From assembly GCF_028550435.1 (NCBI RefSeq), contig NZ_JAQQKV010000002.1:310001-374000 (forward strand): a stretch of DNA of 64,000 nucleotides, read 5' to 3'. Every line of letters starts with the position of its first letter. The stretch's first letter is position 1. The translations under genes were made by a program, and so were the position numbers. This DNA comes from Asticcacaulis machinosus. Lineage in GTDB: Bacteria; Pseudomonadota; Alphaproteobacteria; Caulobacterales; Caulobacteraceae. Of the stretch, positions 1-64,000 are shown in pieces. The notes beneath the pieces were generated by a model that was not told where the DNA came from, searched no databases, and saw nothing but the letters and a program-made list of their open reading frames with translations.

Positions 1-290
1 AATTTATAGAAGATGGCGTTAACGGCATTATGCTTGATCCGGCGGTCACCGAAGGCGATCCCGACTGGCGTCCCCATTGGTTTGCCCGCGGCACAGTTAA
101 GTTTGAGGCCCTGTTCGCGGCCAATGTTGAACGCTTCGCCGTTGAAGCGGTCAACCGTCTGGAGCAACTTCTGGAATACCCCGAACAATACCGCCATATG
201 CGCCGGCAGGCCAAAGCCGGCTCTCAGGCCCGTTTCGGCCATGAGCCTGCCTCAACCTATTGGGACGATCTTTACCTTAAATCGGTGTGA
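1..290 (+). CDS. Glycosyltransferase, GT4-like, C-terminal part (5' end outside window)
   Basis: The reading frame is open from the left edge, with codons in phase from base 3, and ends at a TGA at 288-290. The first visible residues read FIEDGVNGIMLDP, the typical 'EfIeDGvnGll' segment near the C-terminus of GT-B family 4 glycosyltransferases, where the nucleotide sugar is bound. About 95 residues are visible. It is probably another sugar transferase of the EPS locus that follows on the same strand. The donor sugar and linkage cannot be told from this fragment. Confidence 0.75.
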   Translation, partial: FIEDGVNGIMLDPAVTEGDPDWRPHWFARGTVKFEALFAANVERFAVEAVNRLEQLLEYPEQYRHMRRQAKAGSQARFGHEPASTYWDDLYLKSV

Positions 291-571
291 AACCACATTC
301 GTTTTTTATGGGCTGAAAGGTAACATAGGATATCCTACCGATAATATTCAGCCTCCTGAAAACGCCTGCGGCATTGTGCTTACAAAGCGACAAGCCGGAT
401 TAAATTCACTCTATTACAGCGCTATGCTGCGTCCGCATACAAAACTGTTACGGTCGCGGGTTGATTATATTTGCGCGCTTGTTAGTCTGATGACCTCAGG
501 CTTAAGGCCCGCTTTGCGGATCACGGCGTCTGTCAGGCCCCCGTTTGTCAGTTCATCTGCGGAGATATTCC

Positions 572-1405
572 ATGACCGGCCCGTTGCTCAGACGCTTTTT
601 TATTGCCGCCCTTGCCAGTGCGTCCCTGCCGGGCATGCCGTTTGCCACTGCACAAAGTACAACGCCGCCACCCCCTAATGTAACCTCTCCTGATGTCACG
701 GGCGCCGCCTCGTTCGTTGATCGCTTTGACCGGCTGGACTTATCGCGCTGGTACGTCGCGCACGGCTGGAGCAATGGCCCGCATCAGAATTGCGGCTGGT
801 CTCACCATGAGTCTTTTGCCCACAACGGCAAGCTTAAGCTCAGATTTCAGAAAAAGCCGATGGCCGACCGTCTCTATAGCTGCGGCGAAGTGCAGACCCG
901 CGCCACCTATGGCTACGGCACCTATGAGGCCCGCATGAAAACGCCCAAGGGCTCCGGCCTGAACGGTGCTTTCTTTACCTATATCGGCCCGACCCACGGC
1001 AAACCGCACGATGAGATTGACTGGGAAGTGCTGTTGAAAGACACGACCGTCGCCCAAACCGGCGGCTATGTGAATGCCAAGGGCGTGGGGGCGACCCTGC
1101 CCAAGCTGCCCTATCCGGCCGACAGCGACTTCCTGGACTACGCCTTTGTGTGGGCGCCGGACAGTCTGAAATACTATGTCAACGGGAAACTGGTGCACAC
1201 CATCTCAAGCCCAGCCCCGCTGCCGTCCAATGCTCAGAAAATCTTTTTCAGCCTGTGGGGCAGCAATAGCTTGACGGATTGGATGGGAACCTTCATCGAA
1301 CCTAGCGGCCCGCTGGTCATGGAGGTCGACTGGGTGGCCTATACCCGTCCGGGCGATGCCTGCCAGTTCCCGGACTCATTGGTCTGCAAACTCAACGGAG
1401 CTTAA
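572..1405 (+). CDS. Secreted GH16 family endo-beta-glycanase (ExoK/ExsH-like)
   Basis: This 277-residue protein starts with a signal peptide (RRFFIAALASASLPGMPFATAQ) and continues as a GH16 jelly-roll glycanase. The catalytic signature H-D-E-I-D-W-E lies at about residues 146-152, with Glu148 the expected nucleophile and Glu152 the acid/base. The GYGTYEARMK segment before it is also typical of GH16. Such enzymes cleave beta-1,3/1,4-glucans; ExoK and ExsH cut nascent succinoglycan in rhizobia. The ATG at 572 was chosen because GGAGA sits six bases upstream and the signal peptide starts there; an upstream in-frame TTG at 545 is less likely. It is followed four bases later by a glycosyltransferase gene, so a role in processing the EPS made here is likely. 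The exact substrate is an inference. Confidence 0.88.
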   Translation: MTGPLLRRFFIAALASASLPGMPFATAQSTTPPPPNVTSPDVTGAASFVDRFDRLDLSRWYVAHGWSNGPHQNCGWSHHESFAHNGKLKLRFQKKPMADRLYSCGEVQTRATYGYGTYEARMKTPKGSGLNGAFFTYIGPTHGKPHDEIDWEVLLKDTTVAQTGGYVNAKGVGATLPKLPYPADSDFLDYAFVWAPDSLKYYVNGKLVHTISSPAPLPSNAQKIFFSLWGSNSLTDWMGTFIEPSGPLVMEVDWVAYTRPGDACQFPDSLVCKLNGA

Positions 1406-1409
1406 GTTT

Positions 1410-2375
1410 TTGCCCACGACTGTCAGCGTGATCATTGCGGCCAAGGATTCGGCGGATACTATCGTCAAGGCCATCCAATCTGCGCTGGTTCAGCCCGAAG
1501 TCATTCAACTTATAGTCGTAGACGACGGATCGCGCGATGCGACGGCTGAGGTGGCGCGCGCCGCCTGCGACGGCAGTGGGCGCGTCGAGGTGATATCGCT
1601 TGATCGTAACTATGGCCCGGCCCACGCCCGCAACCGGGCGCTGGAGGTCTGCCGCGGACAGTTAGCGGCTATTCTCGATGCTGACGATTTCCTGCTGCCC
1701 GGCCGTTTTACACGGCTGCTGCCCCATAATGACTGGGACATGATCGCCGACAATATCGCCTTTGTGCCGACCGGCTATGAGGGTGCGCTCAACGCCGTAG
1801 GGGTGGACGACGCCCGCCCGCTCAGCCTTGAAGCGTTTGTGCTAGGCAACCTGACGCGCGATGACCGGCATCGGGGCGAACTGGGTTTCCTGAAACCCGT
1901 TATTCGTCTGGCCTTCCTCAAGGCGCATAATCTTTCCTATAATGAGGGCTTACGATTGGGCGAAGATTACGACCTCTATGCCCGTATGCTGGCGGCCGGG
2001 GCGCGCTTTAAAACCACACGAACCTTGGGCTACGGCGCGGTTGTGCGGCCCAACTCGTTAAGCGGCCAGCACCGCACCGAAGACCTGCGCCGTCTGGCCG
2101 ATGCCGATCACGACCTGCTGGCCCTGCCCCTGTCGGCACCTGAGCGCCACGCCATACACCAGCACGAAATCCAGACCCGCAACCGCTATCGCCACCGACA
2201 TTACCTCGATCTCAAGCGGGACAAAGGTGCGGCGGCGACCCTAAAAGCCTTGCTGGCGGATCCGGCCTCATGGGCGCCGGTCGTCAAGGGGGTGTTGCGC
2301 GATAAATTATCGCCGCCGCCCGCACCGTCCGCCAGTGGCGATGTACGCTATTTATTTCCCTTGCCCGAAGCCTGA
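1410..2375 (+). CDS. Family 2 glycosyltransferase, ExoO-like
   Basis: This GT-A fold family 2 transferase has about 321 residues. It opens with VSVIIAAKDSADTI, carries DDGSRDAT in the nucleotide-binding region and a DADD motif (the DXD metal and UDP-sugar site), and later has a GEDYDLYARM segment typical of the acceptor side. Overall it resembles ExoO-type transferases of succinoglycan synthesis. The start is taken as the TTG at 1410 because GGAG lies nine bases upstream, at 1397-1400, directly after the GH16 stop. Starting at the upstream ATG would add residues that only duplicate the end of the GH16 gene in another frame. The 3' end overlaps the convergent gene that ends at 2348 by 28 bases. 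The sugar transferred is not determined. Confidence 0.82.
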   Translation: MPTTVSVIIAAKDSADTIVKAIQSALVQPEVIQLIVVDDGSRDATAEVARAACDGSGRVEVISLDRNYGPAHARNRALEVCRGQLAAILDADDFLLPGRFTRLLPHNDWDMIADNIAFVPTGYEGALNAVGVDDARPLSLEAFVLGNLTRDDRHRGELGFLKPVIRLAFLKAHNLSYNEGLRLGEDYDLYARMLAAGARFKTTRTLGYGAVVRPNSLSGQHRTEDLRRLADADHDLLALPLSAPERHAIHQHEIQTRNRYRHRHYLDLKRDKGAAATLKALLADPASWAPVVKGVLRDKLSPPPAPSASGDVRYLFPLPEA

Positions 2376-3418
2376 ACCAAAATCGCCTCGAACTGATCAA
2401 TCTGGGCGACCGGATCGATTTCAGGTCGTAGCGCATAGGCGCGCGCCGCCTGCGACAAAGCGGCGTAATGATCGCTGTCCGACCATAGACGCTTAAGTTC
2501 AATGGCCCAGTCGCTGGCGGCACTTCCCACCGGCATCAAAACCCCACCGGGGCCCACGGCCTCGCTTAAGCCCCCGATATGGGTTGCCAGTGCGGGGATG
2601 CCGCTGCAATGGGCTTCTGAAGCCACCCGCCCCCAGGTTTCTTCCCACTGGCTGGGGGCCAAAAGGATTCTGGTCTGGCCATAGACACTGCGCATATCGT
2701 GCGTGCGACGCATAAAGGTGATGTTGGTAAGCGGCGCAATGGCAGCGTTCAACTCCGCTTCCTGCGCGGGATTAAGCGTCCAGCTTTCGACAAACAGGAA
2801 CTCGATCTCCGGGCAGAGGGTCGCAATTTCGATGGCCCGGCCCAGCCCTTTTTTGGCGACCGGATTGATAAAGGTCACATAGCGCCCGGTTGTCTGCGTC
2901 TCATACTGCGCCACATCGATCGACGGGCAGATGACGTGGGAATCTATGCCAAAGACCTCACGGTAGCGGTTACGGGTGAACTGCGAATTTGAAATAAACT
3001 GCGCACCCGCAAACTGACGCGGATCACCGCCCAGTTCATCAAATTCGACATTGTGGAAATAAACCACCAGCGGCACGCCCTGTTTTTGCAGTTCAGCGGC
3101 TATCGGCACGGTATTGTGACACTGCACCACCGCCACATCGGGGCGATCATCCTTGACCAGAGCCGGCACCGCGTCCCAGGCTTTCCATGCTCGCCGAACA
3201 TCGTAACCCAGACCAGTATCCGTCGCCCACGGCCGGCGGGTTAATTTCATCTTCAACCGTGCCGTGAGGCCAAACGTGCCAGATCCGAACAGAGAGCACA
3301 GCACCGAACCTTTGTGACCACGTGCCTGCATCGCCTTGACCAGATAATCAGTATTGGACTGCACCCCGCCGCTGAATTCAGGAAAGTGACCATTGCCGAA
3401 GCTAAACAGGATATTCAT
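2348..3418 (-). CDS. Family 4 (GT-B) glycosyltransferase
   Basis: This 356-residue protein has the two Rossmann-like halves of GT4 enzymes. The N-terminal half starts MNILFSFGNGHFPEFSGGVQ, with the glycine-rich acceptor loop. The C-terminal half has LLAPSQWEETWGRVASEA, the usual E-x7-E region that contacts the nucleotide sugar, followed by GIPALATHIGGLSEAVG. It is the third gene of a tight minus-strand set: the two upstream genes (3415-4443 and 4440-5414) each overlap the next by an ATGA. The three are therefore likely translated together and add successive sugars of one repeat unit. Donor and linkage are unknown. Confidence 0.82.
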   Translation of the reverse strand: MNILFSFGNGHFPEFSGGVQSNTDYLVKAMQARGHKGSVLCSLFGSGTFGLTARLKMKLTRRPWATDTGLGYDVRRAWKAWDAVPALVKDDRPDVAVVQCHNTVPIAAELQKQGVPLVVYFHNVEFDELGGDPRQFAGAQFISNSQFTRNRYREVFGIDSHVICPSIDVAQYETQTTGRYVTFINPVAKKGLGRAIEIATLCPEIEFLFVESWTLNPAQEAELNAAIAPLTNITFMRRTHDMRSVYGQTRILLAPSQWEETWGRVASEAHCSGIPALATHIGGLSEAVGPGGVLMPVGSAASDWAIELKRLWSDSDHYAALSQAARAYALRPEIDPVAQIDQFEAILVQASGKGNK

Positions 3419-4443
3419 GACGCTGTGCCGACCGGTTCCGCGACATGGGCTTTGGCTTCGCTGCGTAGTTGCAGGTAATGAAACGGCAGGCTGACAAAGG
3501 CGATGGGGATGCAGATCAGGAACTGCGGCAGTTGCTTAAAATACCGCTGCCAGGCGTTGCGGCTGACATCAGGATTATATTTCATGTGCCGCAGCACCAG
3601 GAACAGCCAGTGATTTATCTTAGGCTGGGCCGACATATAGATTTTGATTTTTTTACCCAAACCAAATTTATAGGCTTGCAATAGGCGCTTACGAAACAGC
3701 AGTTCATCTATAATGCGGTTCGGCCCCTCAAGAGACCCCCACGCCATAGTCTCACGATAAACCGAAACTCCGGTACCACGACTGCCCATCACCTTCATTG
3801 AATAGGTAATGCGTTCACACTTCGCGCTGAGATCAAGGAAAAATAGCTGGTCCTCACAGGCCCGGCGAAAGCCTTCATCAAACCTGACCCTGGGGTTGCG
3901 CTTAAAATTAAACGCCACCTGAGAGGCATGGGGCAAGCATTCATCGGCAATAGCATCAACGGCTTCGGCCGGCGTTATCTGGCGCCGCACAGGCTCGTAA
4001 TCCGGGCCGTTCTTATGGTGACGCTGCATATAGTCGAAATAATAGAATGTGTCTTTGTCATCGTGCTGACTATTGGCGAAATAGAAGTCAGACCCTGCGT
4101 CCAGTTCAGTCATCGCGGCCTTCAGGTGATCCGGATGCCAGACATCATCCGAATCCAGAAACATCACATAGTCGACCTCAGCCGCGTCAAGGCTATCGAG
4201 GCCGGTATTGCGCGCTGCTCCCGGCCCGCCGTTTTTGCGGTGAAGAATAACCAGTTCATGCCCCTGCGGCACCTCAAAGCCCTCAATCGCCGCCTCGACC
4301 GGCAACGGCGATTCATCATCGGCAATGACAATGCGCACGTGAACATCTTGCGGCATATTCTGATCGGCGATTGATTGCAGAGCCCGACGCAAAAGCCCCG
4401 CCTCACGCTGGTAATAGGGGATAATGACGGCGACGGTTTTCAT
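3415..4443 (-). CDS. Family 2 glycosyltransferase
   Basis: This 342-residue GT2 enzyme begins VAVIIPYYQREAGLLRRAL, has IADDESP and then MFLDSDDVW (the DXD-type site), and a later FDEGFRRACEDQLFFLDL segment matching the usual 'ED' acceptor-side motif. The C-terminal 60 residues contain a hydrophobic stretch (FLICIPIAFVSLPFHYL), so the enzyme may sit at the inner membrane. Its ATG overlaps the TGA of the gene upstream and its TGA overlaps the ATG of the gene downstream. It is clearly part of the three-gene transferase set of this EPS locus. The sugar is not determined. Confidence 0.82.
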   Translation of the reverse strand: MKTVAVIIPYYQREAGLLRRALQSIADQNMPQDVHVRIVIADDESPLPVEAAIEGFEVPQGHELVILHRKNGGPGAARNTGLDSLDAAEVDYVMFLDSDDVWHPDHLKAAMTELDAGSDFYFANSQHDDKDTFYYFDYMQRHHKNGPDYEPVRRQITPAEAVDAIADECLPHASQVAFNFKRNPRVRFDEGFRRACEDQLFFLDLSAKCERITYSMKVMGSRGTGVSVYRETMAWGSLEGPNRIIDELLFRKRLLQAYKFGLGKKIKIYMSAQPKINHWLFLVLRHMKYNPDVSRNAWQRYFKQLPQFLICIPIAFVSLPFHYLQLRSEAKAHVAEPVGTAS

Positions 4444-5414
4444 TTCGCCTCCTTATGGGCACGGAAATAGGTAATGGCCCCCGCGTAGTAATTGTACTGC
4501 AACCAATGATAAAGGCTGGTGTGCCCCTTCATCTTTTCCTGCCGGTCACGCCACCACTCCTGCGCGGCCATCGACCAGATCCACAAAGGCACATTCTGGA
4601 AATGACGGCGCCCGACCGGCGCCACCTTACCCATAAAATTCTCATGACGGGCATGGGCAGGCGCCTGCGACAGATAGGCCCAGGTCTCACCGACCGAGCG
4701 ATAATAGCTGCCCACATAGTCCTGCGTCAGACGGGCCGCCGGAATGATGTGGCGTACCCGTGCCCCCGGCACCCAGACACCGCCACCGCCACCGCCCTCG
4801 GCCATCACGGCCCGAATGACCGCGACCTCTTCGCCCAGCCGCTTATGCTGCGGCCCGACCCCTAAACCGGGGTCATAGAGATGGCGGCGCTGTTCGTCTG
4901 CGCGCAGGGCATAGTTGGCGCCGTAAGGCAGGCGGTCTTCTTCAACCGACAACTCAACCTCATCAGGGCCAAAATCGCGCGCCGCCAGAACCGAGGCCAG
5001 GAGCTCACGGTTGTCCTGCCACCATTTTGGTAATTCAATCTCGGTCACCGGCTCGATCACCCCGCCAAACACGGTCGCCTCAGGATGGCGCTGAAACGCA
5101 TCCGCATAGGCCGACAGCCAGTTCGGATCGATCAGCACATCATCATCGGTCCAGCAGATATATTCACCCGCAGCCTCAGCGACTCCCCGGTTTCGGGCAT
5201 TGGACAGACCGGCCTTGGCCTCAAGGACATAGCGGATCGGGATGCGGTCAGAAAAGCGGCTCACCACCTCAGCCGTATGATCGGAACTGCCGTTATCGAC
5301 CAGCACCATTTCCCATTCAAGACCATTGGGCACCGTCATGGCGGCCGCCGTTTCGAGTACACGGCGTAATTGCTCGGCGCGATTGCGGGTGCACATGATA
5401 ACGCTGATGAACAT
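4440..5414 (-). CDS. Family 2 glycosyltransferase
   Basis: This GT2 enzyme has about 324 residues. It starts MFISVIMCTRNRAEQLRRVL, carries VDNGSSDHT and WTDDDVL (the DXD-like acidic triad), and continues with a GANYAL segment, resembling rhizobial and cyanobacterial GT2 enzymes. The ATG at 5414 is preferred because the family motif starts there; a GTG at 5429 would add five residues (MRTLY). It is the first gene of the minus-strand trio, so its promoter must lie in the AT-rich gap that follows. One odd detail is a run of five glycines about 220 residues in, close to a DDDV-type enzyme's variable loop. Confidence 0.8.
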   Translation of the reverse strand: MFISVIMCTRNRAEQLRRVLETAAAMTVPNGLEWEMVLVDNGSSDHTAEVVSRFSDRIPIRYVLEAKAGLSNARNRGVAEAAGEYICWTDDDVLIDPNWLSAYADAFQRHPEATVFGGVIEPVTEIELPKWWQDNRELLASVLAARDFGPDEVELSVEEDRLPYGANYALRADEQRRHLYDPGLGVGPQHKRLGEEVAVIRAVMAEGGGGGGVWVPGARVRHIIPAARLTQDYVGSYYRSVGETWAYLSQAPAHARHENFMGKVAPVGRRHFQNVPLWIWSMAAQEWWRDRQEKMKGHTSLYHWLQYNYYAGAITYFRAHKEAK

Positions 5415-5745
5415 ATAGAGTGTCCGCACTACAGCCTAAGAAAAAGGTCAGGCCAAGAGAATGAATAATGAATAGTTAAAATTATAAGGCGGGTTGAAAG
5501 TGACCTTTAGCACTGTCGAAGCGGGGCCTAAATGATCATTTTTCGCACGGTTTGGCAAGGCATTGTGCGACGCAAACAAATTCGATTATTCAAATTGCAT
5601 GAAGTCGAGATAGGCTTTATCGTCAAAAAGACCTGCAATATCCGGCCCGCCTGCCTTTTTATATTTTCTTTATATTTTCAGAGCCTTAAATTATGCGCCT
5701 GCCTGTCCTTTTCCAGAGTACGTTAACCTTGCGGACGCGCCCCCT
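5415..5745. promoter_or_regulatory. Divergent intergenic region between GT2 trio and wzx-like gene
   Basis: This gap of about 330 bases separates a minus-strand operon from the plus-strand flippase gene and is clearly more AT-rich than its surroundings. It must hold the promoters for both directions. I see no convincing -35/-10 pair, sigma-54 element, RNA gene or terminator. The short frames in it have no ribosome-binding site or recognisable product. Confidence 0.4.
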
Positions 5746-7236
5746 ATGAGTTCTCTGGAAGACGAAGGTTACAAAGATCTGAAAAAGCGCACCGCCACCT
5801 CGGTCATATGGTCGGTGGCGCGGGTGTTGTGGTCGACGGGGGCCAGCTTTGTTATTTTTGTGGTGCTGGCGCGCCTTTTGGGGCCAGCGGACTTTGGCCT
5901 GTTCGCGCTGGCCGCCCTGTTTGTCGACATCAGCCGGATCATAGCCAGCGCGGGCCTTGGCGATGCGGTGGTGCGCCAAGCTGAGCTGACCGAAGAACTG
6001 GCCGACACGGCATTTTGGGCCAATGTGGGTTTAAGCTTAAGTGTGGCTTTGGCGGTCATGGGTCTGGCGCCACTGTATGGCGAGATGGTGAATAATCCGC
6101 AGGTGGTCGATGTGCTGCGGGCTCTGGCCTTTACCCTGCCGGTCGCGGCCCTGGGCGGCATTCATGGGGCGCGTCTGACCCGCGATTACAAGCATAAACT
6201 GTTTGCCGTTCAGACCGCCATCACCAGCATTATTTCCGGGCTGGCCGGGATTGGTGCCGCTTTTTATGGGCTTGGGGTATGGAGCCTTGTGGTACAGGCA
6301 TGGACGGGCGCAATTTTAGGGGTCGGCATGGCGTGGAGCGCCTCACGCTGGGTGCCGGGCCTGCGTTTTTCAATGAGCGCCTTTAAATCCATCGCCACAT
6401 TCAGCGTCAGCATGACCATCAATCAGTTACTATGGCTGATGATGGGGCGGGTCGGTGACCTGATCATCGCCCGCGCCTATGGTACGGCTGAACTGGGCCG
6501 ATATCGCATTGCCTGGCGGATGTATGAACTGATCGGCCAGATTGCTCTGGCACCTATCGGCAGCGTCGCCATGCTGACCTTTTCAAAGCTTCAGCACGAT
6601 ATGGAAAAGCTGAAAGCCGCGTACCTGCGCATCCTGAGTGGTGCCGCCATCATCGCCTTTCCGCTGATCTTAGGTTACGCCTCTCTCTCCAATGAAATTG
6701 TCGAAGCCCTGTTTTCAGCGCAGTGGCAAGGGGCTGGTGAAATCTCCAGCGTTCTGGCGCTGATGATCGTGCCCTTCGTGTTCAACTACATATCTCCGGG
6801 CGTGCTGGCCGCCATCAATCGCGGTCAGTCGATCATGAAGGTGGCGATAACCCAGCTTGTCCTGACGATCGCATTTACCATGCTGTTTGTGCCTTACGGC
6901 CTTCTGGCTGTCGCGGGTGCCTATGTGCTGAGAAACTACGTCACCCTGCCATTACAACAGGGCATGCTAAAAAAACATACAGGGATAAAAATGATTGAGG
7001 CGGCCAAGGTTGCGGTTGCCCCGCTCTCAGCAGCGTTTGCGATGGCAGCCAGCGTATGGCTTCTGAAACCCTATATAGCCAATATGGTCGGCCAGAACCT
7101 ATGGGCGACCATCGCGATTGGTGTGGCCGTGGGGGGCATAGTTTATATTGGCAGCATCTTCCTGTTCGGACGCTCGGTGATTGCGCCATACCTGCACATG
7201 GTTCAGCCCTATCTGTCGCGCTTCAGGAAATCATAG
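5746..7236 (+). CDS. Polysaccharide repeat-unit flippase, Wzx/PST family
   Basis: This 496-residue integral membrane protein has about twelve to fourteen hydrophobic segments. The N-terminal part (TSVIWSVARVLWSTGASFVIFVVLARLLGPADFGLFA) carries the LGPxDFGLFAL signature of WzxC-like polysaccharide transporters of the MATE/MVF superfamily. Such proteins flip undecaprenyl-linked repeat units from the inner to the outer leaflet of the inner membrane. It is the only flippase in the window and so is the natural partner of the Wzy-like protein at 32442 and the Wzc/Wza proteins. The ATG at 5746 has only a weak ribosome-binding site. The 3' end overlaps the convergent gene by six bases. Confidence 0.85.
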   Translation: MSSLEDEGYKDLKKRTATSVIWSVARVLWSTGASFVIFVVLARLLGPADFGLFALAALFVDISRIIASAGLGDAVVRQAELTEELADTAFWANVGLSLSVALAVMGLAPLYGEMVNNPQVVDVLRALAFTLPVAALGGIHGARLTRDYKHKLFAVQTAITSIISGLAGIGAAFYGLGVWSLVVQAWTGAILGVGMAWSASRWVPGLRFSMSAFKSIATFSVSMTINQLLWLMMGRVGDLIIARAYGTAELGRYRIAWRMYELIGQIALAPIGSVAMLTFSKLQHDMEKLKAAYLRILSGAAIIAFPLILGYASLSNEIVEALFSAQWQGAGEISSVLALMIVPFVFNYISPGVLAAINRGQSIMKVAITQLVLTIAFTMLFVPYGLLAVAGAYVLRNYVTLPLQQGMLKKHTGIKMIEAAKVAVAPLSAAFAMAASVWLLKPYIANMVGQNLWATIAIGVAVGGIVYIGSIFLFGRSVIAPYLHMVQPYLSRFRKS

Positions 7237-8247
7237 ATCGCTCAAAAGCTTGATGCCTGAGCGTTCCATCAACGGCAAACCCGGCTCCCAGAAATCGCGC
7301 AAGGTCGGGTAACTGCCGGGCCAGTCCATCGCGAATGGAGCCAGACTAAAGGTTGGCGTGCCAAATAACTTGGCGACATAGGATTGCGTCGAGGTTGTAA
7401 AACCATAGACTTCGGTTTGCGGGTTCTGACTGATGTAAATCTCAGCCGGTACCCGGCTATAGGCTTTGGGCAAAGCCTCGCATTTAGGATGGCTGTCGAA
7501 GAAAGCGCGCACATCGGCCTCATCGCGCGGGTGAGGTTTCACCCAGATGCGCTCATACTTCCGACTCAAGGCATCGATAATCGTATTAATCAGGCGCGTA
7601 TAGGCGTCTTTTTCCATCATGTGGCTGGCAACCAGCGCCTGCGATAAAAACAGGCACTCGCCCGCACCACCTGATGGGCGGGCCTTAAGCACTTCACGAA
7701 ACCCGCCCTCTATGGGTAACATTTTTGCATCACGCCGCGCATCCGGCACCCACGGAAATACGCTGTAGATTTCATCAAAAACATCAAACCGCAAAAAATG
7801 CGGCAAGGCATTGGGTCTGATGCCGGTATGGCGCAAAAGCCGTTTCAGTCCATCCCTTATCCTGTAATGCACATTCCGGTCATTCAGGCTTTTATCATAA
7901 AACGCATGGTCGGTATAAAGCGCCAGCCCGTCTTCAAACACACACACGGCTTCAGCCTTAATCTTGTAATAGGCCCTGACCACAAACGAACTAAACCGAA
8001 AACTGAGAAACAAGCGCTTGGCCGGTTTGAAATCGGCCGTCATAGCGGCTTCGAAATCCATATAGTCAAAGGGCGATGGCCCCATCAGAGCATCCATCTG
8101 CTCGAATATGCCCTCATAATTTCCGCCCTCCTTATAGAGGATCGCCAGATGCCGACCCGGCAGATACTGCTGCACAATTGCGCGGGCCATCAGATACTGA
8201 ACCGGCGAATTGATGAGGAATATATTGTCGTAAGTGCCGATGGCCAT
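7231..8247 (-). CDS. Sialyltransferase-like nonulosonic acid transferase
   Basis: This 338-residue protein starts with NIFLINSPVQYLMA, resembling the first strand of polysialyltransferase-type enzymes. It carries the three short motifs shared by bacterial sialyltransferases of families GT38, GT52 and GT80: the acidic E-D-G at residues 105-107, K-P-H-P at 237-240 and a Ser/Thr-rich TTSTQS at 284-289. In characterised members the EDG acid is the general base and the KPHP His binds CMP. It lies directly after CMP-sugar synthetase and NeuB-like genes on the same strand, which supports transfer of a CMP-activated nonulosonic acid. Which acid is used cannot be told. The start has a good AAGG-containing ribosome-binding site. 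Confidence 0.72.
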   Translation of the reverse strand: MAIGTYDNIFLINSPVQYLMARAIVQQYLPGRHLAILYKEGGNYEGIFEQMDALMGPSPFDYMDFEAAMTADFKPAKRLFLSFRFSSFVVRAYYKIKAEAVCVFEDGLALYTDHAFYDKSLNDRNVHYRIRDGLKRLLRHTGIRPNALPHFLRFDVFDEIYSVFPWVPDARRDAKMLPIEGGFREVLKARPSGGAGECLFLSQALVASHMMEKDAYTRLINTIIDALSRKYERIWVKPHPRDEADVRAFFDSHPKCEALPKAYSRVPAEIYISQNPQTEVYGFTTSTQSYVAKLFGTPTFSLAPFAMDWPGSYPTLRDFWEPGLPLMERSGIKLLSDL

Positions 8248-8362
8248 TGCCTTACCTTGCTATCACGGCAAATCCGATGCAGCCGGTTGCCACCATCGGA
8301 AACGTAGGTGACAAATCCTTACATTGCCACCTCAAACACAGTCAAAGAACCTAAAATCGAAA

Positions 8363-9064
8363 TTAAATCCCGCCTAACAATTCAGGCTTTGCTTTCGCTA
8401 TAAGATCAAGAAGATGAAATTGTTCTTCCCAATCTATATCGAGAGCAGACACTTCTTCCATTTCATAAAAAAATGGTTTCCCTCCGATTCTGTCGCCGAT
8501 ATCGCGCATATCTCCAAATTTCATGGCATATATTGCGTGATTTATCTCATAGACGGGTTGCAGATCTTGGCTTCTAGGCCATTTCTCCACACTATTGTCG
8601 TAATTGATCGGGCCATTATTGTTCCATAAGAACTTTTGAAGCTTTGTAACCGACACGAAAGAGTCGTGGCCCGACTCCATTGATTTTAGGTAAGCATTAT
8701 AAGCTTTTATATATTCTAATTCATTACAAAATGGCGTTGTAACATGAGTCCAAAATATAGCTCCATCAGGCCTTAAACTGGAAATATATTGAATAAATTC
8801 TGTCATCGAAGTCGATGACTTACCCAGATGATCTGGCCTGTCGTCTATTACAATTCTTCTATCACTTTTTGAAAAAAACTCTGCATAAGACACCACATCT
8901 GGATCATTAGTAGAGATAATTATCTCATCTAAAAAATCGCACTTTCCAAGCTGCTTCAGCTTTATTTCTAAAAGCCCTCCTTCATAGCCACCAAAAGGGC
9001 GCATGTTCTTCTTTGGCACACGTTCACTACCTGCTCGGCAAGGAATAAATGCAGATACTTTCAT
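8363..9064 (-). CDS. CMP-nonulosonic acid synthetase (acylneuraminate cytidylyltransferase), low GC
   Basis: This 233-residue protein has the complete fold of CMP-sialic-acid synthetases. The CTP-binding RAGSERVPKKN motif is at residues 10-20, followed by DEIIISTND, then FWTHVTTPF, and near the end SALDIDWEEQF, where the acidic residues bind metal and substrate. It activates a nonulosonic acid to the CMP form. Its base composition differs sharply from the neighbours: I count 16 G/C in the 60 bases from 8701 and 21 in the 60 from 8881, against 40 in the 60 from 9121. Its ATG overlaps the TGA of the truncated homologue upstream. This looks like a horizontally acquired allele that replaced the C-terminal part of a resident gene. 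Confidence 0.85.
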   Translation of the reverse strand: MKVSAFIPCRAGSERVPKKNMRPFGGYEGGLLEIKLKQLGKCDFLDEIIISTNDPDVVSYAEFFSKSDRRIVIDDRPDHLGKSSTSMTEFIQYISSLRPDGAIFWTHVTTPFCNELEYIKAYNAYLKSMESGHDSFVSVTKLQKFLWNNNGPINYDNSVEKWPRSQDLQPVYEINHAIYAMKFGDMRDIGDRIGGKPFFYEMEEVSALDIDWEEQFHLLDLIAKAKPELLGGI

Positions 9065-9393
9065 TGGCTATAAGTCCCTACTTTGAGGCTGTAATCATCA
9101 TCGACCGGCATCTCATCCAGCAGCCCAACCAGAGCTTCCGACCACGGGGTGGCGTCGCTCGACCACTTCGGATTGCGCAGCAGGAAATCCACGGCGTGAC
9201 GCGTGGCGTATTCGGCGACCCTATCCGCTTCGCTGGAGACATAAATTTCATCGAACACGCCTGAGGCTTTGCACTGCTCCAGCTTGACGTCCAGCAGCGA
9301 TTTTTCACCGACAAACGGGCGCAGGTTCTTCTCAGGCAGGCGCCCGGAATGGGCCTTGGCGGGCACTAAGGCCACACATTTCGGTTTCGACAC
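9061..9393 (-). pseudogene. Truncated CMP-nonulosonic acid synthetase (N-terminal half only)
   Basis: This frame of 110 residues begins MSKPKCVALVPAKAHSGRLPEKNLRPF, the CTP-binding start of the acylneuraminate cytidylyltransferase family. It continues through FDEIYVSSEADRVAEYA and stops after LKVGTYSQ. Family members are about 220-235 residues long, and everything after the second strand, including the metal-binding aspartates, is missing. GC is high, as in the host, up to the point where the intact low-GC homologue begins. The frame ends in TGA sharing bases with the ATG of that homologue. I read it as a remnant left by gene replacement. A role as a translated leader peptide for coupling is possible but unproven. 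Confidence 0.7.
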
Positions 9394-9425
9394 TATTAAA
9401 GCCTCTTTTTAGCCTGGGACCTCTT

Positions 9426-10964
9426 TTAAGCTTGGGCCACGCGGTATTTGTGGTGTTCGCTCTTGTTCACGCGCTTTTCACCGCTGCCGACCATGCGCTC
9501 GGTCAGGCGGATCTGATCGACATATTCCTTAAAGGCAGGTGTGGTCAAATCAACCGCCACGGCATCAAAGTGCGCCCATTCGGTATTGCCAAGCTTAACG
9601 TGCTTTTCGACCATGCGCGCCCCGGCGGCCACAGCCAGCGCTGAGCCCAGCCAGCCGAAATCATGGCTGGAAAAGGCAGGTACGATGCGCGGGTTTTGCG
9701 CCGACAGCTCATGGTAACGGCGCACGACGGCGATATTGGTGTCCTCGGCGGGCGTCGGATAGGCCGAATTGGCCTGCATCAAAATAAGCTTTTCGCACGC
9801 CGTGAAATTATCCAGCACCCAGCGCTCATAGGCTTCATCGGTCATACCGGTCGATAGCACCACCGAACCGGTATAATTTTTCGAAACGAATTCAAGGTAA
9901 TCCGTATGCTCGGAAATGGTCGACGGCAGCTTGACCATCGCCGGTTTGACATCGAGCATGAACTCAAACGACGGCTTATCGAGGATCGAGGCAAACCAGC
10001 CCATGCCCAAGCTCTTGCACAGCGTATCCACGAACGCGAAGTCGTCCTTGCTCAGTTCCAGTTGGTGGCGATAGTCGCCAAAGGTCGACCCGAACGGTGA
10101 TACGTAGGGGGCTTTAAGCTGCTCAGCCGAATAGAAGCTTTCGACATCGCGCTTTTGCAGTTTGATATAGTCCGCCCCCGCCGCCTTGGCGGAGCGGATC
10201 ATACGCTCAAGACGTAGGCGGTCGCCAAAATGGTTGGTGGTCAGCTCAGCAATGACATCAACCTTATGGATGTTATCTGTGGCCGCCAGCGGTTCTGGCG
10301 TGCCCAGTTGCGCATTAAGCTCGGTAGGCGTAAGCGCACTGAACGATTTGGTGCCGACATGGCGGACTTCGATCTCTGAGCCCTTGAGGACATAGAGCGC
10401 ATTCAGGAAATAGAATTCCTGCGTGTTGAACACCATCTTACGGTCAGCGTCGCGGGCATGGGAATAGTCGCTGTCGATGCGCTCACTATAGGCCTGACTG
10501 CCATCATAGCTAAAATCAAGGCCGACCATGTAGACCGTCTGCGGACGTCCGCGAATGGCAGCGACCTTACGCGCCACCTGTAACGCCGTGATAAACAGAA
10601 TATCTTCGATGACCAGATCACCAGCCTGAAAACGCTGCATCATCAGATCAGCAGATTCCTGCGTCAGCGGCGTATGCGGCAGTTGCACCACCGAGCGATC
10701 CGCAGCCTTCAGCGGCGTCGAGGTCAGATAGGCGCGCGATTTCAGGCCATTGGCCTGAACGCTGTCGGCGGCCCACGCCGCATGAAACACGCTGATGTCG
10801 GCAGGCGCGATGCGTTCGGCATCGTTCATAGCAATGACCAGAGAGCCCGCGAAAATCTGCGGGTCGATCTGGTCGATCGACGGCCCCTTACCGAGGATGA
10901 AGATCGTGTCGGTGGCGTATGTCGAAGCGATGTTTCCGATCAGGTTCGAGATAGCGTCCGTCAT
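9426..10964 (-). CDS. Two-domain nonulosonic acid synthase: GxGPS domain fused to NeuB
   Basis: This 512-residue protein has two parts. Residues about 1-225 form a Rossmann-like domain with FILGKGPSIDQI at residues 22-33, recalling MptE-like (DUF115) or GT42 sialyltransferase-type proteins. From about residue 235 (VDVIAELTTNHFGDRLRLERMI) to the end is a NeuB domain, which condenses phosphoenolpyruvate with an N-acyl sugar to make a nonulosonic acid; LQKRD, VVLSTGMTD and SSHDFG are visible. The usual C-terminal antifreeze-like (SAF) domain is absent. The start at 10964 has AAGGAG at the right distance; a longer frame to 11108 would only run back through the phosphatase gene. It overlaps that gene by 77 bases. 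Confidence 0.8.
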   Translation of the reverse strand: MTDAISNLIGNIASTYATDTIFILGKGPSIDQIDPQIFAGSLVIAMNDAERIAPADISVFHAAWAADSVQANGLKSRAYLTSTPLKAADRSVVQLPHTPLTQESADLMMQRFQAGDLVIEDILFITALQVARKVAAIRGRPQTVYMVGLDFSYDGSQAYSERIDSDYSHARDADRKMVFNTQEFYFLNALYVLKGSEIEVRHVGTKSFSALTPTELNAQLGTPEPLAATDNIHKVDVIAELTTNHFGDRLRLERMIRSAKAAGADYIKLQKRDVESFYSAEQLKAPYVSPFGSTFGDYRHQLELSKDDFAFVDTLCKSLGMGWFASILDKPSFEFMLDVKPAMVKLPSTISEHTDYLEFVSKNYTGSVVLSTGMTDEAYERWVLDNFTACEKLILMQANSAYPTPAEDTNIAVVRRYHELSAQNPRIVPAFSSHDFGWLGSALAVAAGARMVEKHVKLGNTEWAHFDAVAVDLTTPAFKEYVDQIRLTERMVGSGEKRVNKSEHHKYRVAQA

Positions 10965-11595
10965 AAGGCTCTCCTTCAACAATGACTTCACAGCCGTGCT
11001 CACGCGCAAGCTGTACGCCTGCCAGCATATCCCAGCTTTTGGCGCCGGCCGGATTGACAAACCTTGCCAGCGATCCGCGCACAACATTAAACAGGTTATA
11101 GACCGCACAGCCCATAATGCGGGCTTCGCCGCCGACGGGGATCATTTCGACCAGCTTATCATTGATCGACGACGAAAACCCGGTAATCCGTGACGTCTGA
11201 TAGTCAATCTTATCACCGGTCATGAGCTTCAGCCCCATTTCCGGCACCATCAACATAGAGGCAGCATGCTGGCGCTTATGCCATATCGACAGGGATACAC
11301 CCCATTCGGGCAGGCCGGAACAGAAATTCTCGGTGCCATCAATCGGATCAAGCACCGCCGTCCAGTCCTGATCGTCCGCCGCGCCTATGGTATAGCTTTC
11401 TTCGCCGACGAAGTTGATATCACCCATCAGGCCGGTCAGGTGATCCTTAATGGCGTTTTCCAGAAAGACATCGGCGACCGTCACAGGACTGCCGTCATCC
11501 TTCCAGGTGACCTCACGACGGTTGGCCAGAACATGGGGCAGATGCTGCTGTACGACCCCGGCCACACTGCCAAGGATTTTAATCGCGTCGGTCAT
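10888..11595 (-). CDS. Inositol monophosphatase family phosphatase (CysQ-like)
   Basis: This protein of about 235 residues has the metal-dependent phosphatase signatures of the IMPase/CysQ family: EES about 65 residues in, then DPIDGTENF, and near the end GAKSWDMLAG, corresponding to the family's 'WDxAAG' motif. Known members hydrolyse inositol phosphates, fructose bisphosphate or adenosine bisphosphate. In this setting, between a NeuB-type synthase and ExoM, dephosphorylation of a nonulosonic acid 9-phosphate or its precursor is an attractive inference, not a demonstrated role. The start MTDAIKILG at 11595 is preferred to one eleven codons upstream because the extra segment looks non-coding. 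The last 25 codons overlap the start of the next gene. Confidence 0.75.
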   Translation of the reverse strand: MTDAIKILGSVAGVVQQHLPHVLANRREVTWKDDGSPVTVADVFLENAIKDHLTGLMGDINFVGEESYTIGAADDQDWTAVLDPIDGTENFCSGLPEWGVSLSIWHKRQHAASMLMVPEMGLKLMTGDKIDYQTSRITGFSSSINDKLVEMIPVGGEARIMGCAVYNLFNVVRGSLARFVNPAGAKSWDMLAGVQLAREHGCEVIVEGEPYDGRYLEPDRKHRFDIRHRHDLHPR

Positions 11596-11748
11596 TGAGG
11601 CCGGCCTTGGAAAAATCGGTAATAGCAAAATTCAAAATCAATAGGCTGCGACCTTAGTGGCAAACGGAATGATCGCAAAATTCTTTTTGCGGCGCACCCA
11701 ACAAAAAATCCTATTGAAAAGCCTGAATTAACCACGCCCCGACCGCTT

Positions 11749-12642
11749 TCAGTATTGACTTATTTCTTTGGAGCCCGACAGGCCCGATATCGTTCCCAGA
11801 TGGAGCGCGCCGCGCAGTATATTGCGCCTGCGCTTCACCGGCGACCATGCCGTCATCGCTGCCGAAGCAAAGCTGAAACCGGCCTTAGCAGCAGCCATCG
11901 CCTGCTCGACCACGACCGGGCGGGTCAGGCCGCCCTCACGGATCAGGCGGCCGTGAGTCTGGCCCGACCGAAAGCGCCGGTCACGCAACCACTTAAAACT
12001 AGCCCGCGCCGGCGGCACCGGCTCTTCGATCCAGGCCTGCCGCGCATAGGCGATTTTACCGCCGCGCCGATAAATCTGCGTGAAGAAATCAGTGTCCTCA
12101 CCACCGCTTTTGCCGCGCGACAGATCAAAGCTTAAGCCCTGAACCTTATCCGAGCGGCGATCCAGCAGAGCATTGCAGGTATAGCCGGTCAGGATGTCAT
12201 CACCCACGATCACCGGATAGGTCGAGTGGAAATCCCCGTCCCTGATCCAGCCCGCGATCCCCTCCGGATAGAGCGCGCGCACCGGCCCCAAAACGGCATC
12301 CGCACCGGCCGCTTCAGCGGTCGTCACCATCTCTTTCAGCCAGCCGGGCGTGACCAGTTCATCGTCATCGATAAACAGGGTATAACGTCCCGTGGCCGCC
12401 TCAAGGCAGGCATTGCGAGCCACCGAAATATTAGCTTTTGGGGCATGAATATAGGTCAGCGGAAACGGCACTTCCGGCCCCATCGCCTCGACGCGGTCTC
12501 TGGCTGACGGTACCTCGTCATTGTCGGCAACGATCACCCGCACGGCATGATCCGACGGCACCTCAAGCGATGCCAGCGAACGCAGGGTGGTGGCAATATG
12601 CTCACGCCGGAACGTACAGATACAGATATCGATATCGGCCAT
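11749..12642 (-). CDS. Family 2 glycosyltransferase, ExoM-like
   Basis: This 297-residue GT2 enzyme starts DICICTFRREHIATTLRSLA, has VIVADNDEVPSARD, ANISVARNACLEAATG and then FIDDDELV, the order and wording seen in ExoM of rhizobial succinoglycan synthesis. ExoM adds a beta-1,4-linked glucose to the lipid-linked intermediate. The assignment as ExoM-like rests on recalled family pattern, so the linkage here stays an inference. It is followed by the nonulosonate genes and preceded by ExoA-like and ExoL-like genes on the same strand, all probably one operon. The start is a clear ATG (MADIDICIC). Confidence 0.82.
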   Translation of the reverse strand: MADIDICICTFRREHIATTLRSLASLEVPSDHAVRVIVADNDEVPSARDRVEAMGPEVPFPLTYIHAPKANISVARNACLEAATGRYTLFIDDDELVTPGWLKEMVTTAEAAGADAVLGPVRALYPEGIAGWIRDGDFHSTYPVIVGDDILTGYTCNALLDRRSDKVQGLSFDLSRGKSGGEDTDFFTQIYRRGGKIAYARQAWIEEPVPPARASFKWLRDRRFRSGQTHGRLIREGGLTRPVVVEQAMAAAKAGFSFASAAMTAWSPVKRRRNILRGALHLGTISGLSGSKEISQY

Positions 12643-12688
12643 GTGAGCCCTAAAAATAACAGAATAAAATAAGCAGGGCCTTAAGCCC

Positions 12689-13711
12689 TTAAGCCGCTTT
12701 AAATTTCAGCTCAAACCACTTTTTCCAGAACCCGACCGACCAGGCGATGTGCATGGTCATGGCGGCATAACCGGACATAAACCCTTCGACCGAACGCGTT
12801 CGCACACCCTCGATCACGGCCAGCCCGCCCCACAGGCACAACCACCCGATCAGCGGCAGGGCGCACACCCACCAGATCGCGGCCAGCGGCGCCATCAGGA
12901 TCGACGGCAGAACCATAGCCGGAATAATCTGGCGCAGGCCCGGCGTCTGCTTATGTTTAAGGATATTCTGGATACGACCGCTGCCATAGCCGCGGTACTG
13001 CTTAAACAGCCCTCTGGCGGTGGTGCGCGGCAGATATTCCATGACGGTTTTCGGCGTCATCCAGATGTAATAACCGATCTTACGTAAGCGAAAATCAAGC
13101 TCAGCATCCTCATTGTGCGCAAAGCTTTCATCATAACCACCCACTTCGCGAAACGCCTTGATACGCATCAACGCGTGGTGGCCGTGATCGACAAATTCGC
13201 CCTTATTGACCACGCGGTGCTTTGAGCCGCCATTGCCGAGCGGGGAGTTTTGCGCGATCGCGACCGCCTTCTGGAACGCGCCCGCGCCGATGGTGTTCAT
13301 CGACACCACGATCGACGCACAGCCGACCTTGCGCGCCTCAAACATCAGTTGCTCGCAAAAATCTTCAGGATAGCTGCCGTGGGCATCGATGCGGATCAGA
13401 TATTCGGCGTCGTCACCGTAGCGTGCGACCGCCAGATTTATACCGGCGCTCTGGATTTTCTTCGGGTTATGCAGCAGCCGCACCGGCGCGCCGTCATCGA
13501 CGAAGCGCCTGACAATATCCTGGGTGCCATCGGTCGATCCGCCATCGGCAACCACAATCAGCGATCCGGCCTCACCTTCGGTGCGCACCAGCCAATCCAG
13601 AACCTTGCCGATATGCGCGGCCTCATTAAGGCACGGCACCACGACCAGCACCTTTTCCGGGCGCACAGGCTCTGCGGACGTTAAATTCACAGCCAGACCC
13701 GCCTCACGCAT
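12689..13711 (-). CDS. Family 2 glycosyltransferase, ExoA-like (copy 1)
   Basis: This 340-residue GT2 enzyme has VLVVVPCLNEAAHIGKVL, VADGGSTDGTQDIV, IRIDAHGSYPEDF (the DXD-type site) and HNEDAELDFRLRKIG. The C-terminal third has hydrophobic segments (PAMVLPSILMAPLAAIWWVC and following), as in ExoA, a membrane-attached beta-1,3-glucosyltransferase of succinoglycan synthesis. A clear paralogue lies at 35402-36439 with the same architecture, including the HGHHA segment. The gene begins eight bases before the end of the ExoL-like gene, with an AGGTGG ribosome-binding site. The sugar transferred is inferred only by family. Confidence 0.84.
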   Translation of the reverse strand: MREAGLAVNLTSAEPVRPEKVLVVVPCLNEAAHIGKVLDWLVRTEGEAGSLIVVADGGSTDGTQDIVRRFVDDGAPVRLLHNPKKIQSAGINLAVARYGDDAEYLIRIDAHGSYPEDFCEQLMFEARKVGCASIVVSMNTIGAGAFQKAVAIAQNSPLGNGGSKHRVVNKGEFVDHGHHALMRIKAFREVGGYDESFAHNEDAELDFRLRKIGYYIWMTPKTVMEYLPRTTARGLFKQYRGYGSGRIQNILKHKQTPGLRQIIPAMVLPSILMAPLAAIWWVCALPLIGWLCLWGGLAVIEGVRTRSVEGFMSGYAAMTMHIAWSVGFWKKWFELKFKAA

Positions 13712-14834
13712 GCGCCACCTGCAAGGCTTTCAGGCGATCAACGAACCCCACACAGTCGTCACGGGTAGCCGTAAACAGAGACGCAGGACACGCGTTCAAT
13801 GCCGCCCGCAAATCCGCAAGTCGATCCGGCGTAAGCGTCTCAAACAGGGCCTTTAACGCCTGCGGTGTGGCCTCATCCAGAGTCAGGCCGATACCATGAC
13901 GGCTGACGAACTTGCCGGTCTCAGTCCCGCTCAGAGCAATCGGCACCGAGCCATGTCGGCTGCCTTCATAGAGCCGGTTGGGCAACAGCCATTTGGAATT
14001 CTGGCCTTCTTCGAAAAAATCAATCGCCCAGGTCAGATCGACCTGCGCATACATATCGCTCAAATCCTCGGCACGATACGGCCCGCCAAAGCCTATATGA
14101 GGCTCAGCCACGATCTGCGCGTCGAAATCCTCGAACTCATTATAGGCGGGCTTACCACGCATAACCACCTTAACCCGGCCATCCATCGCCCGCGTAAAGG
14201 CCGACAGAATCTCCAGCGACTTGACGCACCGCAAGGCCCCGAACCAGCCGATGGTGATAACACCATCCGCAGGTTTGGACGCCGCCATCGCGTTCATCCG
14301 CCCTTCGATATCCAGAACCTTATTTTCCATCAGGAAAACCGGCAGTTTGAGGTTCTGCATCGGTTCAAAGTAATTCTCAACAAAAGCCGGGGAACTGGTG
14401 ACCACCATCGATGCCCGCGACATCAGGCTGCGCTCGGCCCCGCGCAGCAGGGCCCCGATAAAATCACGGCGCAGCAGCAGACGGTGAATATCGAGGCTTT
14501 CGTACACAATGACTGGCGCAGGCGCAAACCGTCTGGCGACCTGACGGGCCAGAAACAGCATTTCCAGATTGCGAGCAATGATAATGTCCGGGCGCTCCCC
14601 GCCCAAAGCACGGATCAGGGACGGCGCACTGGCAATCGTTTTGGCGGCGCGATGGGCAAAGGCACCGTTGCGGGTTTCACCCAGATCGATGACCTTATCC
14701 GCAGAACCTGCCGCTGGTTTTGGCCCCCGCCGAAAACCCGCCAGATAGACCTGCGCTCCGCCCGCCTCAAGCATAAGGGTTCGACGGCGCACCGCCGCAT
14801 CTTCCAGATCATGCACAAGATAGAGTACCCGCAT
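13704..14834 (-). CDS. GT-B glycosyltransferase, ExoL-like
   Basis: This protein of about 376 residues starts RVLYLVHDLEDAAVRRRTLML and contains GGAQVYLAGFRRG, a pattern I associate with ExoL-type transferases of succinoglycan synthesis. The later part has ITIGWFGALRCVKSLEIL and LPNRLYEGSRHGSVPIAL, equivalent to the nucleotide-sugar region of GT4 enzymes. The ATG at 14834 was preferred over a GTG two codons upstream. It leads the minus-strand series ExoL, ExoA, ExoM, phosphatase, NeuB fusion, CMP-sugar synthetase. The lasso-peptide exporter gene ends 145 bases upstream on the same strand, so read-through from the lasso operon into this EPS operon is possible. Confidence 0.78.
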   Translation of the reverse strand: MRVLYLVHDLEDAAVRRRTLMLEAGGAQVYLAGFRRGPKPAAGSADKVIDLGETRNGAFAHRAAKTIASAPSLIRALGGERPDIIIARNLEMLFLARQVARRFAPAPVIVYESLDIHRLLLRRDFIGALLRGAERSLMSRASMVVTSSPAFVENYFEPMQNLKLPVFLMENKVLDIEGRMNAMAASKPADGVITIGWFGALRCVKSLEILSAFTRAMDGRVKVVMRGKPAYNEFEDFDAQIVAEPHIGFGGPYRAEDLSDMYAQVDLTWAIDFFEEGQNSKWLLPNRLYEGSRHGSVPIALSGTETGKFVSRHGIGLTLDEATPQALKALFETLTPDRLADLRAALNACPASLFTATRDDCVGFVDRLKALQVAHA

Positions 14835-14978
14835 GGTCACACTAATGGATTCCGGAAAATTAAAAACCTATACGATTCGCGTAAACGCTGAGTAAGATTA
14901 GCCCATGAACTCAAACAATTTATGAACAGGACGCGGTAATCCTTGCCCAGACAGGATTTGCGCCCCGTAGCCAACGCC

Positions 14979-16736
14979 TTACCCGACACCATGACTTAAG
15001 ACCCGCCCACCTTCAACCGTGATCACCTTATCGGCGCATTCGACCACGACCGGATTATGGGTGATCAAAAGCACCGTCATCTGACCGCGCAAAGCATCAA
15101 TCGTCGACAATATGCCCTGAGTATTCTCACGATCGAGCGCGCTGGTCGATTCATCAAGGATCAACAGGGCCGGCTGACGCAGCAGGGCCCGCGCCAAAGC
15201 GACCCGCTGACGCTCCCCGCCCGACAGCTTGATCCCGCCGTCACCGACCGGTGTATCCAGCCTCTGCGGCAGACGCTCTATGAAGGCCGCCGCCTGCGCC
15301 TGTCGCAAGGCCTGCCACATGTCATCCACCGTGGCATGGGGTGCCGCGATTTTCAGGTTCTCCGCCACGGTTGCCGACAGCAGATAGGTTTCCTGCGGCA
15401 CGTAAGCAATGTGGGTGCGCCATGACGGACCGTGGGCAGCCTCTAAGGCCACGCCATCAATCAGGATGCGGCCGCTATCGGGCATCAACAGGCCCATGAC
15501 CAGATCGGCCATAGTGCTCTTGCCGCCGCCGGACGGGCCGACAATCGCTGTGATCTGTTTGGCGGGCAGGCTGAAACTGACGGCATCAACCGCCAGATGA
15601 TCACCATAAGCAAAACTGACCGTCTCAAAATCGAGGCTGTGTTTTAGACCCGCCGGGGCCGGGGTTGCCGCCGCCTGCGGGATTTCCACGGCGGCGTCAC
15701 AGTCGGCCTTGACACGCTGCATGGTCTCAAAGGCCGGTAGGTTGATAATGGCGTTCTGCAGATGATCCTGCGTGCCGGTAAAGCGCGGCGACAGGCGCAT
15801 AAAGATGACCAGCAGCACGATGATGCGCGAAAACGGCATGGCATAGACGGCATAGGCGACATAGATAAACAGGCACACCATGACCGCGCTCAAGATTTGA
15901 AACAGGGTCGTCCCCAGCGAATTGATGCGGGTATAACGCATCAGGTCGCCGCGCATCCGCTCCAGTGTCCCGTTCAGTTCAGCGATATAGCGCGGTTCAG
16001 CATTGAAGCTTTTGGTGACCTTAAGGCCTGCCAGAAAATCGCTGATGGTGCGGTACTGGCGCTGGCGCTCGGTCGTCAGCTTATCGCCAAAGATCGCGCC
16101 CTGCTTACGGATCGGGCGCAGAGCCACAAACACCAAAGCCCCGGCCACCGCCGCAATCGCCGTCATCTGCCACGAGATCATCAGCGACAGCAGCATGTAG
16201 GCACACAGGAACACCCCGTTTTGAATCAACAGGAACAGACTTGCCGTCGCCGTCTGCACCCGGTCAATATCACCGGTCAGGACGTGATCGAGGTCCGCCG
16301 TGCGCTTGCGCGCCACCGCTGACCAGCGCGCCCGTGAGATGCTGGCGAACAGGTCGATGCGCAGGCGGTTGACCGTATCAACCAGCAGCGCCGACATATA
16401 GATATTCTTGAAGCGCGCAAACAGTGCTCCGATAGTCACCACCGCGACGAACACAACCAGAATCAGCCACAGTTCAATCTGAAACGACGCCCCCAACACC
16501 GGCGCCAAGAGCCCAGTCGGCAGGTCGAGCACCGTGCCCCCGCCCTGCGCGCTGATGAACTGCAACAGCGGCAACAGCAGCAGCAGCGATACCCCTTCGC
16601 TGAAACTGCCCAAAATCAGGAAGACGACCGACAGGATTGAGCGTTTGCGTGACACCGACAGCACATAGGCCGCCAAAGCCCGGCAGCGCTGCCAGGTCTT
16701 AAGGCCAGTCGTTATGGAAGAATCAGCCAAGGTCAT
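14979..16736 (-). CDS. Lasso peptide ABC exporter (D protein)
   Basis: This 585-residue half-transporter has an N-terminal membrane domain with about six hydrophobic segments and a C-terminal ATPase. The ATPase carries the Walker A motif (VGPSGGGKST), the Q-loop (AYVPQETYLLSATVAENL), the signature LSGGERQRVALARALL and the Walker B region LLILDESTSALD. Its ATG overlaps the end of the kinase-like gene by 14 bases, so it is the last gene of the lasso operon. Lasso clusters commonly encode such an exporter, which secretes the threaded peptide and gives immunity. No leader-cleaving C39 peptidase domain is visible, as expected when the B2 protein removes the leader. Confidence 0.88.
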   Translation of the reverse strand: MTLADSSITTGLKTWQRCRALAAYVLSVSRKRSILSVVFLILGSFSEGVSLLLLLPLLQFISAQGGGTVLDLPTGLLAPVLGASFQIELWLILVVFVAVVTIGALFARFKNIYMSALLVDTVNRLRIDLFASISRARWSAVARKRTADLDHVLTGDIDRVQTATASLFLLIQNGVFLCAYMLLSLMISWQMTAIAAVAGALVFVALRPIRKQGAIFGDKLTTERQRQYRTISDFLAGLKVTKSFNAEPRYIAELNGTLERMRGDLMRYTRINSLGTTLFQILSAVMVCLFIYVAYAVYAMPFSRIIVLLVIFMRLSPRFTGTQDHLQNAIINLPAFETMQRVKADCDAAVEIPQAAATPAPAGLKHSLDFETVSFAYGDHLAVDAVSFSLPAKQITAIVGPSGGGKSTMADLVMGLLMPDSGRILIDGVALEAAHGPSWRTHIAYVPQETYLLSATVAENLKIAAPHATVDDMWQALRQAQAAAFIERLPQRLDTPVGDGGIKLSGGERQRVALARALLRQPALLILDESTSALDRENTQGILSTIDALRGQMTVLLITHNPVVVECADKVITVEGGRVLSHGVG

Positions 16737-17628
16737 GTTCTATCATAGCCACAGCTTCGCCTAAGCGCTCCAGCGAATCCGGCACAATCAACCGCCGGGC
16801 CACACCTAATTCGGCCAGATAAGCACATTGCTGCATAAAACCGGGCGCACTTCCGGCTGACAAGGCGTCTTTGCCGAAACGGATCAGATAGGAAAAGCGC
16901 ATCAGGGCACGAAAGGCCTCGACCGGACTTAAGTCAATCACCTGCGCCTGCGGGCCCCGTTCCAGCACATATAGACGTCCCGGCACGGCATAGTCATTGG
17001 AAAAATGCTCACTGACGCTGTGCTGACGTTTATCAAAGCCCGGCACGTCGATCATCTCCAGCGGCCGCGCCTTCTCAATCGCTACCGTCGCCGCCGATTC
17101 ATCAGTCAGCTTCATCTGCGGAAAGCCCGGCAGAATGCGCACGTCCGGCTTGAAATCAAAGGCCAGCACATCGTCGGTCAGCAACGGATAGCCCTTACCG
17201 ACCAAAGCCCCGGCGGTCGTCGATTTTCCGGCGCGCTTGTCGCCCAGAAAGCCCGCGCCCTTACCGTTAATCAGCACCGCGCTGGCGTGCAGCACCATCA
17301 GGCCACGCACATGTAAAAGCATGGCCATCACCGGCCCCAGCAGCGGCAGGCGCACGATCTTTTCCGGCACATCAGCGCGCGCATCGACTACGATTTCAGA
17401 CGTGCCTTTGATCTCGAACTTACCGACCGCGGCCCAGTCCAAAATCTGAAGATCGCGGCTGAACTCAAAGAAGGTTCCCGGCGCCCCCACCGGCAGATCA
17501 CGCCCGATCGATTCGCACCGGATCACCAGATCGGCGGCGTCATTATCTGACGGCAAAAGTTCCGGCAGTTCGATCTCGGAATGGATCGTCAGCCCATAGG
17601 CGGTGTGGCGATAAAGAGGCTTAGTCAT
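16723..17628 (-). CDS. HPr kinase-like lasso peptide kinase (K protein)
   Basis: This protein of about 301 residues resembles the C-terminal domain of HPr kinase/phosphorylase. It has HASAV at residues 114-118, a P-loop GDKRAGKST at 129-137 and TDDVLAF at 151-157. It lacks the N-terminal domain of true HPr kinases. Homologues in kinase-type lasso clusters (paeninodin PadeK, ThcoK) phosphorylate the side chain of the C-terminal Ser of the precursor, and the precursor here ends in Ser. The ATG at 17628 was chosen over one ten codons upstream because GGAAAG precedes it and the homology begins there. A role in nitrogen or carbon control is unlikely, given its place between the cyclase and the exporter genes. 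Confidence 0.82.
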   Translation of the reverse strand: MTKPLYRHTAYGLTIHSEIELPELLPSDNDAADLVIRCESIGRDLPVGAPGTFFEFSRDLQILDWAAVGKFEIKGTSEIVVDARADVPEKIVRLPLLGPVMAMLLHVRGLMVLHASAVLINGKGAGFLGDKRAGKSTTAGALVGKGYPLLTDDVLAFDFKPDVRILPGFPQMKLTDESAATVAIEKARPLEMIDVPGFDKRQHSVSEHFSNDYAVPGRLYVLERGPQAQVIDLSPVEAFRALMRFSYLIRFGKDALSAGSAPGFMQQCAYLAELGVARRLIVPDSLERLGEAVAMIEHDLG

Positions 17629-17718
17629 GAAAGACAGCTTTCCAGTGAGCGCACGCATTAAATTTTACAAAAACGCCACTCCTGCCGGGCTCAGACCACG
17701 GCACCCCCAAATTGTGTA

Positions 17719-19590
17719 TCAATTTGAATGGGTTTTACCTTGGCTGTGCCGCAGCCAGAGCGATAAGGCGACGGTTCGCCATACCGCTTGCAAATCGTAG
17801 GCCGCAACCTTCGCCCCCTTTTGCCGCAACCTTTTGAGTGATTTTCGCACCCGTTCAAGATCGACGAAGCTCGCTACATTATCACGGTTATGCTCAATCA
17901 CATCCCGCATCAGGTCTTCGTGATGTGCCAACAGGCCCGATGCGATATGGGGCGCGAAATCAAACTTGCTGCGCCGCCACTGAACCTTGGGCGGTAAAAC
18001 GCCCTCCATCGCCTGACGCAGGATCAGGCGGACATGGCCCTGATCAAGCTTGGCCTCTGACGGTAGCGACAGACAAAACTCAACCACCCGCTTATCGAAG
18101 AACGGAAACCGCGCTTCAAGTCCGGCTCCGGCTGCGGCCGCTTCAATCACTTCAAGGCTTGAAGCCAGCCCCGGCGATTGCAAAAACGCCGTATGCTGCG
18201 ACGCTTCGTCCTGATGCAGGGTGCGACGATCCGCTGCCGCGCGCGCACGAAATTCAGGCGTCAGCAATACGTCTCGATCCGCCTTGGGCCAGCGTTTTTG
18301 AACCCAGCCTGCCACGCGACGCAGATAGTGCGCACCCTTGAAACGCCCATAGCGAATGAACAGAAGAATAAACAGCCCCAACCGCCCCTGCCCGTACAGA
18401 CCTGAGAAGGCACGGGTCTGGATCCACAACTCTCGCCAGCGGCCTTGCTGTGCCAGTTCGTGGAACCGGCCATAGCCGTGCGACAACACCTCATCGCCGC
18501 CGTGGCCCTCGAAAACCACACGAAAGCCTTCATCCCCGACCCGCTGGAACAGAGCGCTGGTCATACGCAGGCCCGGCGCGCCAAACAACCGCCCTTCAAG
18601 CGCCAGCAGCGCCTCGAAATCACCAAACGGCGCATAACCATCCATCGCCACATGACGCGGGCGGAAATGGGCGTGGGCGATACCGGCATCTATATAGTCG
18701 CGCTCACTCAACTCCGGCGTTTTATCGAACACCACAGAAAAACTGTCGACAGGGTCATTGGGCTGCAACTGACTGGCCAGACAGGCGATCGAGGTCGAAT
18801 CCAGCCCGCCACTGAGCAGGGCCGCCACCGGTTGATTTGAACGCAGACGGCAACGCACCGCCTCGGTCAGCAGGGCCCGTAAAGCCGCCGGATTTTTGTC
18901 GGTTATGGTTTCATCCGGCGCCGCCTGCCAATAGGACGTCAAGGTCGGCGCCAGATCAGACCCGGCGCTCAAACTATGGCCCGGCGGCACCCGCCACAGG
19001 CCGTCATAAACCACCCGATGGTCGCGCGGCAGTTGGCCGGTCATGAAATCGGCAACGTCAGCCTCAATCAGTCCAGCTTTCGACAGATCGGCAAAGGGTG
19101 CGCCCGGTGCGGCCAGCACCTTGGGCTCACTGGCCAGCGCCAGACCGGCGCTGTCGGCACGATAAAACAGAGGCTTTACGCCCATATGGTCGCGGGCGGC
19201 AAAAATGCGCTGCGTGTCGGCATCATATATAATGACAGCAAAATCACCGATGAAGTGATGCACACAGCCCTCACCCCAGCGCTGCCACGCCGCCAGAATC
19301 AGCGCCCCTTCGGACAGGCTGGCGTCCGTGATGCCAAGATCGGACAGAAGTTCGGGACGGTTATCCAGCCGCGCATCGACCACGGCGCGCACCGTACCGT
19401 CTTCAAAAATGGTTGCCTGTGGCGGATCTTCGGCCAAGGTGCGCATCAGACCTGCACCCAAAGCCCGCCCGCCATCCGCCCAAACCGCGATCCCGTCCGG
19501 CGCACGATAGGGCATGGCCCGCAACAGGGTTAACGCCATGTCATGCGCTGAGGCTTCAGATTTCAGAAATATACCGGCAATCGCGCTCAA
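17719..19590 (-). CDS. Lasso peptide macrolactam synthetase (C protein, asparagine-synthetase-like)
   Basis: This 623-residue protein has the class II asparagine synthetase layout: an N-terminal Ntn-type half and a C-terminal ATP-pyrophosphatase half with the PP-loop LLSGGLDSTS (SGGLDS at 260-265). The catalytic Cys that follows the initiator Met in glutamine-using AsnB is replaced by Ser (start M-S-A-I-A-G-I-F), typical of lasso C proteins, which adenylate the ring Asp or Glu and need no ammonia. It would form the bond between the core N-terminus and the Asp side chain. The start is a TTG sharing bases with the TGA of B2, implying translational coupling. True AsnB is unlikely because of the missing Cys and the setting. 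Confidence 0.88.
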   Translation of the reverse strand: MSAIAGIFLKSEASAHDMALTLLRAMPYRAPDGIAVWADGGRALGAGLMRTLAEDPPQATIFEDGTVRAVVDARLDNRPELLSDLGITDASLSEGALILAAWQRWGEGCVHHFIGDFAVIIYDADTQRIFAARDHMGVKPLFYRADSAGLALASEPKVLAAPGAPFADLSKAGLIEADVADFMTGQLPRDHRVVYDGLWRVPPGHSLSAGSDLAPTLTSYWQAAPDETITDKNPAALRALLTEAVRCRLRSNQPVAALLSGGLDSTSIACLASQLQPNDPVDSFSVVFDKTPELSERDYIDAGIAHAHFRPRHVAMDGYAPFGDFEALLALEGRLFGAPGLRMTSALFQRVGDEGFRVVFEGHGGDEVLSHGYGRFHELAQQGRWRELWIQTRAFSGLYGQGRLGLFILLFIRYGRFKGAHYLRRVAGWVQKRWPKADRDVLLTPEFRARAAADRRTLHQDEASQHTAFLQSPGLASSLEVIEAAAAGAGLEARFPFFDKRVVEFCLSLPSEAKLDQGHVRLILRQAMEGVLPPKVQWRRSKFDFAPHIASGLLAHHEDLMRDVIEHNRDNVASFVDLERVRKSLKRLRQKGAKVAAYDLQAVWRTVALSLWLRHSQGKTHSN

Positions 19591-20006
19591 GGGATCTGTG
19601 CACCCATCCGGGTCAGCAGCTTATAGCGCTCAAGCTCACCCGATTCATTGCCGACCACGACCTGATCGCCGCTCATGACCCAGGCATGGGCCAAAAGTCC
19701 CTTATCGCCCTCTTTATCGCTCTGGGCCACACCGACACATAAGGATGAGCCAAAGCCATGCCGTTTCAGAATATATTGCGCCGTCATCGCCCGCGACAGG
19801 CAGGTCGCTCCCGGAATAGGTTTGGCGGTTTTAAACACAAACCAGCCGACACGGCGGGCTTCCCACGGCGGGGCGGGCGGGCCGTCGATTTCACGGATGT
19901 GTTGCTTGATTCGCTTGTACCCAAAGGCAAGGATATAGGCGCGGAAATAGAGGTTCAGCGCGAAGTATTTGGTTCCCGACAGGATATTTTTCCAAGCCGT
20001 CTGCAT
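19587..20006 (-). CDS. Lasso leader peptidase (B2 protein, transglutaminase-like)
   Basis: This protein of about 139 residues has the transglutaminase-like fold of lasso B2 proteases. The catalytic Cys lies in PIPGATCLSRAMTAQ (about Cys69) and the His in LLAHAWVM (about His107), followed by a likely Asp in SGDQVVV. B2 cuts the leader from the precursor after B1 delivers it. The ATG at 20006 was chosen; a TTG at 20063 overlapping the end of B1 would add 19 residues and cannot be excluded. The gene ends in TGA that overlaps the TTG of the C gene. B1 and B2 are separate genes here, unlike the fused B protein of the best known proteobacterial clusters. Confidence 0.85.
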   Translation of the reverse strand: MQTAWKNILSGTKYFALNLYFRAYILAFGYKRIKQHIREIDGPPAPPWEARRVGWFVFKTAKPIPGATCLSRAMTAQYILKRHGFGSSLCVGVAQSDKEGDKGLLAHAWVMSGDQVVVGNESGELERYKLLTRMGAQIP

Positions 20007-20046
20007 GGCTTTGTGTATCCTAGCTTGGGCCGGCCGGTAAGCGCGT

Positions 20047-20331
20047 TTAAGCGCTGACAGCAATCAGGCCCTGTTCTGACAATTGCGTCAGCAAAGTCTG
20101 CAAATCCCGTTCCAGAACCTCAGGGCTGGCATCATAGGCCCCGGTCATCGCGGTTAAAATATCACCCAGCGTTTTGGCAGATCCTTCGATCTGCGACCAG
20201 ACATAGGCACCGGTCTGATTCAGATTAAAATAGCTGCCGGTGCGTAAATCCAGCAGAGCCAGCCCACCGGCCAGTTCCGTGCCGACCACATCGCCCGACG
20301 CCGTAATGATTGAGGAATTCACCAGCGCCAC
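20047..20331 (-). CDS. Lasso RiPP recognition element (B1 protein, PqqD-like)
   Basis: This protein of about 94 residues has the PqqD-like pattern of RiPP recognition elements: an N-terminal beta region (ITASGDVVGTELAGGLALLDLRTGSYFNLNQTGAYVW), then helices (GDILTAMTGAYDASPEVLERDLQTLLTQLSEQGLI). B1 binds the precursor's leader and hands it to B2 and C. I place the start at the GTG at 20331 (VALVNSS). The longer frame to an ATG at 20394 would begin inside the attenuator hairpin, and its first 20 residues have no family resemblance. It is the first processing gene after the precursor. Confidence 0.84.
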   Translation of the reverse strand: MALVNSSIITASGDVVGTELAGGLALLDLRTGSYFNLNQTGAYVWSQIEGSAKTLGDILTAMTGAYDASPEVLERDLQTLLTQLSEQGLIAVSA

Positions 20332-20378
20332 GCAACCACTCCGGATTAAAAAATTTGAAACTATGATTATATATGTAA

Positions 20379-20412
20379 AAATGCCCGGCGACATATAACC
20401 CGCCGGGCATTT
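20379..20412 (-). terminator. Attenuator-like hairpin between lasso precursor and processing genes
   Basis: Arms at 20379-20390 and 20401-20412 pair perfectly over 12 bases (aaatgcccggcg with cgccgggcattt) around a ten-base loop. On the minus strand the stem is followed by a short T run, the form of an intrinsic terminator. It lies after the precursor stop at 20440 and before B1. In lasso operons such a partial terminator is known to let precursor mRNA exceed that for the enzymes. Confidence 0.75.
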
Positions 20413-20439
20413 TAGAACTCTTTACTCACAGGCCTGGCC

Positions 20440-20586
20440 TTAGGAGAAGGTCAGATCCGCAAACGGCGTACCGATCGGGAACGTCGCGTCGAGCGTACCA
20501 CCGGTACCCGTGTTCTGGGTGGTGGTTTCAAAGTCGCCAACCTTAGCTACGGTCGGGGCTTCGTAAGCAGCTTTAACTTGCGTCAT
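20440..20586 (-). CDS. Lasso peptide precursor (A protein), predicted C-terminal Ser phospho-acceptor
   Basis: This 48-residue peptide has a leader with Y8-E-A-P11-T-V-A-K-V-G17-D-F, matching the YxxPxLxxxG motif bound by B1 proteins. Only one registration satisfies both a Thr at leader position -2 and a ring of 7-9 residues closing on Asp33: cleavage after TTTQ, giving a core of residues 25-48. That core starts NTGTGGTLD with a nine-membered Asn1-Asp9 ring and has a 15-residue tail ending FADLTFS. The C-terminal Ser fits the kinase gene in the cluster. The ATG at 20586 has GGAGA about eight bases upstream; a longer frame to 20661 is unlikely. The alternative cleavages giving Gly1 (ring of 7) or Thr1 (ring of 8) lack the -2 Thr. 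Confidence 0.88.
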   Translation of the reverse strand: MTQVKAAYEAPTVAKVGDFETTTQNTGTGGTLDATFPIGTPFADLTFS

Positions 20587-20750
20587 TTCAAAAATCTCCG
20601 TAATGGGGCGAACCCCTTTGGATAACGAAAAAAAACTCTCATATTCAGGGCTTAAAGTCAAGCCTAAGGATTTCTCAACATAAATGATGTATAGTGGTAA
20701 TTACTACTTTGCCGCCGTTTTTATAAAATCTTTTCATTGGGGATAAGCGC

Positions 20751-21788
20751 ATGAGCCTTCTGTGTCTGAATCTGGCCAAAATGCTTGAGGATGGACACGT
20801 CGCCGCCGCCCCCTTGGCCGACAGAAAAACATTTGAAAATACAATAGCTTGCGCTAAAAAAAACAAGCTGAACGTACTGCTTGAGCGCACAATGACGCCC
20901 TCAGATCATGACGCAGCGCAATATAAAGACTTCGTAAATGAAAACCGCAGCGTCGCATTAACCAATTCCCGCATCCTGCATCTGATTCACAAAACTCACC
21001 TGACACTAGAATCTGCGGGCATTAACCACGTATTTTATAAGGGCCCGCTGCAACAAAAAATTCTCTACGGCGACTTTTTTTCGAAAAAAAGTGTCGATGC
21101 TGACCTGCTGGTGGCCAGAAAAGACTTCTCCCGCGCCCGCGAAGTGCTTGTTGCCGCTGGTTTTTCAGTTCCGGCAGAATGTCACCGTTTGTGGTGGCGA
21201 ATCTTTCTGGGCGAGCAACACCTGTTTCGTGAGGGTTCAGCCCCCCATTCGGTAGATCTTCACCACCGCCTTCAGCAACCCGGATCGCCCGCACCGCGCC
21301 ACATCGACAGATTTATGAGTGATTCCGTTAAGGTTAATTTGGGCTCTCTTAATATACCCACGCCGAATATTAAGTATATCGTGCTTATCTCGGCGATGAA
21401 TCTTGTGAAAGCTATATATAACCGCCAACCTGGCGGAAGTTATGCTATGGATCTTCTGACGGCACTGCGGCGCATGACACCGCATGAAATCAAGGCCGTG
21501 CGCGACGAAGCGCAGTCGCAGGGGTTGAATAACACCGTTCGCTTTTCGTCGCGCCTGTCGGCATTAGTCTTTGGCGTTGCCGATCTTTTCTCGACAGCAC
21601 CCCTGACGTTTCCATTCGACGAAGATCAGATGAGTGCGTTATTATTATCGCCTGAAACCGCGACAGATCACATGCCGCGCCGTCGGGTCATGCTGAGCTA
21701 TTTATCGGATCACCCTATAAGTGATTTCCCGCGCGAAACCTTGCGCTGGCTGGCCTCAGAGACAGCGCGCATCACACCCTGGTTCTGA
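20751..21788 (+). CDS. Lasso-associated nucleotidyltransferase family protein
   Basis: This 345-residue protein resembles the uncharacterised nucleotidyltransferase family (NTP_transf_5 type). It has HVFYKGPLQQKILYGD at about residues 93-108 and SVDADLLV at 114-121, where Asp116 and Asp118 are the likely metal-binding pair. Members of this family recur next to kinase-type lasso clusters, where their role is unsettled; they might modify the peptide or a cofactor. It is transcribed divergently from the precursor gene with about 165 bases between, suggesting shared control. The ATG is preceded by GGGGA at a suitable distance. It is more AT-rich than the downstream co-polymerase gene. Confidence 0.75.
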   Translation: MSLLCLNLAKMLEDGHVAAAPLADRKTFENTIACAKKNKLNVLLERTMTPSDHDAAQYKDFVNENRSVALTNSRILHLIHKTHLTLESAGINHVFYKGPLQQKILYGDFFSKKSVDADLLVARKDFSRAREVLVAAGFSVPAECHRLWWRIFLGEQHLFREGSAPHSVDLHHRLQQPGSPAPRHIDRFMSDSVKVNLGSLNIPTPNIKYIVLISAMNLVKAIYNRQPGGSYAMDLLTALRRMTPHEIKAVRDEAQSQGLNNTVRFSSRLSALVFGVADLFSTAPLTFPFDEDQMSALLLSPETATDHMPRRRVMLSYLSDHPISDFPRETLRWLASETARITPWF

Positions 21789-21956
21789 TTCGGATCAAGG
21801 TTCGGGCCCTCCGCAATTTATTTATCATTCTGTTAACCGCTGAGACGCTGTGTTAACACTCTGGTCATAAATCCGACCTGAGAATGATCTGCCACGCCTG
21901 CGCGCGCCGGCCATATTCAGGCGCGCCCTCAATATTCGGTTGAAAAGAATTTTTAA

Positions 21957-24116
21957 ATGAAGCCTGAAACCTTTGACATGGCCGCGGAGCGTGAGGACAT
22001 ATTGCAGATTCGGCTTGATCTGCGCTCCATCGGCTTTGATTACCGACGCTATATCTGGATATTTGTGCCGGTTTTCATCATGATATTCGGTCTGGTGTTC
22101 GGCTATTTCGCCACGCGCCCCAAGCTTTATACCGCAACCTCGATGGTCGCCCTTGATGCCCGTAACGTGGTCAGTCAGGAAAATCAGGCCCTGATACCCA
22201 TCGGTGAGGATTATTCGGCGGAATCCATTCAGATTAATACCGAGCTTGTCTTATTGCATCAGCTCTCACTGGCGGAACGGGTTGTGTCAGCCCTGAAGCT
22301 CGATCAGCTCCCGAAGGTTAAGCCCGCGCCGCAATCCGCCAAGGAGAGCGCAAAATCACAAGCGCCGGTCGAGACCTTATCCCCGCAGGCCCAGCAGGCC
22401 CGCCTTCGCCGCAACATCGCCGGCAGCCTGTACTCGGGCCTTAAGATTGTCCGTCATGGCAGCACGCATGTCGTCTATATTTCCTATTCAGCCCCGAACC
22501 CGGCTCTGGCCGCCGATGTCGCCAATGCGTGGGGGCAGCAATATATCGCGCAGAAAATCGATATAACTCAGGCGGAACTGCGCGACGCGGGCAGCGGCAT
22601 GGCCAAAAGGCTCGAAGAATTGCGGGGCGAAGTTCTGGCGCGCGAACAGGCCGTTGCCAGTTATAAAATCGCCAACAATCTGATGACCACCGGCAGCGCC
22701 ACCCTGACCGAGGGCGAAATCTCCGCCTTAAACCGCCAGATCACGGATACAAAACTCACCCTGGCCGAAAAACAAGCCCGCCTGAGCACCGCCCGCACCC
22801 AGATCAAAGGACTTGGACTCACCGCCGATGACTCCAGCCCCGTCAATTCTCCCGTTTTGAACACATTGCGCGTCAGACGTGCTCAGCTCACCCGCCAGGT
22901 CGCCGATCTTCAGTCCATCTACGGCCCGCGCCATCCCAACGTGATCGCGGCTCAAGGTCAAGTGGAAGATATTGATCGCCAGATCCGCAGCGAAGGCCAC
23001 AGGATTGTCGCCAATCTTCAGGCTCAGGTCGATATAGAACAGCGCCGCCTTGGCGGCACTCAGGCCAATCTCAATTCCAGCATGGGCGATTTGGCCAATG
23101 CCAATGCCGCCAGCGTTGATCTCGGCCAGCTTGAAGCCGATGCCGAGGCGGCACAAGGCGTATTTGAGCACTACCTTTCTTTGTACAAACAAGCGCTTAC
23201 GGCCAATCCGGCCCAGAATGTCAAGGCGCGGATTCTGTCGGAAGCCAAGGCGCCTGCGACGCCGTCTTCACCGGATCTGGGCCTCGGTTTTGGTCTGGCC
23301 CTGGCCGCCGCCAGTATAGGCGGCGCAGGTGCGGTTCTGCTGCGGCGCATGTTTGAAACCGGCATCATCGTCCCCGGTGATATTGGCTATAAACTCGGCC
23401 AGCCCCATCTGGCCACACTGGTCAGCGTGCCGGCGGCAGCTAAGGATAAGGCTCAGCCGCTTGCCCTGCCCGATTATGTTTTACAAAACCCAAGCTCCGC
23501 GTTTGCCGAAGGCTTAAGAGCGCTCAGAGCCGCTATACTGCATATGGCCCCTGACCACGGCGGCGTTATTGCCATCACCTCCCCCCTGCCGTCAGAGGGA
23601 AAATCGACGACTTCGGTGTGTCTGGCCAAGATCATGGCCATGTCCGGCCAATCGGTCATTGTCGTCGAGTGTGACCTGCGCCGCCCCGGTCTCAGCCGCG
23701 CGCTTAACCGGCGGGCCGAAAACGGACTGCTGGAGGTTTTAAGTGGTGACTTAAGCCTTGAGGACGTTGTCCTGACGGATGACACCGGGATCGATTATCT
23801 GCTGGCGCCGCGCAAAAACCGTGATGTCACCGGCGTGTTTGAGGCGGCGATCATGGACCGGTTGCTGACCTATCTGCGTCACAAATACGATATTGTTATT
23901 CTGGATACCCCGCCGGTGCTGGCGATTGACGAAACGCAGATTCTGGCGGCCAAGGCGGATCAGACGGTCATGTTGGTACGCTGGTCAAAAACGCCGCTCA
24001 AGGCGGTGCGTGCAGCGCTTGATAAACTCAAGCAGGGCAGCATTATCGGCATTGCCCTGACCCAGATGGATGAACGGCTGTTTTCAAAAATCACGATGTC
24101 TGATTACCGGGCCTAA
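21957..24116 (+). CDS. Wzc/ExoP-type polysaccharide co-polymerase with BY-kinase domain (copy 1, reduced Tyr tail)
   Basis: This 719-residue protein has a Wzz-type N-terminal part with a membrane segment at about residues 33-52, a long coiled-coil region (about 205-410), a second membrane segment near 441-463 and a C-terminal bacterial tyrosine kinase. The kinase has Walker A SPLPSEGKST (542-551), Walker A' VIVVECDLR and Walker B IVILDTPPVL. Such proteins control chain length and export by cyclic autophosphorylation of a C-terminal Tyr cluster. Here the tail ends SDYRA with a single Tyr, unlike the two paralogues, which have seven each. It is a single-gene unit convergent with copy 2. The ribosome-binding site is weak. 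Confidence 0.87.
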   Translation: MKPETFDMAAEREDILQIRLDLRSIGFDYRRYIWIFVPVFIMIFGLVFGYFATRPKLYTATSMVALDARNVVSQENQALIPIGEDYSAESIQINTELVLLHQLSLAERVVSALKLDQLPKVKPAPQSAKESAKSQAPVETLSPQAQQARLRRNIAGSLYSGLKIVRHGSTHVVYISYSAPNPALAADVANAWGQQYIAQKIDITQAELRDAGSGMAKRLEELRGEVLAREQAVASYKIANNLMTTGSATLTEGEISALNRQITDTKLTLAEKQARLSTARTQIKGLGLTADDSSPVNSPVLNTLRVRRAQLTRQVADLQSIYGPRHPNVIAAQGQVEDIDRQIRSEGHRIVANLQAQVDIEQRRLGGTQANLNSSMGDLANANAASVDLGQLEADAEAAQGVFEHYLSLYKQALTANPAQNVKARILSEAKAPATPSSPDLGLGFGLALAAASIGGAGAVLLRRMFETGIIVPGDIGYKLGQPHLATLVSVPAAAKDKAQPLALPDYVLQNPSSAFAEGLRALRAAILHMAPDHGGVIAITSPLPSEGKSTTSVCLAKIMAMSGQSVIVVECDLRRPGLSRALNRRAENGLLEVLSGDLSLEDVVLTDDTGIDYLLAPRKNRDVTGVFEAAIMDRLLTYLRHKYDIVILDTPPVLAIDETQILAAKADQTVMLVRWSKTPLKAVRAALDKLKQGSIIGIALTQMDERLFSKITMSDYRA

Positions 24117-24136
24117 CTTAGCCCGCTTAACACATT

Positions 24137-24174
24137 AAAAAAGCCTGCCACCGCGAACGGGGCAGGCTTTTTTT
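24137..24174. terminator. Bidirectional intrinsic terminator between two convergent BY-kinase genes
   Basis: The arms aaaaaagcctgcc and ggcaggcttttttt pair around an eleven-base loop, with A runs on one side and T runs on the other. The hairpin therefore works on both strands. It lies between the stop at 24116 (plus) and the stop at 24197 (minus). Confidence 0.85.
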
Positions 24175-24196
24175 GTATCAGCTTAAGTTACGCCAC

Positions 24197-26401
24197 CTAT
24201 TCGGTGTAGTAGCCCTTATAGGCCTTATAGTAGAAGCCGGAGTCACCGTAGGCATATTTGGCCTGCTGGTTGACGTCGATCTGGCTGAGGGCCACACCGG
24301 CCATCGGCGCATCGGCACTGATCAACAGATCAAGAGCTTTCTGAGCCGCGTCACGCGGCGTCTTGCGCCAGTGTACCAGCATGACCACCGCATCGACCTT
24401 ACGCACCAGAATGCGGGTATCAACCACCGGCAGAACCGGCGCGGTATCCATAATGACCACATCAAAGCGCTCTTTGAGTTCAGTGATCAGGTCGTCCATA
24501 GACGGATCACCGAATACGTCACGGGTGGTGTAGCTTTCCGGCTTGACCGGCAGGATCTTGATCTTACCGCCAGGGCCATCGGTCAGGGCCTGATCAACCT
24601 TGGCCGTACCGTCAAGCACTTCCAGAAGACCGGCTTCAGGCTGATCCTGAACATAGGCATTGATCGACTTACGGCGCAGGTCGCAATCTACCACAACCAC
24701 CGTCTGCCCCGCCATAGCGACAATCTGGGCCAGACACATCGACGCCGTGGTCTTACCTTCGCCGGGCAGGCAGGAGGTCAGGGCGATGACACGGGCCTGT
24801 TCGCCGTCACGGGTATAAAGCAGGGACGCTCTCAGGCTGCGGAAGCCTTCGGCAAAGACCGACAGCGGCTTCTCCGTCACATAGGTGACCGGATCGGTAC
24901 GCTTATGGCCCTTTTCGACCGTCGAGGCCAGATCCGGCAGACCGGCCAGATAAGGCTGGCGCAGATGGCGCTCAACGTCCGTTGAGGTGGTAAGTACGCT
25001 GTCGAAGGCGCGACGGCCCAGCACAGCGGCGGCACCGGCCCCAAAGGCCCCTACCAGCGCCAAAGCGACGCTTAAGGAGACCTTGGGCGACGATGGGCCC
25101 ATCGGCAGCTTAGCCTTAGCCACGATACGGGCGTCGGACTTGGCCATACCTTCCTGCGACGAGGTTTCCTTGAAACGCTCCAGATAGGATTCGTAGAGGC
25201 TGCGGACAGCCTGGGCATCGCGCTCAAGCTCGTTCAGGCGTACCTGAGCGCGGTTGTTACCGGCCAGAACACCGCGGGCAGAGCCTACGCTGCCGGCCAG
25301 AGACGAGGTGCGCTGGCGCTGAACCTGAACCTGGGCTTCGAGGTTAGAGATGATACGGGCGATTTCGTTGCGAATCTGCTGATCGATATCGGCCTTTTCA
25401 CGCTTGGCCTTGATGATTTCAGGGTGCAGCGGGCCGTAACGGGCTTCCAGCTCAGCCACGCGGCGGCTGACCTCGGCGCTTTGCGAGCGCAGATTGGCGA
25501 CCACACCGGAATTCAGGGCTTCACCGACATCTTCACCGGTCGAACCGGCGGCAAGCTGACGGCGGGCCGTGGCCAGACGGGCTTCGCTTTCGGCTTCGTC
25601 TACCCGCACCACAGCCAGTTGCTGGTTGAGGCTGGAGATTTCCTGCTCGGTCAGGGTGGAGCCGGTCGAGCTCATCAGATTATTGGCGATCTTATATTGC
25701 TGAACCGCACGCTCGGCAGCTTCCACCTGACCGCGCAGTTCATCGAGGCGCGAGTCGAGCCAGCCAGATGCACTGCGGGTGGCGGCAAATCGGGCTTCCA
25801 TCTGCTGTGCCAGATAGAGATTGGCCCATTCATCGGCAATACGGGCGGCTTTTTCCGGCGATACGCTGGAGTAGCTGATATTAATGACGCGGGTTGTCCC
25901 TTCACGACGCACCGTCAGGCCGCCGAGGACGATATTGGTGATGACCTGCTGGCGGGCCTTTTTCTCAAGCGGCGACAGAGCCGCTTCGGGGCGCTGAGGC
26001 TCGGTCACCAGACCAAAATATTTCTTACGGGGATTGAGGAACGGATTGAACTCAGGATCCTTATCCAGTTCCAGTTGCTCGATGGCCATTTCAGCCAGAG
26101 ACGCGGACTTCAGAAGTGCCACTTCGGTATCGATAGTCGCCGCATCCTGCGGCAAATCCGACAACACCTGCTCGCTGGCATTGGTAATATTAACCTGACG
26201 CGGATCCAGCATGACCGCCGATGAGGCGACATACTTAGGCGTCTGGGACAGCAAGGGGAACAGTATCAGCACGAACGCCGCGCAAAACACTACCCCGAAT
26301 AAAAGAGAATAGCGCCGAAAGTCAGCGATCAGACCGCGAAGGTCGAGACCCGCTTCATCGTCGGAACTACTTTTTCCATAATTCGTATCACGCGTTTTCA
26401 T
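24197..26401 (-). CDS. Wzc-type co-polymerase with BY-kinase domain (copy 2)
   Basis: This 734-residue protein has two membrane segments (about residues 33-55, and one just before the kinase domain, with the run ALALVGAFGAGAAAV), a coiled-coil periplasmic region with VQVQRQRTSSLAGSV, and a C-terminal tyrosine kinase. Walker A is SCLPGEGKTT, Walker A' is VVVVDCDLRRKS and Walker B is VVIMDTAPVL. The tail (AKYAYGDSGFYYKAYKGYY) has seven tyrosines, the usual autophosphorylation cluster. It is the third gene of the minus-strand series wza-like, beta-barrel, kinase. It is closely related to copy 3 at 36506 throughout and more distantly to copy 1. It should act with Wza and Wzy in EPS chain-length control and export. 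Confidence 0.9.
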   Translation of the reverse strand: MKTRDTNYGKSSSDDEAGLDLRGLIADFRRYSLLFGVVFCAAFVLILFPLLSQTPKYVASSAVMLDPRQVNITNASEQVLSDLPQDAATIDTEVALLKSASLAEMAIEQLELDKDPEFNPFLNPRKKYFGLVTEPQRPEAALSPLEKKARQQVITNIVLGGLTVRREGTTRVINISYSSVSPEKAARIADEWANLYLAQQMEARFAATRSASGWLDSRLDELRGQVEAAERAVQQYKIANNLMSSTGSTLTEQEISSLNQQLAVVRVDEAESEARLATARRQLAAGSTGEDVGEALNSGVVANLRSQSAEVSRRVAELEARYGPLHPEIIKAKREKADIDQQIRNEIARIISNLEAQVQVQRQRTSSLAGSVGSARGVLAGNNRAQVRLNELERDAQAVRSLYESYLERFKETSSQEGMAKSDARIVAKAKLPMGPSSPKVSLSVALALVGAFGAGAAAVLGRRAFDSVLTTSTDVERHLRQPYLAGLPDLASTVEKGHKRTDPVTYVTEKPLSVFAEGFRSLRASLLYTRDGEQARVIALTSCLPGEGKTTASMCLAQIVAMAGQTVVVVDCDLRRKSINAYVQDQPEAGLLEVLDGTAKVDQALTDGPGGKIKILPVKPESYTTRDVFGDPSMDDLITELKERFDVVIMDTAPVLPVVDTRILVRKVDAVVMLVHWRKTPRDAAQKALDLLISADAPMAGVALSQIDVNQQAKYAYGDSGFYYKAYKGYYTE

Positions 26402-26497
26402 CTGACAGATCTTTCCGGCACTTGTTCATTTATGGAACTCGTGGGCCACGTTTTGGGAACCCGTTACGCATTTTGCAAAATTGGGGCCAGAAAATGA

Positions 26498-26527
26498 GGC
26501 CATGAGAAAACTTGATAACTCATGGCC
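26498..26527 (-). terminator. Stem-loop after the beta-barrel gene
   Basis: Arms 26498-26506 (ggccatgag) and 26519-26527 (ctcatggcc) pair over nine bases, just after the minus-strand stop at 26540 and before the next gene. Only a weak T-rich stretch follows, so it may be a partial terminator or an mRNA-stabilising hairpin within the operon. Confidence 0.5.
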
Positions 26528-26539
26528 CCGCAACCGACT

Positions 26540-27820
26540 TTAGTACTGTACGCCCAATGTGAACTTAACACTGTTATGGGTGTAGTCCCGGAATGCCGCC
26601 AAACCGTCAGATCCGAGCTTGGAGTGCATATATTCGCCCTTAAGGCTCAGACGACGGTTGATCAGATAACGGCCGCCCAGGCTCAGGCTGTCGCGCTTAT
26701 CGGCACGGTCAAGGCCGCGGTACTCATCGTCAAAATGGAACACACCGCCGGAGATGACAAAGTTCCGAAGCAGTTCATGGTCGACGGTCACACTGAGCTG
26801 GGTCGACAGGAAGCCCGATGCCCCAGCATAGGGGGTTTCATTGATGGAGCGACCGGCATTGAAATTCACGGTCGTCAGACGGGTCGGGAACCATTCGACC
26901 TGCGCACTGAACGAGGTGCCGCGCGCAGTTGAGTAGGCGAAGTTGTCATAGTCCTGCATCAGGTAGCCGGCCCGGACTTCGCCGCGCAGCAGATCAGTCA
27001 GGTCAAAGGCCGCACCAATAGAGATATTATAGCCGTTTGAATTACGATCAGCGGCAGCTAAGGCCTGATCATATTTACGCTCATTATAATCATAAGAGAT
27101 GAACACTGAGGTATCAGGGCTCAGGGCGTAGTCACCACGTATGGCAAAACGGTTATATTTCACATCGCGGTTGTCCTGATCCTGAATCCCGCTTGGGAAA
27201 TTGACCAGATCCGTCGTGCGCACATCGGTGTAGTCCAGCGCAGAGACGCTGCCGTCAACACCCAGACGGAAGCGGTTGAAGGTCATCTGCCCGCCCAGGT
27301 TAAAGCCGTCACTCTTGACCTCAACCGGCTCAACGATGTTTTCGCTCAACGACGGATCGCCGCGCGATTCGCTGGTGCGGCCCAGATTGATACCCCCATA
27401 AATATTGGAGAAGCGCGTGACATCCGCGCGGCCATAGACATTGGCACCCCAGTCTTCGGTGTTCTGGGTATCATTATCGCCGTAGCGGCGGATATTAGTA
27501 TATACCGATCCCAGCAGTGCATGGCGGCTCCAGCGCGACTGGGCGCGCACTTCCGGCCGGGCCGTCAAGATCATGTCATCTTCTTTTGCGGTATCGCTGA
27601 AGAAGACGTTGTCCGTGCGCTCAAGCCCCAGATCGACCTTAGGATAGATGTCAAAACCGCCGGTACGGATGCCCAATGGCTCATAGCCTGGCGGCACCCG
27701 GCTGGCGACCGACGAATTTTTGTCCTTTTCCTGTACGAAATAGTCTTGGGCTCCGGCTATACCGGCCGTTGCGCACAGAGCCGGTATCAGGGTGAGCGTG
27801 AGGATTTTTTTGGTTTGCAT
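26540..27820 (-). CDS. Outer-membrane beta-barrel protein of the EPS export system (BBP2-like)
   Basis: This protein of about 426 residues has a signal peptide (MQTKKILTLTLIPALCATAGIAGAQ) and then alternating amphipathic strands ending ...THNSVKFTLGVQY, with an aromatic last residue as in beta-barrel outer-membrane proteins. The text GFDIYPKVDLGLERTDNVFF near the start is typical of the BBP2-type family found beside Wza/Wzc genes in alphaproteobacteria. It may form or assist the outer-membrane pore for the polymer. I used the ATG at 27820 because the signal peptide begins there; one three codons upstream at 27829 is equally possible. It lies between the wza-like and kinase genes of the first export operon. 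Confidence 0.75.
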   Translation of the reverse strand: MQTKKILTLTLIPALCATAGIAGAQDYFVQEKDKNSSVASRVPPGYEPLGIRTGGFDIYPKVDLGLERTDNVFFSDTAKEDDMILTARPEVRAQSRWSRHALLGSVYTNIRRYGDNDTQNTEDWGANVYGRADVTRFSNIYGGINLGRTSESRGDPSLSENIVEPVEVKSDGFNLGGQMTFNRFRLGVDGSVSALDYTDVRTTDLVNFPSGIQDQDNRDVKYNRFAIRGDYALSPDTSVFISYDYNERKYDQALAAADRNSNGYNISIGAAFDLTDLLRGEVRAGYLMQDYDNFAYSTARGTSFSAQVEWFPTRLTTVNFNAGRSINETPYAGASGFLSTQLSVTVDHELLRNFVISGGVFHFDDEYRGLDRADKRDSLSLGGRYLINRRLSLKGEYMHSKLGSDGLAAFRDYTHNSVKFTLGVQY

Positions 27821-27942
27821 AGTGTCCATGCCAAAGAGTGAAGGCTTTGAAGAAAAAGCCACGATGAGAGGCTAAATGTAAAAACGGTCTGCTATAACAG
27901 GCCATATAATATTGAACGCTTAACTAAGTGTTTGTGGCGTCG

Positions 27943-28530
27943 TCAGAAATACCGCTCGGCCACACGGATAGTGTCGCCCGGCTGGATGGTGAGGCCTGTG
28001 GTCAGTTCCACTTCACGCTCCTCAGTCGAGCCGGCACTTTTGATGAAGACTTTCTTCTTGTTTGCGCGGTAGGTAAAGCCCTGAGCCCGCGCCACGGCAT
28101 TCATGACCGTCAAACCATTTGTATAGGGGTACTCACCGGGCTGGCTGACTTCGCCCAGAATATAGAACGGGCGAAAGGTCAGAACTTCGATGCTGACGCG
28201 CGGGTCTTTAAGATAGCCCTCACGCAGCACCCCCGCATACTGATCCTGAAGTTCGGTGACGGTCAGGCCCGCAGCCCGGACTTCGCCAATCAGCGGCAAG
28301 GCCACCTTACCTTCACCATTCACCACGAATTCACCACTGAGATCAGGCTCACCGAACACAATCACCCGGATCTTGTCATCCGCGCCCATCCGGTAGCGAT
28401 AGTTATCCGCGCTGACGGGCGCCGATGTCTCAGTCTGAGCCAGAACAGGTGGCGCCACAGCTAAACCTGACATCGCCAGCGTTATTACCACGGCCCACAG
28501 GGATAGTATTTTTGCGAAAACGGTTGCCAT
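27943..28530 (-). CDS. Polysaccharide export protein, Wza/GumB-like (copy 1)
   Basis: This protein of about 195 residues has a signal peptide ending near VLAQ, a Poly_export domain (YRYRMGADDKIRVIVFGEPDLSG) and one SLBB domain (FYILGEVSQPGEYPYTNGLTVMNAVARAQG). It is shorter than Wza (about 380 residues) and lacks its C-terminal membrane helix, like GumB and HfsD-type exporters, so it needs a separate outer-membrane partner; the beta-barrel gene follows. No lipobox Cys is visible. By eye about 130 of 150 mature residues are identical to copy 2 at 38885. The ATG at 28530 was chosen for the signal peptide; the longer frame upstream looks non-coding. Confidence 0.87.
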   Translation of the reverse strand: MATVFAKILSLWAVVITLAMSGLAVAPPVLAQTETSAPVSADNYRYRMGADDKIRVIVFGEPDLSGEFVVNGEGKVALPLIGEVRAAGLTVTELQDQYAGVLREGYLKDPRVSIEVLTFRPFYILGEVSQPGEYPYTNGLTVMNAVARAQGFTYRANKKKVFIKSAGSTEEREVELTTGLTIQPGDTIRVAERYF

Positions 28531-28863
28531 TGTTTCTGCTCTTGTCCCTAACGTCTCATAGTTAATTGTGCGGTGCAATATCGATTTTTGACTCAAACCA
28601 GAACTAATGATAGTGAAATAATTGCAAAAAGCTGTTAAGTCCAAGCAAAACAAAATCGGCGCATCAAAACGATGCCCAAGTCTTCATTTTTGGCCAAAGG
28701 GCTTCATTTTTGACACATCAGGTTACGACCTTGATAATTGAAATGATTAATCAACCCGTTGGGGAATCTCGTTGCGGGACGCCCTGTTAACCAACAATTT
28801 TTGGCAAGTTTTTATATTCTGATCGCCATCAGTTGCGCAAACAGCGCAAGCTGGATTTTTTTA

Positions 28864-28878
28864 TGGCATACATTGTGC
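28864..28878 (+). promoter_or_regulatory. Candidate sigma-54 promoter upstream of the exoY-like gene
   Basis: The sequence TGGCATACATTGTGC keeps GG and GC ten bases apart as in the -24/-12 consensus TGGCAC-N5-TTGC, with two mismatches outside these pairs. Initiation would be near 28890, about 60 bases before the ATG at 28950. A weaker GG-N10-GC match lies at 28762-28775. This is sequence resemblance only. Confidence 0.45.
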
Positions 28879-28949
28879 ATTGCGGGACAAATCGTTGACA
28901 GTTTGCCCGTGAATTTAAATACTCACTGTGCAGTTTTTGGAGAGTGATC

Positions 28950-29675
28950 ATGTTGATCAATACGCCGTCAGTGGCAAGTATGAAAAACAACGTCTCCGTT
29001 GGATTTAAGGTACGTAGTTCTCAGTCGCGTGTGGCCGCCACGAAGCGGGCGAAACTGCGCCGCCTGAATGGGGGTGCCATCCGGTGCCTTGACCTGTTCA
29101 TCAGCCTGTGTGCGCTTATTTTTCTGGCACCGGCGATCGTGGTGATTGCCCTTATGATCCGGCTTCAGGATGGCGGCCCGGCCCTTTACCGGCAAAAGCG
29201 TATCGGTCTGAACGGTCGTGAATTCTATTGTTTCAAATTGCGCAGCATGCACGTCCGGTCAGATGAGATCTTACGTGAAATCCTGTTGAATGATCCGGTG
29301 GCGCGCGCCGAATGGGACGCCGAACAAAAGCTGAAGAACGATCCGCGCATTACCGTTTTGGGACGCATCTTACGCAAAACCAGTGTTGATGAATTGCCTC
29401 AGTTGCTGAATGTCATCCGCGGTGAAATGAGCCTGGTGGGGCCTCGCCCGATCGTCAGTTCCGAAGTCGTCAAGTACGGCCGTTCCTTTAAGATGTATGT
29501 GTCGGTATTGCCCGGCATTACCGGACTGTGGCAGGTTATGGGACGCAATGACGTCAGCTACAACCGCCGGGTGGCGATGGATCGCCTGTTTGCCCGCAAG
29601 CATTCATGTGGCATTTATATCATGATCCTGGTTAAAACGCTGCCGGCCGTTCTGCTACAAAAAGGCTCATACTAG
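28950..29675 (+). CDS. Polyprenyl-phosphate hexose-1-phosphate transferase, ExoY-like
   Basis: This 241-residue protein has one N-terminal membrane segment (LDLFISLCALIFLAPAIVVIALMI) and the bacterial sugar transferase domain. The domain carries YRQKRIGLNGREFYCFKLRSM, the acidic DELPQLLNVIRGEMSLVGPRP motif and GITGLWQVMGRND. It transfers a hexose-1-phosphate, typically galactose or glucose, from a UDP-sugar to undecaprenyl phosphate, the first step of repeat-unit assembly. It lacks the extra N-terminal membrane bundle of WbaP, so it is the short ExoY type. The ATG at 28950 has GGAG at 28939-28942; a GTG two codons earlier is less likely. It is the only initiating transferase in the window. 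Confidence 0.9.
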   Translation: MLINTPSVASMKNNVSVGFKVRSSQSRVAATKRAKLRRLNGGAIRCLDLFISLCALIFLAPAIVVIALMIRLQDGGPALYRQKRIGLNGREFYCFKLRSMHVRSDEILREILLNDPVARAEWDAEQKLKNDPRITVLGRILRKTSVDELPQLLNVIRGEMSLVGPRPIVSSEVVKYGRSFKMYVSVLPGITGLWQVMGRNDVSYNRRVAMDRLFARKHSCGIYIMILVKTLPAVLLQKGSY

Positions 29676-29702
29676 GGCCATCTGACCATAATGATTATTA
29701 AG

Positions 29703-29731
29703 ACGGCAGGGTACGCCCTGCCGTTTTTTTG
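29703..29731 (+). terminator. Intrinsic terminator after the exoY-like gene
   Basis: The arms acggcaggg (29703-29711) and ccctgccgt (29716-29724) pair perfectly around TACG and are followed directly by a run of T. It ends the single-gene exoY transcript before the sigma-54-like promoter of the next operon. Confidence 0.88.
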
Positions 29732-29809
29732 TGTGCTGCAAAATAAAAATTCAATAAATTTCGCATTCAAGCTCTAATTGCCAGCAACACGCGTCCGACG
29801 CGCCTGCCG

Positions 29810-29825
29810 TGGCACCCTTCTTGCT
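29810..29825 (+). promoter_or_regulatory. Sigma-54 (-24/-12) promoter candidate for the GT4/Wzy operon
   Basis: TGGCACCCTTCTTGCT matches the consensus TGGCAC-N5-TTGCW exactly, with GG and GC ten bases apart. It lies after the exoY terminator and about 175 bases before the ATG at 30001 on the same strand, predicting initiation near 29837 and a long leader. The rest of this intergenic stretch (29676-30000) shows only the terminator. Activator binding sites were not recognised. Confidence 0.65.
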
Positions 29826-30000
29826 GATTTAAACATCAACGGGTCAAACGCGACATTCCGCCGGATTTTAGATGATTTGAAAATCCAGCGAGTTCAGCGG
29901 CTTATTGCGTTTCAGACACCCACGTTATACAACCGTGATATGTGTTAACCATTTGGATTAACCCAGTCCCACCTCACGCCGAAGGACGCCCAGATCCGCA

Positions 30001-31173
30001 ATGAAAGTCGCACTTGTACACTACTGGCTTGTTGGGATGCGTGGCGGTGAACGTGTGTTGGAAGCGCTATGCGAACTATACCCGAACGCGGATATTTTCA
30101 CGCTGGTGGCCGATCCGGCAAAGCTGTCGCCCACCATCCTGCGCCACAAGATATATACGTCATTCCTGCAAAAATTTGGTGGCGTGAAGCACTATAAGGC
30201 CATGCTGCCACTGATGCCGTTTGCGGTCGAATCGTTTGATGTGACGGGCTATGATCTGGTCATCTCCAGCGAGGCGGGCCCGGCTAAGGCTATCGTTACG
30301 CGACCGGACGCGGTTCATATCTGTTACTGCCATTCCCCCATGCGCTACATCTGGGATCTGTATGATCAGTACCGCTCCACCATGGGCTTCTGGGGCCGGA
30401 TGATGATGTCGGTAGCCGCGCCCTTCCTGCGAGCCTGGGATGTGACAACCGCGTCGCGCGTGGATCATTTCATCGCCAATTCCAATTATGTGGCCAAGCG
30501 CATCGAGAAATTTTATCGCCGTGAAGCGACCGTGGTGAACCCCCCGGTCGATACCTCGCGGTTTGTCCCGCTGGCCAGTAATGCCGATGGCCCCGGCGAT
30601 TACTATCTGTGCGCCGGTCAGATCACGCCTTACAAAAAGGTTTGTCTGGCGGTCGAGACCTTTACCCGTTCAGGCAAGCCGCTGGTCGTGATAGGTGCTG
30701 GCGCCGACAAGAAGCTGAAGGCCGAGGCCGGCCCGAATGTCCGCTTTCTGGATTCGGTCGACGACAAGACGATGGCCCACCATTTCGCCAACTGCCGCGC
30801 GCTGGTGTTTCCCGGCGTGGAAGATTTCGGGATCATCCCGCTGGAGGTTATGGCCAGCGGACGCCCGGTCATCGCCTTTGCCAAGGGCGGGGCTCTGGAA
30901 ACGGTGGTCGACGGTAAGACCGGCATTCTGTTCCATGAGCAAACGCCGGAATCCTTGCAAGCCGCCGTGGATGACATGGAAATCCGCCACGCCAGCTTTG
31001 ATCCGGCAGTCTTAAGCGCCCATGCCGCCGGTTTTGCCAAGCCCATCTTTATGGAGCGTCTGCGCCGCCATATCGAGGCCTGTCTGAGAGCCGAAAATGA
31101 GGGCCATCGCGGGATCGTTGCCGAACTGAGAACCGGCCCGGTCGTGGTCGAAAAGCAGGCCATGCGCGGTTAA
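30001..31173 (+). CDS. Family 4 glycosyltransferase (mannosyltransferase-like)
   Basis: This 390-residue GT-B enzyme has MKVALVHYWLVGMRGGERVLE at the start and HICYCHSPMRYIWDLYDQYR in the middle, the pattern of WbaZ/WbdC-like mannosyltransferases. The C-terminal half has YLCAGQITPYKK and FPGVEDFGIIPLEVMASGRPVIAF, the E-x7-E-containing donor site. A GDP-mannose donor fits the family and the GDP-mannose genes at 45.3-49.2 kb, but this is inferred. The next gene starts 11 bases after its stop, so both are co-transcribed. It begins the operon that follows the best sigma-54-like promoter. Confidence 0.83.
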   Translation: MKVALVHYWLVGMRGGERVLEALCELYPNADIFTLVADPAKLSPTILRHKIYTSFLQKFGGVKHYKAMLPLMPFAVESFDVTGYDLVISSEAGPAKAIVTRPDAVHICYCHSPMRYIWDLYDQYRSTMGFWGRMMMSVAAPFLRAWDVTTASRVDHFIANSNYVAKRIEKFYRREATVVNPPVDTSRFVPLASNADGPGDYYLCAGQITPYKKVCLAVETFTRSGKPLVVIGAGADKKLKAEAGPNVRFLDSVDDKTMAHHFANCRALVFPGVEDFGIIPLEVMASGRPVIAFAKGGALETVVDGKTGILFHEQTPESLQAAVDDMEIRHASFDPAVLSAHAAGFAKPIFMERLRRHIEACLRAENEGHRGIVAELRTGPVVVEKQAMRG

Positions 31174-31184
31174 TACTGGGGCCC

Positions 31185-32276
31185 ATGAAACCTGTACGCG
31201 TCACCATCAATGGCAAGTTCATGAGCGCCCACATGACCGGCGTTCAGCGCGTGGCCATGGAAATCGTGCGCGAATTTGACCGGCTGATCAGCGAAAACCC
31301 ATCTCTGGCCTCATCCGTCACGCTTGAGCTGGTTGCCCCGAAATCTGCTGAGCCTGCGCTTACCACGCTTGGGTTAAAAGCGATAAAGGTGCGCACCGCG
31401 GGCCGCTTCGGCGGCAATCTGTGGGAGCAGTTAGAACTGCCGTGGCTCGCCAAAGGGTCACGCCTCCTTAACCTGTGTAATCTGGGGCCAGCCTTAAGCC
31501 TGAATGCCGTGACCATGCTGCATGACGCGCAAGTTCACGCCGCCCCGCAGTCCTATAGTGTGCCATTCCGGCTTTGGTACAGATTTATCCAGCCCTGGCT
31601 CGGCCATCGCAGCCGTCAGGTTCTGGCCGTCTCTGAATATTCAAAACAGGATCTGATCAAATACGGGGTCGCACCTACCGAAAAGATCACCGTCGCTCAC
31701 AACGGCGTTGATCATGTGCTTCGCTTAACCGCCGACATGTCGGCACTGGACAACCTTAAAATCATACCGGGCGAATATGTGCTGGCTCTGGCCAATATCC
31801 AAAGCCATAAGAACATAAAGGTCTTGCTCACGGCCTTTGCAGACCTGCCTGATCTTAAGCTGGTTCTTTTCGGTCGGGCTGACCGCGCCGCCCTGCAGGG
31901 CCTGATTGAGGCACCGCTGACTGACAATATTATACCCGCCGGGCCGGTCAGTGACGAATCTTTGAGCGCGCTCATGTCTCAGGCGCTGTGCATTGCCTTT
32001 CCGTCCAGAACCGAAGGGTTTGGCCTGCCGCCACTGGAGGCCATGCTGCTGGGGTGTCCGGCGGTGGCGGCCCCCTGCGGCGCGCTTCCCGAAGTGTGCG
32101 GTGACGCCGCGCTCTATGCCGATCCGGACAGCCCCGCCGACTGGGTTGCCCGCATCAGATCGTTAAAAGATGACCCCGCTTTGAGACAGACCTATTCAAA
32201 TCTGGGGCAGGCCAAAGCCGCTCACTTCACATGGGCGCGAACCGCCCGGCAAATCCTTGAGCTTTTGGCGTCATAA
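31185..32276 (+). CDS. Family 4 glycosyltransferase
   Basis: This 363-residue GT-B enzyme starts VRVTINGKFMSAHMTGVQRVA, with the acceptor-side glycine loop, and has KITVAHNGVDHVL, YVLALANIQSHKNIKVLL and FPSRTEGFGLPPLEAMLLGCPAVAA, the standard GT4 donor-binding segments. The 'MTGVQRV' opening is common in mannosyl- and rhamnosyltransferases of EPS loci. It follows the preceding GT4 gene by 11 bases. The sugar and linkage are not determined. Confidence 0.82.
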   Translation: MKPVRVTINGKFMSAHMTGVQRVAMEIVREFDRLISENPSLASSVTLELVAPKSAEPALTTLGLKAIKVRTAGRFGGNLWEQLELPWLAKGSRLLNLCNLGPALSLNAVTMLHDAQVHAAPQSYSVPFRLWYRFIQPWLGHRSRQVLAVSEYSKQDLIKYGVAPTEKITVAHNGVDHVLRLTADMSALDNLKIIPGEYVLALANIQSHKNIKVLLTAFADLPDLKLVLFGRADRAALQGLIEAPLTDNIIPAGPVSDESLSALMSQALCIAFPSRTEGFGLPPLEAMLLGCPAVAAPCGALPEVCGDAALYADPDSPADWVARIRSLKDDPALRQTYSNLGQAKAAHFTWARTARQILELLAS

Positions 32277-32441
32277 GCCGCTTGAAAAAACATTCCGTTA
32301 AGATAAATAACTGGGTTCACAGTTCATACTACCGTTACGGACTGACCACTCCCACTACATCTAAACCCGCCTGGCCTTCGGATGGCATCGCCATTGCAAG
32401 CTTATCCTGACAAACGTGCCCCGCTCTGAGGACCAAACGAC

Positions 32442-33881
32442 GTGACGCCTGTTTCTATCCTCTGTCTGCTGATCCTGATCTACGGCCTGACCCGGCCGCC
32501 GGGCTTTCTTTTGATTACAGCGCTGATCTATACCAGCTTCGGTGCTCTGGCGCTCATCCCACCGGCCCTGACCGCAGGCGCCAGTATTCTGGCGGCCCCG
32601 GTGGCGTTTCTGTTCCTGATCGGCAAGCTGTTGTGGATGCAGAAAACCGCGCAAATCTATACGCGAACCCTGGTGAACCCCAGTCGCGTCGGAATCTTAG
32701 GTCTGTTCACCGTGGTGGCGGTGGTAGGGGCTTTTATTCTGCCCAGCCTGTTTGCCGGTGAGATGTATGTCATCCCGATGCGCCTTGCCACCAGCTATTC
32801 CTACGCCCTGACGCCGCTCTATCCGACAACGTCCAATATCACCCAGTCGCTGTACCTGATCATCTCTTTCATGATTGTCACCGCTATGGCGACTATGGCG
32901 CGTTTACCGGATTTCAAGGAGACGTTTGCCAAAGCGATTTTGTACGCCATGATCGCCGCCATCGCGACCGGCATGATCGACTTTGCCTTCGGCATAGTTG
33001 GTAAGACCGACATGCTCAAAATTTTCCGTAACGCCAGCTATGCCATGCTGGTCGATCAGGAAGTCAGCGGCGGCGTGCGCCGCACGGTCGGCCTGATGCC
33101 GGAAGCGTCCTCTTATGGCACGCTGGTGATCGCGCTACTGGGGCCGCTTCTGTTCATGCGTCAGCTCTATTCGCCCAAGATGACCAAGTGGGTGGTCATG
33201 CCGGCCATTGGTCTGGGCTTTCTGTTTGCGGGCCTGTCTACGTCGTCAACGGCCTATGTCGGTATTATTGCCATCATAGGCCTGCACTTTGCCGACAGCA
33301 TCCATAAGGCCATTAATGGCGATATGGCCCTGCGCGCCCGTGTGGCCAAGGAGCTGGGCATCATTTCTGTGCTTGGCATTCTGGGCTTCATCGGCCTGAT
33401 GGCCCTGCCCGCCACCCGTGAGATCATTTTTACTCTGGTCGACGAGATGCTGCTCAATAAGACCCAGTCCCTGTCCTATATCGAGCGGTCGTCATGGAAC
33501 ACCTACGCGCTGCAAAACTTCTGGGATACCAAGGGCTTTGGCGTCGGGGCCGGGTCGGTGCGGACATCGAACTTCTTCGTCAATATCCTCGCGGCCACAG
33601 GTTTTATCGGCGCCCTGCTGTTTGCCATCTTCCTGATCCAGCTTATCGCCGCCCGCGCACGTCCTGAGCAAAAAGAACTTAAGATTATCCTGCATGGTGC
33701 CAAGCTGTCCGTCCTACCGGTTCTGGTCTGTGCGGCTCTGGTCGGGACGACCCCGGACTACGGGATTTTTGTCGCCTGCCTGTTTGGCGTGATTGTCGGG
33801 ACAAAATATGTCAGCCCGCCGCGCGTCATAGCCAATGCGCCCCGTCCGCGCGATGAACCCAGCGACATCATCACGCCATAA
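32442..33881 (+). CDS. Wzy-like polysaccharide polymerase
   Basis: This 479-residue protein is almost entirely hydrophobic, with about eleven or twelve membrane segments and a larger periplasmic stretch around RRTVGLMPEASSYGTL, the 'pEaS' segment seen in ExoQ/Wzy-like O-antigen ligase superfamily proteins. A second loop has SLSYIERSSWNTYALQNFWDTKGFGVGAGS, which also fits that superfamily. It would join lipid-linked repeat units at the periplasmic face. It follows two GT4 genes on the same strand and completes the Wzx/Wzy/Wzc/Wza set. The start is a GTG with GAGG about ten bases upstream. A WaaL-type ligase is the alternative reading. Confidence 0.8.
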   Translation: MTPVSILCLLILIYGLTRPPGFLLITALIYTSFGALALIPPALTAGASILAAPVAFLFLIGKLLWMQKTAQIYTRTLVNPSRVGILGLFTVVAVVGAFILPSLFAGEMYVIPMRLATSYSYALTPLYPTTSNITQSLYLIISFMIVTAMATMARLPDFKETFAKAILYAMIAAIATGMIDFAFGIVGKTDMLKIFRNASYAMLVDQEVSGGVRRTVGLMPEASSYGTLVIALLGPLLFMRQLYSPKMTKWVVMPAIGLGFLFAGLSTSSTAYVGIIAIIGLHFADSIHKAINGDMALRARVAKELGIISVLGILGFIGLMALPATREIIFTLVDEMLLNKTQSLSYIERSSWNTYALQNFWDTKGFGVGAGSVRTSNFFVNILAATGFIGALLFAIFLIQLIAARARPEQKELKIILHGAKLSVLPVLVCAALVGTTPDYGIFVACLFGVIVGTKYVSPPRVIANAPRPRDEPSDIITP

Positions 33882-33890
33882 GCGAGGTAA

Positions 33891-34346
33891 CTACCCCGCC
33901 CGGCGACGCAGACGCACACCCGCCAGTGTCGGCGGTGTCGGCCGGTTAAGCACCGCATCCGTGGCGCGGCGGCGCAGGCGTTTCTCGCCCCGCATCTGAC
34001 TGCGCAGAGACGCAAAGGTCATCGGCGCAATCGCCATGACCACACCCGCCGCATCGGCAATCCAGTCATAAAGGCTGGCGCTGCGGCCGGTAAACATCTG
34101 AATGATTTCACTTAAGCCCGCAACGATCAGGCAGGCCAGCCCCACATCCCATTTGCGGACACGCGGAAAGGCCGTAACGGCCAGAAGCGTGAACACAAAG
34201 AAGGCCAGGACATGCGCTTCTTTGTCGCTCAATCCCAGTTCCTGCTCACGCCCCTGAAACGGGCCAAACATCAGGACGGACAAGACGACCGCCAACAGGA
34301 TGACGGCCATGCGAACCAGAATAACGGCTTGGGATTGCCTGCTCAT
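33891..34346 (-). CDS. VanZ-like membrane protein (copy 1)
   Basis: This 151-residue protein has about four hydrophobic segments and the motif LGLSDKEAHVLAFFVFT followed by GLSEIIQMFTGRSASLYDWIADAAG, the layout of VanZ-like proteins. A close relative in the same window (34978-35373) has LGMSDKEAHVLTFYCFA at the same place. VanZ-like proteins are common beside polysaccharide genes but their function is not established. The C-terminal 35 residues are basic and rich in Arg. It ends ten bases after the convergent Wzy-like gene. Confidence 0.7.
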   Translation of the reverse strand: MSRQSQAVILVRMAVILLAVVLSVLMFGPFQGREQELGLSDKEAHVLAFFVFTLLAVTAFPRVRKWDVGLACLIVAGLSEIIQMFTGRSASLYDWIADAAGVVMAIAPMTFASLRSQMRGEKRLRRRATDAVLNRPTPPTLAGVRLRRRAG

Positions 34347-34528
34347 ATTACCACCTCTTCTTAGCTCACCCTAAACAGAGCACGCATAAGGCGGCGTTAA
34401 ATATCATGGTTAATGTATTCATAATTTTATGGCAGCTTTATATTTACCTTCTGTTTATTAATCATTGAAACGATTACTTAAGGCCGATGGGTTACTTTGG
34501 GATCATAGATTTTTTGCAGGGATAGAAT

Positions 34529-34858
34529 ATGCCTGAACCCAGATTAGCCCCGACGTTTGAAGAGACAGCCGATATACTGACGCTGGATTTCACCAAGCCG
34601 TCGCCGTCACGTCCTGCCCACCCGCAAAAGCGCGACCGCAGCCACCTGACGCGCGTTGATGCCGACACGCATCACGCCCATGTCCCGTCACCAGCGAATA
34701 AGCTTCAGGCGGATCTGCATGCGCAACTCTCCATGCCGTTTCCTGATCCGTCGCCTGAGACCAAGAAGATCCCGACGGTCTACACGGTCACGGGACTTGT
34801 GCTGTTTTGCGGCTCGGCGTGGACGGCTATCATCATGGGATTGGCCAATCTGTTGTAA
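34529..34858 (+). CDS. Small proline-rich protein with C-terminal membrane anchor
   Basis: This 109-residue protein was not recognised. The first 80 residues are polar and rich in Pro, His and Asp, and the last 25 form one hydrophobic segment (VTGLVLFCGSAWTAIIMGLANLL), giving a tail-anchored form. A good AGGGA lies eight bases before the ATG, which supports a real gene. It sits alone between the two VanZ-like genes in the EPS locus, and its codon use matches its neighbours. A regulatory or scaffold role at the inner membrane is only a guess. Confidence 0.6.
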   Translation: MPEPRLAPTFEETADILTLDFTKPSPSRPAHPQKRDRSHLTRVDADTHHAHVPSPANKLQADLHAQLSMPFPDPSPETKKIPTVYTVTGLVLFCGSAWTAIIMGLANLL

Positions 34859-34977
34859 GCTTACACAGATAGAAAACAACGTTACGCAGTCGCAACATTT
34901 TTTCTTGTCTTGCCGCACGCTTTGGCTTTAATGGGGTTAATCAAATCCTAATAAGCCTTATCGTGAGGATCGCGAAC

Positions 34978-35373
34978 ATGTCCCTGTCTATGCCCGTTCT
35001 GGCGTTGCGTGGTCTTGTGCTCGCGGTATCTATCTGGCTGTTCGTTTTCCTGCTTGGCCCTTATCAAACCTTGCCATTTCAGCTTGGCATGAGTGACAAA
35101 GAGGCCCATGTCCTGACATTTTACTGCTTTGCCTCGCTGCTGATGCTGGCGACCAATACATCACGTCGGGGCAGTGTACTGCTGTTTTGCATCACCATCA
35201 GCGCCGTGGCCGAAGTGCTTCAGACCAGCACCGGACGCGATGGCAATGTGGCTGACTTTCTGGCCAGCAGTCTGGGGTCGAGCATGGCGGTTCTACCCAC
35301 CTTGATTGGCGTTATCCGTCAGAAATTCAAGCGCAACATCGCCGACAATAAACATCTGCAGATCCGGCTATAA
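34978..35373 (+). CDS. VanZ-like membrane protein (copy 2)
   Basis: This protein of about 131 residues has four hydrophobic segments, LGPYQTLPFQLGMSDKEAHVLTFYCFA near the N-terminus and AEVLQTSTGRDGNVADFLASSLG later. It is a clear paralogue of copy 1, in the opposite orientation. The ATG at 34978 was chosen because GAGGAT lies seven bases upstream; a GTG five codons earlier overlaps that site. The two copies flank a small anchored protein. No function is assigned. Confidence 0.68.
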   Translation: MSLSMPVLALRGLVLAVSIWLFVFLLGPYQTLPFQLGMSDKEAHVLTFYCFASLLMLATNTSRRGSVLLFCITISAVAEVLQTSTGRDGNVADFLASSLGSSMAVLPTLIGVIRQKFKRNIADNKHLQIRL

Positions 35374-35401
35374 AGTTTATTAAAACAACTGATGCCGTCG
35401 T

Positions 35402-36439
35402 TTAGGACAGGCTTTCTGTAATCACAGGGGCTACTGCCTCTTCCGGCGTCCAGCGCCGCTCACGGATCGCCACAAGACCATAGAAGAACCCTAAGGCCCA
35501 GCCGGTGTGCATCATGAAGGCTGCGGGCCCCGCCAGAAGCCCGCACGCCGATTTACGCTTGGCCATGATCATCAGCGAATAGATCGTCAGCACGAACAGA
35601 TAGGTCAGAGGCCACAACCCGAACACGCCCGATACCGGCAGCAGGGCCAGCGATGTCAGCAGCAAGATAAGATGCAGCGGCACCGCCATCTGACGCAGGC
35701 GAATGGAGCCCGGATGACGGCGCACCGTGCGCGAACGCCCGCAGCCATAGTTAAAATATTGCCGGAACAGCTTGAGCAGGGTGTCGCGCGGGAAATAGTT
35801 CAGGCGAATGTCGCTATCCATATAGATGCGGCCGCCACGGGCCCGCAGGCGGTTATCAAATTCACCGTCTTCATTGTGCGAATAGGTCGGATCATAGCCA
35901 CCGGCGTGCATGAAGCTGGCGACCTTAAAGGCCGCATGATGGCCGTGATCGACAAAGCCTTTGACATGGCCGCCGCGGTGGGCAGCCCCACCGGAACCGA
36001 GCGGCGTATCAGAAACCCAGGCCACCGCCTTTTGCAGGCAGCTAAAACCCACCGAATCCATCGGCACGACCACAGAGTCCGCGCCGGTATCATTGAGCGT
36101 CGCTAAAAGCCGGGTGATAAAATCGGGCTGATAATCCGAATGGGCATCACAGCGGATCAGCACCCCCTGCGGGTGAGCAAATTCCTGCACACACAGATTG
36201 ACCCCGGCGCTTTGCAGCTTTGCGGGATTATGGATCAGTTTGACACGGCCATTATCGCCAAACCGCTTACGCACAATGTCAGGTGTGCCGTCGCGTGAGC
36301 CGCCATCAGCGACCACCACGACACAGGATTGAAGATCTGCGGAACTATCGAGCAGGTTTTGCACCACCCCTTCGATAACCCCGGCCTCATTGAGAACCGG
36401 CACCGCGATAACCACATCATATTTAAGCTTTACCGACAT
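35402..36439 (-). CDS. Family 2 glycosyltransferase, ExoA-like (copy 2)
   Basis: This 345-residue GT2 enzyme has VVIAVPVLNEAGVIEGVV, VADGGSRDGTPDIV, IRCDAHSDYQPDF and HNEDGEFDNRLRARG, then C-terminal hydrophobic segments. It parallels the ExoA-like protein at 12689 through its whole length, including GHHAAFKVASF. Two ExoA-type enzymes suggest two similar linkages in the repeat, or two different polymers. It follows the third co-polymerase gene by 66 bases on the same strand, so it belongs to the second export operon. Confidence 0.83.
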   Translation of the reverse strand: MSVKLKYDVVIAVPVLNEAGVIEGVVQNLLDSSADLQSCVVVVADGGSRDGTPDIVRKRFGDNGRVKLIHNPAKLQSAGVNLCVQEFAHPQGVLIRCDAHSDYQPDFITRLLATLNDTGADSVVVPMDSVGFSCLQKAVAWVSDTPLGSGGAAHRGGHVKGFVDHGHHAAFKVASFMHAGGYDPTYSHNEDGEFDNRLRARGGRIYMDSDIRLNYFPRDTLLKLFRQYFNYGCGRSRTVRRHPGSIRLRQMAVPLHLILLLTSLALLPVSGVFGLWPLTYLFVLTIYSLMIMAKRKSACGLLAGPAAFMMHTGWALGFFYGLVAIRERRWTPEEAVAPVITESLS

Positions 36440-36505
36440 AGGCTTTGATACCCATAAAAAGGCTGCCCCGGAGGATTGCCTGACGCAGGTTATGCGTCAG
36501 CGGGG

Positions 36506-38704
36506 TTACTGCATGTAATAGTCTTTATATTCCTCGTAGTAGAACGCACCTTCGCCGTAAGCATACTTGGCCTGCTTATGGACATCGATCTGGCTCAGGG
36601 CCACGCCGCTAAGCGGGGCCTGAGAATCGATCAGAATCTGCAACGCGCTGCGGGCCGCTTCGCGCGGGGTCTTGCGCCAGCGCACCAGCATGGCCACCAC
36701 ATCGGCCTTGCGCGCCAGAACCCGCGTATCCACCACCGGCAGAACCGGTGCCGTATCCAGAATAACAATATCGTACCGGCGGCGCAGACGGTGGATAAGA
36801 TAGTCCATAACCAGCGAGCCGAAGACGTCCTTGGTCGTGTCCGTATCCTGCGCCAAAGGCAGGAGTTTTACCTTGCCGCCGGGGCCATCGACCACCACGT
36901 CATCAATGGTCGCCATACCCGCCAGAACCTCCAGCAGGCCTTGTTCAACCTTATGGCCAATGAATTTATTCAATGACTTACGGCGCAGATCGCAATCGAC
37001 GACCACCACCGACTGACCGGCCATAGCAATGACCTGCGCCAGGCAGATAGAGGCCGTGGTCTTACCCTCACCCGGCAGGGCCGAGGTGACGGCGATAACC
37101 TGTGCGCGCTCACCGCTGCGCCCATAGATCAGGGACGTTTTCAGGCTGCGGAATCCTTCGGCAAACACCGACAATGGCTTTTCAATCAGGTACTGCGACG
37201 GATCCATGCGGGCCGCCGCCTTATCAAGCGACGTATTCAGCAGAGGCAAACCCGCCAGATAGGGCTGGGCCAGATGCAGTTCAACCTCACCCGACGTGGT
37301 GATGGTGCGATCCAGCGCCCGCCTACTCATCACCACCGTGGTCGCCGCCCCCAGCGCGCCGCAAAAGGCCAGAGCGATGGCCAGCGGAATGCGTGGCTCG
37401 CTGGGGGTGGTTGGACGCTTGGCGGTGGCGACAATGCGGGCATCGGCGCGGTTGTTGCCTTCCTGAGACGAGGTTTCCTTGAAGCGTTCCAGATAGGAAT
37501 TATAAATGGTGCGCGCCGCCATAGCATCGCGCTCCAGCTCATCCAGACGTACCTGCGCGCGGTTGTTACCGGCCAGAGTACCACGGGTTTCATTCACGCT
37601 CTGATCCAGTGCCGACCGGCGCTGGCGCTGAACCTGAACCTGCGCCTCAAGGTTTGAGATAATGCGCGAAATTTCATCGCGGATCTGCTTGTCGATATCT
37701 TCTTTTTCGCGCTTGGCCTTAAGGATTTCCGGGTGACGTGGCCCATAACGGGACTCTAATTCCGCCACCTTGCGGCTCACTTCGGCACTTTGGGTACGCA
37801 GCGAGTGCACCACGCCGGAATTCAGCGCCTCACCGACATCATCACCGGAAGAGCCCGTAGCCAACTGACGGCGGGCGGTCGCCAGACGGGCGGCGGCGGC
37901 GGCTTCGTCCAGACGCACGGAGGCCATTTGCGTGTTGAGGTTGGAGATTTCCTGCTCGGTCAGGGTCGCCCCTTGCGAACTCATCAGATTGTTGGCGATT
38001 TTATATTGCTGCACGGCGCGTTCGGCCGTTTCGACCTGACTACGCAGTTCGGTCAGGCGCGAATCGAGCCAGTTCGACGCATCGCGGGTGGTGCTCATGC
38101 GCGCTTCGCGCTGCTGCACCAGATAAAGCCGCGCCCAGGCGTCGGCAATATTGGTCGCCTTTGCCGGTGACAGGCTGGTAAAGCGGATATTGATGACGCG
38201 GGTAGCGCCCTGACGCTTGATGGCGACCTGCTTTAAGATCTTGTTGATGATCACCTGACGACGGGCATCGGTTTCGTCGGCGGTCGCGGCCGTCTTGGCG
38301 GGCCCGTCAGAGCCGATAAAGCCGAGAAACTTCTTACGCTCACCGATATAGGGGTTAAACTCAGGGTCCTGCTCAAGCTTAAGATCGGTCATGACCCGTT
38401 CAGCCAGCGCGCTGGATTTCAGGATTTCCACTTCGGTATCGATGGTTGCCGTATCGGCCGGCAGGTCGGATACCACCGCTTCGCCCGGCGTCGCATTCAC
38501 TGAACGCGGATCGATCATAACACTGGCAGAGGCCGTATATTTCGGCGGCTGCGTGACCAATGGCACAAGTATCAGAGCAAAGACCGCAATAAAGATGATG
38601 CCAAACAGCAGGATGTACCGGCGAAAATCAGCGATGAAACTTAAGACATCGAACCCCGCATCGTCTACATCACGCGATTCGGTTTGGTTCATCACTTCCG
38701 GCAT
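36506..38704 (-). CDS. Wzc-type co-polymerase with BY-kinase domain (copy 3)
   Basis: This 732-residue protein matches copy 2 segment by segment: FIADFRRYILLFGIIFIAVFALIL as the first membrane segment, RVINIRFTSLSPAKA, VQVQRQRRSALDQSV in the coiled coil, Walker A SALPGEGKTT, Walker A' VVVVDCDLRRKS and Walker B IVILDTAPVL. The tail AKYAYGEGAFYYEEYKDYY has seven tyrosines. It stands between the second wza-like gene and the second ExoA-like gene, so the wza and kinase pair has been duplicated as a unit. Both kinases may act on one polymer or serve two different ones. Confidence 0.9.
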   Translation of the reverse strand: MPEVMNQTESRDVDDAGFDVLSFIADFRRYILLFGIIFIAVFALILVPLVTQPPKYTASASVMIDPRSVNATPGEAVVSDLPADTATIDTEVEILKSSALAERVMTDLKLEQDPEFNPYIGERKKFLGFIGSDGPAKTAATADETDARRQVIINKILKQVAIKRQGATRVINIRFTSLSPAKATNIADAWARLYLVQQREARMSTTRDASNWLDSRLTELRSQVETAERAVQQYKIANNLMSSQGATLTEQEISNLNTQMASVRLDEAAAAARLATARRQLATGSSGDDVGEALNSGVVHSLRTQSAEVSRKVAELESRYGPRHPEILKAKREKEDIDKQIRDEISRIISNLEAQVQVQRQRRSALDQSVNETRGTLAGNNRAQVRLDELERDAMAARTIYNSYLERFKETSSQEGNNRADARIVATAKRPTTPSEPRIPLAIALAFCGALGAATTVVMSRRALDRTITTSGEVELHLAQPYLAGLPLLNTSLDKAAARMDPSQYLIEKPLSVFAEGFRSLKTSLIYGRSGERAQVIAVTSALPGEGKTTASICLAQVIAMAGQSVVVVDCDLRRKSLNKFIGHKVEQGLLEVLAGMATIDDVVVDGPGGKVKLLPLAQDTDTTKDVFGSLVMDYLIHRLRRRYDIVILDTAPVLPVVDTRVLARKADVVAMLVRWRKTPREAARSALQILIDSQAPLSGVALSQIDVHKQAKYAYGEGAFYYEEYKDYYMQ

Positions 38705-38796
38705 GGGCTAATGCTCTTCTTTAAAAATCTATGTCGTACGCCACATGAGCTGTGCCGATAATATGGCATCGCCATCAGCCCCATGTTCTTTTATTT

Positions 38797-38828
38797 GGCA
38801 TCCTTCGGAAACAATACCAAAGGATGCC
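38797..38828. other. Stem-loop between wza-like copy 2 and kinase copy 3
   Basis: The arms ggcatcctt (38797-38805) and aaggatgcc (38820-38828) pair over nine bases in the 180-base gap between two minus-strand genes of one operon. On the minus strand no T run follows, so it is more likely an mRNA processing or stability element than a terminator. Confidence 0.45.
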
Positions 38829-38884
38829 TTTATTATACATCGACGCCCGACATTACACTCAGGAAATTACGCCCGCGTGTTATA

Positions 38885-39505
38885 TCAGAAATATCGTTCC
38901 GCAACCCGGATTGTATCACCCGGCTGAACCGTCAGCGTCGAGGTCAGTTCCACGGCGCGTTCCTGCTCAGTAGTGGCACTTTTGATGAACACTTTCTTCT
39001 TGTTCGCGCGGTAGGTAAAGCCCTGCGCCCGCGCCACCGCGTTCATGACGGTCATGCCATTGACGTAAGGATATTCACCCGGCAGGCTGACTTCGCCCAA
39101 CACATAAAACGGACGGAAAGTCAGTACCTCAATGCTGACGCGCGGGTCTTTAAGATAGCCTTCGCGCAACACAGACGCATATTGTTCCTGAAGCTGCGTT
39201 ACCGTGAGCCCTGCGGCCTTGACTTCACCAATCAGGGGCAGGGCGACGGTGCCCTGACCATTGACAACAAATTCACCGCTGAGATCAGGCTCGCCAAATA
39301 CGATAACGCGAATTTTGTCGTCAGCCCCCATGATGTAGCGGTAGGCATCTGCGCTCGCAAGTGCAGCAGACGCGGGCGGCGCACCTTGCGCCTCAGGGGC
39401 TGTTTGAGCGCCAGCCACCTGAGCCTGAGCATGGCTGGCCATCCCCAGTGTAATCATGAGTATCGTTACGAATACAGAGAAAATCTTTTGTACGTATGCC
39501 TGCAC
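38885..39505 (-). CDS. Polysaccharide export protein, Wza/GumB-like (copy 2)
   Basis: This 206-residue protein has a signal peptide (IFSVFVTILMITLGMASHAQAQ), a Poly_export domain (YRYIMGADDKIRVIVFGEPDLSG) and one SLBB domain (FYVLGEVSLPGEYPYVNGMTV). The mature part is nearly identical to copy 1, and both end RVAERYF. The start is a GTG with an excellent AGGAGG seven bases upstream. It leads the second export operon, followed by kinase copy 3 and ExoA-like copy 2. Unlike copy 1, no beta-barrel gene follows it, so both exporters may share the one at 26540. Confidence 0.87.
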   Translation of the reverse strand: MQAYVQKIFSVFVTILMITLGMASHAQAQVAGAQTAPEAQGAPPASAALASADAYRYIMGADDKIRVIVFGEPDLSGEFVVNGQGTVALPLIGEVKAAGLTVTQLQEQYASVLREGYLKDPRVSIEVLTFRPFYVLGEVSLPGEYPYVNGMTVMNAVARAQGFTYRANKKKVFIKSATTEQERAVELTSTLTVQPGDTIRVAERYF

Positions 39506-39670
39506 GCTAAGCCTCCTGCCTCAACTCGAAAATCATCCCATTTTCTATTGCGGCGCAAATTTAGATAACGGATACGGATATAAAGTTCCAATAATGATAT
39601 GTGATTTTCCATCCCTAATAATAAGTAAACGGTAATCACATTCACGGAGCTTTTCCGGTAAGCACACTGT

Positions 39671-39685
39671 GCAATTAATATGCCA
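39671..39685 (-). promoter_or_regulatory. Candidate sigma-54 promoter upstream of wza-like copy 2
   Basis: Read on the minus strand the sequence is TGGCATATTAATTGC, which matches TGGCAC-N5-TTGC at all positions except one. It begins four bases after the phosphatase stop and lies about 165 bases upstream of the GTG at 39505, giving a leader of about 150 bases. The wza-like copy 1 gene has no such element in the 230 bases upstream. Confidence 0.55.
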
Positions 39686-39688
39686 TTT

Positions 39689-40450
39689 TTATGTTATGTG
39701 AATAAAATGACGGGTATCGGCGTGCAACCTTACGCAGGTCAGCACACCGGTCGCATAGGCGCCGGTATCTACACCAATCCGCCAGGTCGACAAAAAGGGC
39801 TCCGGCGTCGGCGTATGGCCGTGGACGACCGCATAATCACACGCCTTGGGCGACGACAGAAACTCCGCCCGTATCCACAAAAGCGTCATGGCGTCCTGCT
39901 CGTCCAGGGCGACGCCCGGCTTGACCCCGGCATGGACAAACACATAGTCGCCGCCGTAAACAATCAGCTTCATCCCGCAAATCGCCTCAAGATGCGCCCG
40001 CGGCAGATTGTTACCAAACTGATCACGGGCTTCGATCCAGGCTTCGGCATCACTGCGCAGAGGTGGCGCCTGAACACCATAGTTCATCAGGGTTGTCCCC
40101 CCGCCGTGCTGCACCCAGGTCGCCCCGCTTTCGGGATCTTCGAGGAAATTGACTAGAGACATCTCGTGATTACCCATCAGGACTTCGAGATCGCACCAGA
40201 TTTCGTCCTGAAGCTTGAGGATCATCTCCAGCACCTTATCAGACGCCGGCCCCCGGTCGATGTAATCCCCCAGCAGAACCACCCGCGGTTTTTCCTGATA
40301 GGTGAACGAATCCTCACGGATCGTGTCGATCATTTTGGCAAACAGGTCGGCACGGCCATGAATATCGCCAATGGCGTAGGTCAGGCGGTCAACGACCGGC
40401 ACAGTCTCGTTTTTGCGCGGTGAAAACAGATTTTTTAAAAAAGCTATCAT
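39689..40450 (-). CDS. PPP-family metallophosphatase (Ser/Thr phosphatase or diadenosine tetraphosphatase-like)
   Basis: This 253-residue protein has the full PPP signature: GDIHG at residues 28-32, GDYIDRG at 61-67, GNHE at 93-96 and HGHT near residue 215. These residues bind two metals and the phosphate. Bacterial members dephosphorylate Ser/Thr or Tyr residues on proteins, or cleave Ap4A. It stands immediately upstream of wza-like copy 2 on the same strand. No Wzb- or CpsB-type Tyr phosphatase is present in the window, so it could counter the BY-kinases, but this is only suggested by position. The N-terminal 20 residues are not part of the domain. Confidence 0.82.
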   Translation of the reverse strand: MIAFLKNLFSPRKNETVPVVDRLTYAIGDIHGRADLFAKMIDTIREDSFTYQEKPRVVLLGDYIDRGPASDKVLEMILKLQDEIWCDLEVLMGNHEMSLVNFLEDPESGATWVQHGGGTTLMNYGVQAPPLRSDAEAWIEARDQFGNNLPRAHLEAICGMKLIVYGGDYVFVHAGVKPGVALDEQDAMTLLWIRAEFLSSPKACDYAVVHGHTPTPEPFLSTWRIGVDTGAYATGVLTCVRLHADTRHFIHIT

Positions 40451-40818
40451 GGATAAACGAAATCAATCCGCCGCACAGGCCAACAGGTCAAATCAAACTG
40501 CATCTTAGAGTGCAAACGGAAAAGTGCCAAGACGCCTTTCCCGCCGTTTTGATTTCAATATACAGATCGAGCCTTAACATCCCTGCCCCCTCATGCAACA
40601 CACGGCGGTTCAGGACAGAAATTGCATCCGAAACAAACCTTATCATGCTCAACTCTATTGACAATCCGGCAGGAAGACGCCAACAGGTCTAAGGATTAAA
40701 TGCAGGGGTGCGCGGCCCGCCGCGCCTTTGCTGACAACACATTTTTTACTCCGCCGGAGGAAACGCCCTCCTTTTTCCGGGTTTATTCGTTCGGTATTTT
40801 TGACATTAGGATTTAGTC
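40451..40818. promoter_or_regulatory. Divergent intergenic region upstream of ugd
   Basis: This gap of 368 bases lies between the minus-strand phosphatase and the plus-strand UDP-glucose dehydrogenase. It must hold the promoter for the latter. I see a TTGACA near 40658 that could be a -35 element, but no clear -10 at the right distance. A GC-rich inverted repeat occurs around 40711-40728. An AGGA nine bases before the ATG at 40819 is the ribosome-binding site. No gene was recognised. Confidence 0.4.
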
Positions 40819-42123
40819 ATGCGCGTAACCATGATCGGTACAGGATATGTGGGCCTCGTCAGCGGCGCCTGCTTTGCAGATTTCGGCCATATCGTGACCT
40901 GCGTCGATAAGGACGCCTCCAAGATTGAACGGCTTCAGGCCGGGGAAATCCCGATCTTTGAGCCGGGCCTCGATAAACTGGTCGAAACCAATGTCCGCGA
41001 AGGCCGCCTGTTCTTTGCCGTCGACCCGAAAGAAGCCATCGCCTCGGCCGATGCCGTTTTTATTGCGGTTGGCACCCCGTCACGCCGCGGTGACGGTCAT
41101 GCTGACCTGTCTTATGTCTACGCCGCCGCCGAAGAAATCGCCGACCTGATGGACGGCTTTACCGTTATCGTCAACAAATCAACGGTTCCGGTCGGCACGG
41201 GTGATGAGGTCGAGGCCATTATCAAAAAACGCCGCCCCGACGCCGAATTTGCGGTGGTATCGAACCCGGAATTCCTGCGTGAAGGCGCGGCCATCAGCGA
41301 CTTCAAGCGCCCCGACCGCGTCGTGGTCGGCACAGAAGATGAGCGTGCCCGCAACGTGATGCGTGAGCTTTACCGCCCGCTGAACCTGAATGAGAGCCCG
41401 CTTTTGTTTGTCGGCCGCCGCACCTCGGAACTGATCAAATATGCCGCCAATGCGTTTTTGGCGATGAAGATCACCTTCATCAACGAAATGGCCGATTTGT
41501 CCGAGGCGGTCGGTGCTGACGTTCAGGCTGTGGCCCGCGGCATCGGGCTTGATAACCGGATTGGCACCAAGTTCCTGCATGCCGGTCCCGGTTATGGCGG
41601 CTCGTGCTTCCCCAAGGATACGCTGGCGCTGGTGAAAACTGCCGCTGATTACGGCACGCCAACCAGACTGATCGAGGCCACAGTGGCGGTCAACGCTTCG
41701 CGCAAAAAAGCTATGGCCGAAAAGATCAAAAAAGCTCTGGACGGTGATGTCTCCGGCAAAACCATCGGTATTCTGGGCCTGACCTTTAAGCCTAATACCG
41801 ATGACATGCGCGATGCGCCGTCTCTGGATATCATACCGGCGCTTCAGGCGGCCGGTGCTAAAATTCAGGCCTATGACCCCGAAGGCCGCCACGAAGCTGA
41901 AAAGATGCTTAAGAATGTCGACTACAAGGCCAACCCCTATGAGGCGGTCAGTGGTGCCGATGTCATGGTCATCCTGACCGAGTGGGATCAGTTCCGCGCC
42001 CTTGATCTCGACCGCGTCAAATCAGTCATGAAGGCGCCGGTGATTGTCGATCTGCGCAATGTCTATAAAGCCTCTGAGGTTCGCACCAAGGGCTTCGAGT
42101 ACAGCAGCATCGGTCGCCCGTAA
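40819..42123 (+). CDS. ugd: UDP-glucose 6-dehydrogenase
   Basis: This 434-residue enzyme oxidises UDP-glucose to UDP-glucuronate in two NAD-dependent steps. The Rossmann motif GTGYVG is at residues 7-12 and the catalytic Cys lies in GPGYGGSCFPKD (Cys263). The NEMADLSEAVGADV and LGLTFKPNTDDMRDAPS segments are typical of the family. Length and motifs match the standard enzyme. The product feeds glucuronate transfer and the UDP-xylose synthase encoded next, on the opposite strand. A bidirectional terminator follows the stop. Confidence 0.95.
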   Translation: MRVTMIGTGYVGLVSGACFADFGHIVTCVDKDASKIERLQAGEIPIFEPGLDKLVETNVREGRLFFAVDPKEAIASADAVFIAVGTPSRRGDGHADLSYVYAAAEEIADLMDGFTVIVNKSTVPVGTGDEVEAIIKKRRPDAEFAVVSNPEFLREGAAISDFKRPDRVVVGTEDERARNVMRELYRPLNLNESPLLFVGRRTSELIKYAANAFLAMKITFINEMADLSEAVGADVQAVARGIGLDNRIGTKFLHAGPGYGGSCFPKDTLALVKTAADYGTPTRLIEATVAVNASRKKAMAEKIKKALDGDVSGKTIGILGLTFKPNTDDMRDAPSLDIIPALQAAGAKIQAYDPEGRHEAEKMLKNVDYKANPYEAVSGADVMVILTEWDQFRALDLDRVKSVMKAPVIVDLRNVYKASEVRTKGFEYSSIGRP

Positions 42124-42130
42124 GATCATG

Positions 42131-42160
42131 AAAAAGCCCGCCTCACCGGCGGGCTTTTTT
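42131..42160. terminator. Bidirectional intrinsic terminator
   Basis: The arms aaaaagcccgcc and ggcgggcttttt pair over 12 bases around a five-base loop, between the plus-strand ugd stop at 42123 and the minus-strand stop at 42181. A and T runs on the two sides let it serve both strands. Confidence 0.9.
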
Positions 42161-42180
42161 GTTTCGGGATTCAGCGCTTT

Positions 42181-43155
42181 TTAGAACTTAAACATACCTT
42201 CCAGCGCGCCCGTCTTCACCAGCCCGTCGAAGTAATTGACGGTCTTGGTCAGGCCTACGCGCAACGGCACCTTAGGCTCCCATCCCAGTTTTTCCTGTGC
42301 CTGAGTGATGTCGGGTCGGCGCTGCTTGGGGTCATCCTGTGGCAGAGGCATGTGGACGATCTTTGATTTTGAGCCGGTAATGTCGATCACCAGTTGCGCC
42401 AGTTCCAGCATGGTAAACTCACCGGGATTGCCGATATTGATCGGGCCGGTGATGTCATCGGGGCTGTTCATCAGGCGCACAAAGCCTTCGATCAGATCAT
42501 CGGCATAACAGAACGAACGGGTCTGAAGGCCCTCACCGAAGATGGTGATATCGCGCCCCATCAGGGCCTGCACGATAAAGCTTGAGACCACCCGGCCGTC
42601 ATTGGGGTGCATGCGCGGGCCATAGGTGTTGAAAATCCGCACGACCTTGATGTTCAGGCCATGCTGGCGGCGATAGTCAAAAAACAGGGTTTCGGCGCAG
42701 CGCTTACCCTCGTCGTAACAGGAACGCGGGCCGATGGTATTGACATTACCCCAATAGGATTCCGGCTGAGGATGGACACTGGGGTCGCCGTAAACTTCGG
42801 AGGTCGAGGCCTGAAAAATCTTGGCTTTCAGACGCTTGGCCAGACCCAGCATATTGACCGAGCCCATGACCGAAGTCTTGATCGTCTGCACCGGATCACG
42901 CTGATAGTGGATCGGTGACGCCGGACAGGCCAGATTATAAATCTCATCACATTCGATAAACAAAGGGTGTGTAATATCGTGACGGATCAACTCAAAATTT
43001 GGATGGTCACGCAGGTGCTGGATATTGGCATGAGCCCCCGTGTAGAAATTATCGAGGCAGATGACGTGATTGCCTTCGTTCAGCAGCCGCTCACACAGGT
43101 GTGAGCCCAAAAAGCCGGCACCGCCGGTCACCAGAATACGTTTAATCAAATGCAT
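42181..43155 (-). CDS. UDP-glucuronate decarboxylase (UDP-xylose synthase)
   Basis: This 324-residue short-chain epimerase/dehydratase-type enzyme has [11 protein letters not shown] (Rossmann loop, residues 10-20), [20 protein letters not shown] and the catalytic Tyr/Lys pair in SCYDEGK (Tyr147, Lys151). The PASP and YDEGKR wording is characteristic of UDP-glucuronate decarboxylases, which make UDP-xylose from the product of Ugd. This implies xylose in the polymer, or as a branch. The ATG has GGAGA six bases upstream. The gene is followed on the same strand by no other; GalE lies upstream with its own 75-base gap. Confidence 0.92.
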
Positions 43156-43230
43156 AAAAATCTCCGGAAATCATTTAAAATAGTAGGATTGAAGCACCCG
43201 CATCCTATGTCTTAACAGGTTACGTGTCCT

Positions 43231-44211
43231 TTAATAGGGTCTGATCTTCTGCCAGTGGGCCGCCGTGCGGATCAGGGTTTCCAGATCGCTGTATTTCGGT
43301 TGCCAGTCGAGCATAGACTTGATCTTGGCGACATCAGCCACCAGCGCCTGCGGATCACCTTCCCGGCGCAGGCCAAAGCTGTGCGGCACGTCTATACCTA
43401 AGACTTTTTCGGCCATTTTGATGACCTCCAGCACGGTCAGGCCCTCACCGGTGCCGACGTTGAAAATCTGGCTGTCGCCACCATCCAGCAAACGCTCGAT
43501 CGCGGCCACATGGGCGGTAGCCAGATCGACGACGTGGATATAATCGCGCACCGGTGTGCCGTCGCGGGTGGCATAGTCGGTGCCAAATACGGTCAGGGGT
43601 TTGCCCTTGCCCAACGCCGCCTGACACATCAGCGGGATCAGGTGGGTCTCACACAGGTGGCTTTCGCCGATCTCACCGTCCGGATCCGCGCCGGCGGCAT
43701 TGAAATAACGCAGGATGGTGTGCTTCAACCCGTGAGCCTGCCCCATCCAGTAGAGCGCCTGCTCGAACGCCAGTTTCGACGCGCCATAAGGGTTGATCGG
43801 CAGGGTCGGGTGGGTTTCCGGGATCAGGTCGCTTTGCGGTGTCCCGTAGGTCGCCGCCGTCGATGAAAACACCATCGCCTTAACGCCGCCCTCGATCAGG
43901 GCCGAGGTAAAGGCCGTGGCGGCGGCGACATTGTTATCATAATATTTGGCCGGATCGCGCGTGCTTTCGCCGACCAGGCTGAACGCGGCAAAATGGATAG
44001 CCGAGGTAATGTCATAGGTCTCAATGGCCTTAAGGATCGCGTCACGGTCGCGCAGATCAGCCTTGATCAACGGCCCCCACTTCACCGCCCCTTCGTGGCC
44101 GGTCACCAAACTGTCAAGCGTAACCGGTATATAACCCGACTGGTGCAAGACCTTACAGGTCTGAGCTCCAATATAACCCGCGCCGCCGGCCACCAATACA
44201 GCTTTTGACAT
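43231..44211 (-). CDS. galE: UDP-glucose 4-epimerase
   Basis: This 326-residue enzyme interconverts UDP-glucose and UDP-galactose. It has GGAGYIGAQT at residues 9-18, HFAAFSLVGES, and the catalytic pair in PYGASKLAFE (Tyr142, Lys146), followed by ILRYFNAAGADPDGEIGE, which is typical of GalE. It supplies UDP-galactose for ExoY and the glycosyltransferases. It is transcribed divergently from GalU, sharing a 201-base AT-rich gap that must hold both promoters. Confidence 0.93.
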   Translation of the reverse strand: MSKAVLVAGGAGYIGAQTCKVLHQSGYIPVTLDSLVTGHEGAVKWGPLIKADLRDRDAILKAIETYDITSAIHFAAFSLVGESTRDPAKYYDNNVAAATAFTSALIEGGVKAMVFSSTAATYGTPQSDLIPETHPTLPINPYGASKLAFEQALYWMGQAHGLKHTILRYFNAAGADPDGEIGESHLCETHLIPLMCQAALGKGKPLTVFGTDYATRDGTPVRDYIHVVDLATAHVAAIERLLDGGDSQIFNVGTGEGLTVLEVIKMAEKVLGIDVPHSFGLRREGDPQALVADVAKIKSMLDWQPKYSDLETLIRTAAHWQKIRPY

Positions 44212-44412
44212 ATATAATCGCTCCGGATATCGTGCGGCCTGATTTTCTTAACCTTAACCGCTTCAATTTAAATAAAATTTACATTCGTGATGCTAAAAAA
44301 TTACAAAAGGGCCATTGCGGTTCCCGTCATCTGGCTTTAGCCTATTATTTTGCATAAGCGAAATATTTTTGTACCCTATTTCTTTTGTTTTTCTTATTTC
44401 GAGAGGTCTCAA

Positions 44413-45306
44413 TTGACCAAATCCCCCCATTCTACCAAATCCAAAGTTCGTAAAGCGGTCCTGCCGGTTGCCGGTCTGGGCACCCGCGTGTTGCCGGGCA
44501 CCAAGGTTGTCCCGAAAGAATTACTTAACGTCGTTGACCGCCCGATCCTGTCCTATGTCGTGGCCGAAGCCCGTGCCGCCGGGATCGAGCATTTTGTTTT
44601 TGTCACCGGTCGCGCCAAGGGTGCGATCGAAGACTATTTCGACCATCAGGTCGAGCTTGAGGCGCAACTGCGCGCCAAGAATAAAACCGCCATTCTGGAT
44701 GAGCTTCTGGCAGAACTGCCTAAGCCCGGCGAAATGAGCTTTGTGCGTCAGATGCAGCCGCTCGGTCTTGGCCATGCGGTTGCCTGCGCGAAGGACATTA
44801 TCGGTGATGAGCCGTTCGCCGTCCTGCTGCCGGACATGGTGATGGATGCCGAGGTCTCGGCGCTTAAGCAGGCGATCGATGCCTATGATAGCGTCGGCGG
44901 CAATATCATCGTGGTCGAGCAGGTTCCGCACGACCAGACCCATCAGTACGGCGTAGTCGCTCTGGAATCTCAAGACGGACGCCTGAACAAGATGACCGGC
45001 ATGGTCGAAAAGCCGGCCAAGGGCACGGCCCCGTCCAACCTGATTGTGTCGGGCCGTTATATCCTCCAGCCGGAAATTTTTGAGCATCTGGCGACGCAGG
45101 AAAAAGGGGCGGGCGGTGAAATCCAGCTTACCGACTCCATGTTCAAGCTGATGCAGACCCAAAGCTTCCATGCCCTTGAATATGATGGCACCACTTATGA
45201 CTGCGGTGATAAGATCGGCCTTCTGCGGGCCAATGTCGCCCTGGCTCTGAAACGTGCTGATCTGGGTGACGCGGCCCGCGCCGCCCTTACGCCCTTCTTC
45301 AATTAA
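44413..45306 (+). CDS. galU: UTP--glucose-1-phosphate uridylyltransferase
   Basis: This enzyme of about 297 residues makes UDP-glucose from UTP and glucose-1-phosphate. It has KAVLPVAGLGTRVLPGTKVVPKELL (nucleotide loop), GLGHAVACAKDIIGDEPFAVLLPDM and GMVEKP, all typical of GalU. The start is taken as the TTG at 44413, because GAGAGG precedes it at the right distance and the homology begins soon after; the longer frame from 44350 would add an unrelated hydrophobic stretch. It leads a plus-strand run with the phosphohexomutase, ManC and the AGE-family isomerase. Confidence 0.93.
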   Translation: MTKSPHSTKSKVRKAVLPVAGLGTRVLPGTKVVPKELLNVVDRPILSYVVAEARAAGIEHFVFVTGRAKGAIEDYFDHQVELEAQLRAKNKTAILDELLAELPKPGEMSFVRQMQPLGLGHAVACAKDIIGDEPFAVLLPDMVMDAEVSALKQAIDAYDSVGGNIIVVEQVPHDQTHQYGVVALESQDGRLNKMTGMVEKPAKGTAPSNLIVSGRYILQPEIFEHLATQEKGAGGEIQLTDSMFKLMQTQSFHALEYDGTTYDCGDKIGLLRANVALALKRADLGDAARAALTPFFN

Positions 45307-45330
45307 TCCGCGATCACTGACGGACACCCC

Positions 45331-46848
45331 ATGACTCTGAAACCCATGATCCTGAAACCACGCACCGATATCAAAGCCAACACGTTCGAAAACGAAACTC
45401 AGGCCTTTGTTAAGACCACAGGCTTTCGCGAATATGACGCGCGCTGGCTGTTTGGCGATGAAATCAACCTTCTGGGCATTCAGGCTCTGGGTCTTGGCCT
45501 TGGCACCTATGTGCAGGAACGCGGCGTAAAACCCCGCATCGTCGTCGGTCACGACTACCGTTCCTATTCGATCAATATCAAGAATGCCCTGATCATCGGC
45601 CTGCTGCAATCGGGCTGCGAAGTGCTCGATATCGGGTTGTGCTTATCGCCGATTGCGTACTTTGCCCAGTTCGATCTGGATGCGCCGTGCGTGGCTATGG
45701 TCACCGCCTCCCACAACGACAACGGCTGGACCGGCGTCAAGATGGGCTGCCAAGCCCCGCTGACTTTCGGGCCGGACGAAATGGGCCGCCTCAAAGAGAT
45801 CGTCATGGGCGGTCTGGGCGTCGAAAAATCCGGTGGTTCACTGACGCTGGTCGAAGGCGTGCAGGAACGCTATCTGGCCGACGTGGTGGCCAAGACCAAG
45901 ATCACCCGTCCGCTTAAGGTCATCTGCGCCTGCGGTAACGGCACGGCCGGGGCCTTCGCCCCGCAAGCCCTGCGCGCTATGGGTGTTGAGGTGATCGAGA
46001 TGGATTGCGACCTCGATAACACCTTCCCGAAATATAATCCGAACCCGGAAGACCACGAAATGCTGGTCGAAATGTCCAAAGCCGTCAAAGAATACGGCGC
46101 CGATCTGGCGCTCGGTTTCGATGGTGATGGTGACCGCTGCGGCGTGGTCGATAATACCGGTGAGGAAATCTTCGCCGATAAGATTGGCCTGATGCTGGCC
46201 CGTGACCTGAGCGAAATCTATAAGGACGCCACCTTCATCGTCGATGTCAAATCGACCGGCCTTTACAAGACCGATGAAGTGCTTAAGAAAAACGGCGCCA
46301 CCACCGTCTACTGGAAAACCGGCCACTCCTATATCAAGCGTAAGACGGCTGAACTGAACGCGCTGGCCGGCTTTGAAAAGTCGGGCCACTTCTTCCTGGC
46401 CGGTGATATCGGTCGTGGTTACGACGATGGTCTGGTTGCCGCCGCCGCTGTTCTGGCCATGATGGAGCGTAATCCGGGCAAGTCGCTATCTGAACTGAAA
46501 TCTGCCCTGCCGCAGGCCTTTACCTCGCTGACCATGTCGCCGCACTGCGCCGACGAACTGAAGTATCAGGTGCTGGAACGCATCGTTCAGGAATATGTCG
46601 ATCTGCACGCCAAGGGGGGTGAAATCCTCGGTCGCAAGATCCTTGAGGTCATCACGGTCAATGGCGCGCGTGTTCACCTTGACGACGGCTCATGGGTGCT
46701 GGTGCGCGCCTCAAGCAACAAGCCGGAGCTGGTGGTTGTGGTCGAATCCTTGCGCTCCGAAGACGACATGCGCGATCTGTTCCGTAAGGAAATCAAGCCC
46801 CGTCTGGCGAATTATTCCGAGATCGGTAAGTTCAACCAGGAGATTTAA
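45331..46848 (+). CDS. Phosphomannomutase/phosphoglucomutase
   Basis: This 505-residue enzyme of the alpha-D-phosphohexomutase family has the active-site serine in MVTASHNDNGWTGVK, the metal loop GFDGDGDRCG and the sugar-binding GEKSGH-like segment FEKSGHFF. The four-domain layout and length fit bifunctional PMM/PGM, which interconvert hexose-6-phosphates and hexose-1-phosphates and so supply both GalU and ManC. It starts 24 bases after galU. Whether it prefers mannose or glucose cannot be told from the sequence alone. Confidence 0.9.
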   Translation: MTLKPMILKPRTDIKANTFENETQAFVKTTGFREYDARWLFGDEINLLGIQALGLGLGTYVQERGVKPRIVVGHDYRSYSINIKNALIIGLLQSGCEVLDIGLCLSPIAYFAQFDLDAPCVAMVTASHNDNGWTGVKMGCQAPLTFGPDEMGRLKEIVMGGLGVEKSGGSLTLVEGVQERYLADVVAKTKITRPLKVICACGNGTAGAFAPQALRAMGVEVIEMDCDLDNTFPKYNPNPEDHEMLVEMSKAVKEYGADLALGFDGDGDRCGVVDNTGEEIFADKIGLMLARDLSEIYKDATFIVDVKSTGLYKTDEVLKKNGATTVYWKTGHSYIKRKTAELNALAGFEKSGHFFLAGDIGRGYDDGLVAAAAVLAMMERNPGKSLSELKSALPQAFTSLTMSPHCADELKYQVLERIVQEYVDLHAKGGEILGRKILEVITVNGARVHLDDGSWVLVRASSNKPELVVVVESLRSEDDMRDLFRKEIKPRLANYSEIGKFNQEI

Positions 46849-46931
46849 TCTCTTAAGCTTAAATCCTCTTGGCGGGCGCTCACACCCGCCATACTATAAC
46901 AATAACACAGACCAAACTGGGGTTGAGGTAC

Positions 46932-47996
46932 ATGACGTTAAAAATTCTGCCGGTCATCATGTCGGGCGGCTCAGGTACACGCCTGTGGCCGATGTCGACC
47001 CCTGAAAAGCCCAAGCAGTTCCATGCTCTCGGCACCGAAAATACCATGATTCAGGAAACCGCCTTGCGTTTGTCGGGTGATAACTTCCTGAAACCGATGG
47101 TCATTTGCGGCAAATCCCACCGTCCCGTAGCCCTTGACCAATTGACCGAGGCCGGACGCAGTCCGCAGGCGATCATCGTTGAGCCGATGGCCCGCAATAC
47201 GGCGGCTGTGGCGGCTGTGGCAGCGCTGGCCGCGTTAGAGACCGATCCGGACGCCCTGGTGCTGATGGCGCCCGCCGATCACGTCATTACCCGCCCTCTG
47301 GCTTTCCGTCAGGTCGTTCTGGCCTCCGCCGAAGTGGCGAAGGAGCGGATCGTCACCTTTGGTATCCGTCCCTTGGGCCCCGAAACCGGCTATGGCTATA
47401 TTCAGCGCGGCGACGCTCTGGGGGATAATATTTTTGCCGTCCGCCGCTTCCTTGAGAAACCCAATCTGGAAACGGCCAGAACTTACCTTGAGGACGGCAG
47501 CTATGACTGGAACGCCGGTATCTTCCTGTTCTCGCCGCAGGTGATGATCGAAGAACTGCGCACCTATGCGCCTGAGGTTCTGTCGGCGTCTGAGGCGGCC
47601 TTTGCCAAGGCCCACCGCCATGCCGAGACGATTGAACTCGAATCCGAAGCCTTTTCCCTGTGCCCGTCGATTTCCATCGACTATGCGGTCATGGAAAACA
47701 CCGAAAAGGCCGCCGTCGCCCCCTGTCACATTGGCTGGGCCGATGTCGGGGGTTTCAGCGAACTATGGCGTCTGGGTGCCAAGGACGAAAACGGTAACCA
47801 CAGCACAGGGCCGAAGATTCTGATCGATGCCGAAAACTGTCTGATCCGTGCCGAAGGCCCGCCGGTCGCCATTATCGGCCTGCGCGACACTATGGTTATC
47901 TCGACCCCCGCCGGTGTTTTGGTGGCGCCGCTGTCACTGGCGCAGGAGGTCAAAAAGGCCGCCGAAGCCGCCAAAAATCTGCCGCCACAAGCCTGA
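46932..47996 (+). CDS. manC: Mannose-1-phosphate guanylyltransferase (monofunctional)
   Basis: This enzyme of about 354 residues makes GDP-mannose from GTP and mannose-1-phosphate. It has PVIMSGGSGTRLWPMSTPEKPKQF (residues 7-30), MAPADHVI, GYGYIQRGD and FLEKPNLETA. It lacks the C-terminal phosphomannose isomerase domain of the 470-residue bifunctional form, so isomerisation must come from another gene, probably the one that follows. The ATG at 46932 was chosen because GAGG lies just upstream and the family motif starts there; the longer frame from 46869 is unlikely. Confidence 0.92.
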   Translation: MTLKILPVIMSGGSGTRLWPMSTPEKPKQFHALGTENTMIQETALRLSGDNFLKPMVICGKSHRPVALDQLTEAGRSPQAIIVEPMARNTAAVAAVAALAALETDPDALVLMAPADHVITRPLAFRQVVLASAEVAKERIVTFGIRPLGPETGYGYIQRGDALGDNIFAVRRFLEKPNLETARTYLEDGSYDWNAGIFLFSPQVMIEELRTYAPEVLSASEAAFAKAHRHAETIELESEAFSLCPSISIDYAVMENTEKAAVAPCHIGWADVGGFSELWRLGAKDENGNHSTGPKILIDAENCLIRAEGPPVAIIGLRDTMVISTPAGVLVAPLSLAQEVKKAAEAAKNLPPQA

Positions 47997-48007
47997 TTGA
48001 GCCCCAC

Positions 48008-49156
48008 ATGTCCGCCTTGACCGACACCCAAAACCGCCTGAAATCCTGGTTGTTCGACCATGCCCTGCCCATGTGGTGGGACGTGGGTGGCGATACCGAA
48101 AAAGGCGGCTTTTATGAAAAGCTGGGACTGGACGCAAAGCCGGTTGATGATTCGCGCCGCACCCGCGTCGCCGCCCGTCAGGTCTATTCCTACGCTCTGG
48201 CCCAGCGCATGGGCTATGCGGGTGAGACCAATGCCGCCATAGATCAGGGGCTTAAGTGGTTGTCGGGGCCTGCCCGCACGCCGGAAGGTTTGCTCTATGC
48301 CGTACTGGCGCCGGATGGCAGCGTCATCAAGGGCGAGTTTGATTTCTACGATCATGCCTTTGCGCTTTTGGCCTATGCCTCGGCGTTTAAGGTGCGCCCA
48401 AACGATAAGTCACTTGAGGCCGCCGGTGTCGCCATTCGCGACCATTTGCTGACACACTATAAGCATCCGGTGCGCGGCTTTGAAGAAGCCAATCCGCGCA
48501 CCCTGCCGCTCAAGACCAACCCGCACATGCACATGTTCGAGGCCTGTCTGGCATGGATCGAGGCGGGTGGCGATCACAAATGGCATGAGGTTGCCGCAGA
48601 GATTTCGGCCCTGTGTCTCGATAAATTCCTGCATCCGCAAAATGGCTCCTTGCGCGAATATTTCGACGGCGACTGGAACCCGCTTGAGGGCGAGATGGGC
48701 CGCATCATTGAACCCGGCCACCAGTTTGAATGGGCCTGGCTTCTGATCCGCTGGGCCGGAATTACCGGTGATGACCGCTTTGTCGCCCCCGCCAAACGGC
48801 TGATTGAGATTGCCGAAGATCACGGCACTGACCATGATCGCAACGTGACCATTTTTGAGCTGTGGGACGATTTCTCGCCCAAGGACCAAAAGGCCCGTCT
48901 GTGGGCGCAGACCGAGCGCATGAAAGCCTATGTCGCCCTTTATAGCGTAGCCGAAACCAATGAGGATAAAGCGTTTGCGGTCGGTAAGGCCGTGACGGCC
49001 GCCAAGGGGTTGGAGCTTTATCTAAATACCGATATTGCCGGTCTTTATCTGGATAAGATGAACCCGGACGGATCGTTTGTCGATGAACCGGCCCCGGCGT
49101 CGAGCCTGTATCATATCATCTGCGCCATCGACGAACTGCACCTGCTGGCGGATTAG
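48008..49156 (+). CDS. AGE-family isomerase, probable mannose-6-phosphate isomerase
   Basis: This 382-residue protein is an (alpha/alpha)6-barrel N-acylglucosamine 2-epimerase family member. It has WWDVGGDTEKGGFYEKLG, the conserved histidine-bearing YDHAFALLAYA and NPHMHMFEACLAW, and EPGHQFEWAWLL. Members include N-acylglucosamine 2-epimerase, mannose isomerases and AGE-type mannose-6-phosphate isomerases. Its place 11 bases after ManC, with no type I isomerase domain there, favours mannose-6-phosphate isomerase supplying GDP-mannose synthesis. A role in making ManNAc for the NeuB-type synthase cannot be excluded. Confidence 0.82.
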   Translation: MSALTDTQNRLKSWLFDHALPMWWDVGGDTEKGGFYEKLGLDAKPVDDSRRTRVAARQVYSYALAQRMGYAGETNAAIDQGLKWLSGPARTPEGLLYAVLAPDGSVIKGEFDFYDHAFALLAYASAFKVRPNDKSLEAAGVAIRDHLLTHYKHPVRGFEEANPRTLPLKTNPHMHMFEACLAWIEAGGDHKWHEVAAEISALCLDKFLHPQNGSLREYFDGDWNPLEGEMGRIIEPGHQFEWAWLLIRWAGITGDDRFVAPAKRLIEIAEDHGTDHDRNVTIFELWDDFSPKDQKARLWAQTERMKAYVALYSVAETNEDKAFAVGKAVTAAKGLELYLNTDIAGLYLDKMNPDGSFVDEPAPASSLYHIICAIDELHLLAD

Positions 49157-49184
49157 TTGTCATTTTTAGTCCCTCGCCGGGCGG

Positions 49185-49244
49185 TGGCTCCGCCACCTTG
49201 GCCGCCGCCTCAGTGGCGGCTTGAGCGGAAATCGCTCCGCTCTA
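49185..49244. repeat. Three consecutive small hairpins between convergent genes
   Basis: Three inverted repeats follow each other: GGTGGC/GCCACC (49185-49199), GCCGCC/GGCGGC (49206-49222) and GAGCGGA/TCCGCTC (49225-49244). They fill the gap between the convergent isomerase and GH5 genes and probably end transcription in both directions or block it. No T run is present. Confidence 0.6.
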
Positions 49245-50282
49245 ATCCACTCTGAACCAGCGGCTGAACAGACCCCGTTTAGGTTCAGGTGCATTTCTAA
49301 AGATCGCCGCCGGTTTCGAGGTCGCCCTGATTCCGCCCTCGCCGTTGATAAGGCGATCGCCCCACGGTGTCAGGTGACGGGCATTAAACTTTACCACCAT
49401 ATCCAGATTGCGCGCCTTTGGGCCATTGCCCGACCATGACCAGCCCAGATAACCGATGCCGTGCGCATTGGTCACGTCAAAGATCGTGGCTTCGTCGACC
49501 GGCTCGCCCTCGTGGTCGGGGCCAAATTCTCCGACTATCAGAGCCAGCCCCTGCGACCGGAACCCGTCGAGATAGGCCCTGACAACCTCAGGCCGATCAT
49601 AGACCTGATACATGTGGACACTGAACATCGTATTTTTCAGCGGGTCGGATTCAAACACCTCCCCCGCCCGCTGCAGCATGGTTTTTGATGCGTCCTGCCC
49701 CCAGTTCGGGCCGTCGACCATGATGACGTTTTTTAAGCCCGCCGCCCGCAGACGGACAATGGCGGCCTTATGTTCATCCACCCAATAGCTGTCGGCCACG
49801 CCGTTACCCGACGGCTCATTGGCGATATTGAGGATGACATAGTCCTCCTGCCCGATCAGCGCATCTTTGATGCCGATCCAGTAGTCCGTGGCCTGAGCAA
49901 TGGTGGCGGCATCCTTGGGCGCGCCCTCTCCGGTTTGCCCGTAACCAGTGGTGTCATGAACCTCCAGCACGCAGATCAGACCGGCGGCCTTTGACTGTGT
50001 AATCAGACGGCGCACTGACCGCTCGGACGTCCGGTTCCAGCGCACCCCGTTGCCCAGCACGATCCGCACTGTATTGGCGCCGGTCGCGGCGATATCTTTC
50101 AACGCCTGGTTAGTCCGGTTCGGGGCCCACAGATGGGCGTGATTGATGCCGCGCATGACAAACGGCGCCCCTGAAGATTCCACCACCTGCCCATCACGGA
50201 CGGACATATCAGCGTGAGCGGGCACGGCCAGAACTGCGGCCATCACGAAAGCCGTCACAAAGGATTTCAGTGTTGTTTTCAT
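49242..50282 (-). CDS. Secreted GH5 family glycanase (cellulase or mannanase type)
   Basis: This protein of about 346 residues has a signal peptide (KSFVTAFVMAAVLAVPAHAD) and a GH5 TIM barrel. The acid/base lies in VILNIANEPSG (Glu156) and the nucleophile in ALIVGEFGPDHEG (Glu252); MRGINHAHLW at the start of the barrel is typical. The layout recalls subfamily 8, which holds many endo-beta-1,4-mannanases, and mannose precursors are made next door, but glucanase activity is also possible. The ATG at 50282 was chosen for the signal peptide over a GTG five codons upstream. With the GH16 gene at 572 it brackets the EPS genes. Confidence 0.85.
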   Translation of the reverse strand: MKTTLKSFVTAFVMAAVLAVPAHADMSVRDGQVVESSGAPFVMRGINHAHLWAPNRTNQALKDIAATGANTVRIVLGNGVRWNRTSERSVRRLITQSKAAGLICVLEVHDTTGYGQTGEGAPKDAATIAQATDYWIGIKDALIGQEDYVILNIANEPSGNGVADSYWVDEHKAAIVRLRAAGLKNVIMVDGPNWGQDASKTMLQRAGEVFESDPLKNTMFSVHMYQVYDRPEVVRAYLDGFRSQGLALIVGEFGPDHEGEPVDEATIFDVTNAHGIGYLGWSWSGNGPKARNLDMVVKFNARHLTPWGDRLINGEGGIRATSKPAAIFRNAPEPKRGLFSRWFRVD

Positions 50283-50445
50283 GACGGCACTGTCCACGCA
50301 GTTATTTAATAAATCAAAAATATTTATTCATGATCGTGTCTTTAGGCCTGAAATACTCTCTTTGCTCAGGCGTGAATTGACGAAGGCTGTGACATGGCTT
50401 AGGCGATAGTCACAATTTTCACAGTATTATTCAGGATTTTTGGGC

Positions 50446-51066
50446 GTGACGACTTTTTACCATGACGGCGACCTGCCGGACGGCCTTGATCTTGGCGCCG
50501 TTGTGGCCATTGACTCTGAAACCATGGGCCTGCGCTTTCGGCGCGATGACCTGTGCGTGGTGCAACTGTCGTCCGGTGACGGCCATGCTCATGTGGTGCG
50601 GATGCAGCGCCCGGCCTATGAGGCACCAAACCTAAAGGCCCTTCTGACCGATCCGAAGGTGTTGAAGCTGTTCCACTATGGCCGCTTTGACATCGGCATG
50701 TTCCACCTTCATCTGGGCGTGGTGACCGCGCCTGTCTATTGCACCAAAATCGCCTCGAAACTGGCCCGCACCTATACCGACCGTCATGGCCTGAAGGATC
50801 TGGTGCGTGAGTTGTTGAGCCTTGATCTGTCCAAGGCCCAGCAATCGTCCGACTGGGGCGCCGATACGCTGACACCGGAACAACTGGCCTATGCCGCGTC
50901 GGATGTTTTGCATCTGCATGCTCTGCGGACCAAACTCGATCTGATGCTGGCCCGCGAAGGCCGCACCGAGCTGGCGCAAAAATGTTTCGACTTCCTGCCG
51001 CACCGGGTCGCCCTTGATCTGGCCGGCTGGGAAGACTGCGATATCTTTGCCCATTCGTGGTCATAA
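50446..51066 (+). CDS. RNase D-like 3'-5' exonuclease
   Basis: This protein of about 206 residues has the DEDDy exonuclease fold of RNase D: the first Asp/Glu pair in VVAIDSETMGL, the second Asp in FHYGRFDIGMF and the third in PEQLAYAASDVLHL with the Tyr four residues before the Asp. It lacks the C-terminal HRDC domains of full RNase D (about 375 residues). The start is taken as the GTG at 50446, with AGGA about nine bases upstream; a TTG two codons earlier is possible. It precedes the lpt genes, an order I associate with Caulobacteraceae. Confidence 0.87.
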   Translation: MTTFYHDGDLPDGLDLGAVVAIDSETMGLRFRRDDLCVVQLSSGDGHAHVVRMQRPAYEAPNLKALLTDPKVLKLFHYGRFDIGMFHLHLGVVTAPVYCTKIASKLARTYTDRHGLKDLVRELLSLDLSKAQQSSDWGADTLTPEQLAYAASDVLHLHALRTKLDLMLAREGRTELAQKCFDFLPHRVALDLAGWEDCDIFAHSWS

Positions 51067-51124
51067 CTCCCTATTCTTATCTTAAACCTTTGAATGGTCG
51101 TAATCTAAGTTCTATATAAGGCAC

Positions 51125-51868
51125 ATGGCTCTTAACCCGCTGACATCTGCGTCTCCTGTGGCGCCGGATACCCTTGATCCGGCGATGGCGGCCTATGGGT
51201 CGGCGGGCGCGCTCAACGAGCAAGGCGTTAGCGCACATGACGATGCACAAGGTCAGAAACAACGCCTGCTGAAACAGGCGCAGGCCTGGCGCAACCGCTC
51301 GCGCCGTATTCGCCGGCTGAGGCTGGTGTTTCCGGGCCTGATTATCGCCACCCTGATGGCGATTGTCGGCTGGGTTATTGTGCAAAGCGTGCTGAACTCG
51401 CTCAATGTCTATCAGTCCAGTCAGGACGATATCCGTATGACCAATCCGCGCTTTTTTGGCCAGACGACCGGCGGCGACCGCTATATCATCAGCGGCCTTG
51501 AGGCGCTGCGCCGTGGCAATAATGCAGCGATCATTTCGGTCAATGCGCCCAATATGGAACTGAAAAGCGACAATAGTAAACCCACCCTGCTCAAAGGGCT
51601 TAAAGGGGTTTATAACGAACCCGATAAGACCTTTACCGTCGAAGGCGATGTGGTTCTGAACGGCGGCCCCAATGATTTCAGCTTCAAGACGGCCGAAGCG
51701 ATTGTCGATCTGAACACCTCGACCGTCAGCGGCAACAAACCTATTGAAGGATTTGGCCCCACCGGTCATATTAAGGCGCAATCCTACACGATTTATGATA
51801 ACGGCCAGCGGATCGTTTTCCACGGTAAGGACGGCACCCAGGTCAGGGCTGTCATCAACCCTCAATAA
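51125..51868 (+). CDS. lptC: LPS export ABC transporter periplasmic protein LptC
   Basis: This 247-residue protein has one membrane helix at about residues 68-94 (LRLVFPGLIIATLMAIVGWVIVQSVL) and a periplasmic beta-jelly-roll part. It is the bitopic LptC that links the LptB2FG complex in the inner membrane to LptA. The N-terminal cytoplasmic stretch of about 65 residues is longer than in E. coli LptC, as seen in other alphaproteobacteria. It is followed by LptA and LptB genes on the same strand. Confidence 0.85.
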   Translation: MALNPLTSASPVAPDTLDPAMAAYGSAGALNEQGVSAHDDAQGQKQRLLKQAQAWRNRSRRIRRLRLVFPGLIIATLMAIVGWVIVQSVLNSLNVYQSSQDDIRMTNPRFFGQTTGGDRYIISGLEALRRGNNAAIISVNAPNMELKSDNSKPTLLKGLKGVYNEPDKTFTVEGDVVLNGGPNDFSFKTAEAIVDLNTSTVSGNKPIEGFGPTGHIKAQSYTIYDNGQRIVFHGKDGTQVRAVINPQ

Positions 51869-51900
51869 TCTATCCGCCCGCGATTTAAGGACATTTGATA

Positions 51901-52425
51901 ATGGCATCTGGACATTTCCTTCGACTGGTCGCAGGCCTTGCCGCGATGGCGGCCCTTGGCCTGAGCGGCGGTATCGCCCAGGCTCAGTTGTCCCAGAAAG
52001 GCGGCCCCGTCGCGATCGGTGGTGACGATCTGGAACTGCTGGAAGGGGAACGAGTTCAACTCTGGACTGGTCGGGTCGAAGTCCTGCAGGACGACACCCG
52101 CTTAAGGGCCGATCAGGTTCGAATGATCCACGCGCCCAAGCCCGGCGGCGGTGCGGGTTTTGGTGAGGTTGACCGTATCGAAGCCACAGGCAATCTTTAT
52201 TTTGTTCAGGGCAATCAGGTCATCAGGGGCGATAAGGCTGTCTATACCCGCGCCGATGACACCATGATCGTGACCGGCGACGTTATTGTTAAACAGGGTG
52301 AAAACGTTATGACCGGCAATCGTCTGGTTTATAATGTCTCCGCCGGGCGCACCACCATGGATGCCGCCCAATCCAAGGGCCGGGTTCGTGCCGTAATCTA
52401 CCCGGACAACAAGCCCGCTCAATAG
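51901..52425 (+). CDS. lptA: LPS transport periplasmic protein LptA
   Basis: This protein of about 174 residues has a signal peptide ending GGIAQAQ and an OstA-like beta-jelly roll (DDLELLEGERVQLWTGRVEVLQDDTRLRADQVRM and ATGNLYFVQGNQVIRGDKAVYTRADDTMIVTGDV). LptA forms the periplasmic bridge for lipopolysaccharide. The ATG at 51901 has AAGGA about nine bases upstream; a TTG two codons before it is not needed. It follows lptC by about 30 bases. Confidence 0.9.
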   Translation: MASGHFLRLVAGLAAMAALGLSGGIAQAQLSQKGGPVAIGGDDLELLEGERVQLWTGRVEVLQDDTRLRADQVRMIHAPKPGGGAGFGEVDRIEATGNLYFVQGNQVIRGDKAVYTRADDTMIVTGDVIVKQGENVMTGNRLVYNVSAGRTTMDAAQSKGRVRAVIYPDNKPAQ

Positions 52426-52438
52426 CACGCTTAAGCAC

Positions 52439-52466
52439 AACCACTCCTCAATGAGTGGTTATTTTT
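52439..52466 (+). terminator. Terminator-like hairpin between lptA and lptB
   Basis: The arms aaccactc (52439-52446) and gagtggtt (52453-52460) pair around ctcaat and are followed by ATTTTT. It would end or attenuate the lptCA transcript before lptB, so lptB-rpoN may be partly under a separate promoter. Confidence 0.7.
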
Positions 52467-52532
52467 CGCGCATTTAGGGTAATTTTAAGAGGCATGAGGG
52501 ATAGTGCTGCCGTGATTGAACATCTGGACACC

Positions 52533-53276
52533 ATGACGGACACATCCGATACGACCTCTGATGGCCTCAGCGTCGACGGCATAGGCAAGACCTATGGTGA
52601 GCGCACCGTCGTCAAGAGCGTGTCGTTGCGCGTTGGGCGCGGTGAAGTCGTGGGGCTGCTGGGGCCGAACGGCGCCGGCAAGACCACCTGCTTTTATATG
52701 ATTACCGGACTGGTCGAGGCCGACTACGGCACCATCATGCTGGATGGTCAGGATATTACCTCCCAACCCATGTATCAACGCGCCCGCATGGGTGTCGGTT
52801 ACCTGCCACAGGAAGCCTCCATTTTCCGCGGCATGACGGTGGAAGAAAATCTCAGGGCCGTGCTGGAACTCAACGAAAACAATCCGGCCGTGATTGCCGA
52901 AGATGTCAGCCGCCTGCTCGAAGAACTGCGCATTACCCACATCCGCACCTCACCGGCCACCGCCCTGTCCGGCGGTGAGCGCCGCCGCGTTGAAATCGCG
53001 CGCGCTTTGGCCGGCAAGCCCTCATTCATGTTACTGGATGAACCCTTTGCGGGGATTGATCCACTGGCGATTGCCGATATCCGCGAAGTCGTAACCTATC
53101 TGAAGGCGCGCGGCATCGGCATACTGATTACTGACCACAACGTCCGTGAAACGCTTGATATCATTGATCGCGCGTCGATTATCCACAGCGGCGAAGTCCT
53201 GTTCGAGGGCTCGCCGGAGGAAATCCGCAATGATCCTGAGGTCAAACGCGTTTACCTGGGCGAGGCATTTCATTAA
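52533..53276 (+). CDS. lptB: LPS export ABC transporter ATPase LptB
   Basis: This ATPase of about 247 residues has Walker A GPNGAGKTT, the Q-loop GYLPQEASIFRGMTVEENL, signature LSGGERRRVEIARAL and Walker B FMLLDEPFAGIDP, followed by the switch His in LITDHNVRE. The EASIF wording is typical of LptB. It powers LPS extraction together with LptFG, which are not in the window. I chose the ATG at 52533 (MTDTSDTTSDG); an ATG at 52494 has its ribosome-binding sequence too close. It precedes rpoN by about 25 bases, the common order in proteobacteria. Confidence 0.92.
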   Translation: MTDTSDTTSDGLSVDGIGKTYGERTVVKSVSLRVGRGEVVGLLGPNGAGKTTCFYMITGLVEADYGTIMLDGQDITSQPMYQRARMGVGYLPQEASIFRGMTVEENLRAVLELNENNPAVIAEDVSRLLEELRITHIRTSPATALSGGERRRVEIARALAGKPSFMLLDEPFAGIDPLAIADIREVVTYLKARGIGILITDHNVRETLDIIDRASIIHSGEVLFEGSPEEIRNDPEVKRVYLGEAFH

Positions 53277-53299
53277 CCATTGGCGGGCATCATTAACGC

Positions 53300-54820
53300 A
53301 TGGCACTCGGACAAAGGTTAGAAATCAGGCAGGGGCAGGGGCTGGTCATCACGCCCCAGTTGCAGCAGGCGATCAAGCTGCTGCAATTATCGAACCTCGA
53401 ACTCGAAGCCGTGGTTGAAGCCGAGCTTGAGAAAAACCCCCTTTTGCAACGCGAAGACCCGGAGCCGGTCAGCGATTCCGGCCCTGAGATTGAGCGCGAC
53501 AGCTTCGATGCCGATGGCCGCGAGCTGGAACTGGGCGACGGCGATTCGATCCGCGCCGGCTCCGACCTTGATGCCTCAAACTCCGATCTTTACGGCGACG
53601 AAGCCCCAACCGTACGTGAGCCGGACACCGCTGCATCGTCTGCCGATATGTCCGACGGGCCGATGGTTGACTGGTCCAAGGCCGGTAAGGGCGGCGGCAG
53701 TTTTGACGGTGATGAGGACATGGAACGGGCCCTCACCCGCGAAAAAACCTTATCGGAACACCTGACCGATCAGGCCCTGATCGCCGGATTCAGCGCGCCT
53801 GAAATGGCCATTGCGCAGGTTCTGATCGACGGAGTCGATGAGGGTGGTTACCTGCGCGCCGACTTAAGTGAAATCTCCGACCGGCTGGGCTGCGATCCGG
53901 CGCTGGTCGAGGCGGTGCTAACCACCTGCCACGGTTTTGAACCGACCGGCGTTATGGCCCGCAGCGTCCCCGAATGCCTTAAGCTGCAACTGATTGAGCG
54001 CAACCGCTTTGATCCGGCCATGGCCGCGCTGATCGATAATCTTGAGCTTCTGGCGCGGCGTGACCTGAGTGCTTTGCGCAAGGTCTGCGGCGTCGATGAC
54101 GAAGACCTGACCGAGATGATCCGGGAGCTTAAGGCCCTGACCCCGCGTCCCGGTGCGGCCTTTGGCTCGGAACCGTCCCAGACCGTGGTGCCGGATGTGT
54201 TCGTCCGGCAAGATGCGACCGGCGGCTGGCGGGTTGATCTCAATACCGATACCCTGCCGCGTGTTCTGGTCGATCAGAAATACCATGCTCAGGTGGTGGG
54301 CGGTGCCCGCTCCGGCGAAGAAAAATCATATCTCAGCGAATGCCTTAATCAGGCCAACTGGCTGATCAAGAGCCTTGATCAACGCGCCCGTACCATTCTT
54401 AAGGTGTCGTCGGAAATCGTACGCCAACAGGATGCTTTTCTGGTTTACGGGGTCGAACATTTGCGCCCGCTGAACCTCAAGACCGTCGCCGATGCGGTGG
54501 GGATGCACGAGTCCACCGTCAGCCGGGTGACCTCGAACAAATACGTCTCTACCCCGCGCGGAGTGTTTGAACTGAAGTTCTTCTTCACCTCCTCGATCGC
54601 ATCTGCCGACGGCTCCGAAGCCCATTCGGCTGAGTCCGTGCGCCATAAGATCAAGAACCTGATCGACGGTGAAAAGTCGTCCGGCGAAATCCTGTCCGAT
54701 GACCGGATCGTCGAAATCCTGAAAGAGGCCGGGGTAGACATCGCCCGGCGCACCGTGGCCAAGTACCGCGAAGCCTTACGCATCCCGTCCTCGGTTGAGC
54801 GCAAGCGGCTTATAAAGTAG
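53300..54820 (+). CDS. rpoN: RNA polymerase sigma-54 factor RpoN
   Basis: This 506-residue protein has the three regions of sigma-54: the Gln- and Leu-rich region I (LEIRQGQGLVITPQLQQAIKLLQLSN), an acidic linker (about residues 50-150), and the core-binding and DNA-binding part with the RpoN box ARRTVAKYR at about 482-490. It directs polymerase to -24/-12 promoters and needs an AAA+ activator. Three sequences like such promoters occur in the EPS region of this window. It follows lptB directly. Confidence 0.95.
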   Translation: MALGQRLEIRQGQGLVITPQLQQAIKLLQLSNLELEAVVEAELEKNPLLQREDPEPVSDSGPEIERDSFDADGRELELGDGDSIRAGSDLDASNSDLYGDEAPTVREPDTAASSADMSDGPMVDWSKAGKGGGSFDGDEDMERALTREKTLSEHLTDQALIAGFSAPEMAIAQVLIDGVDEGGYLRADLSEISDRLGCDPALVEAVLTTCHGFEPTGVMARSVPECLKLQLIERNRFDPAMAALIDNLELLARRDLSALRKVCGVDDEDLTEMIRELKALTPRPGAAFGSEPSQTVVPDVFVRQDATGGWRVDLNTDTLPRVLVDQKYHAQVVGGARSGEEKSYLSECLNQANWLIKSLDQRARTILKVSSEIVRQQDAFLVYGVEHLRPLNLKTVADAVGMHESTVSRVTSNKYVSTPRGVFELKFFFTSSIASADGSEAHSAESVRHKIKNLIDGEKSSGEILSDDRIVEILKEAGVDIARRTVAKYREALRIPSSVERKRLIK

Positions 54821-55110
54821 CCGCCCAAACCCGCTCATATGCGGGCCGCAATATAGCCCAACACCCTTAATTCTGCGTAAGGATTCAACCCCTAAGCGGC
54901 AAAGTGCCGCGCATTTTGCGCACACATTTTAGTGACTTAACACAGGCGTCAAAGAGCGTAAGGTGGAGGGGCGCGTACACCTCCACGCGCAGTCCTCGCC
55001 TCCCCCTATGAGGGTTAAGTTCATGATCCGCAAAGCATTTAAGGTGCTCGCCCGCCAGGGGGGATATCCGGGAGGACGACAAACCCCTAAAATGGAGCGT
55101 AGATCAAGCT

Positions 55111-55734
55111 ATGCAAATACAAGTCAACGGAAAACAGGTTGAAGTGGGTGATGCGCTGCGTGAGCGCATCGAACAGGAACTGGCCGCCGGCATCGCCAAA
55201 TATTTCGACCGCGGCGGTGAGGCTGAGGTGACCCTGTCCAAGCAGGGCCATCTGTTCAAGGCCGACTGCTGGGTCAGGCTGGCGTCGGGCCAGACGCTGG
55301 TGTCGAGCGGCACTGGCGGGGATGCCCATTCTGCCTTCACCGGAACCCTTGACCGTATCGAGACACGGGTGCGCCGCTATAAGCGCCGCCTGAAAAACCA
55401 CCACAATCCGTCGCCGGCTCAGGAACTGGCGTCGATCACCGTGTTGCGCTACGACCATACCGGCGAAGACCCGCTGGAAGACTATGACGACGGTCATGGC
55501 GCGAACGGCTGGGATCATGATGCCCCGCCGCAAGCTATGGTCATCGCCGAAACCGAAGCACCGCTTCGCACCATGACGGTGTCGGGTGCGGTGCTTGAGA
55601 TGGACATGTCCAACTACCCGGTGCTGATGTTCCGAAATGCGGCCCACGGTGGCCTGTCGGTCATCTATCGCCGTCCTGACGGCAATATCGGCTGGATCGA
55701 TCCGGAGCGCACTCGCGCCCGATCGGTGGCCTGA
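55111..55734 (+). CDS. hpf: Ribosome hibernation promoting factor, long form
   Basis: This 207-residue protein has the N-terminal S30AE domain (MQIQVNGKQVEVGDALRERIEQEL and VTLSKQGHLFKADCWVRL) and the C-terminal dimerisation domain (VLEMDMSNYPVLMFRNAAHGGLSVIYRRPDGNIGWIDP) of long HPF. It promotes 100S ribosome dimers in stationary phase. The place after rpoN and before ptsN is conserved. The GGAG upstream lies 14 bases from the ATG, a wide spacing. The 290-base gap between rpoN and this gene holds several small inverted repeats but no recognised gene. Confidence 0.92.
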   Translation: MQIQVNGKQVEVGDALRERIEQELAAGIAKYFDRGGEAEVTLSKQGHLFKADCWVRLASGQTLVSSGTGGDAHSAFTGTLDRIETRVRRYKRRLKNHHNPSPAQELASITVLRYDHTGEDPLEDYDDGHGANGWDHDAPPQAMVIAETEAPLRTMTVSGAVLEMDMSNYPVLMFRNAAHGGLSVIYRRPDGNIGWIDPERTRARSVA

Positions 55735-55761
55735 TCCTTATCCGCTCTATAACCGCACCTG

Positions 55762-55824
55762 TAGGGACGCACGCGCACGTTAAAGTGTAAACGCTTAACG
55801 GTTGACGTGCCGGTGGCGTCCCTA
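55762..55824. repeat. Nested inverted repeat between hpf and ptsN
   Basis: The outer arms tagggacgc (55762-55770) and gcgtcccta (55816-55824) and the inner arms gcacgt (55775-55780) and acgtgc (55805-55810) pair to give a long imperfect stem around an AT-rich centre. It could be an mRNA processing hairpin or a repetitive element. No T run follows. Confidence 0.6.
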
Positions 55825-55989
55825 TAAGGCACATCTCGCCCGCCTTTAAGTGCGGGGGACTAAAATACCGGTGCCGTCTTTGGGGGCGCATCGTTTTCAG
55901 GTCTCTTAAAATGGGGGCTTGGCCTGATAAATCCGGCGCAGGTTTTGCAGGGGAGGTTTCTCCCTGCCTGCGCTCAACCTGGAAGTATA

Positions 55990-56451
55990 ATGTCTCTCTA
56001 CGGGCTTTTGGATCGTCATTCGATTAACGGTCATGTCAGTGTAAATTCTAAGCGTCAGGCCTTGCAGGCGGTGGCAGAGCATGCCGCCAAGCTGTTCAAG
56101 ATAGACGCCGAGGTTATATTCAACGCGCTGGTCGACCGCGAAAAGCAGGGCTCGACCGGTGTGGGTCTGGGCGTTGCCGTGCCCCATGCTGCCCTTGCCG
56201 GTCTGACCCAGATGCGCGGCATTTTCCTGCGGCTGGAGACGCCGATCGATTATGATTCGATCGACCATGTGCCTGTCGATCTGGTGTTTGCCCTGTTTGC
56301 GCCGCCTGAGTCGGGTTCAGAGCACCTGCGGGCACTGGCCAAGGTGTCGCGTGCTCTGCGCCAAAAATCCATGCGTGAGCAACTACGGGCGCTTGATACC
56401 AATGACGCCCTCTATGCGCTTTTGGCCGACAGCGGCGCCCACGCAGCGTAA
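55990..56451 (+). CDS. ptsN: PTS IIA-like nitrogen regulatory protein PtsN (EIIANtr)
   Basis: This 153-residue protein is the phospho-acceptor of the nitrogen PTS. The active-site His lies in GVGLGVAVPHAAL (His66), and FLRLETPIDYDSIDHVPVDLVFALFAP is the typical family core. EIIANtr links the phosphorylation state to potassium uptake and carbon/nitrogen balance. The ATG at 55990 has GGAAG seven bases upstream; an upstream start at 55945 is less likely. It ends the rpoN-hpf-ptsN series. Confidence 0.92.
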   Translation: MSLYGLLDRHSINGHVSVNSKRQALQAVAEHAAKLFKIDAEVIFNALVDREKQGSTGVGLGVAVPHAALAGLTQMRGIFLRLETPIDYDSIDHVPVDLVFALFAPPESGSEHLRALAKVSRALRQKSMREQLRALDTNDALYALLADSGAHAA

Positions 56452-56574
56452 AGCCGTGCGGGATCGGCCTCCCGATCGAAGATGGGGAGGCAAGGCAGAT
56501 TCAACTTGTCTTCGAGTAGTAAAAGAGCCCCCACCACCACATCTCGCCTTCGGCTCGTGCGGTCCCCCTCCCCG

Positions 56575-56612
56575 GCGCATTTTAGTGCGCTACCGCTTCG
56601 CTGCTTGAGCGC
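56575..56612 (-). repeat. Dispersed intergenic repeat, copy 1, with nearby GC palindrome
   Basis: On the minus strand this reads gcgctcaagcagcgaagcgg followed by tagcgcactaaaatgcgc. The same element recurs on the plus strand at 57440-57476 and 57764-57795. Some 40 bases further on, at 56655-56676, is a perfect palindrome with ten-base arms (ctcccccggt and accgggggag) centred on GTAC. Together they fill the non-coding gap between ptsN and the next gene. Confidence 0.75.
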
Positions 56613-56731
56613 AGTTGGAGAGGTATAAATGTAGTGGAATGAAATCCTCTTATACTCCCCCGGTGTACCGGGGGAGGTGGCAGGGCGCGGAGCGTCCTGA
56701 CGGAGGGGGGCCTCTTAAAGGCTCTTGAAAC

Positions 56732-57382
56732 CTAACTGCTATCGGTGACCACATCCGGCATGCTGTCCGGCAAGACCAGCTTGACCTCTCCGCGGGCTAC
56801 GCGCCAGTACATCTCACCGCCGTCGGCTTCAAACCACGGCGGGTGCCGGGTGGCCAGAATCGTCCGCTCATTCAGCCACAACAGGCCGGTGTTCGGATCG
56901 AGACGCGGCGGGGTTTGCGGCGCATCTTCCGGCGCATCCGCCAGAACATCATCAGGATCGTCATCAATCCCGAAATCGGGATCAGCCAGATCAAGGCCCT
57001 TGATGCGTTTGATCAGCTCATCCGGCGTGAGGGTTTGCGTCTCCGATAGAGGGTTCAGTTTCGGGGCCAGTTTGGCGCTCACCGCGTCATGGGTGGCGCG
57101 CAAGGCCGCCAGTTTCAGGCCGAACTCTTCACGGCTGCGGGCGGCCTCTTCAGGGGTGAGCTGCTTTGACGCCGTGCGCTCGGACGCATCGACGCGCGCA
57201 TAGATGCGCTCGATCAGCAGTCCGGCCCGTGTCATTTGCTCCAGTTCAGGGGCATCGTACGGCGACGGCAGATCACCCAGCCGCTCCAGCATCCGGTCAG
57301 CAAAGGCCCGCAGCCGCGCCCGCCGTTCTTCGGGCGTGAAGCGTTCTTTTGGGTCAAAAGATGTCAGGGCATCAGCAGTCAC
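56732..57382 (-). CDS. Conserved-looking hypothetical protein
   Basis: This 216-residue protein was not recognised. It is soluble, with no signal peptide or membrane segment. The first 110 residues are helical and charged (RFTPEERRARLRAFADRMLERLGDL and EEAARSREEFGLKLAALRATHDAV). An acidic linker follows (DFGIDDDPDDVLADAPEDAP), then a compact ending with LLWLNERTILATRHPPWFEADGGEMYWRVARGEVKL. The start is a GTG at 57382 with a poorly spaced AGGGG; a start further in is possible. It lies alone between repeat-rich gaps. No function is proposed. Confidence 0.6.
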   Translation of the reverse strand: MTADALTSFDPKERFTPEERRARLRAFADRMLERLGDLPSPYDAPELEQMTRAGLLIERIYARVDASERTASKQLTPEEAARSREEFGLKLAALRATHDAVSAKLAPKLNPLSETQTLTPDELIKRIKGLDLADPDFGIDDDPDDVLADAPEDAPQTPPRLDPNTGLLWLNERTILATRHPPWFEADGGEMYWRVARGEVKLVLPDSMPDVVTDSS

Positions 57383-57439
57383 CCCCTAAGCATGGGGGAA
57401 ACACGACCAAGGGGGATAAGTCTTCCTCCTCCCTGTGCC

Positions 57440-57476
57440 TGCGCTCAAGCAGCGAAGCGGTAGCGCACTAAAATGC
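57440..57476 (+). repeat. Dispersed intergenic repeat, copy 2
   Basis: The sequence tgcgctcaagcagcgaagcg continues gtagcgcactaaaatgc and matches the other two copies almost base for base. The ends GCGCT and AGCGC are inverted, so it can fold. The gap 57383-57805 around it also holds short GC-rich stretches with gggaggagaa and ccctccgtc and no gene. Confidence 0.75.
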
Positions 57477-57763
57477 AGTGGGGAGGTGGATGCGAGCACA
57501 GCGAGCAGACGGAGGGGGCAGCACCGAAACATATTAAGGGCGCTGCTGTCACAAACCCGAGCACAGGATAACGACAACGCAAGTCCCCCTCCGTCTCGTC
57601 GCTCACGCGCCGATCCACCTCCCCATCTTCGCCCAAAGCTCGATAGGGAGGAGAAAAAAGTAATGCCCCTCCGTCGGCTTCGCCGCCACCTCCCCACGCA
57701 AGCGTAGGGAGGAGAATGGGCACCGACCTGTCCGGCGTCTCTAGGTTCCGGGTGCAGGGGCAC

Positions 57764-57795
57764 GCGCTCAAGCAGCGAAGCGGTAGCGCACTAAA
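57764..57795 (+). repeat. Dispersed intergenic repeat, copy 3
   Basis: This is the same element (gcgctcaagcagcgaagcgg then tagcgcactaaa) in the same orientation as copy 2, ending about ten bases before the heat-shock gene's stop codon. Confidence 0.75.
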
Positions 57796-57805
57796 GTCAC
57801 CCTGC

Positions 57806-58225
57806 CTAGCGGCTAACGATGGGGATAAGGCGCACTTTATCATCCGGTTCGGGGCGTTTCAGGTCGATATGCAAAAGGCCGTATTCCAGAACCGCCGACG
57901 CCACTTCCATGCCATCACCGATGACAAAGCTGCGGCTAAAGCCGCGCTGGGCGATGCCGCGATGAAGGAAATCACGGGCCTCTGCCTCTTCCGGTTCGGC
58001 CTCTTTCTGGGCGGTGAGGGTCAGCAACTGCCCCGTTTGCGCCAGTTTAAGCTGATCAGCGGTAAAGCCCGCTACCGCCACACTGATGCGGATATGGTGG
58101 GCCGACAGGGCTTCGACATTATAGGGCGGGTAGTTTTCCGACACGCGCCCCAGCCGCTCAATCAGCGCCCGCGTATGATCAAAGCCTAACAGGTAGGGAC
58201 TATCAAAAATTACCGTGCGCGCCAT
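57806..58225 (-). CDS. Small heat shock protein, Hsp20/IbpA family
   Basis: This 139-residue protein has an alpha-crystallin domain starting YPPYNVEALSAHHIRISVAVAGFTADQL, with QLLTLTAQKEAE and FLHRGIAQRGFSRSFVIGDGMEV, the wording of rhizobial and Caulobacter IbpA/HspD-type proteins. The C-terminus has LIPIV, matching the I/V-x-I/V motif that ties subunits together. It holds unfolding proteins for later refolding. I looked for a ROSE-type RNA thermometer before the ATG and did not see a convincing one. The gene is a single unit. Confidence 0.9.
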   Translation of the reverse strand: MARTVIFDSPYLLGFDHTRALIERLGRVSENYPPYNVEALSAHHIRISVAVAGFTADQLKLAQTGQLLTLTAQKEAEPEEAEARDFLHRGIAQRGFSRSFVIGDGMEVASAVLEYGLLHIDLKRPEPDDKVRLIPIVSR

Positions 58226-58284
58226 CGACCCGTTTCCATTGAGCTTAACAACGATATGGGCCCAGGGTTTGCTATTTCAATGGC

Positions 58285-59187
58285 TTATGGCAAATCCTGC
58301 AAAAATTCGACGACCGCCGCCCGCGCCGAGCCTTCGGTCAGCATGGGGGCGTGGCCAACCCCTTCCACATCGACCCGCTTAAGGTCAGGGGAAATACCTT
58401 CCATGACCCTGACCTCATGGTCTTCGATCAGATCTGAGATCGCCCCGCGTACCAGCAGCAGCGGCCTGCCGGTGCTCAGCGACATATAGAGCGGCATCAT
58501 GTCATAGACCGCCGGAGAGGTCGGCGTAGAGACCGGAATCGTAATCGCCGGATCATAGGCCAGTTTAAGCCCGTCATCGCTTTCACGAAACAGGCGCCGC
58601 GCAAAGGCCATCCAGTCCTTATGGTCATAATCCGGAAAGGCCACTTCGTTGTGCAAACGGGCATAATCGGCGGCATCGTGCCAGCCCCTGATTTTTGACG
58701 GGCTCTTGCCGGCATAGCCCGCAATGCGCGTCAGCCCCTTGGCCGACAGTACGGGGCCGACATCATTCAGCACCGCCGCCTTGATCAGGGCAGGGCGCAG
58801 GGTCGACAGCACCATAGTCGTCAGCCCCCCCATCGACGTGCCTATAAAGATCGCCCGCGCGATCCCTAAGCCATCACACAGGTCGAGCACGTCCTTGGCA
58901 TAGGTCCACAGATGATAGTTTTTAGGATCAGCATCATGATCGGACAGGCCGCGCCCGCGGATATCCGGCACGATCACCCGCCGACCTGTGGCGGCGATAT
59001 AGGGGGCTACCCCTTCAAAATCGGCGCTGTTGCGGGTAAGGCCATGCAGACACACGACCGGCAGGTGGATGCCCCCGCCCGATCCTGCATAATCACGGGC
59101 ATACAGACGCAGGCTGTCATCGGACGACCACCAGCGCTCCTCGAAATGGGTGGCTGCATTCGCAGGCGATCTGTGCAAAGACAACAT
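58285..59187 (-). CDS. Alpha/beta hydrolase
   Basis: This protein of about 300 residues has the alpha/beta-hydrolase fold: VVCLHGLTRNSADFEGVAPY (oxyanion HG region), the nucleophile elbow FIGTSMGGLTTM with Ser in GTSMGG, and a C-terminal His in VEGVGHAPMLTE. The Asp of the triad is probably in VRGAISDLI. The start at 59187 was chosen because AAGGA lies nine bases upstream; a longer frame to 59238 is less likely. Members act on esters, lactones or other small substrates, and the specificity is unknown. It is transcribed divergently from a small membrane protein. Confidence 0.85.
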   Translation of the reverse strand: MLSLHRSPANAATHFEERWWSSDDSLRLYARDYAGSGGGIHLPVVCLHGLTRNSADFEGVAPYIAATGRRVIVPDIRGRGLSDHDADPKNYHLWTYAKDVLDLCDGLGIARAIFIGTSMGGLTTMVLSTLRPALIKAAVLNDVGPVLSAKGLTRIAGYAGKSPSKIRGWHDAADYARLHNEVAFPDYDHKDWMAFARRLFRESDDGLKLAYDPAITIPVSTPTSPAVYDMMPLYMSLSTGRPLLLVRGAISDLIEDHEVRVMEGISPDLKRVDVEGVGHAPMLTEGSARAAVVEFLQDLP

Positions 59188-59283
59188 TACCGGAATCCTT
59201 CTCTGATGGCTGGCCAAAGGAAGGCCTATCTGAGCCATAAATAGGCGTGGATTACGACGAAAATAATCGTTACATCAGGATAT

Positions 59284-59751
59284 ATGAATCTAAGACCCTC
59301 CCAGCCCCGCCCCCTTACCGAACTGTACTGGAGTGGCAGCGTGCTCAACAGCTATACGATTGCGCTCCTGATCGCCTGCCCGTTCCTGAGCGGTCTGATG
59401 CTGGCCAAGGGTCAGGGGCTGGCCATGCTGTTGATGTGGATCACTCTGGGCGGCCTGATGGCGCTCAGTGTCATCGAAAAACCGCTGTTTGCCTATGATC
59501 CGGCCCGTAAGATGTTCGTCGCCCCGGACGGCCAGGAAATACCGCTTGAAGATATCCATAGTATCGAAATGGACGCCCGCGACATCTATTTCATCCCGAA
59601 ATCCCATACGATCGAAGGCTGGCACCTGTCGCAGCGGGTGTGGGTTTTGTCCCCGCGCCGGGTGATGAAAAAGGCCGCCGCCGACTATAACTGGCCGCTG
59701 AAAGATATCACCCACCCGATCCTGCGGTTCGGGTTTTGGATCGCGCCTTAA
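59284..59751 (+). CDS. Small membrane protein of unknown function
   Basis: This 155-residue protein has two hydrophobic segments (about residues 22-41 and 47-66: SYTIALLIACPFLSGLMLAK and LAMLLMWITLGGLMALSVI) followed by a soluble part of about 85 residues. The soluble part (FVAPDGQEIPLEDIHSIEMDARDIYFI) resembles the beta-rich PH-like domains of small bacterial membrane proteins. It was not recognised as a named family. It lies alone between the divergent hydrolase gene and the convergent rimO. Confidence 0.65.
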   Translation: MNLRPSQPRPLTELYWSGSVLNSYTIALLIACPFLSGLMLAKGQGLAMLLMWITLGGLMALSVIEKPLFAYDPARKMFVAPDGQEIPLEDIHSIEMDARDIYFIPKSHTIEGWHLSQRVWVLSPRRVMKKAAADYNWPLKDITHPILRFGFWIAP

Positions 59752-59786
59752 GAACTCCCCCATGTTGCAGGGGAGGTTCTTAGAGA

Positions 59787-61208
59787 TCAAAACCGCGAAA
59801 TAATGCGGTGGACCTTACCCCCAGATCTGGAAATCGGGCGGGCAGTGGGCAGGCGGTCGAGCTTGATCAGGCCTTCGGGTTCGCCGTAGAGGTCAAACGC
59901 ATCGGCGCGGATGACCTTGGCTCTGGCAAACTCACCAACCTTCAGACCGGTAAAGCCCTTAAGATAGATATGGCCGTCGATTTCCGGCGCATCGCCCTTG
60001 GTGCGGGCCACGCCTACGCCGTCAGCGCGGATTTCGTCAACCAGCACGTCGACGACATGGCCGACCTTGGCTTGCAGCTTTTGCGCAGAGATACGCGCCG
60101 CCACCGACATGAAGCGGGCCAGACGCTCCTGCTTGACCTCTTCCGGCACATGGTCGGGTAAGTCCTTGGCCGGGGCGCCGTCGACATTTTCATAGGCAAA
60201 GGCGCCGACGCGATCCAGTTGCGCCTCTTCCAGCCAGTCGAGCAGGAAGTTAAAATCGGCCTCGGTCTCACCCGGGAAGCCAACCACAAAGGTCGAGCGG
60301 ATGGTGATATCGGGCGCAATTTCGCGCCATGACCGGATACGCTCCAGGGTGCGATCCTGATTGCCTGGCCGCTTCATGGCCTTGAGGACCTTGGGCGAAG
60401 CATGCTGGAACGGTATATCGAGATAGGGCAGGATCTTGCCCTCGGCCATCAGCGGGATGACGCTGTTCACATGCGGATAGGGGTAGACATAGTGCATGCG
60501 CACCCAGATGCCCAACTCGCCTAAGCCCCGCGCCAGATCTTCAAACGACGCATCCCATTTCTGGCCGCGCCATTCACCTTGGGCATATTTAATATCAAGG
60601 CCGTAGGCCGAGGTGTCCTGCGACACCACCAGCAATTCTTTGACGCCGCTCTGGGCCAGGATTTCGGCCTCTTTCAGCACGTCGGCAATCGGGCGTGAGG
60701 CCAGATCACCGCGAAGCTGAGGGATGATGCAGAAACTACAACGGTGATTGCAGCCTTCGGAAATCTTGAGGTACGCATAATGCTTGGGCGTCAGGCGCAC
60801 ACCGGGATCGTTATCCGGCACTAGATTTTTAAACGGGTCAGGCTTGGGCGGCACAATATTATGAACCGCATCCATAACCGCGTCGTACTGATGCGCGCCG
60901 GTGATCGCCGCCACATTAGGGAACCGCGCCCGGATCAGATCAGCCTCGGAGCCCATGCAGCCCGTGACCACAACCTTGCCATTTTCGGCCAGAGCCTCAC
61001 CGATGGCGTTCAGGCTTTCTTCCTTGGCCGAGTCCAGAAACCCGCAGGTATTGACCACAACCACGTCCGCGCCAGCGTAAGATGCCGCCGTGTCATAGCC
61101 TTCATGTTTGAGCTTGGTCAGAATCCGCTCAGAATCAACCAGCGCCTTGGGGCAACCCAGCGAGACAAAGCCCACCTTCGGGGCATCGGTTTTTAAGGAT
61201 GTGGACAT
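59787..61208 (-). CDS. rimO: Ribosomal protein S12 methylthiotransferase RimO
   Basis: This 473-residue radical SAM enzyme adds a methylthio group to Asp88 of ribosomal protein S12. The UPF0004 domain has three cysteines (Cys19 in SLGCPK, Cys55 in NTCGF, Cys84 in TGCMG) that bind the second 4Fe-4S cluster. The radical SAM motif CNHRCSFC is at 153-160. The TRAM domain follows, with [12 protein letters not shown]. The [12 protein letters not shown] wording separates RimO from MiaB. Length and motifs are normal. Confidence 0.94.
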
Positions 61209-61567
61209 TTAAGTGCGTAATACAGATTTTAGCGCATAAGGCAAGCAAGGTATCAATCGGGTGGGCTTGCCAGTAACGTAGTCTGCCAATCCTGAAACAA
61301 TGCACTACAATTGACCCAGCTGGTATCGTTCGCGTAACGACAGTTGATGACGCGCTGTTGGAAGCTATTGTTTTTCTGGTTCATTTCGCCGATCTGCCGA
61401 TCAGGCTACAACGCCTCGCGTTATACCCGCTGCATTATTTTCCTCTACCGTGAATAAGAGCGGGTAAAAAGCAATTTCGGTTGTTCTTATAAGCAATTTC
61501 CCGTAAGAGTCCCTCGATGTATGGGGTCCACCTCAGGGCTGACGGGAATCCTCTCAGGAGAGTTTGG
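61209..61567. other. Intergenic region at the edge of the low-GC segment
   Basis: This gap of about 360 bases follows rimO. It shows no direct repeats, tRNA, integrase or recombination site that I recognise. The composition falls gradually toward the low-GC gene that follows. The short frames in it have no ribosome-binding sites. Confidence 0.35.
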
Positions 61568-63187
61568 TTGCTTTCGGAATTATCAAATGCGTCTTTGCAA
61601 TATGAATTGATTGCTGATGCAATAAATAAACTTTTCGATAAAAGCTCGTATTCGTCGGACATCGAAAAGGTACTGGATGTATCCGAAGCTGACATGGAAG
61701 CTTTTTTATTATCCGAGTACAAATCTTACCGGTTGGATGATGCCGCAAACGCAGGGTTGAGCGTCAACGGATTGTCATCTGAATTTCTGACAATGGCATC
61801 CCAGGGCGTAAATGGGTACGCCGCAAGCATCCGAGAGCTCTTGGATATTCCACAATTGGTGGCAGGTGCCTTCAAGGTGTCACCTCGAACAGAGGTTAAC
61901 CTTTATGCATTAGCGAGTGGCTTCAAACCTCTGTTAAATCCGTTCACAGGCCTCGTTTCTTCGTGTAAATCCTCGCTCGGTCGTGAATGGTACTATCTTA
62001 ATGAGGGATGCGACTTTTGTTTGGTTTCTGAACTTAGTCAGCCTATGGCCTTTATGGGGGTTGAGGGCTTATGGGTCTTTCCGCAGAAAAAGCTGATTCT
62101 CTGGTATTGGAATGGATACCCTGAGCGCGACGTAATCCGGCATGTGGCTAGTCTTCTTAGGGGATTACTTCTCAGTGGAGATAAGGTAAGGCATTATCTC
62201 GCGACGGATGCAAACAGGAAATTGGCGATTACCGATTTTAACTGTCCGCACATGGGGCACAATTTCTGGAATGTGATGACTGGGTGGTCAAATCTTCTTC
62301 AGAATTCGCCCCTTCACCATGCAGATTTCATCGTCGAACATGACAATCAGAACTTCTTCGGATTTATTTCGGAAGTTTTCGGCGACCTCCTTAAAGATGA
62401 AGCTTACTTCAAAGCGAATAATGATGAGGAAATGCGAAATTTTCTCTTTTCGAACAATGCATTCTCAATAACAGTTAAAGATGAAAATATATCCGATTTT
62501 CTTAATGGAAAGATATTGGCTTATGCACGCACTCAGGTGAGTAAGGAGTTTCTTGAGAAATGCGAATCTCTAAAAAGAAATTCAAAACCTTTACTTTTGA
62601 TTACAATTCGCCTCGACAATCGAGCGTGGTTGAATCAAAATGAAGGCTGGGCCGCGCTCATCCTTAAACTAAAAGAAACCTTCCCGATGCTTGCCATTGT
62701 GGTCGACGGGCTAAGTAGCGATGCTGTTAAAGGATGGACGACAGGCTGGATGTCTCTGGATGCAGAAGTGGTGATAGCCGACAAGATCGCTGCGGATATC
62801 GACAATCAGTTGCCAATTATTTTCGGGGTAGGGCGACCTTTCTTTGAGGGGTTAATCCTATGTGATTACGCGGATGTATATATTGCTCCGCTAGGCACTG
62901 GAATGGTTTGCTACAAATGGATTTGTAACAAGCCAGGCATCGCTTTTTCTAATAGTGCCGCATTGAATAATGAACACCAGCAAGCACCTCTGCGGGTATG
63001 GGACAATTTTGGAGAATCGGTTATTCCATCAAACTATCTGCCCATGGATCGGGTAATAGACGTTGAGTTTGTTAGAGATGATCCGACGCGGGCGAACTTT
63101 ACCATGGAATGGGCTGATCTTCACGATTTTGCCCAGCCGCTTCTACGGGCGTGGTTCCCCGAAGCCGTGAAGCCTGAATTGTCATAA
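61568..63187 (+). CDS. Unrecognised protein, possibly glycosyltransferase-like
   Basis: This protein of about 539 residues was not recognised. The mid part has FNCPHMGHNFWNVMTGWSNLL, and the C-terminal part alternates strands and helices (LLLITIRLDNRAWLNQNEGW, then VYIAPLGTGMVCYKWICNKPG), like the donor half of a GT-B enzyme. There is no signal peptide or membrane segment. I chose the TTG at 61568 because AGGAG lies seven bases upstream; an ATG at 61517 in the same frame would add 17 residues. GC is low, about 27 percent in the 60 bases from 62461. A polysaccharide ABC permease follows, so a role in a second surface glycan is plausible but unproven. Confidence 0.6.
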   Translation: MLSELSNASLQYELIADAINKLFDKSSYSSDIEKVLDVSEADMEAFLLSEYKSYRLDDAANAGLSVNGLSSEFLTMASQGVNGYAASIRELLDIPQLVAGAFKVSPRTEVNLYALASGFKPLLNPFTGLVSSCKSSLGREWYYLNEGCDFCLVSELSQPMAFMGVEGLWVFPQKKLILWYWNGYPERDVIRHVASLLRGLLLSGDKVRHYLATDANRKLAITDFNCPHMGHNFWNVMTGWSNLLQNSPLHHADFIVEHDNQNFFGFISEVFGDLLKDEAYFKANNDEEMRNFLFSNNAFSITVKDENISDFLNGKILAYARTQVSKEFLEKCESLKRNSKPLLLITIRLDNRAWLNQNEGWAALILKLKETFPMLAIVVDGLSSDAVKGWTTGWMSLDAEVVIADKIAADIDNQLPIIFGVGRPFFEGLILCDYADVYIAPLGTGMVCYKWICNKPGIAFSNSAALNNEHQQAPLRVWDNFGESVIPSNYLPMDRVIDVEFVRDDPTRANFTMEWADLHDFAQPLLRAWFPEAVKPELS

Positions 63188-63280
63188 GATGAGCATACTG
63201 CACTAAATAAACTAAATTCTCATCGAATGTTGTGGGTTAGAATGCATCGCTCGCAGCCGTATTAGCAAACCGAGTTAATT

Positions 63281-64000
63281 ATGAACAAAACGATTGCCGA
63301 CTTGATAGCTGGATCTAAACTGTATCCAGTTTGGCTGCATCAGGCATATTATATGCTTAGTGCAAAGTATAAAAGGACAATACTTGGAACAATTTGGATA
63401 GCTGGCAATTTTATAGCCTCTTCTCTGGCTATTGCCGTCGTTTTCGGAGCAATTTTTAACCAGGATTTGCACGAGACGCTTCCCTACACGATGCAAGGGT
63501 TCCTGATGGCCGGGACCTGCATGTGGATCATCACGGAAGCTCCCGAATTGTACGTAGGGCATGCGGGTATAATCAAAAATCACGCTTACCCCTTTACGTA
63601 CTTTGCGTTTGAGGGTGTTGCAAAGATGATAATGCTATTTGCGCATAATCTCATCGTTTTTTACATTTTTATGGTCGCTATGGGTACGGTTACAGTTCCA
63701 TTGTGGCCACTAATACCAGGATTAATTTTAAATATAGTGTGTATGCTGGGTTGGGGCTGCGTCGTCGGAATGATGTCGGCGCGTTTTAGAGATCTTCGCT
63801 TTTTGCTCCCAAGTGCTTCGACGCTCCTTTTCTTCCTGACGCCAGTGTATTGGCGCGCGGAGACACTCGGTTCGCAGCGCTGGATTGCCGATATAAATCC
63901 GCTTTACCACATGATTGCGATCGTCAGGGAGCCGTTCCTAGGGCGATACCCGGCGCCAGAGAACTGGATTTTCGTATCGGGTGTGGCGGTGACGGGGATC
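63281..64000 (+). CDS. ABC-2 type polysaccharide export permease, Wzm-like (3' end outside window)
   Basis: The frame opens at the ATG at 63281 and stays open to the window edge, giving 240 residues with no stop. It has about six hydrophobic segments. The N-terminal part has YMLSAKYKRTILGTIWIAGN, matching the R-T/Y-x-x-S/T-x-L-G-x-x-W signature of Wzm/KpsM-type permeases, and the end has FFLTPVYW and INPLYHMIAIVREPFLG, also typical. Such permeases export O-antigen or capsule chains with a Wzt ATPase, which should lie just beyond the window. This export route differs from the Wzx/Wzy system earlier in the window, so it marks a second polysaccharide locus. GC is low at its 5' end. Confidence 0.85.
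   Translation, partial: MNKTIADLIAGSKLYPVWLHQAYYMLSAKYKRTILGTIWIAGNFIASSLAIAVVFGAIFNQDLHETLPYTMQGFLMAGTCMWIITEAPELYVGHAGIIKNHAYPFTYFAFEGVAKMIMLFAHNLIVFYIFMVAMGTVTVPLWPLIPGLILNIVCMLGWGCVVGMMSARFRDLRFLLPSASTLLFFLTPVYWRAETLGSQRWIADINPLYHMIAIVREPFLGRYPAPENWIFVSGVAVTGI

Follow-up and report, generated by a model that had tools for sequence, protein, structure and literature searches.

Gene content and surroundings of the cluster

The window, a 64,000-nucleotide stretch of Asticcacaulis machinosus DNA, contains a complete lasso peptide gene set (precursor A, B1, B2, C, K, D, and N) at positions 14979–21788, flanked on both sides by exopolysaccharide genes. Every component named in an earlier sequence-only reading of this DNA was found, each where that reading had placed it.

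5746–7236, plus strand: Wzx-like flippase (profile search)
11749–12642, minus strand: GT2 glycosyltransferase, third of a trio in some relatives (profile search)
12689–13711, minus strand: lasso-associated GT2 glycosyltransferase (PF00535)
13704–14840, minus strand: lasso-associated GT4-like glycosyltransferase (PF13579)
14979–16736, minus strand: D, MsbA-like ABC exporter (PF00005, PF00664)
16723–17658, minus strand: K, HprK-like precursor kinase (conserved HKDD residues and fold match)
17719–19590, minus strand: C, lasso cyclase, AsnB family (NF033535, 3.6e-150)
19587–20063, minus strand: B2, leader peptidase (NF033537, 60 bits, cut-off 33)
20047–20331, minus strand: B1, discrete RRE, PqqD-like, GTG start (PF05402, 1.5e-19)
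20376–20410, minus strand: hairpin and T run between A and B1, ATGCCCGGCG / CGCCGGGCAT, possible attenuator (sequence inspection)
20440–20586, minus strand: precursor A, leader MTQVKAAYEAPTVAKVGDFETTTQ, core NTGTGGTLDATFPIGTPFADLTFS (NF033521, 26.6 bits, cut-off 19)
20751–21788, plus strand: N, PF14907 nucleotidyltransferase (75.6 bits, cut-off 31.2; nucleotidyltransferase fold)
21957–24116, plus strand: Wzc-like polysaccharide co-polymerase/tyrosine kinase (profile search)
24197–26401, minus strand: Wzc-like polysaccharide co-polymerase/tyrosine kinase (profile search)
26540–28653, minus strand: outer-membrane barrel BBP2_2 and Wza-like Poly_export protein (profile search)
28944–29675, plus strand: initiating sugar transferase, Bac_transf (profile search)

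A leader-bearing precursor, which matched the NF033521 lasso leader model above its cut-off, an RRE protein B1, a B2 peptidase, and an AsnB-like cyclase place the locus among lasso peptide clusters, and the product predicted from these genes is a threaded macrolactam. N is divergent from A, as had been read from the sequence, and lies on the plus strand in the same direction as the Wzc gene at 21957; the other cluster genes are on the minus strand. The gene overlaps described in the earlier reading were found for D/K (14 nt) and B2/C (4 nt), but C and K are separated by 60 nt and A and B1 by a spacer of about 108 nt that contains the hairpin, and the overlap of B1 with B2 hinges on the choice of start codon, with an alternative B2 start possible at an internal ATG near 20007. 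The A–B1 hairpin was called by inspection and by folding of relatives, most of which have stable hairpins at this position; a general terminator scan gave no excess over shuffles and did not pick it up. Judged from sequence, it is possibly an attenuator.

The catalytic Cys and His of B2 were kept in 12 of 12 aligned proteins. C scored 501.6 bits against the lasso cyclase/AsnB model, slightly below the cut-off of 525, and its SGGLDS and GGDE motifs were kept in an alignment of relatives. The N-terminus of C, MSAIAG, has no Cys2, in agreement with the earlier description of a cyclase lacking the Cys after Met.

Conservation of the precursor

Tyr(–17), Pro(–14), Thr(–2), and Asp9 were invariant among 13 aligned precursors from 12 lineages, and the window leader carries the motif as YEAP (YxxP). 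The sequence-only reading had required, among other things, conservation of the B1-binding motif in homologous precursors, and it stands on this point because the four residues are kept across the 12 lineages and the Ser end in all but one precursor. The C-terminal residue was Ser in 12 of the 13 precursors, including that of the window; the exception, the G584 precursor, ends in FSN. This Ser, which had been suggested as the phosphorylation site, is likely to be one. A seven-residue ring starting at core Gly3 was ruled out by the leader register and the Asp9 alignment, as the four conserved residues align in all 13 precursors only with a cut after the residue that follows Thr(–2).

Kinase K and nucleotidyltransferase N

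The sequence match of K to the HPr kinase C-terminal domain was weak and below cut-off, and no solved structure was matched by sequence to K or N. The predicted model of K matched the folds of HprK/P and PEPCK, and K retains His124, Lys145, Asp162, and Asp163, an HKDD set that is invariant among relatives. With this HprK-like kinase and a precursor ending in Ser, the locus belongs to the kinase type of lasso cluster, as previously proposed. In the K tree, K proteins from Caulobacterales, Mesorhizobium, and Rhodobacterales plasmids formed a single supported clade (98/94), with one Mesorhizobium kinase nested among Caulobacterales kinases and the sampled Bacilli kinases outside. The clade kinase was present in 7 of 25 congeneric genomes, which bears out, at the level of the genus, the earlier view that the cluster is of a type unusual for its group.

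N was kept in most of the K clade, but was matched only weakly in Sulfitobacter and G733. On this sequence evidence, N is a conserved component of the cluster, which is more than the passing mention it had received. A fold search with N returned MenT1 (E 6e-5), ANT(2'')-Ia (E 1e-3), and FKRP (E 1.8e-3). FKRP uses CDP-ribitol, and its place among the better matches favors an FKRP/LicD-kind phospho-transferase that would use a CDP donor to transfer a phosphorylated sugar or alditol, with no hexosyl transfer. We regard this assignment as doubtful: MenT1 and ANT(2'')-Ia outscore FKRP, FKRP aligns to N in part only (TM 0.29 by the length of N), the donor cannot be read from the fold of N alone, and the review passages on PsmN report hexoses (PMC9266682).

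K and N might serve the polysaccharide pathway and have the lasso genes as mere neighbors. HprK-like and PF14907 proteins do occur in other exopolysaccharide loci here (e.g. G683), and N adjoins the same-strand Wzc gene. We consider this reading very improbable, however, as K sits between C and D inside the lasso operon in most of the clade, 12 of 13 precursors end in Ser, and lasso peptides are the substrates of homologous kinases and of PsmN (PMC9266682).

Relationship to known lasso systems

The cluster had been called paeninodin-like, a label that holds for the kinase type but not for the strict family, whose leaders carry WxxP and are restricted to Bacillota (PMC13381572); with its YEAP leader and alphaproteobacterial host, the window cluster would work alike but is not filed as a member. 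As far as the available descriptions go, paeninodin (PadeA/B1/B2/C/K/D) shares with it the split B1/B2, C, kinase, exporter, C-terminal Ser, and presumably the nine-residue ring, and differs in leader motif, phylum, and kinase clade.

The same genome carries two further lasso clusters of the benenodin/astexin type, which combine a B protein of 219–222 aa with an Atxe2-family isopeptidase and a TonB receptor but lack a kinase. The contrast drawn earlier between the window cluster and the clusters described for Asticcacaulis and Caulobacter, mostly with a fused B, isopeptidase, and TonB receptor, thus holds within one genome. No exopolysaccharide genes were detected in 20 kb around each of these two clusters, whereas such genes, and not an isopeptidase or TonB receptor, are the neighbors of the window cluster on both sides.

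Among described systems, the one most similar in kind is the proteobacterial SyanA/SyanK kinase lasso cluster, reportedly described by Zhu and colleagues in 2016; the window cluster has a PsmN-like tailoring gene in addition. As the reviews describe it, the Sphingobium yanoikuyae system likewise combines a proteobacterial host, an HprK-like kinase, and a C-terminal Ser, and their passages on this type mention no link with polysaccharide genes (PMC9266682, PMC8498205). Pseudomycoidin, in the accounts we consulted, resembles the window cluster in having a kinase (PsmK) and a nucleotidyltransferase (PsmN) adjoining the lasso genes, with sugars on its phosphate; unlike PsmN, the window N is a separate divergent gene with a predicted activity. 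Finally, paeninodin-like and LPP clusters of Bacilli lie in capsular polysaccharide loci and share the HprK-like kinase, NTP transferase, exporter, and polysaccharide embedding with the window cluster, a linkage whose role the 2026 paper left open (PMC13381572). The window cluster differs from these in phylum, in its YxxP lasso leader, in the co-occurring glycosyltransferase pair, and in that constancy of linkage was measured across one clade. LPP clusters encode a SipW-like signal peptidase but lack a macrolactam cyclase (PMC13381572); the window cluster has cyclase C, and no signal peptidase was found among its annotated genes.

Linkage to exopolysaccharide loci

The sequence-only reading had suggested a link with the cell surface or biofilm from genomic place; we now see a link to surface polysaccharide as a conserved genomic association. 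First, all 11 independent clade clusters with enough flanking DNA were surrounded by exopolysaccharide genes, and gene order varied from one locus to another. Second, kinase-less lasso B2 genes in the same genomes were near Wza in 0 of 15 cases and other kinase-linked B2 genes in 6 of 18; a scan of genome contigs gave at least six loci. Third, in a later sample fetched once the idea was fixed, exopolysaccharide loci surrounded five of five strong matches and one of five weaker matches. Relatedness among the genomes inflates the counts. The kinase-less comparison led us to reject chance location, and the 6 of 18 and one of five rule out polysaccharide linkage of every kinase-type cluster. Vertical inheritance of one fixed locus is unlikely as the sole cause, because the loci vary in the order and orientation of their genes and a kinase from Mesorhizobium is nested within those of Caulobacterales.

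The GT4-like and GT2 pair was present in exactly the seven of 25 congeneric genomes with the clade kinase and absent from four of the clade loci read. Sister species have similar exopolysaccharide loci without a lasso cluster; the cluster is therefore accessory, and a requirement for it in making the polysaccharide is ruled out.

Gene exchange is concentrated in polysaccharide loci, and an ordinary secreted antibacterial or signal lasso peptide could ride in these variable, exchange-prone islands without joint function. Two clusters are plasmid-borne and have transposase or partition genes close by, the K tree cuts across orders, and frequent gain and loss have been inferred for related Bacilli systems (PMC13381572). 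We nevertheless think such hitch-hiking unlikely, if the most serious competitor, as kinase-less lasso clusters of the same genomes showed no such placement (0 of 15), the association persists over differing gene orders and in the later sample, and two specific glycosyltransferases accompany the cluster. Moreover, the linkage across alphaproteobacterial orders matches that in Bacilli, which makes a shared surface function likelier than chance placement.

Model for the product and its role

By analogy with other lasso systems, for which the reviews outline precedents of K- and N-type chemistry (PMC9266682, PMC8498205), B1 would bind the YxxP leader and K would phosphorylate the C-terminal Ser while the precursor is still linear, as PadeK and SyanK suggest. 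B1/B2 would cleave after Thr-Gln, and C would join the Asn1 α-amine to Asp9 in a nine-residue ring; the resulting 24-residue lasso would contain no cysteine. Its calculated neutral monoisotopic mass is 2382.138, against 2400.149 for the linear peptide, rising to 2462.104 with a phosphate (+79.966) and to 2624.157 with a phosphate and a hexose. N, if it acts like PsmN, would place a glycosyl or related group on the phosphate, which the lasso-associated glycosyltransferase pair might extend, and D would export the finished product. At the cell surface, alongside the polysaccharide, the peptide would be a matrix-bound or matrix-directed component. One precedent counts against this model: the lasso kinase BsfK targets Ser3 rather than the C-terminal residue (PMC10368454).

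We favor, with some reserve, the view that the kinase-type cluster is an accessory module of the exopolysaccharide locus whose phosphorylated, N-tailored, exported peptide acts at the surface with the polysaccharide. The product is most likely a C-terminally phospho-glycosylated lasso peptide, and it probably acts together with the sugar coat of the cell or is fixed to it. A more specific version, in which a sugar-phosphate on the C-terminal Ser joins the peptide covalently to the exopolysaccharide or to a lipid-linked precursor of it, as a knotted, protease-resistant cap or cross-linker assembled by N together with the two lasso-associated glycosyltransferases, is speculative and improbable.

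The component parts are already known from paeninodin, SyanK, and PsmN; here the polysaccharide linkage reported for Bacilli recurs in another phylum, together with the YxxP leader and the associated glycosyltransferases. The clade linkage bears on what phosphorylated lasso peptides do for the cell, and the genes for A, K, N, and the two glycosyltransferases are concrete candidates for following this up. If the model is true, a lasso peptide in the biofilm matrix would put the knotted scaffold to a new biological use.

Architecture of the lasso cluster

The sequence-only reading had described a kinase-type lasso peptide cluster. This description is right, and family searches backed every part.

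14979-20586, minus strand: in order, lasso precursor (A), discrete RRE (B1), leader peptidase (B2), lasso cyclase (C), HprK-like precursor kinase (K) and MsbA-like ABC exporter (D), from sequence reading and family searches
20751-21788, plus strand: PF14907 nucleotidyltransferase (N), from sequence reading and a family search
Two genes after D: GT4-like and GT2 proteins
7231-11108: NeuB-like, cytidylyltransferase and alpha-2,8-polysialyltransferase-like genes

K was the weakest part by sequence, with HPr kinase matches under curated cut-offs; its alignment retained the His-Lys-Asp-Asp set, which is catalytic in lasso kinases (PMC9266682), and its AlphaFold model (pLDDT 90.7) matched PEPCK and HprK/P folds. 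C starts at a TTG overlapping the B2 stop and therefore has the N-terminus MSAIAG, without Cys2. Among ten clusters with an aligned C N-terminus, that of genome G616 alone had Cys2; lack of this residue thus characterizes the whole group rather than the window in particular. The overlaps first read between the genes are real for D/K and B2/C, but the remaining junctions are short gaps.

The same genome has two further lasso clusters (L167 and L168; G000:C1, about 729 kb and 1093 kb), each with a B of 219-222 residues, an Atxe2-family isopeptidase and a TonB receptor; one of their precursors matched the benenodin family.

The kinase clade, its precursors and N

In the K tree, the K proteins of carriers formed one clade (support 98/94), separate from two Bacilli sequences and most other sampled HprK-like proteins, with long branches and only partial resolution inside. 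Within the genus, 7 of 25 genomes carried a clade kinase, and an eighth carried a distant one. Clade kinases also occurred in further Caulobacterales families and in Mesorhizobium amorphae, whose K was nested among Caulobacterales proteins; Paracoccus sp. MC1862 and Sulfitobacter indolifex have theirs on plasmids.

The core in the window reads NTGTGGTLDATFPIGTPFADLTFS and has its sole Ser at the C-terminal end. Three leader residues, Tyr(-17), Pro(-14) and Thr(-2), were invariant across 13 precursors (12 lineages), as was Asp9 of the core, and 12 of the 13 had a C-terminal Ser. The first two of these leader residues have also been assigned RRE contact in a different kinase-type lasso system (PMC10368454). 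Core position 1 was Asn, His, Ala, Ser, Gly or Thr, and we infer ring closure on Asn1, His1 or Thr1. The G584 precursor (L154 19126-19269) ends FSN, the conserved Ser being the last but one residue. A second precursor on the Sulfitobacter plasmid (L103 6738-6866, minus strand) keeps Asp9 and ends TTP, without a C-terminal Ser; it lies on the other strand, with transposases nearby.

Most clade members retained N, in which the Lys-Gly, Asp-x-Asp, LGE, DxH and QQxG positions never varied, and its model (pLDDT 89) matched the nucleotidyltransferase folds of MenT1 and ANT(2'')-Ia and, partially, that of FKRP. Reviews describe PsmN, an annotated nucleotidyltransferase whose true reaction is unclear, as required for the presence of one or two hexoses on pseudomycoidin's phosphoserine (PMC9266682, PMC8498205); by analogy, N of the window may have PsmN-like activity.

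Linkage to polysaccharide loci

The window locus encodes Wzx, Wza, an outer-membrane barrel, an initiating sugar transferase, many glycosyltransferases and three Wzc proteins, two adjoining N and the third farther away. Judging by the NeuB-, cytidylyltransferase- and polysialyltransferase-like genes of this locus, the exopolysaccharide may contain a nonulosonic (sialic-like) acid. All other clade clusters with sufficient flanking DNA also lay among exopolysaccharide genes, in varying order and orientation, and the 42-kb Paracoccus plasmid carries mostly polysaccharide and lasso genes. Compared with close relatives (L047-L050), N and the adjacent Wzc (20751-24116) were 74% and 65% similar, whereas the lasso genes were 89-95% and the other Wzc 97% similar, as if N and its neighbor had been swapped jointly.

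A surface link had been proposed from the window; the comparison makes it stronger than the window alone could. First, a matched control placed every B2 (PF13471) gene of 31 genomes relative to Wza. Clade B2 genes lay within 25 kb of Wza in 11 of 13 cases, compared with 0 of 15 kinase-less B2 genes (several on Wza-free contigs, lengths partly checked) and 6 of 18 other kinase-linked ones (Fisher p ~1e-7, or 6e-6 with five near-identical loci collapsed, both without phylogeny correction). The remaining two clade genes were on contigs without Wza, one short with Wzc, barrel and Wzy-like genes (G114), the other of 8.7 kb (G616). Second, ten further loci with K >165 bits were examined once the idea and its criterion were fixed in writing, and six of them counted as polysaccharide-linked: 5/5 with K >250 bits (four from a single genus and similar in sequence to the Mesorhizobium cluster, plus G1195 of another family) and 1/5 at 167-184 bits (G946), the 250-bit boundary being set post hoc with scores already known. 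This outcome makes the link a property of the clade and not of every kinase-type cluster.

Near Wza, five genomes (G683, G857, G599, G066 and G049; loci L182/L183, L184, L170, L056 and L060) also had more distantly related HprK-like kinases together with B1/B2/C-like genes, and several separate peptide systems may therefore be tied to polysaccharide loci.

Homologues of the GT4-like and GT2 proteins (E 1e-15) occurred in exactly the seven congeneric genomes with a clade kinase, the remaining 18 having none; five of the seven are closely related, leaving about three independent cases in the genus. The pair was in the cluster's region in G584, G672 and the Paracoccus and Mesorhizobium-like loci, and on a different contig in G114; the sequence read from G010, G733, G596 and Sulfitobacter did not show it. 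Six sister species have polysaccharide loci without the lasso cluster, and the pair was absent from the 20 kb read there.

Relation to known systems

Lasso clusters that combine a kinase with a nucleotidyltransferase have been described before, Proteobacteria included (PMC8498205, PMC10368454), and glycosyltransferases adjoining lasso clusters of rumen Firmicutes were listed earlier (PMC7533575). In Bacilli, paeninodins and LPPs often lie beside capsular polysaccharide loci, according to a 2026 paper whose main text leaves Proteobacteria unmentioned, gives their role as unknown and offers biofilm as speculation (PMC13381572). Because both the gene combination and the Bacilli linkage are published, the cluster falls within a known type; the original interpretation was right in direction, but its paeninodin label was too specific. 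Polysaccharide linkage is common to the Bacilli systems and the window cluster, which represents a second phylum. Among openly accessible literature, what appears to be new is this second-phylum linkage, its clade-wide constancy as measured against an internal control, and the two glycosyltransferases that co-occur with the cluster.
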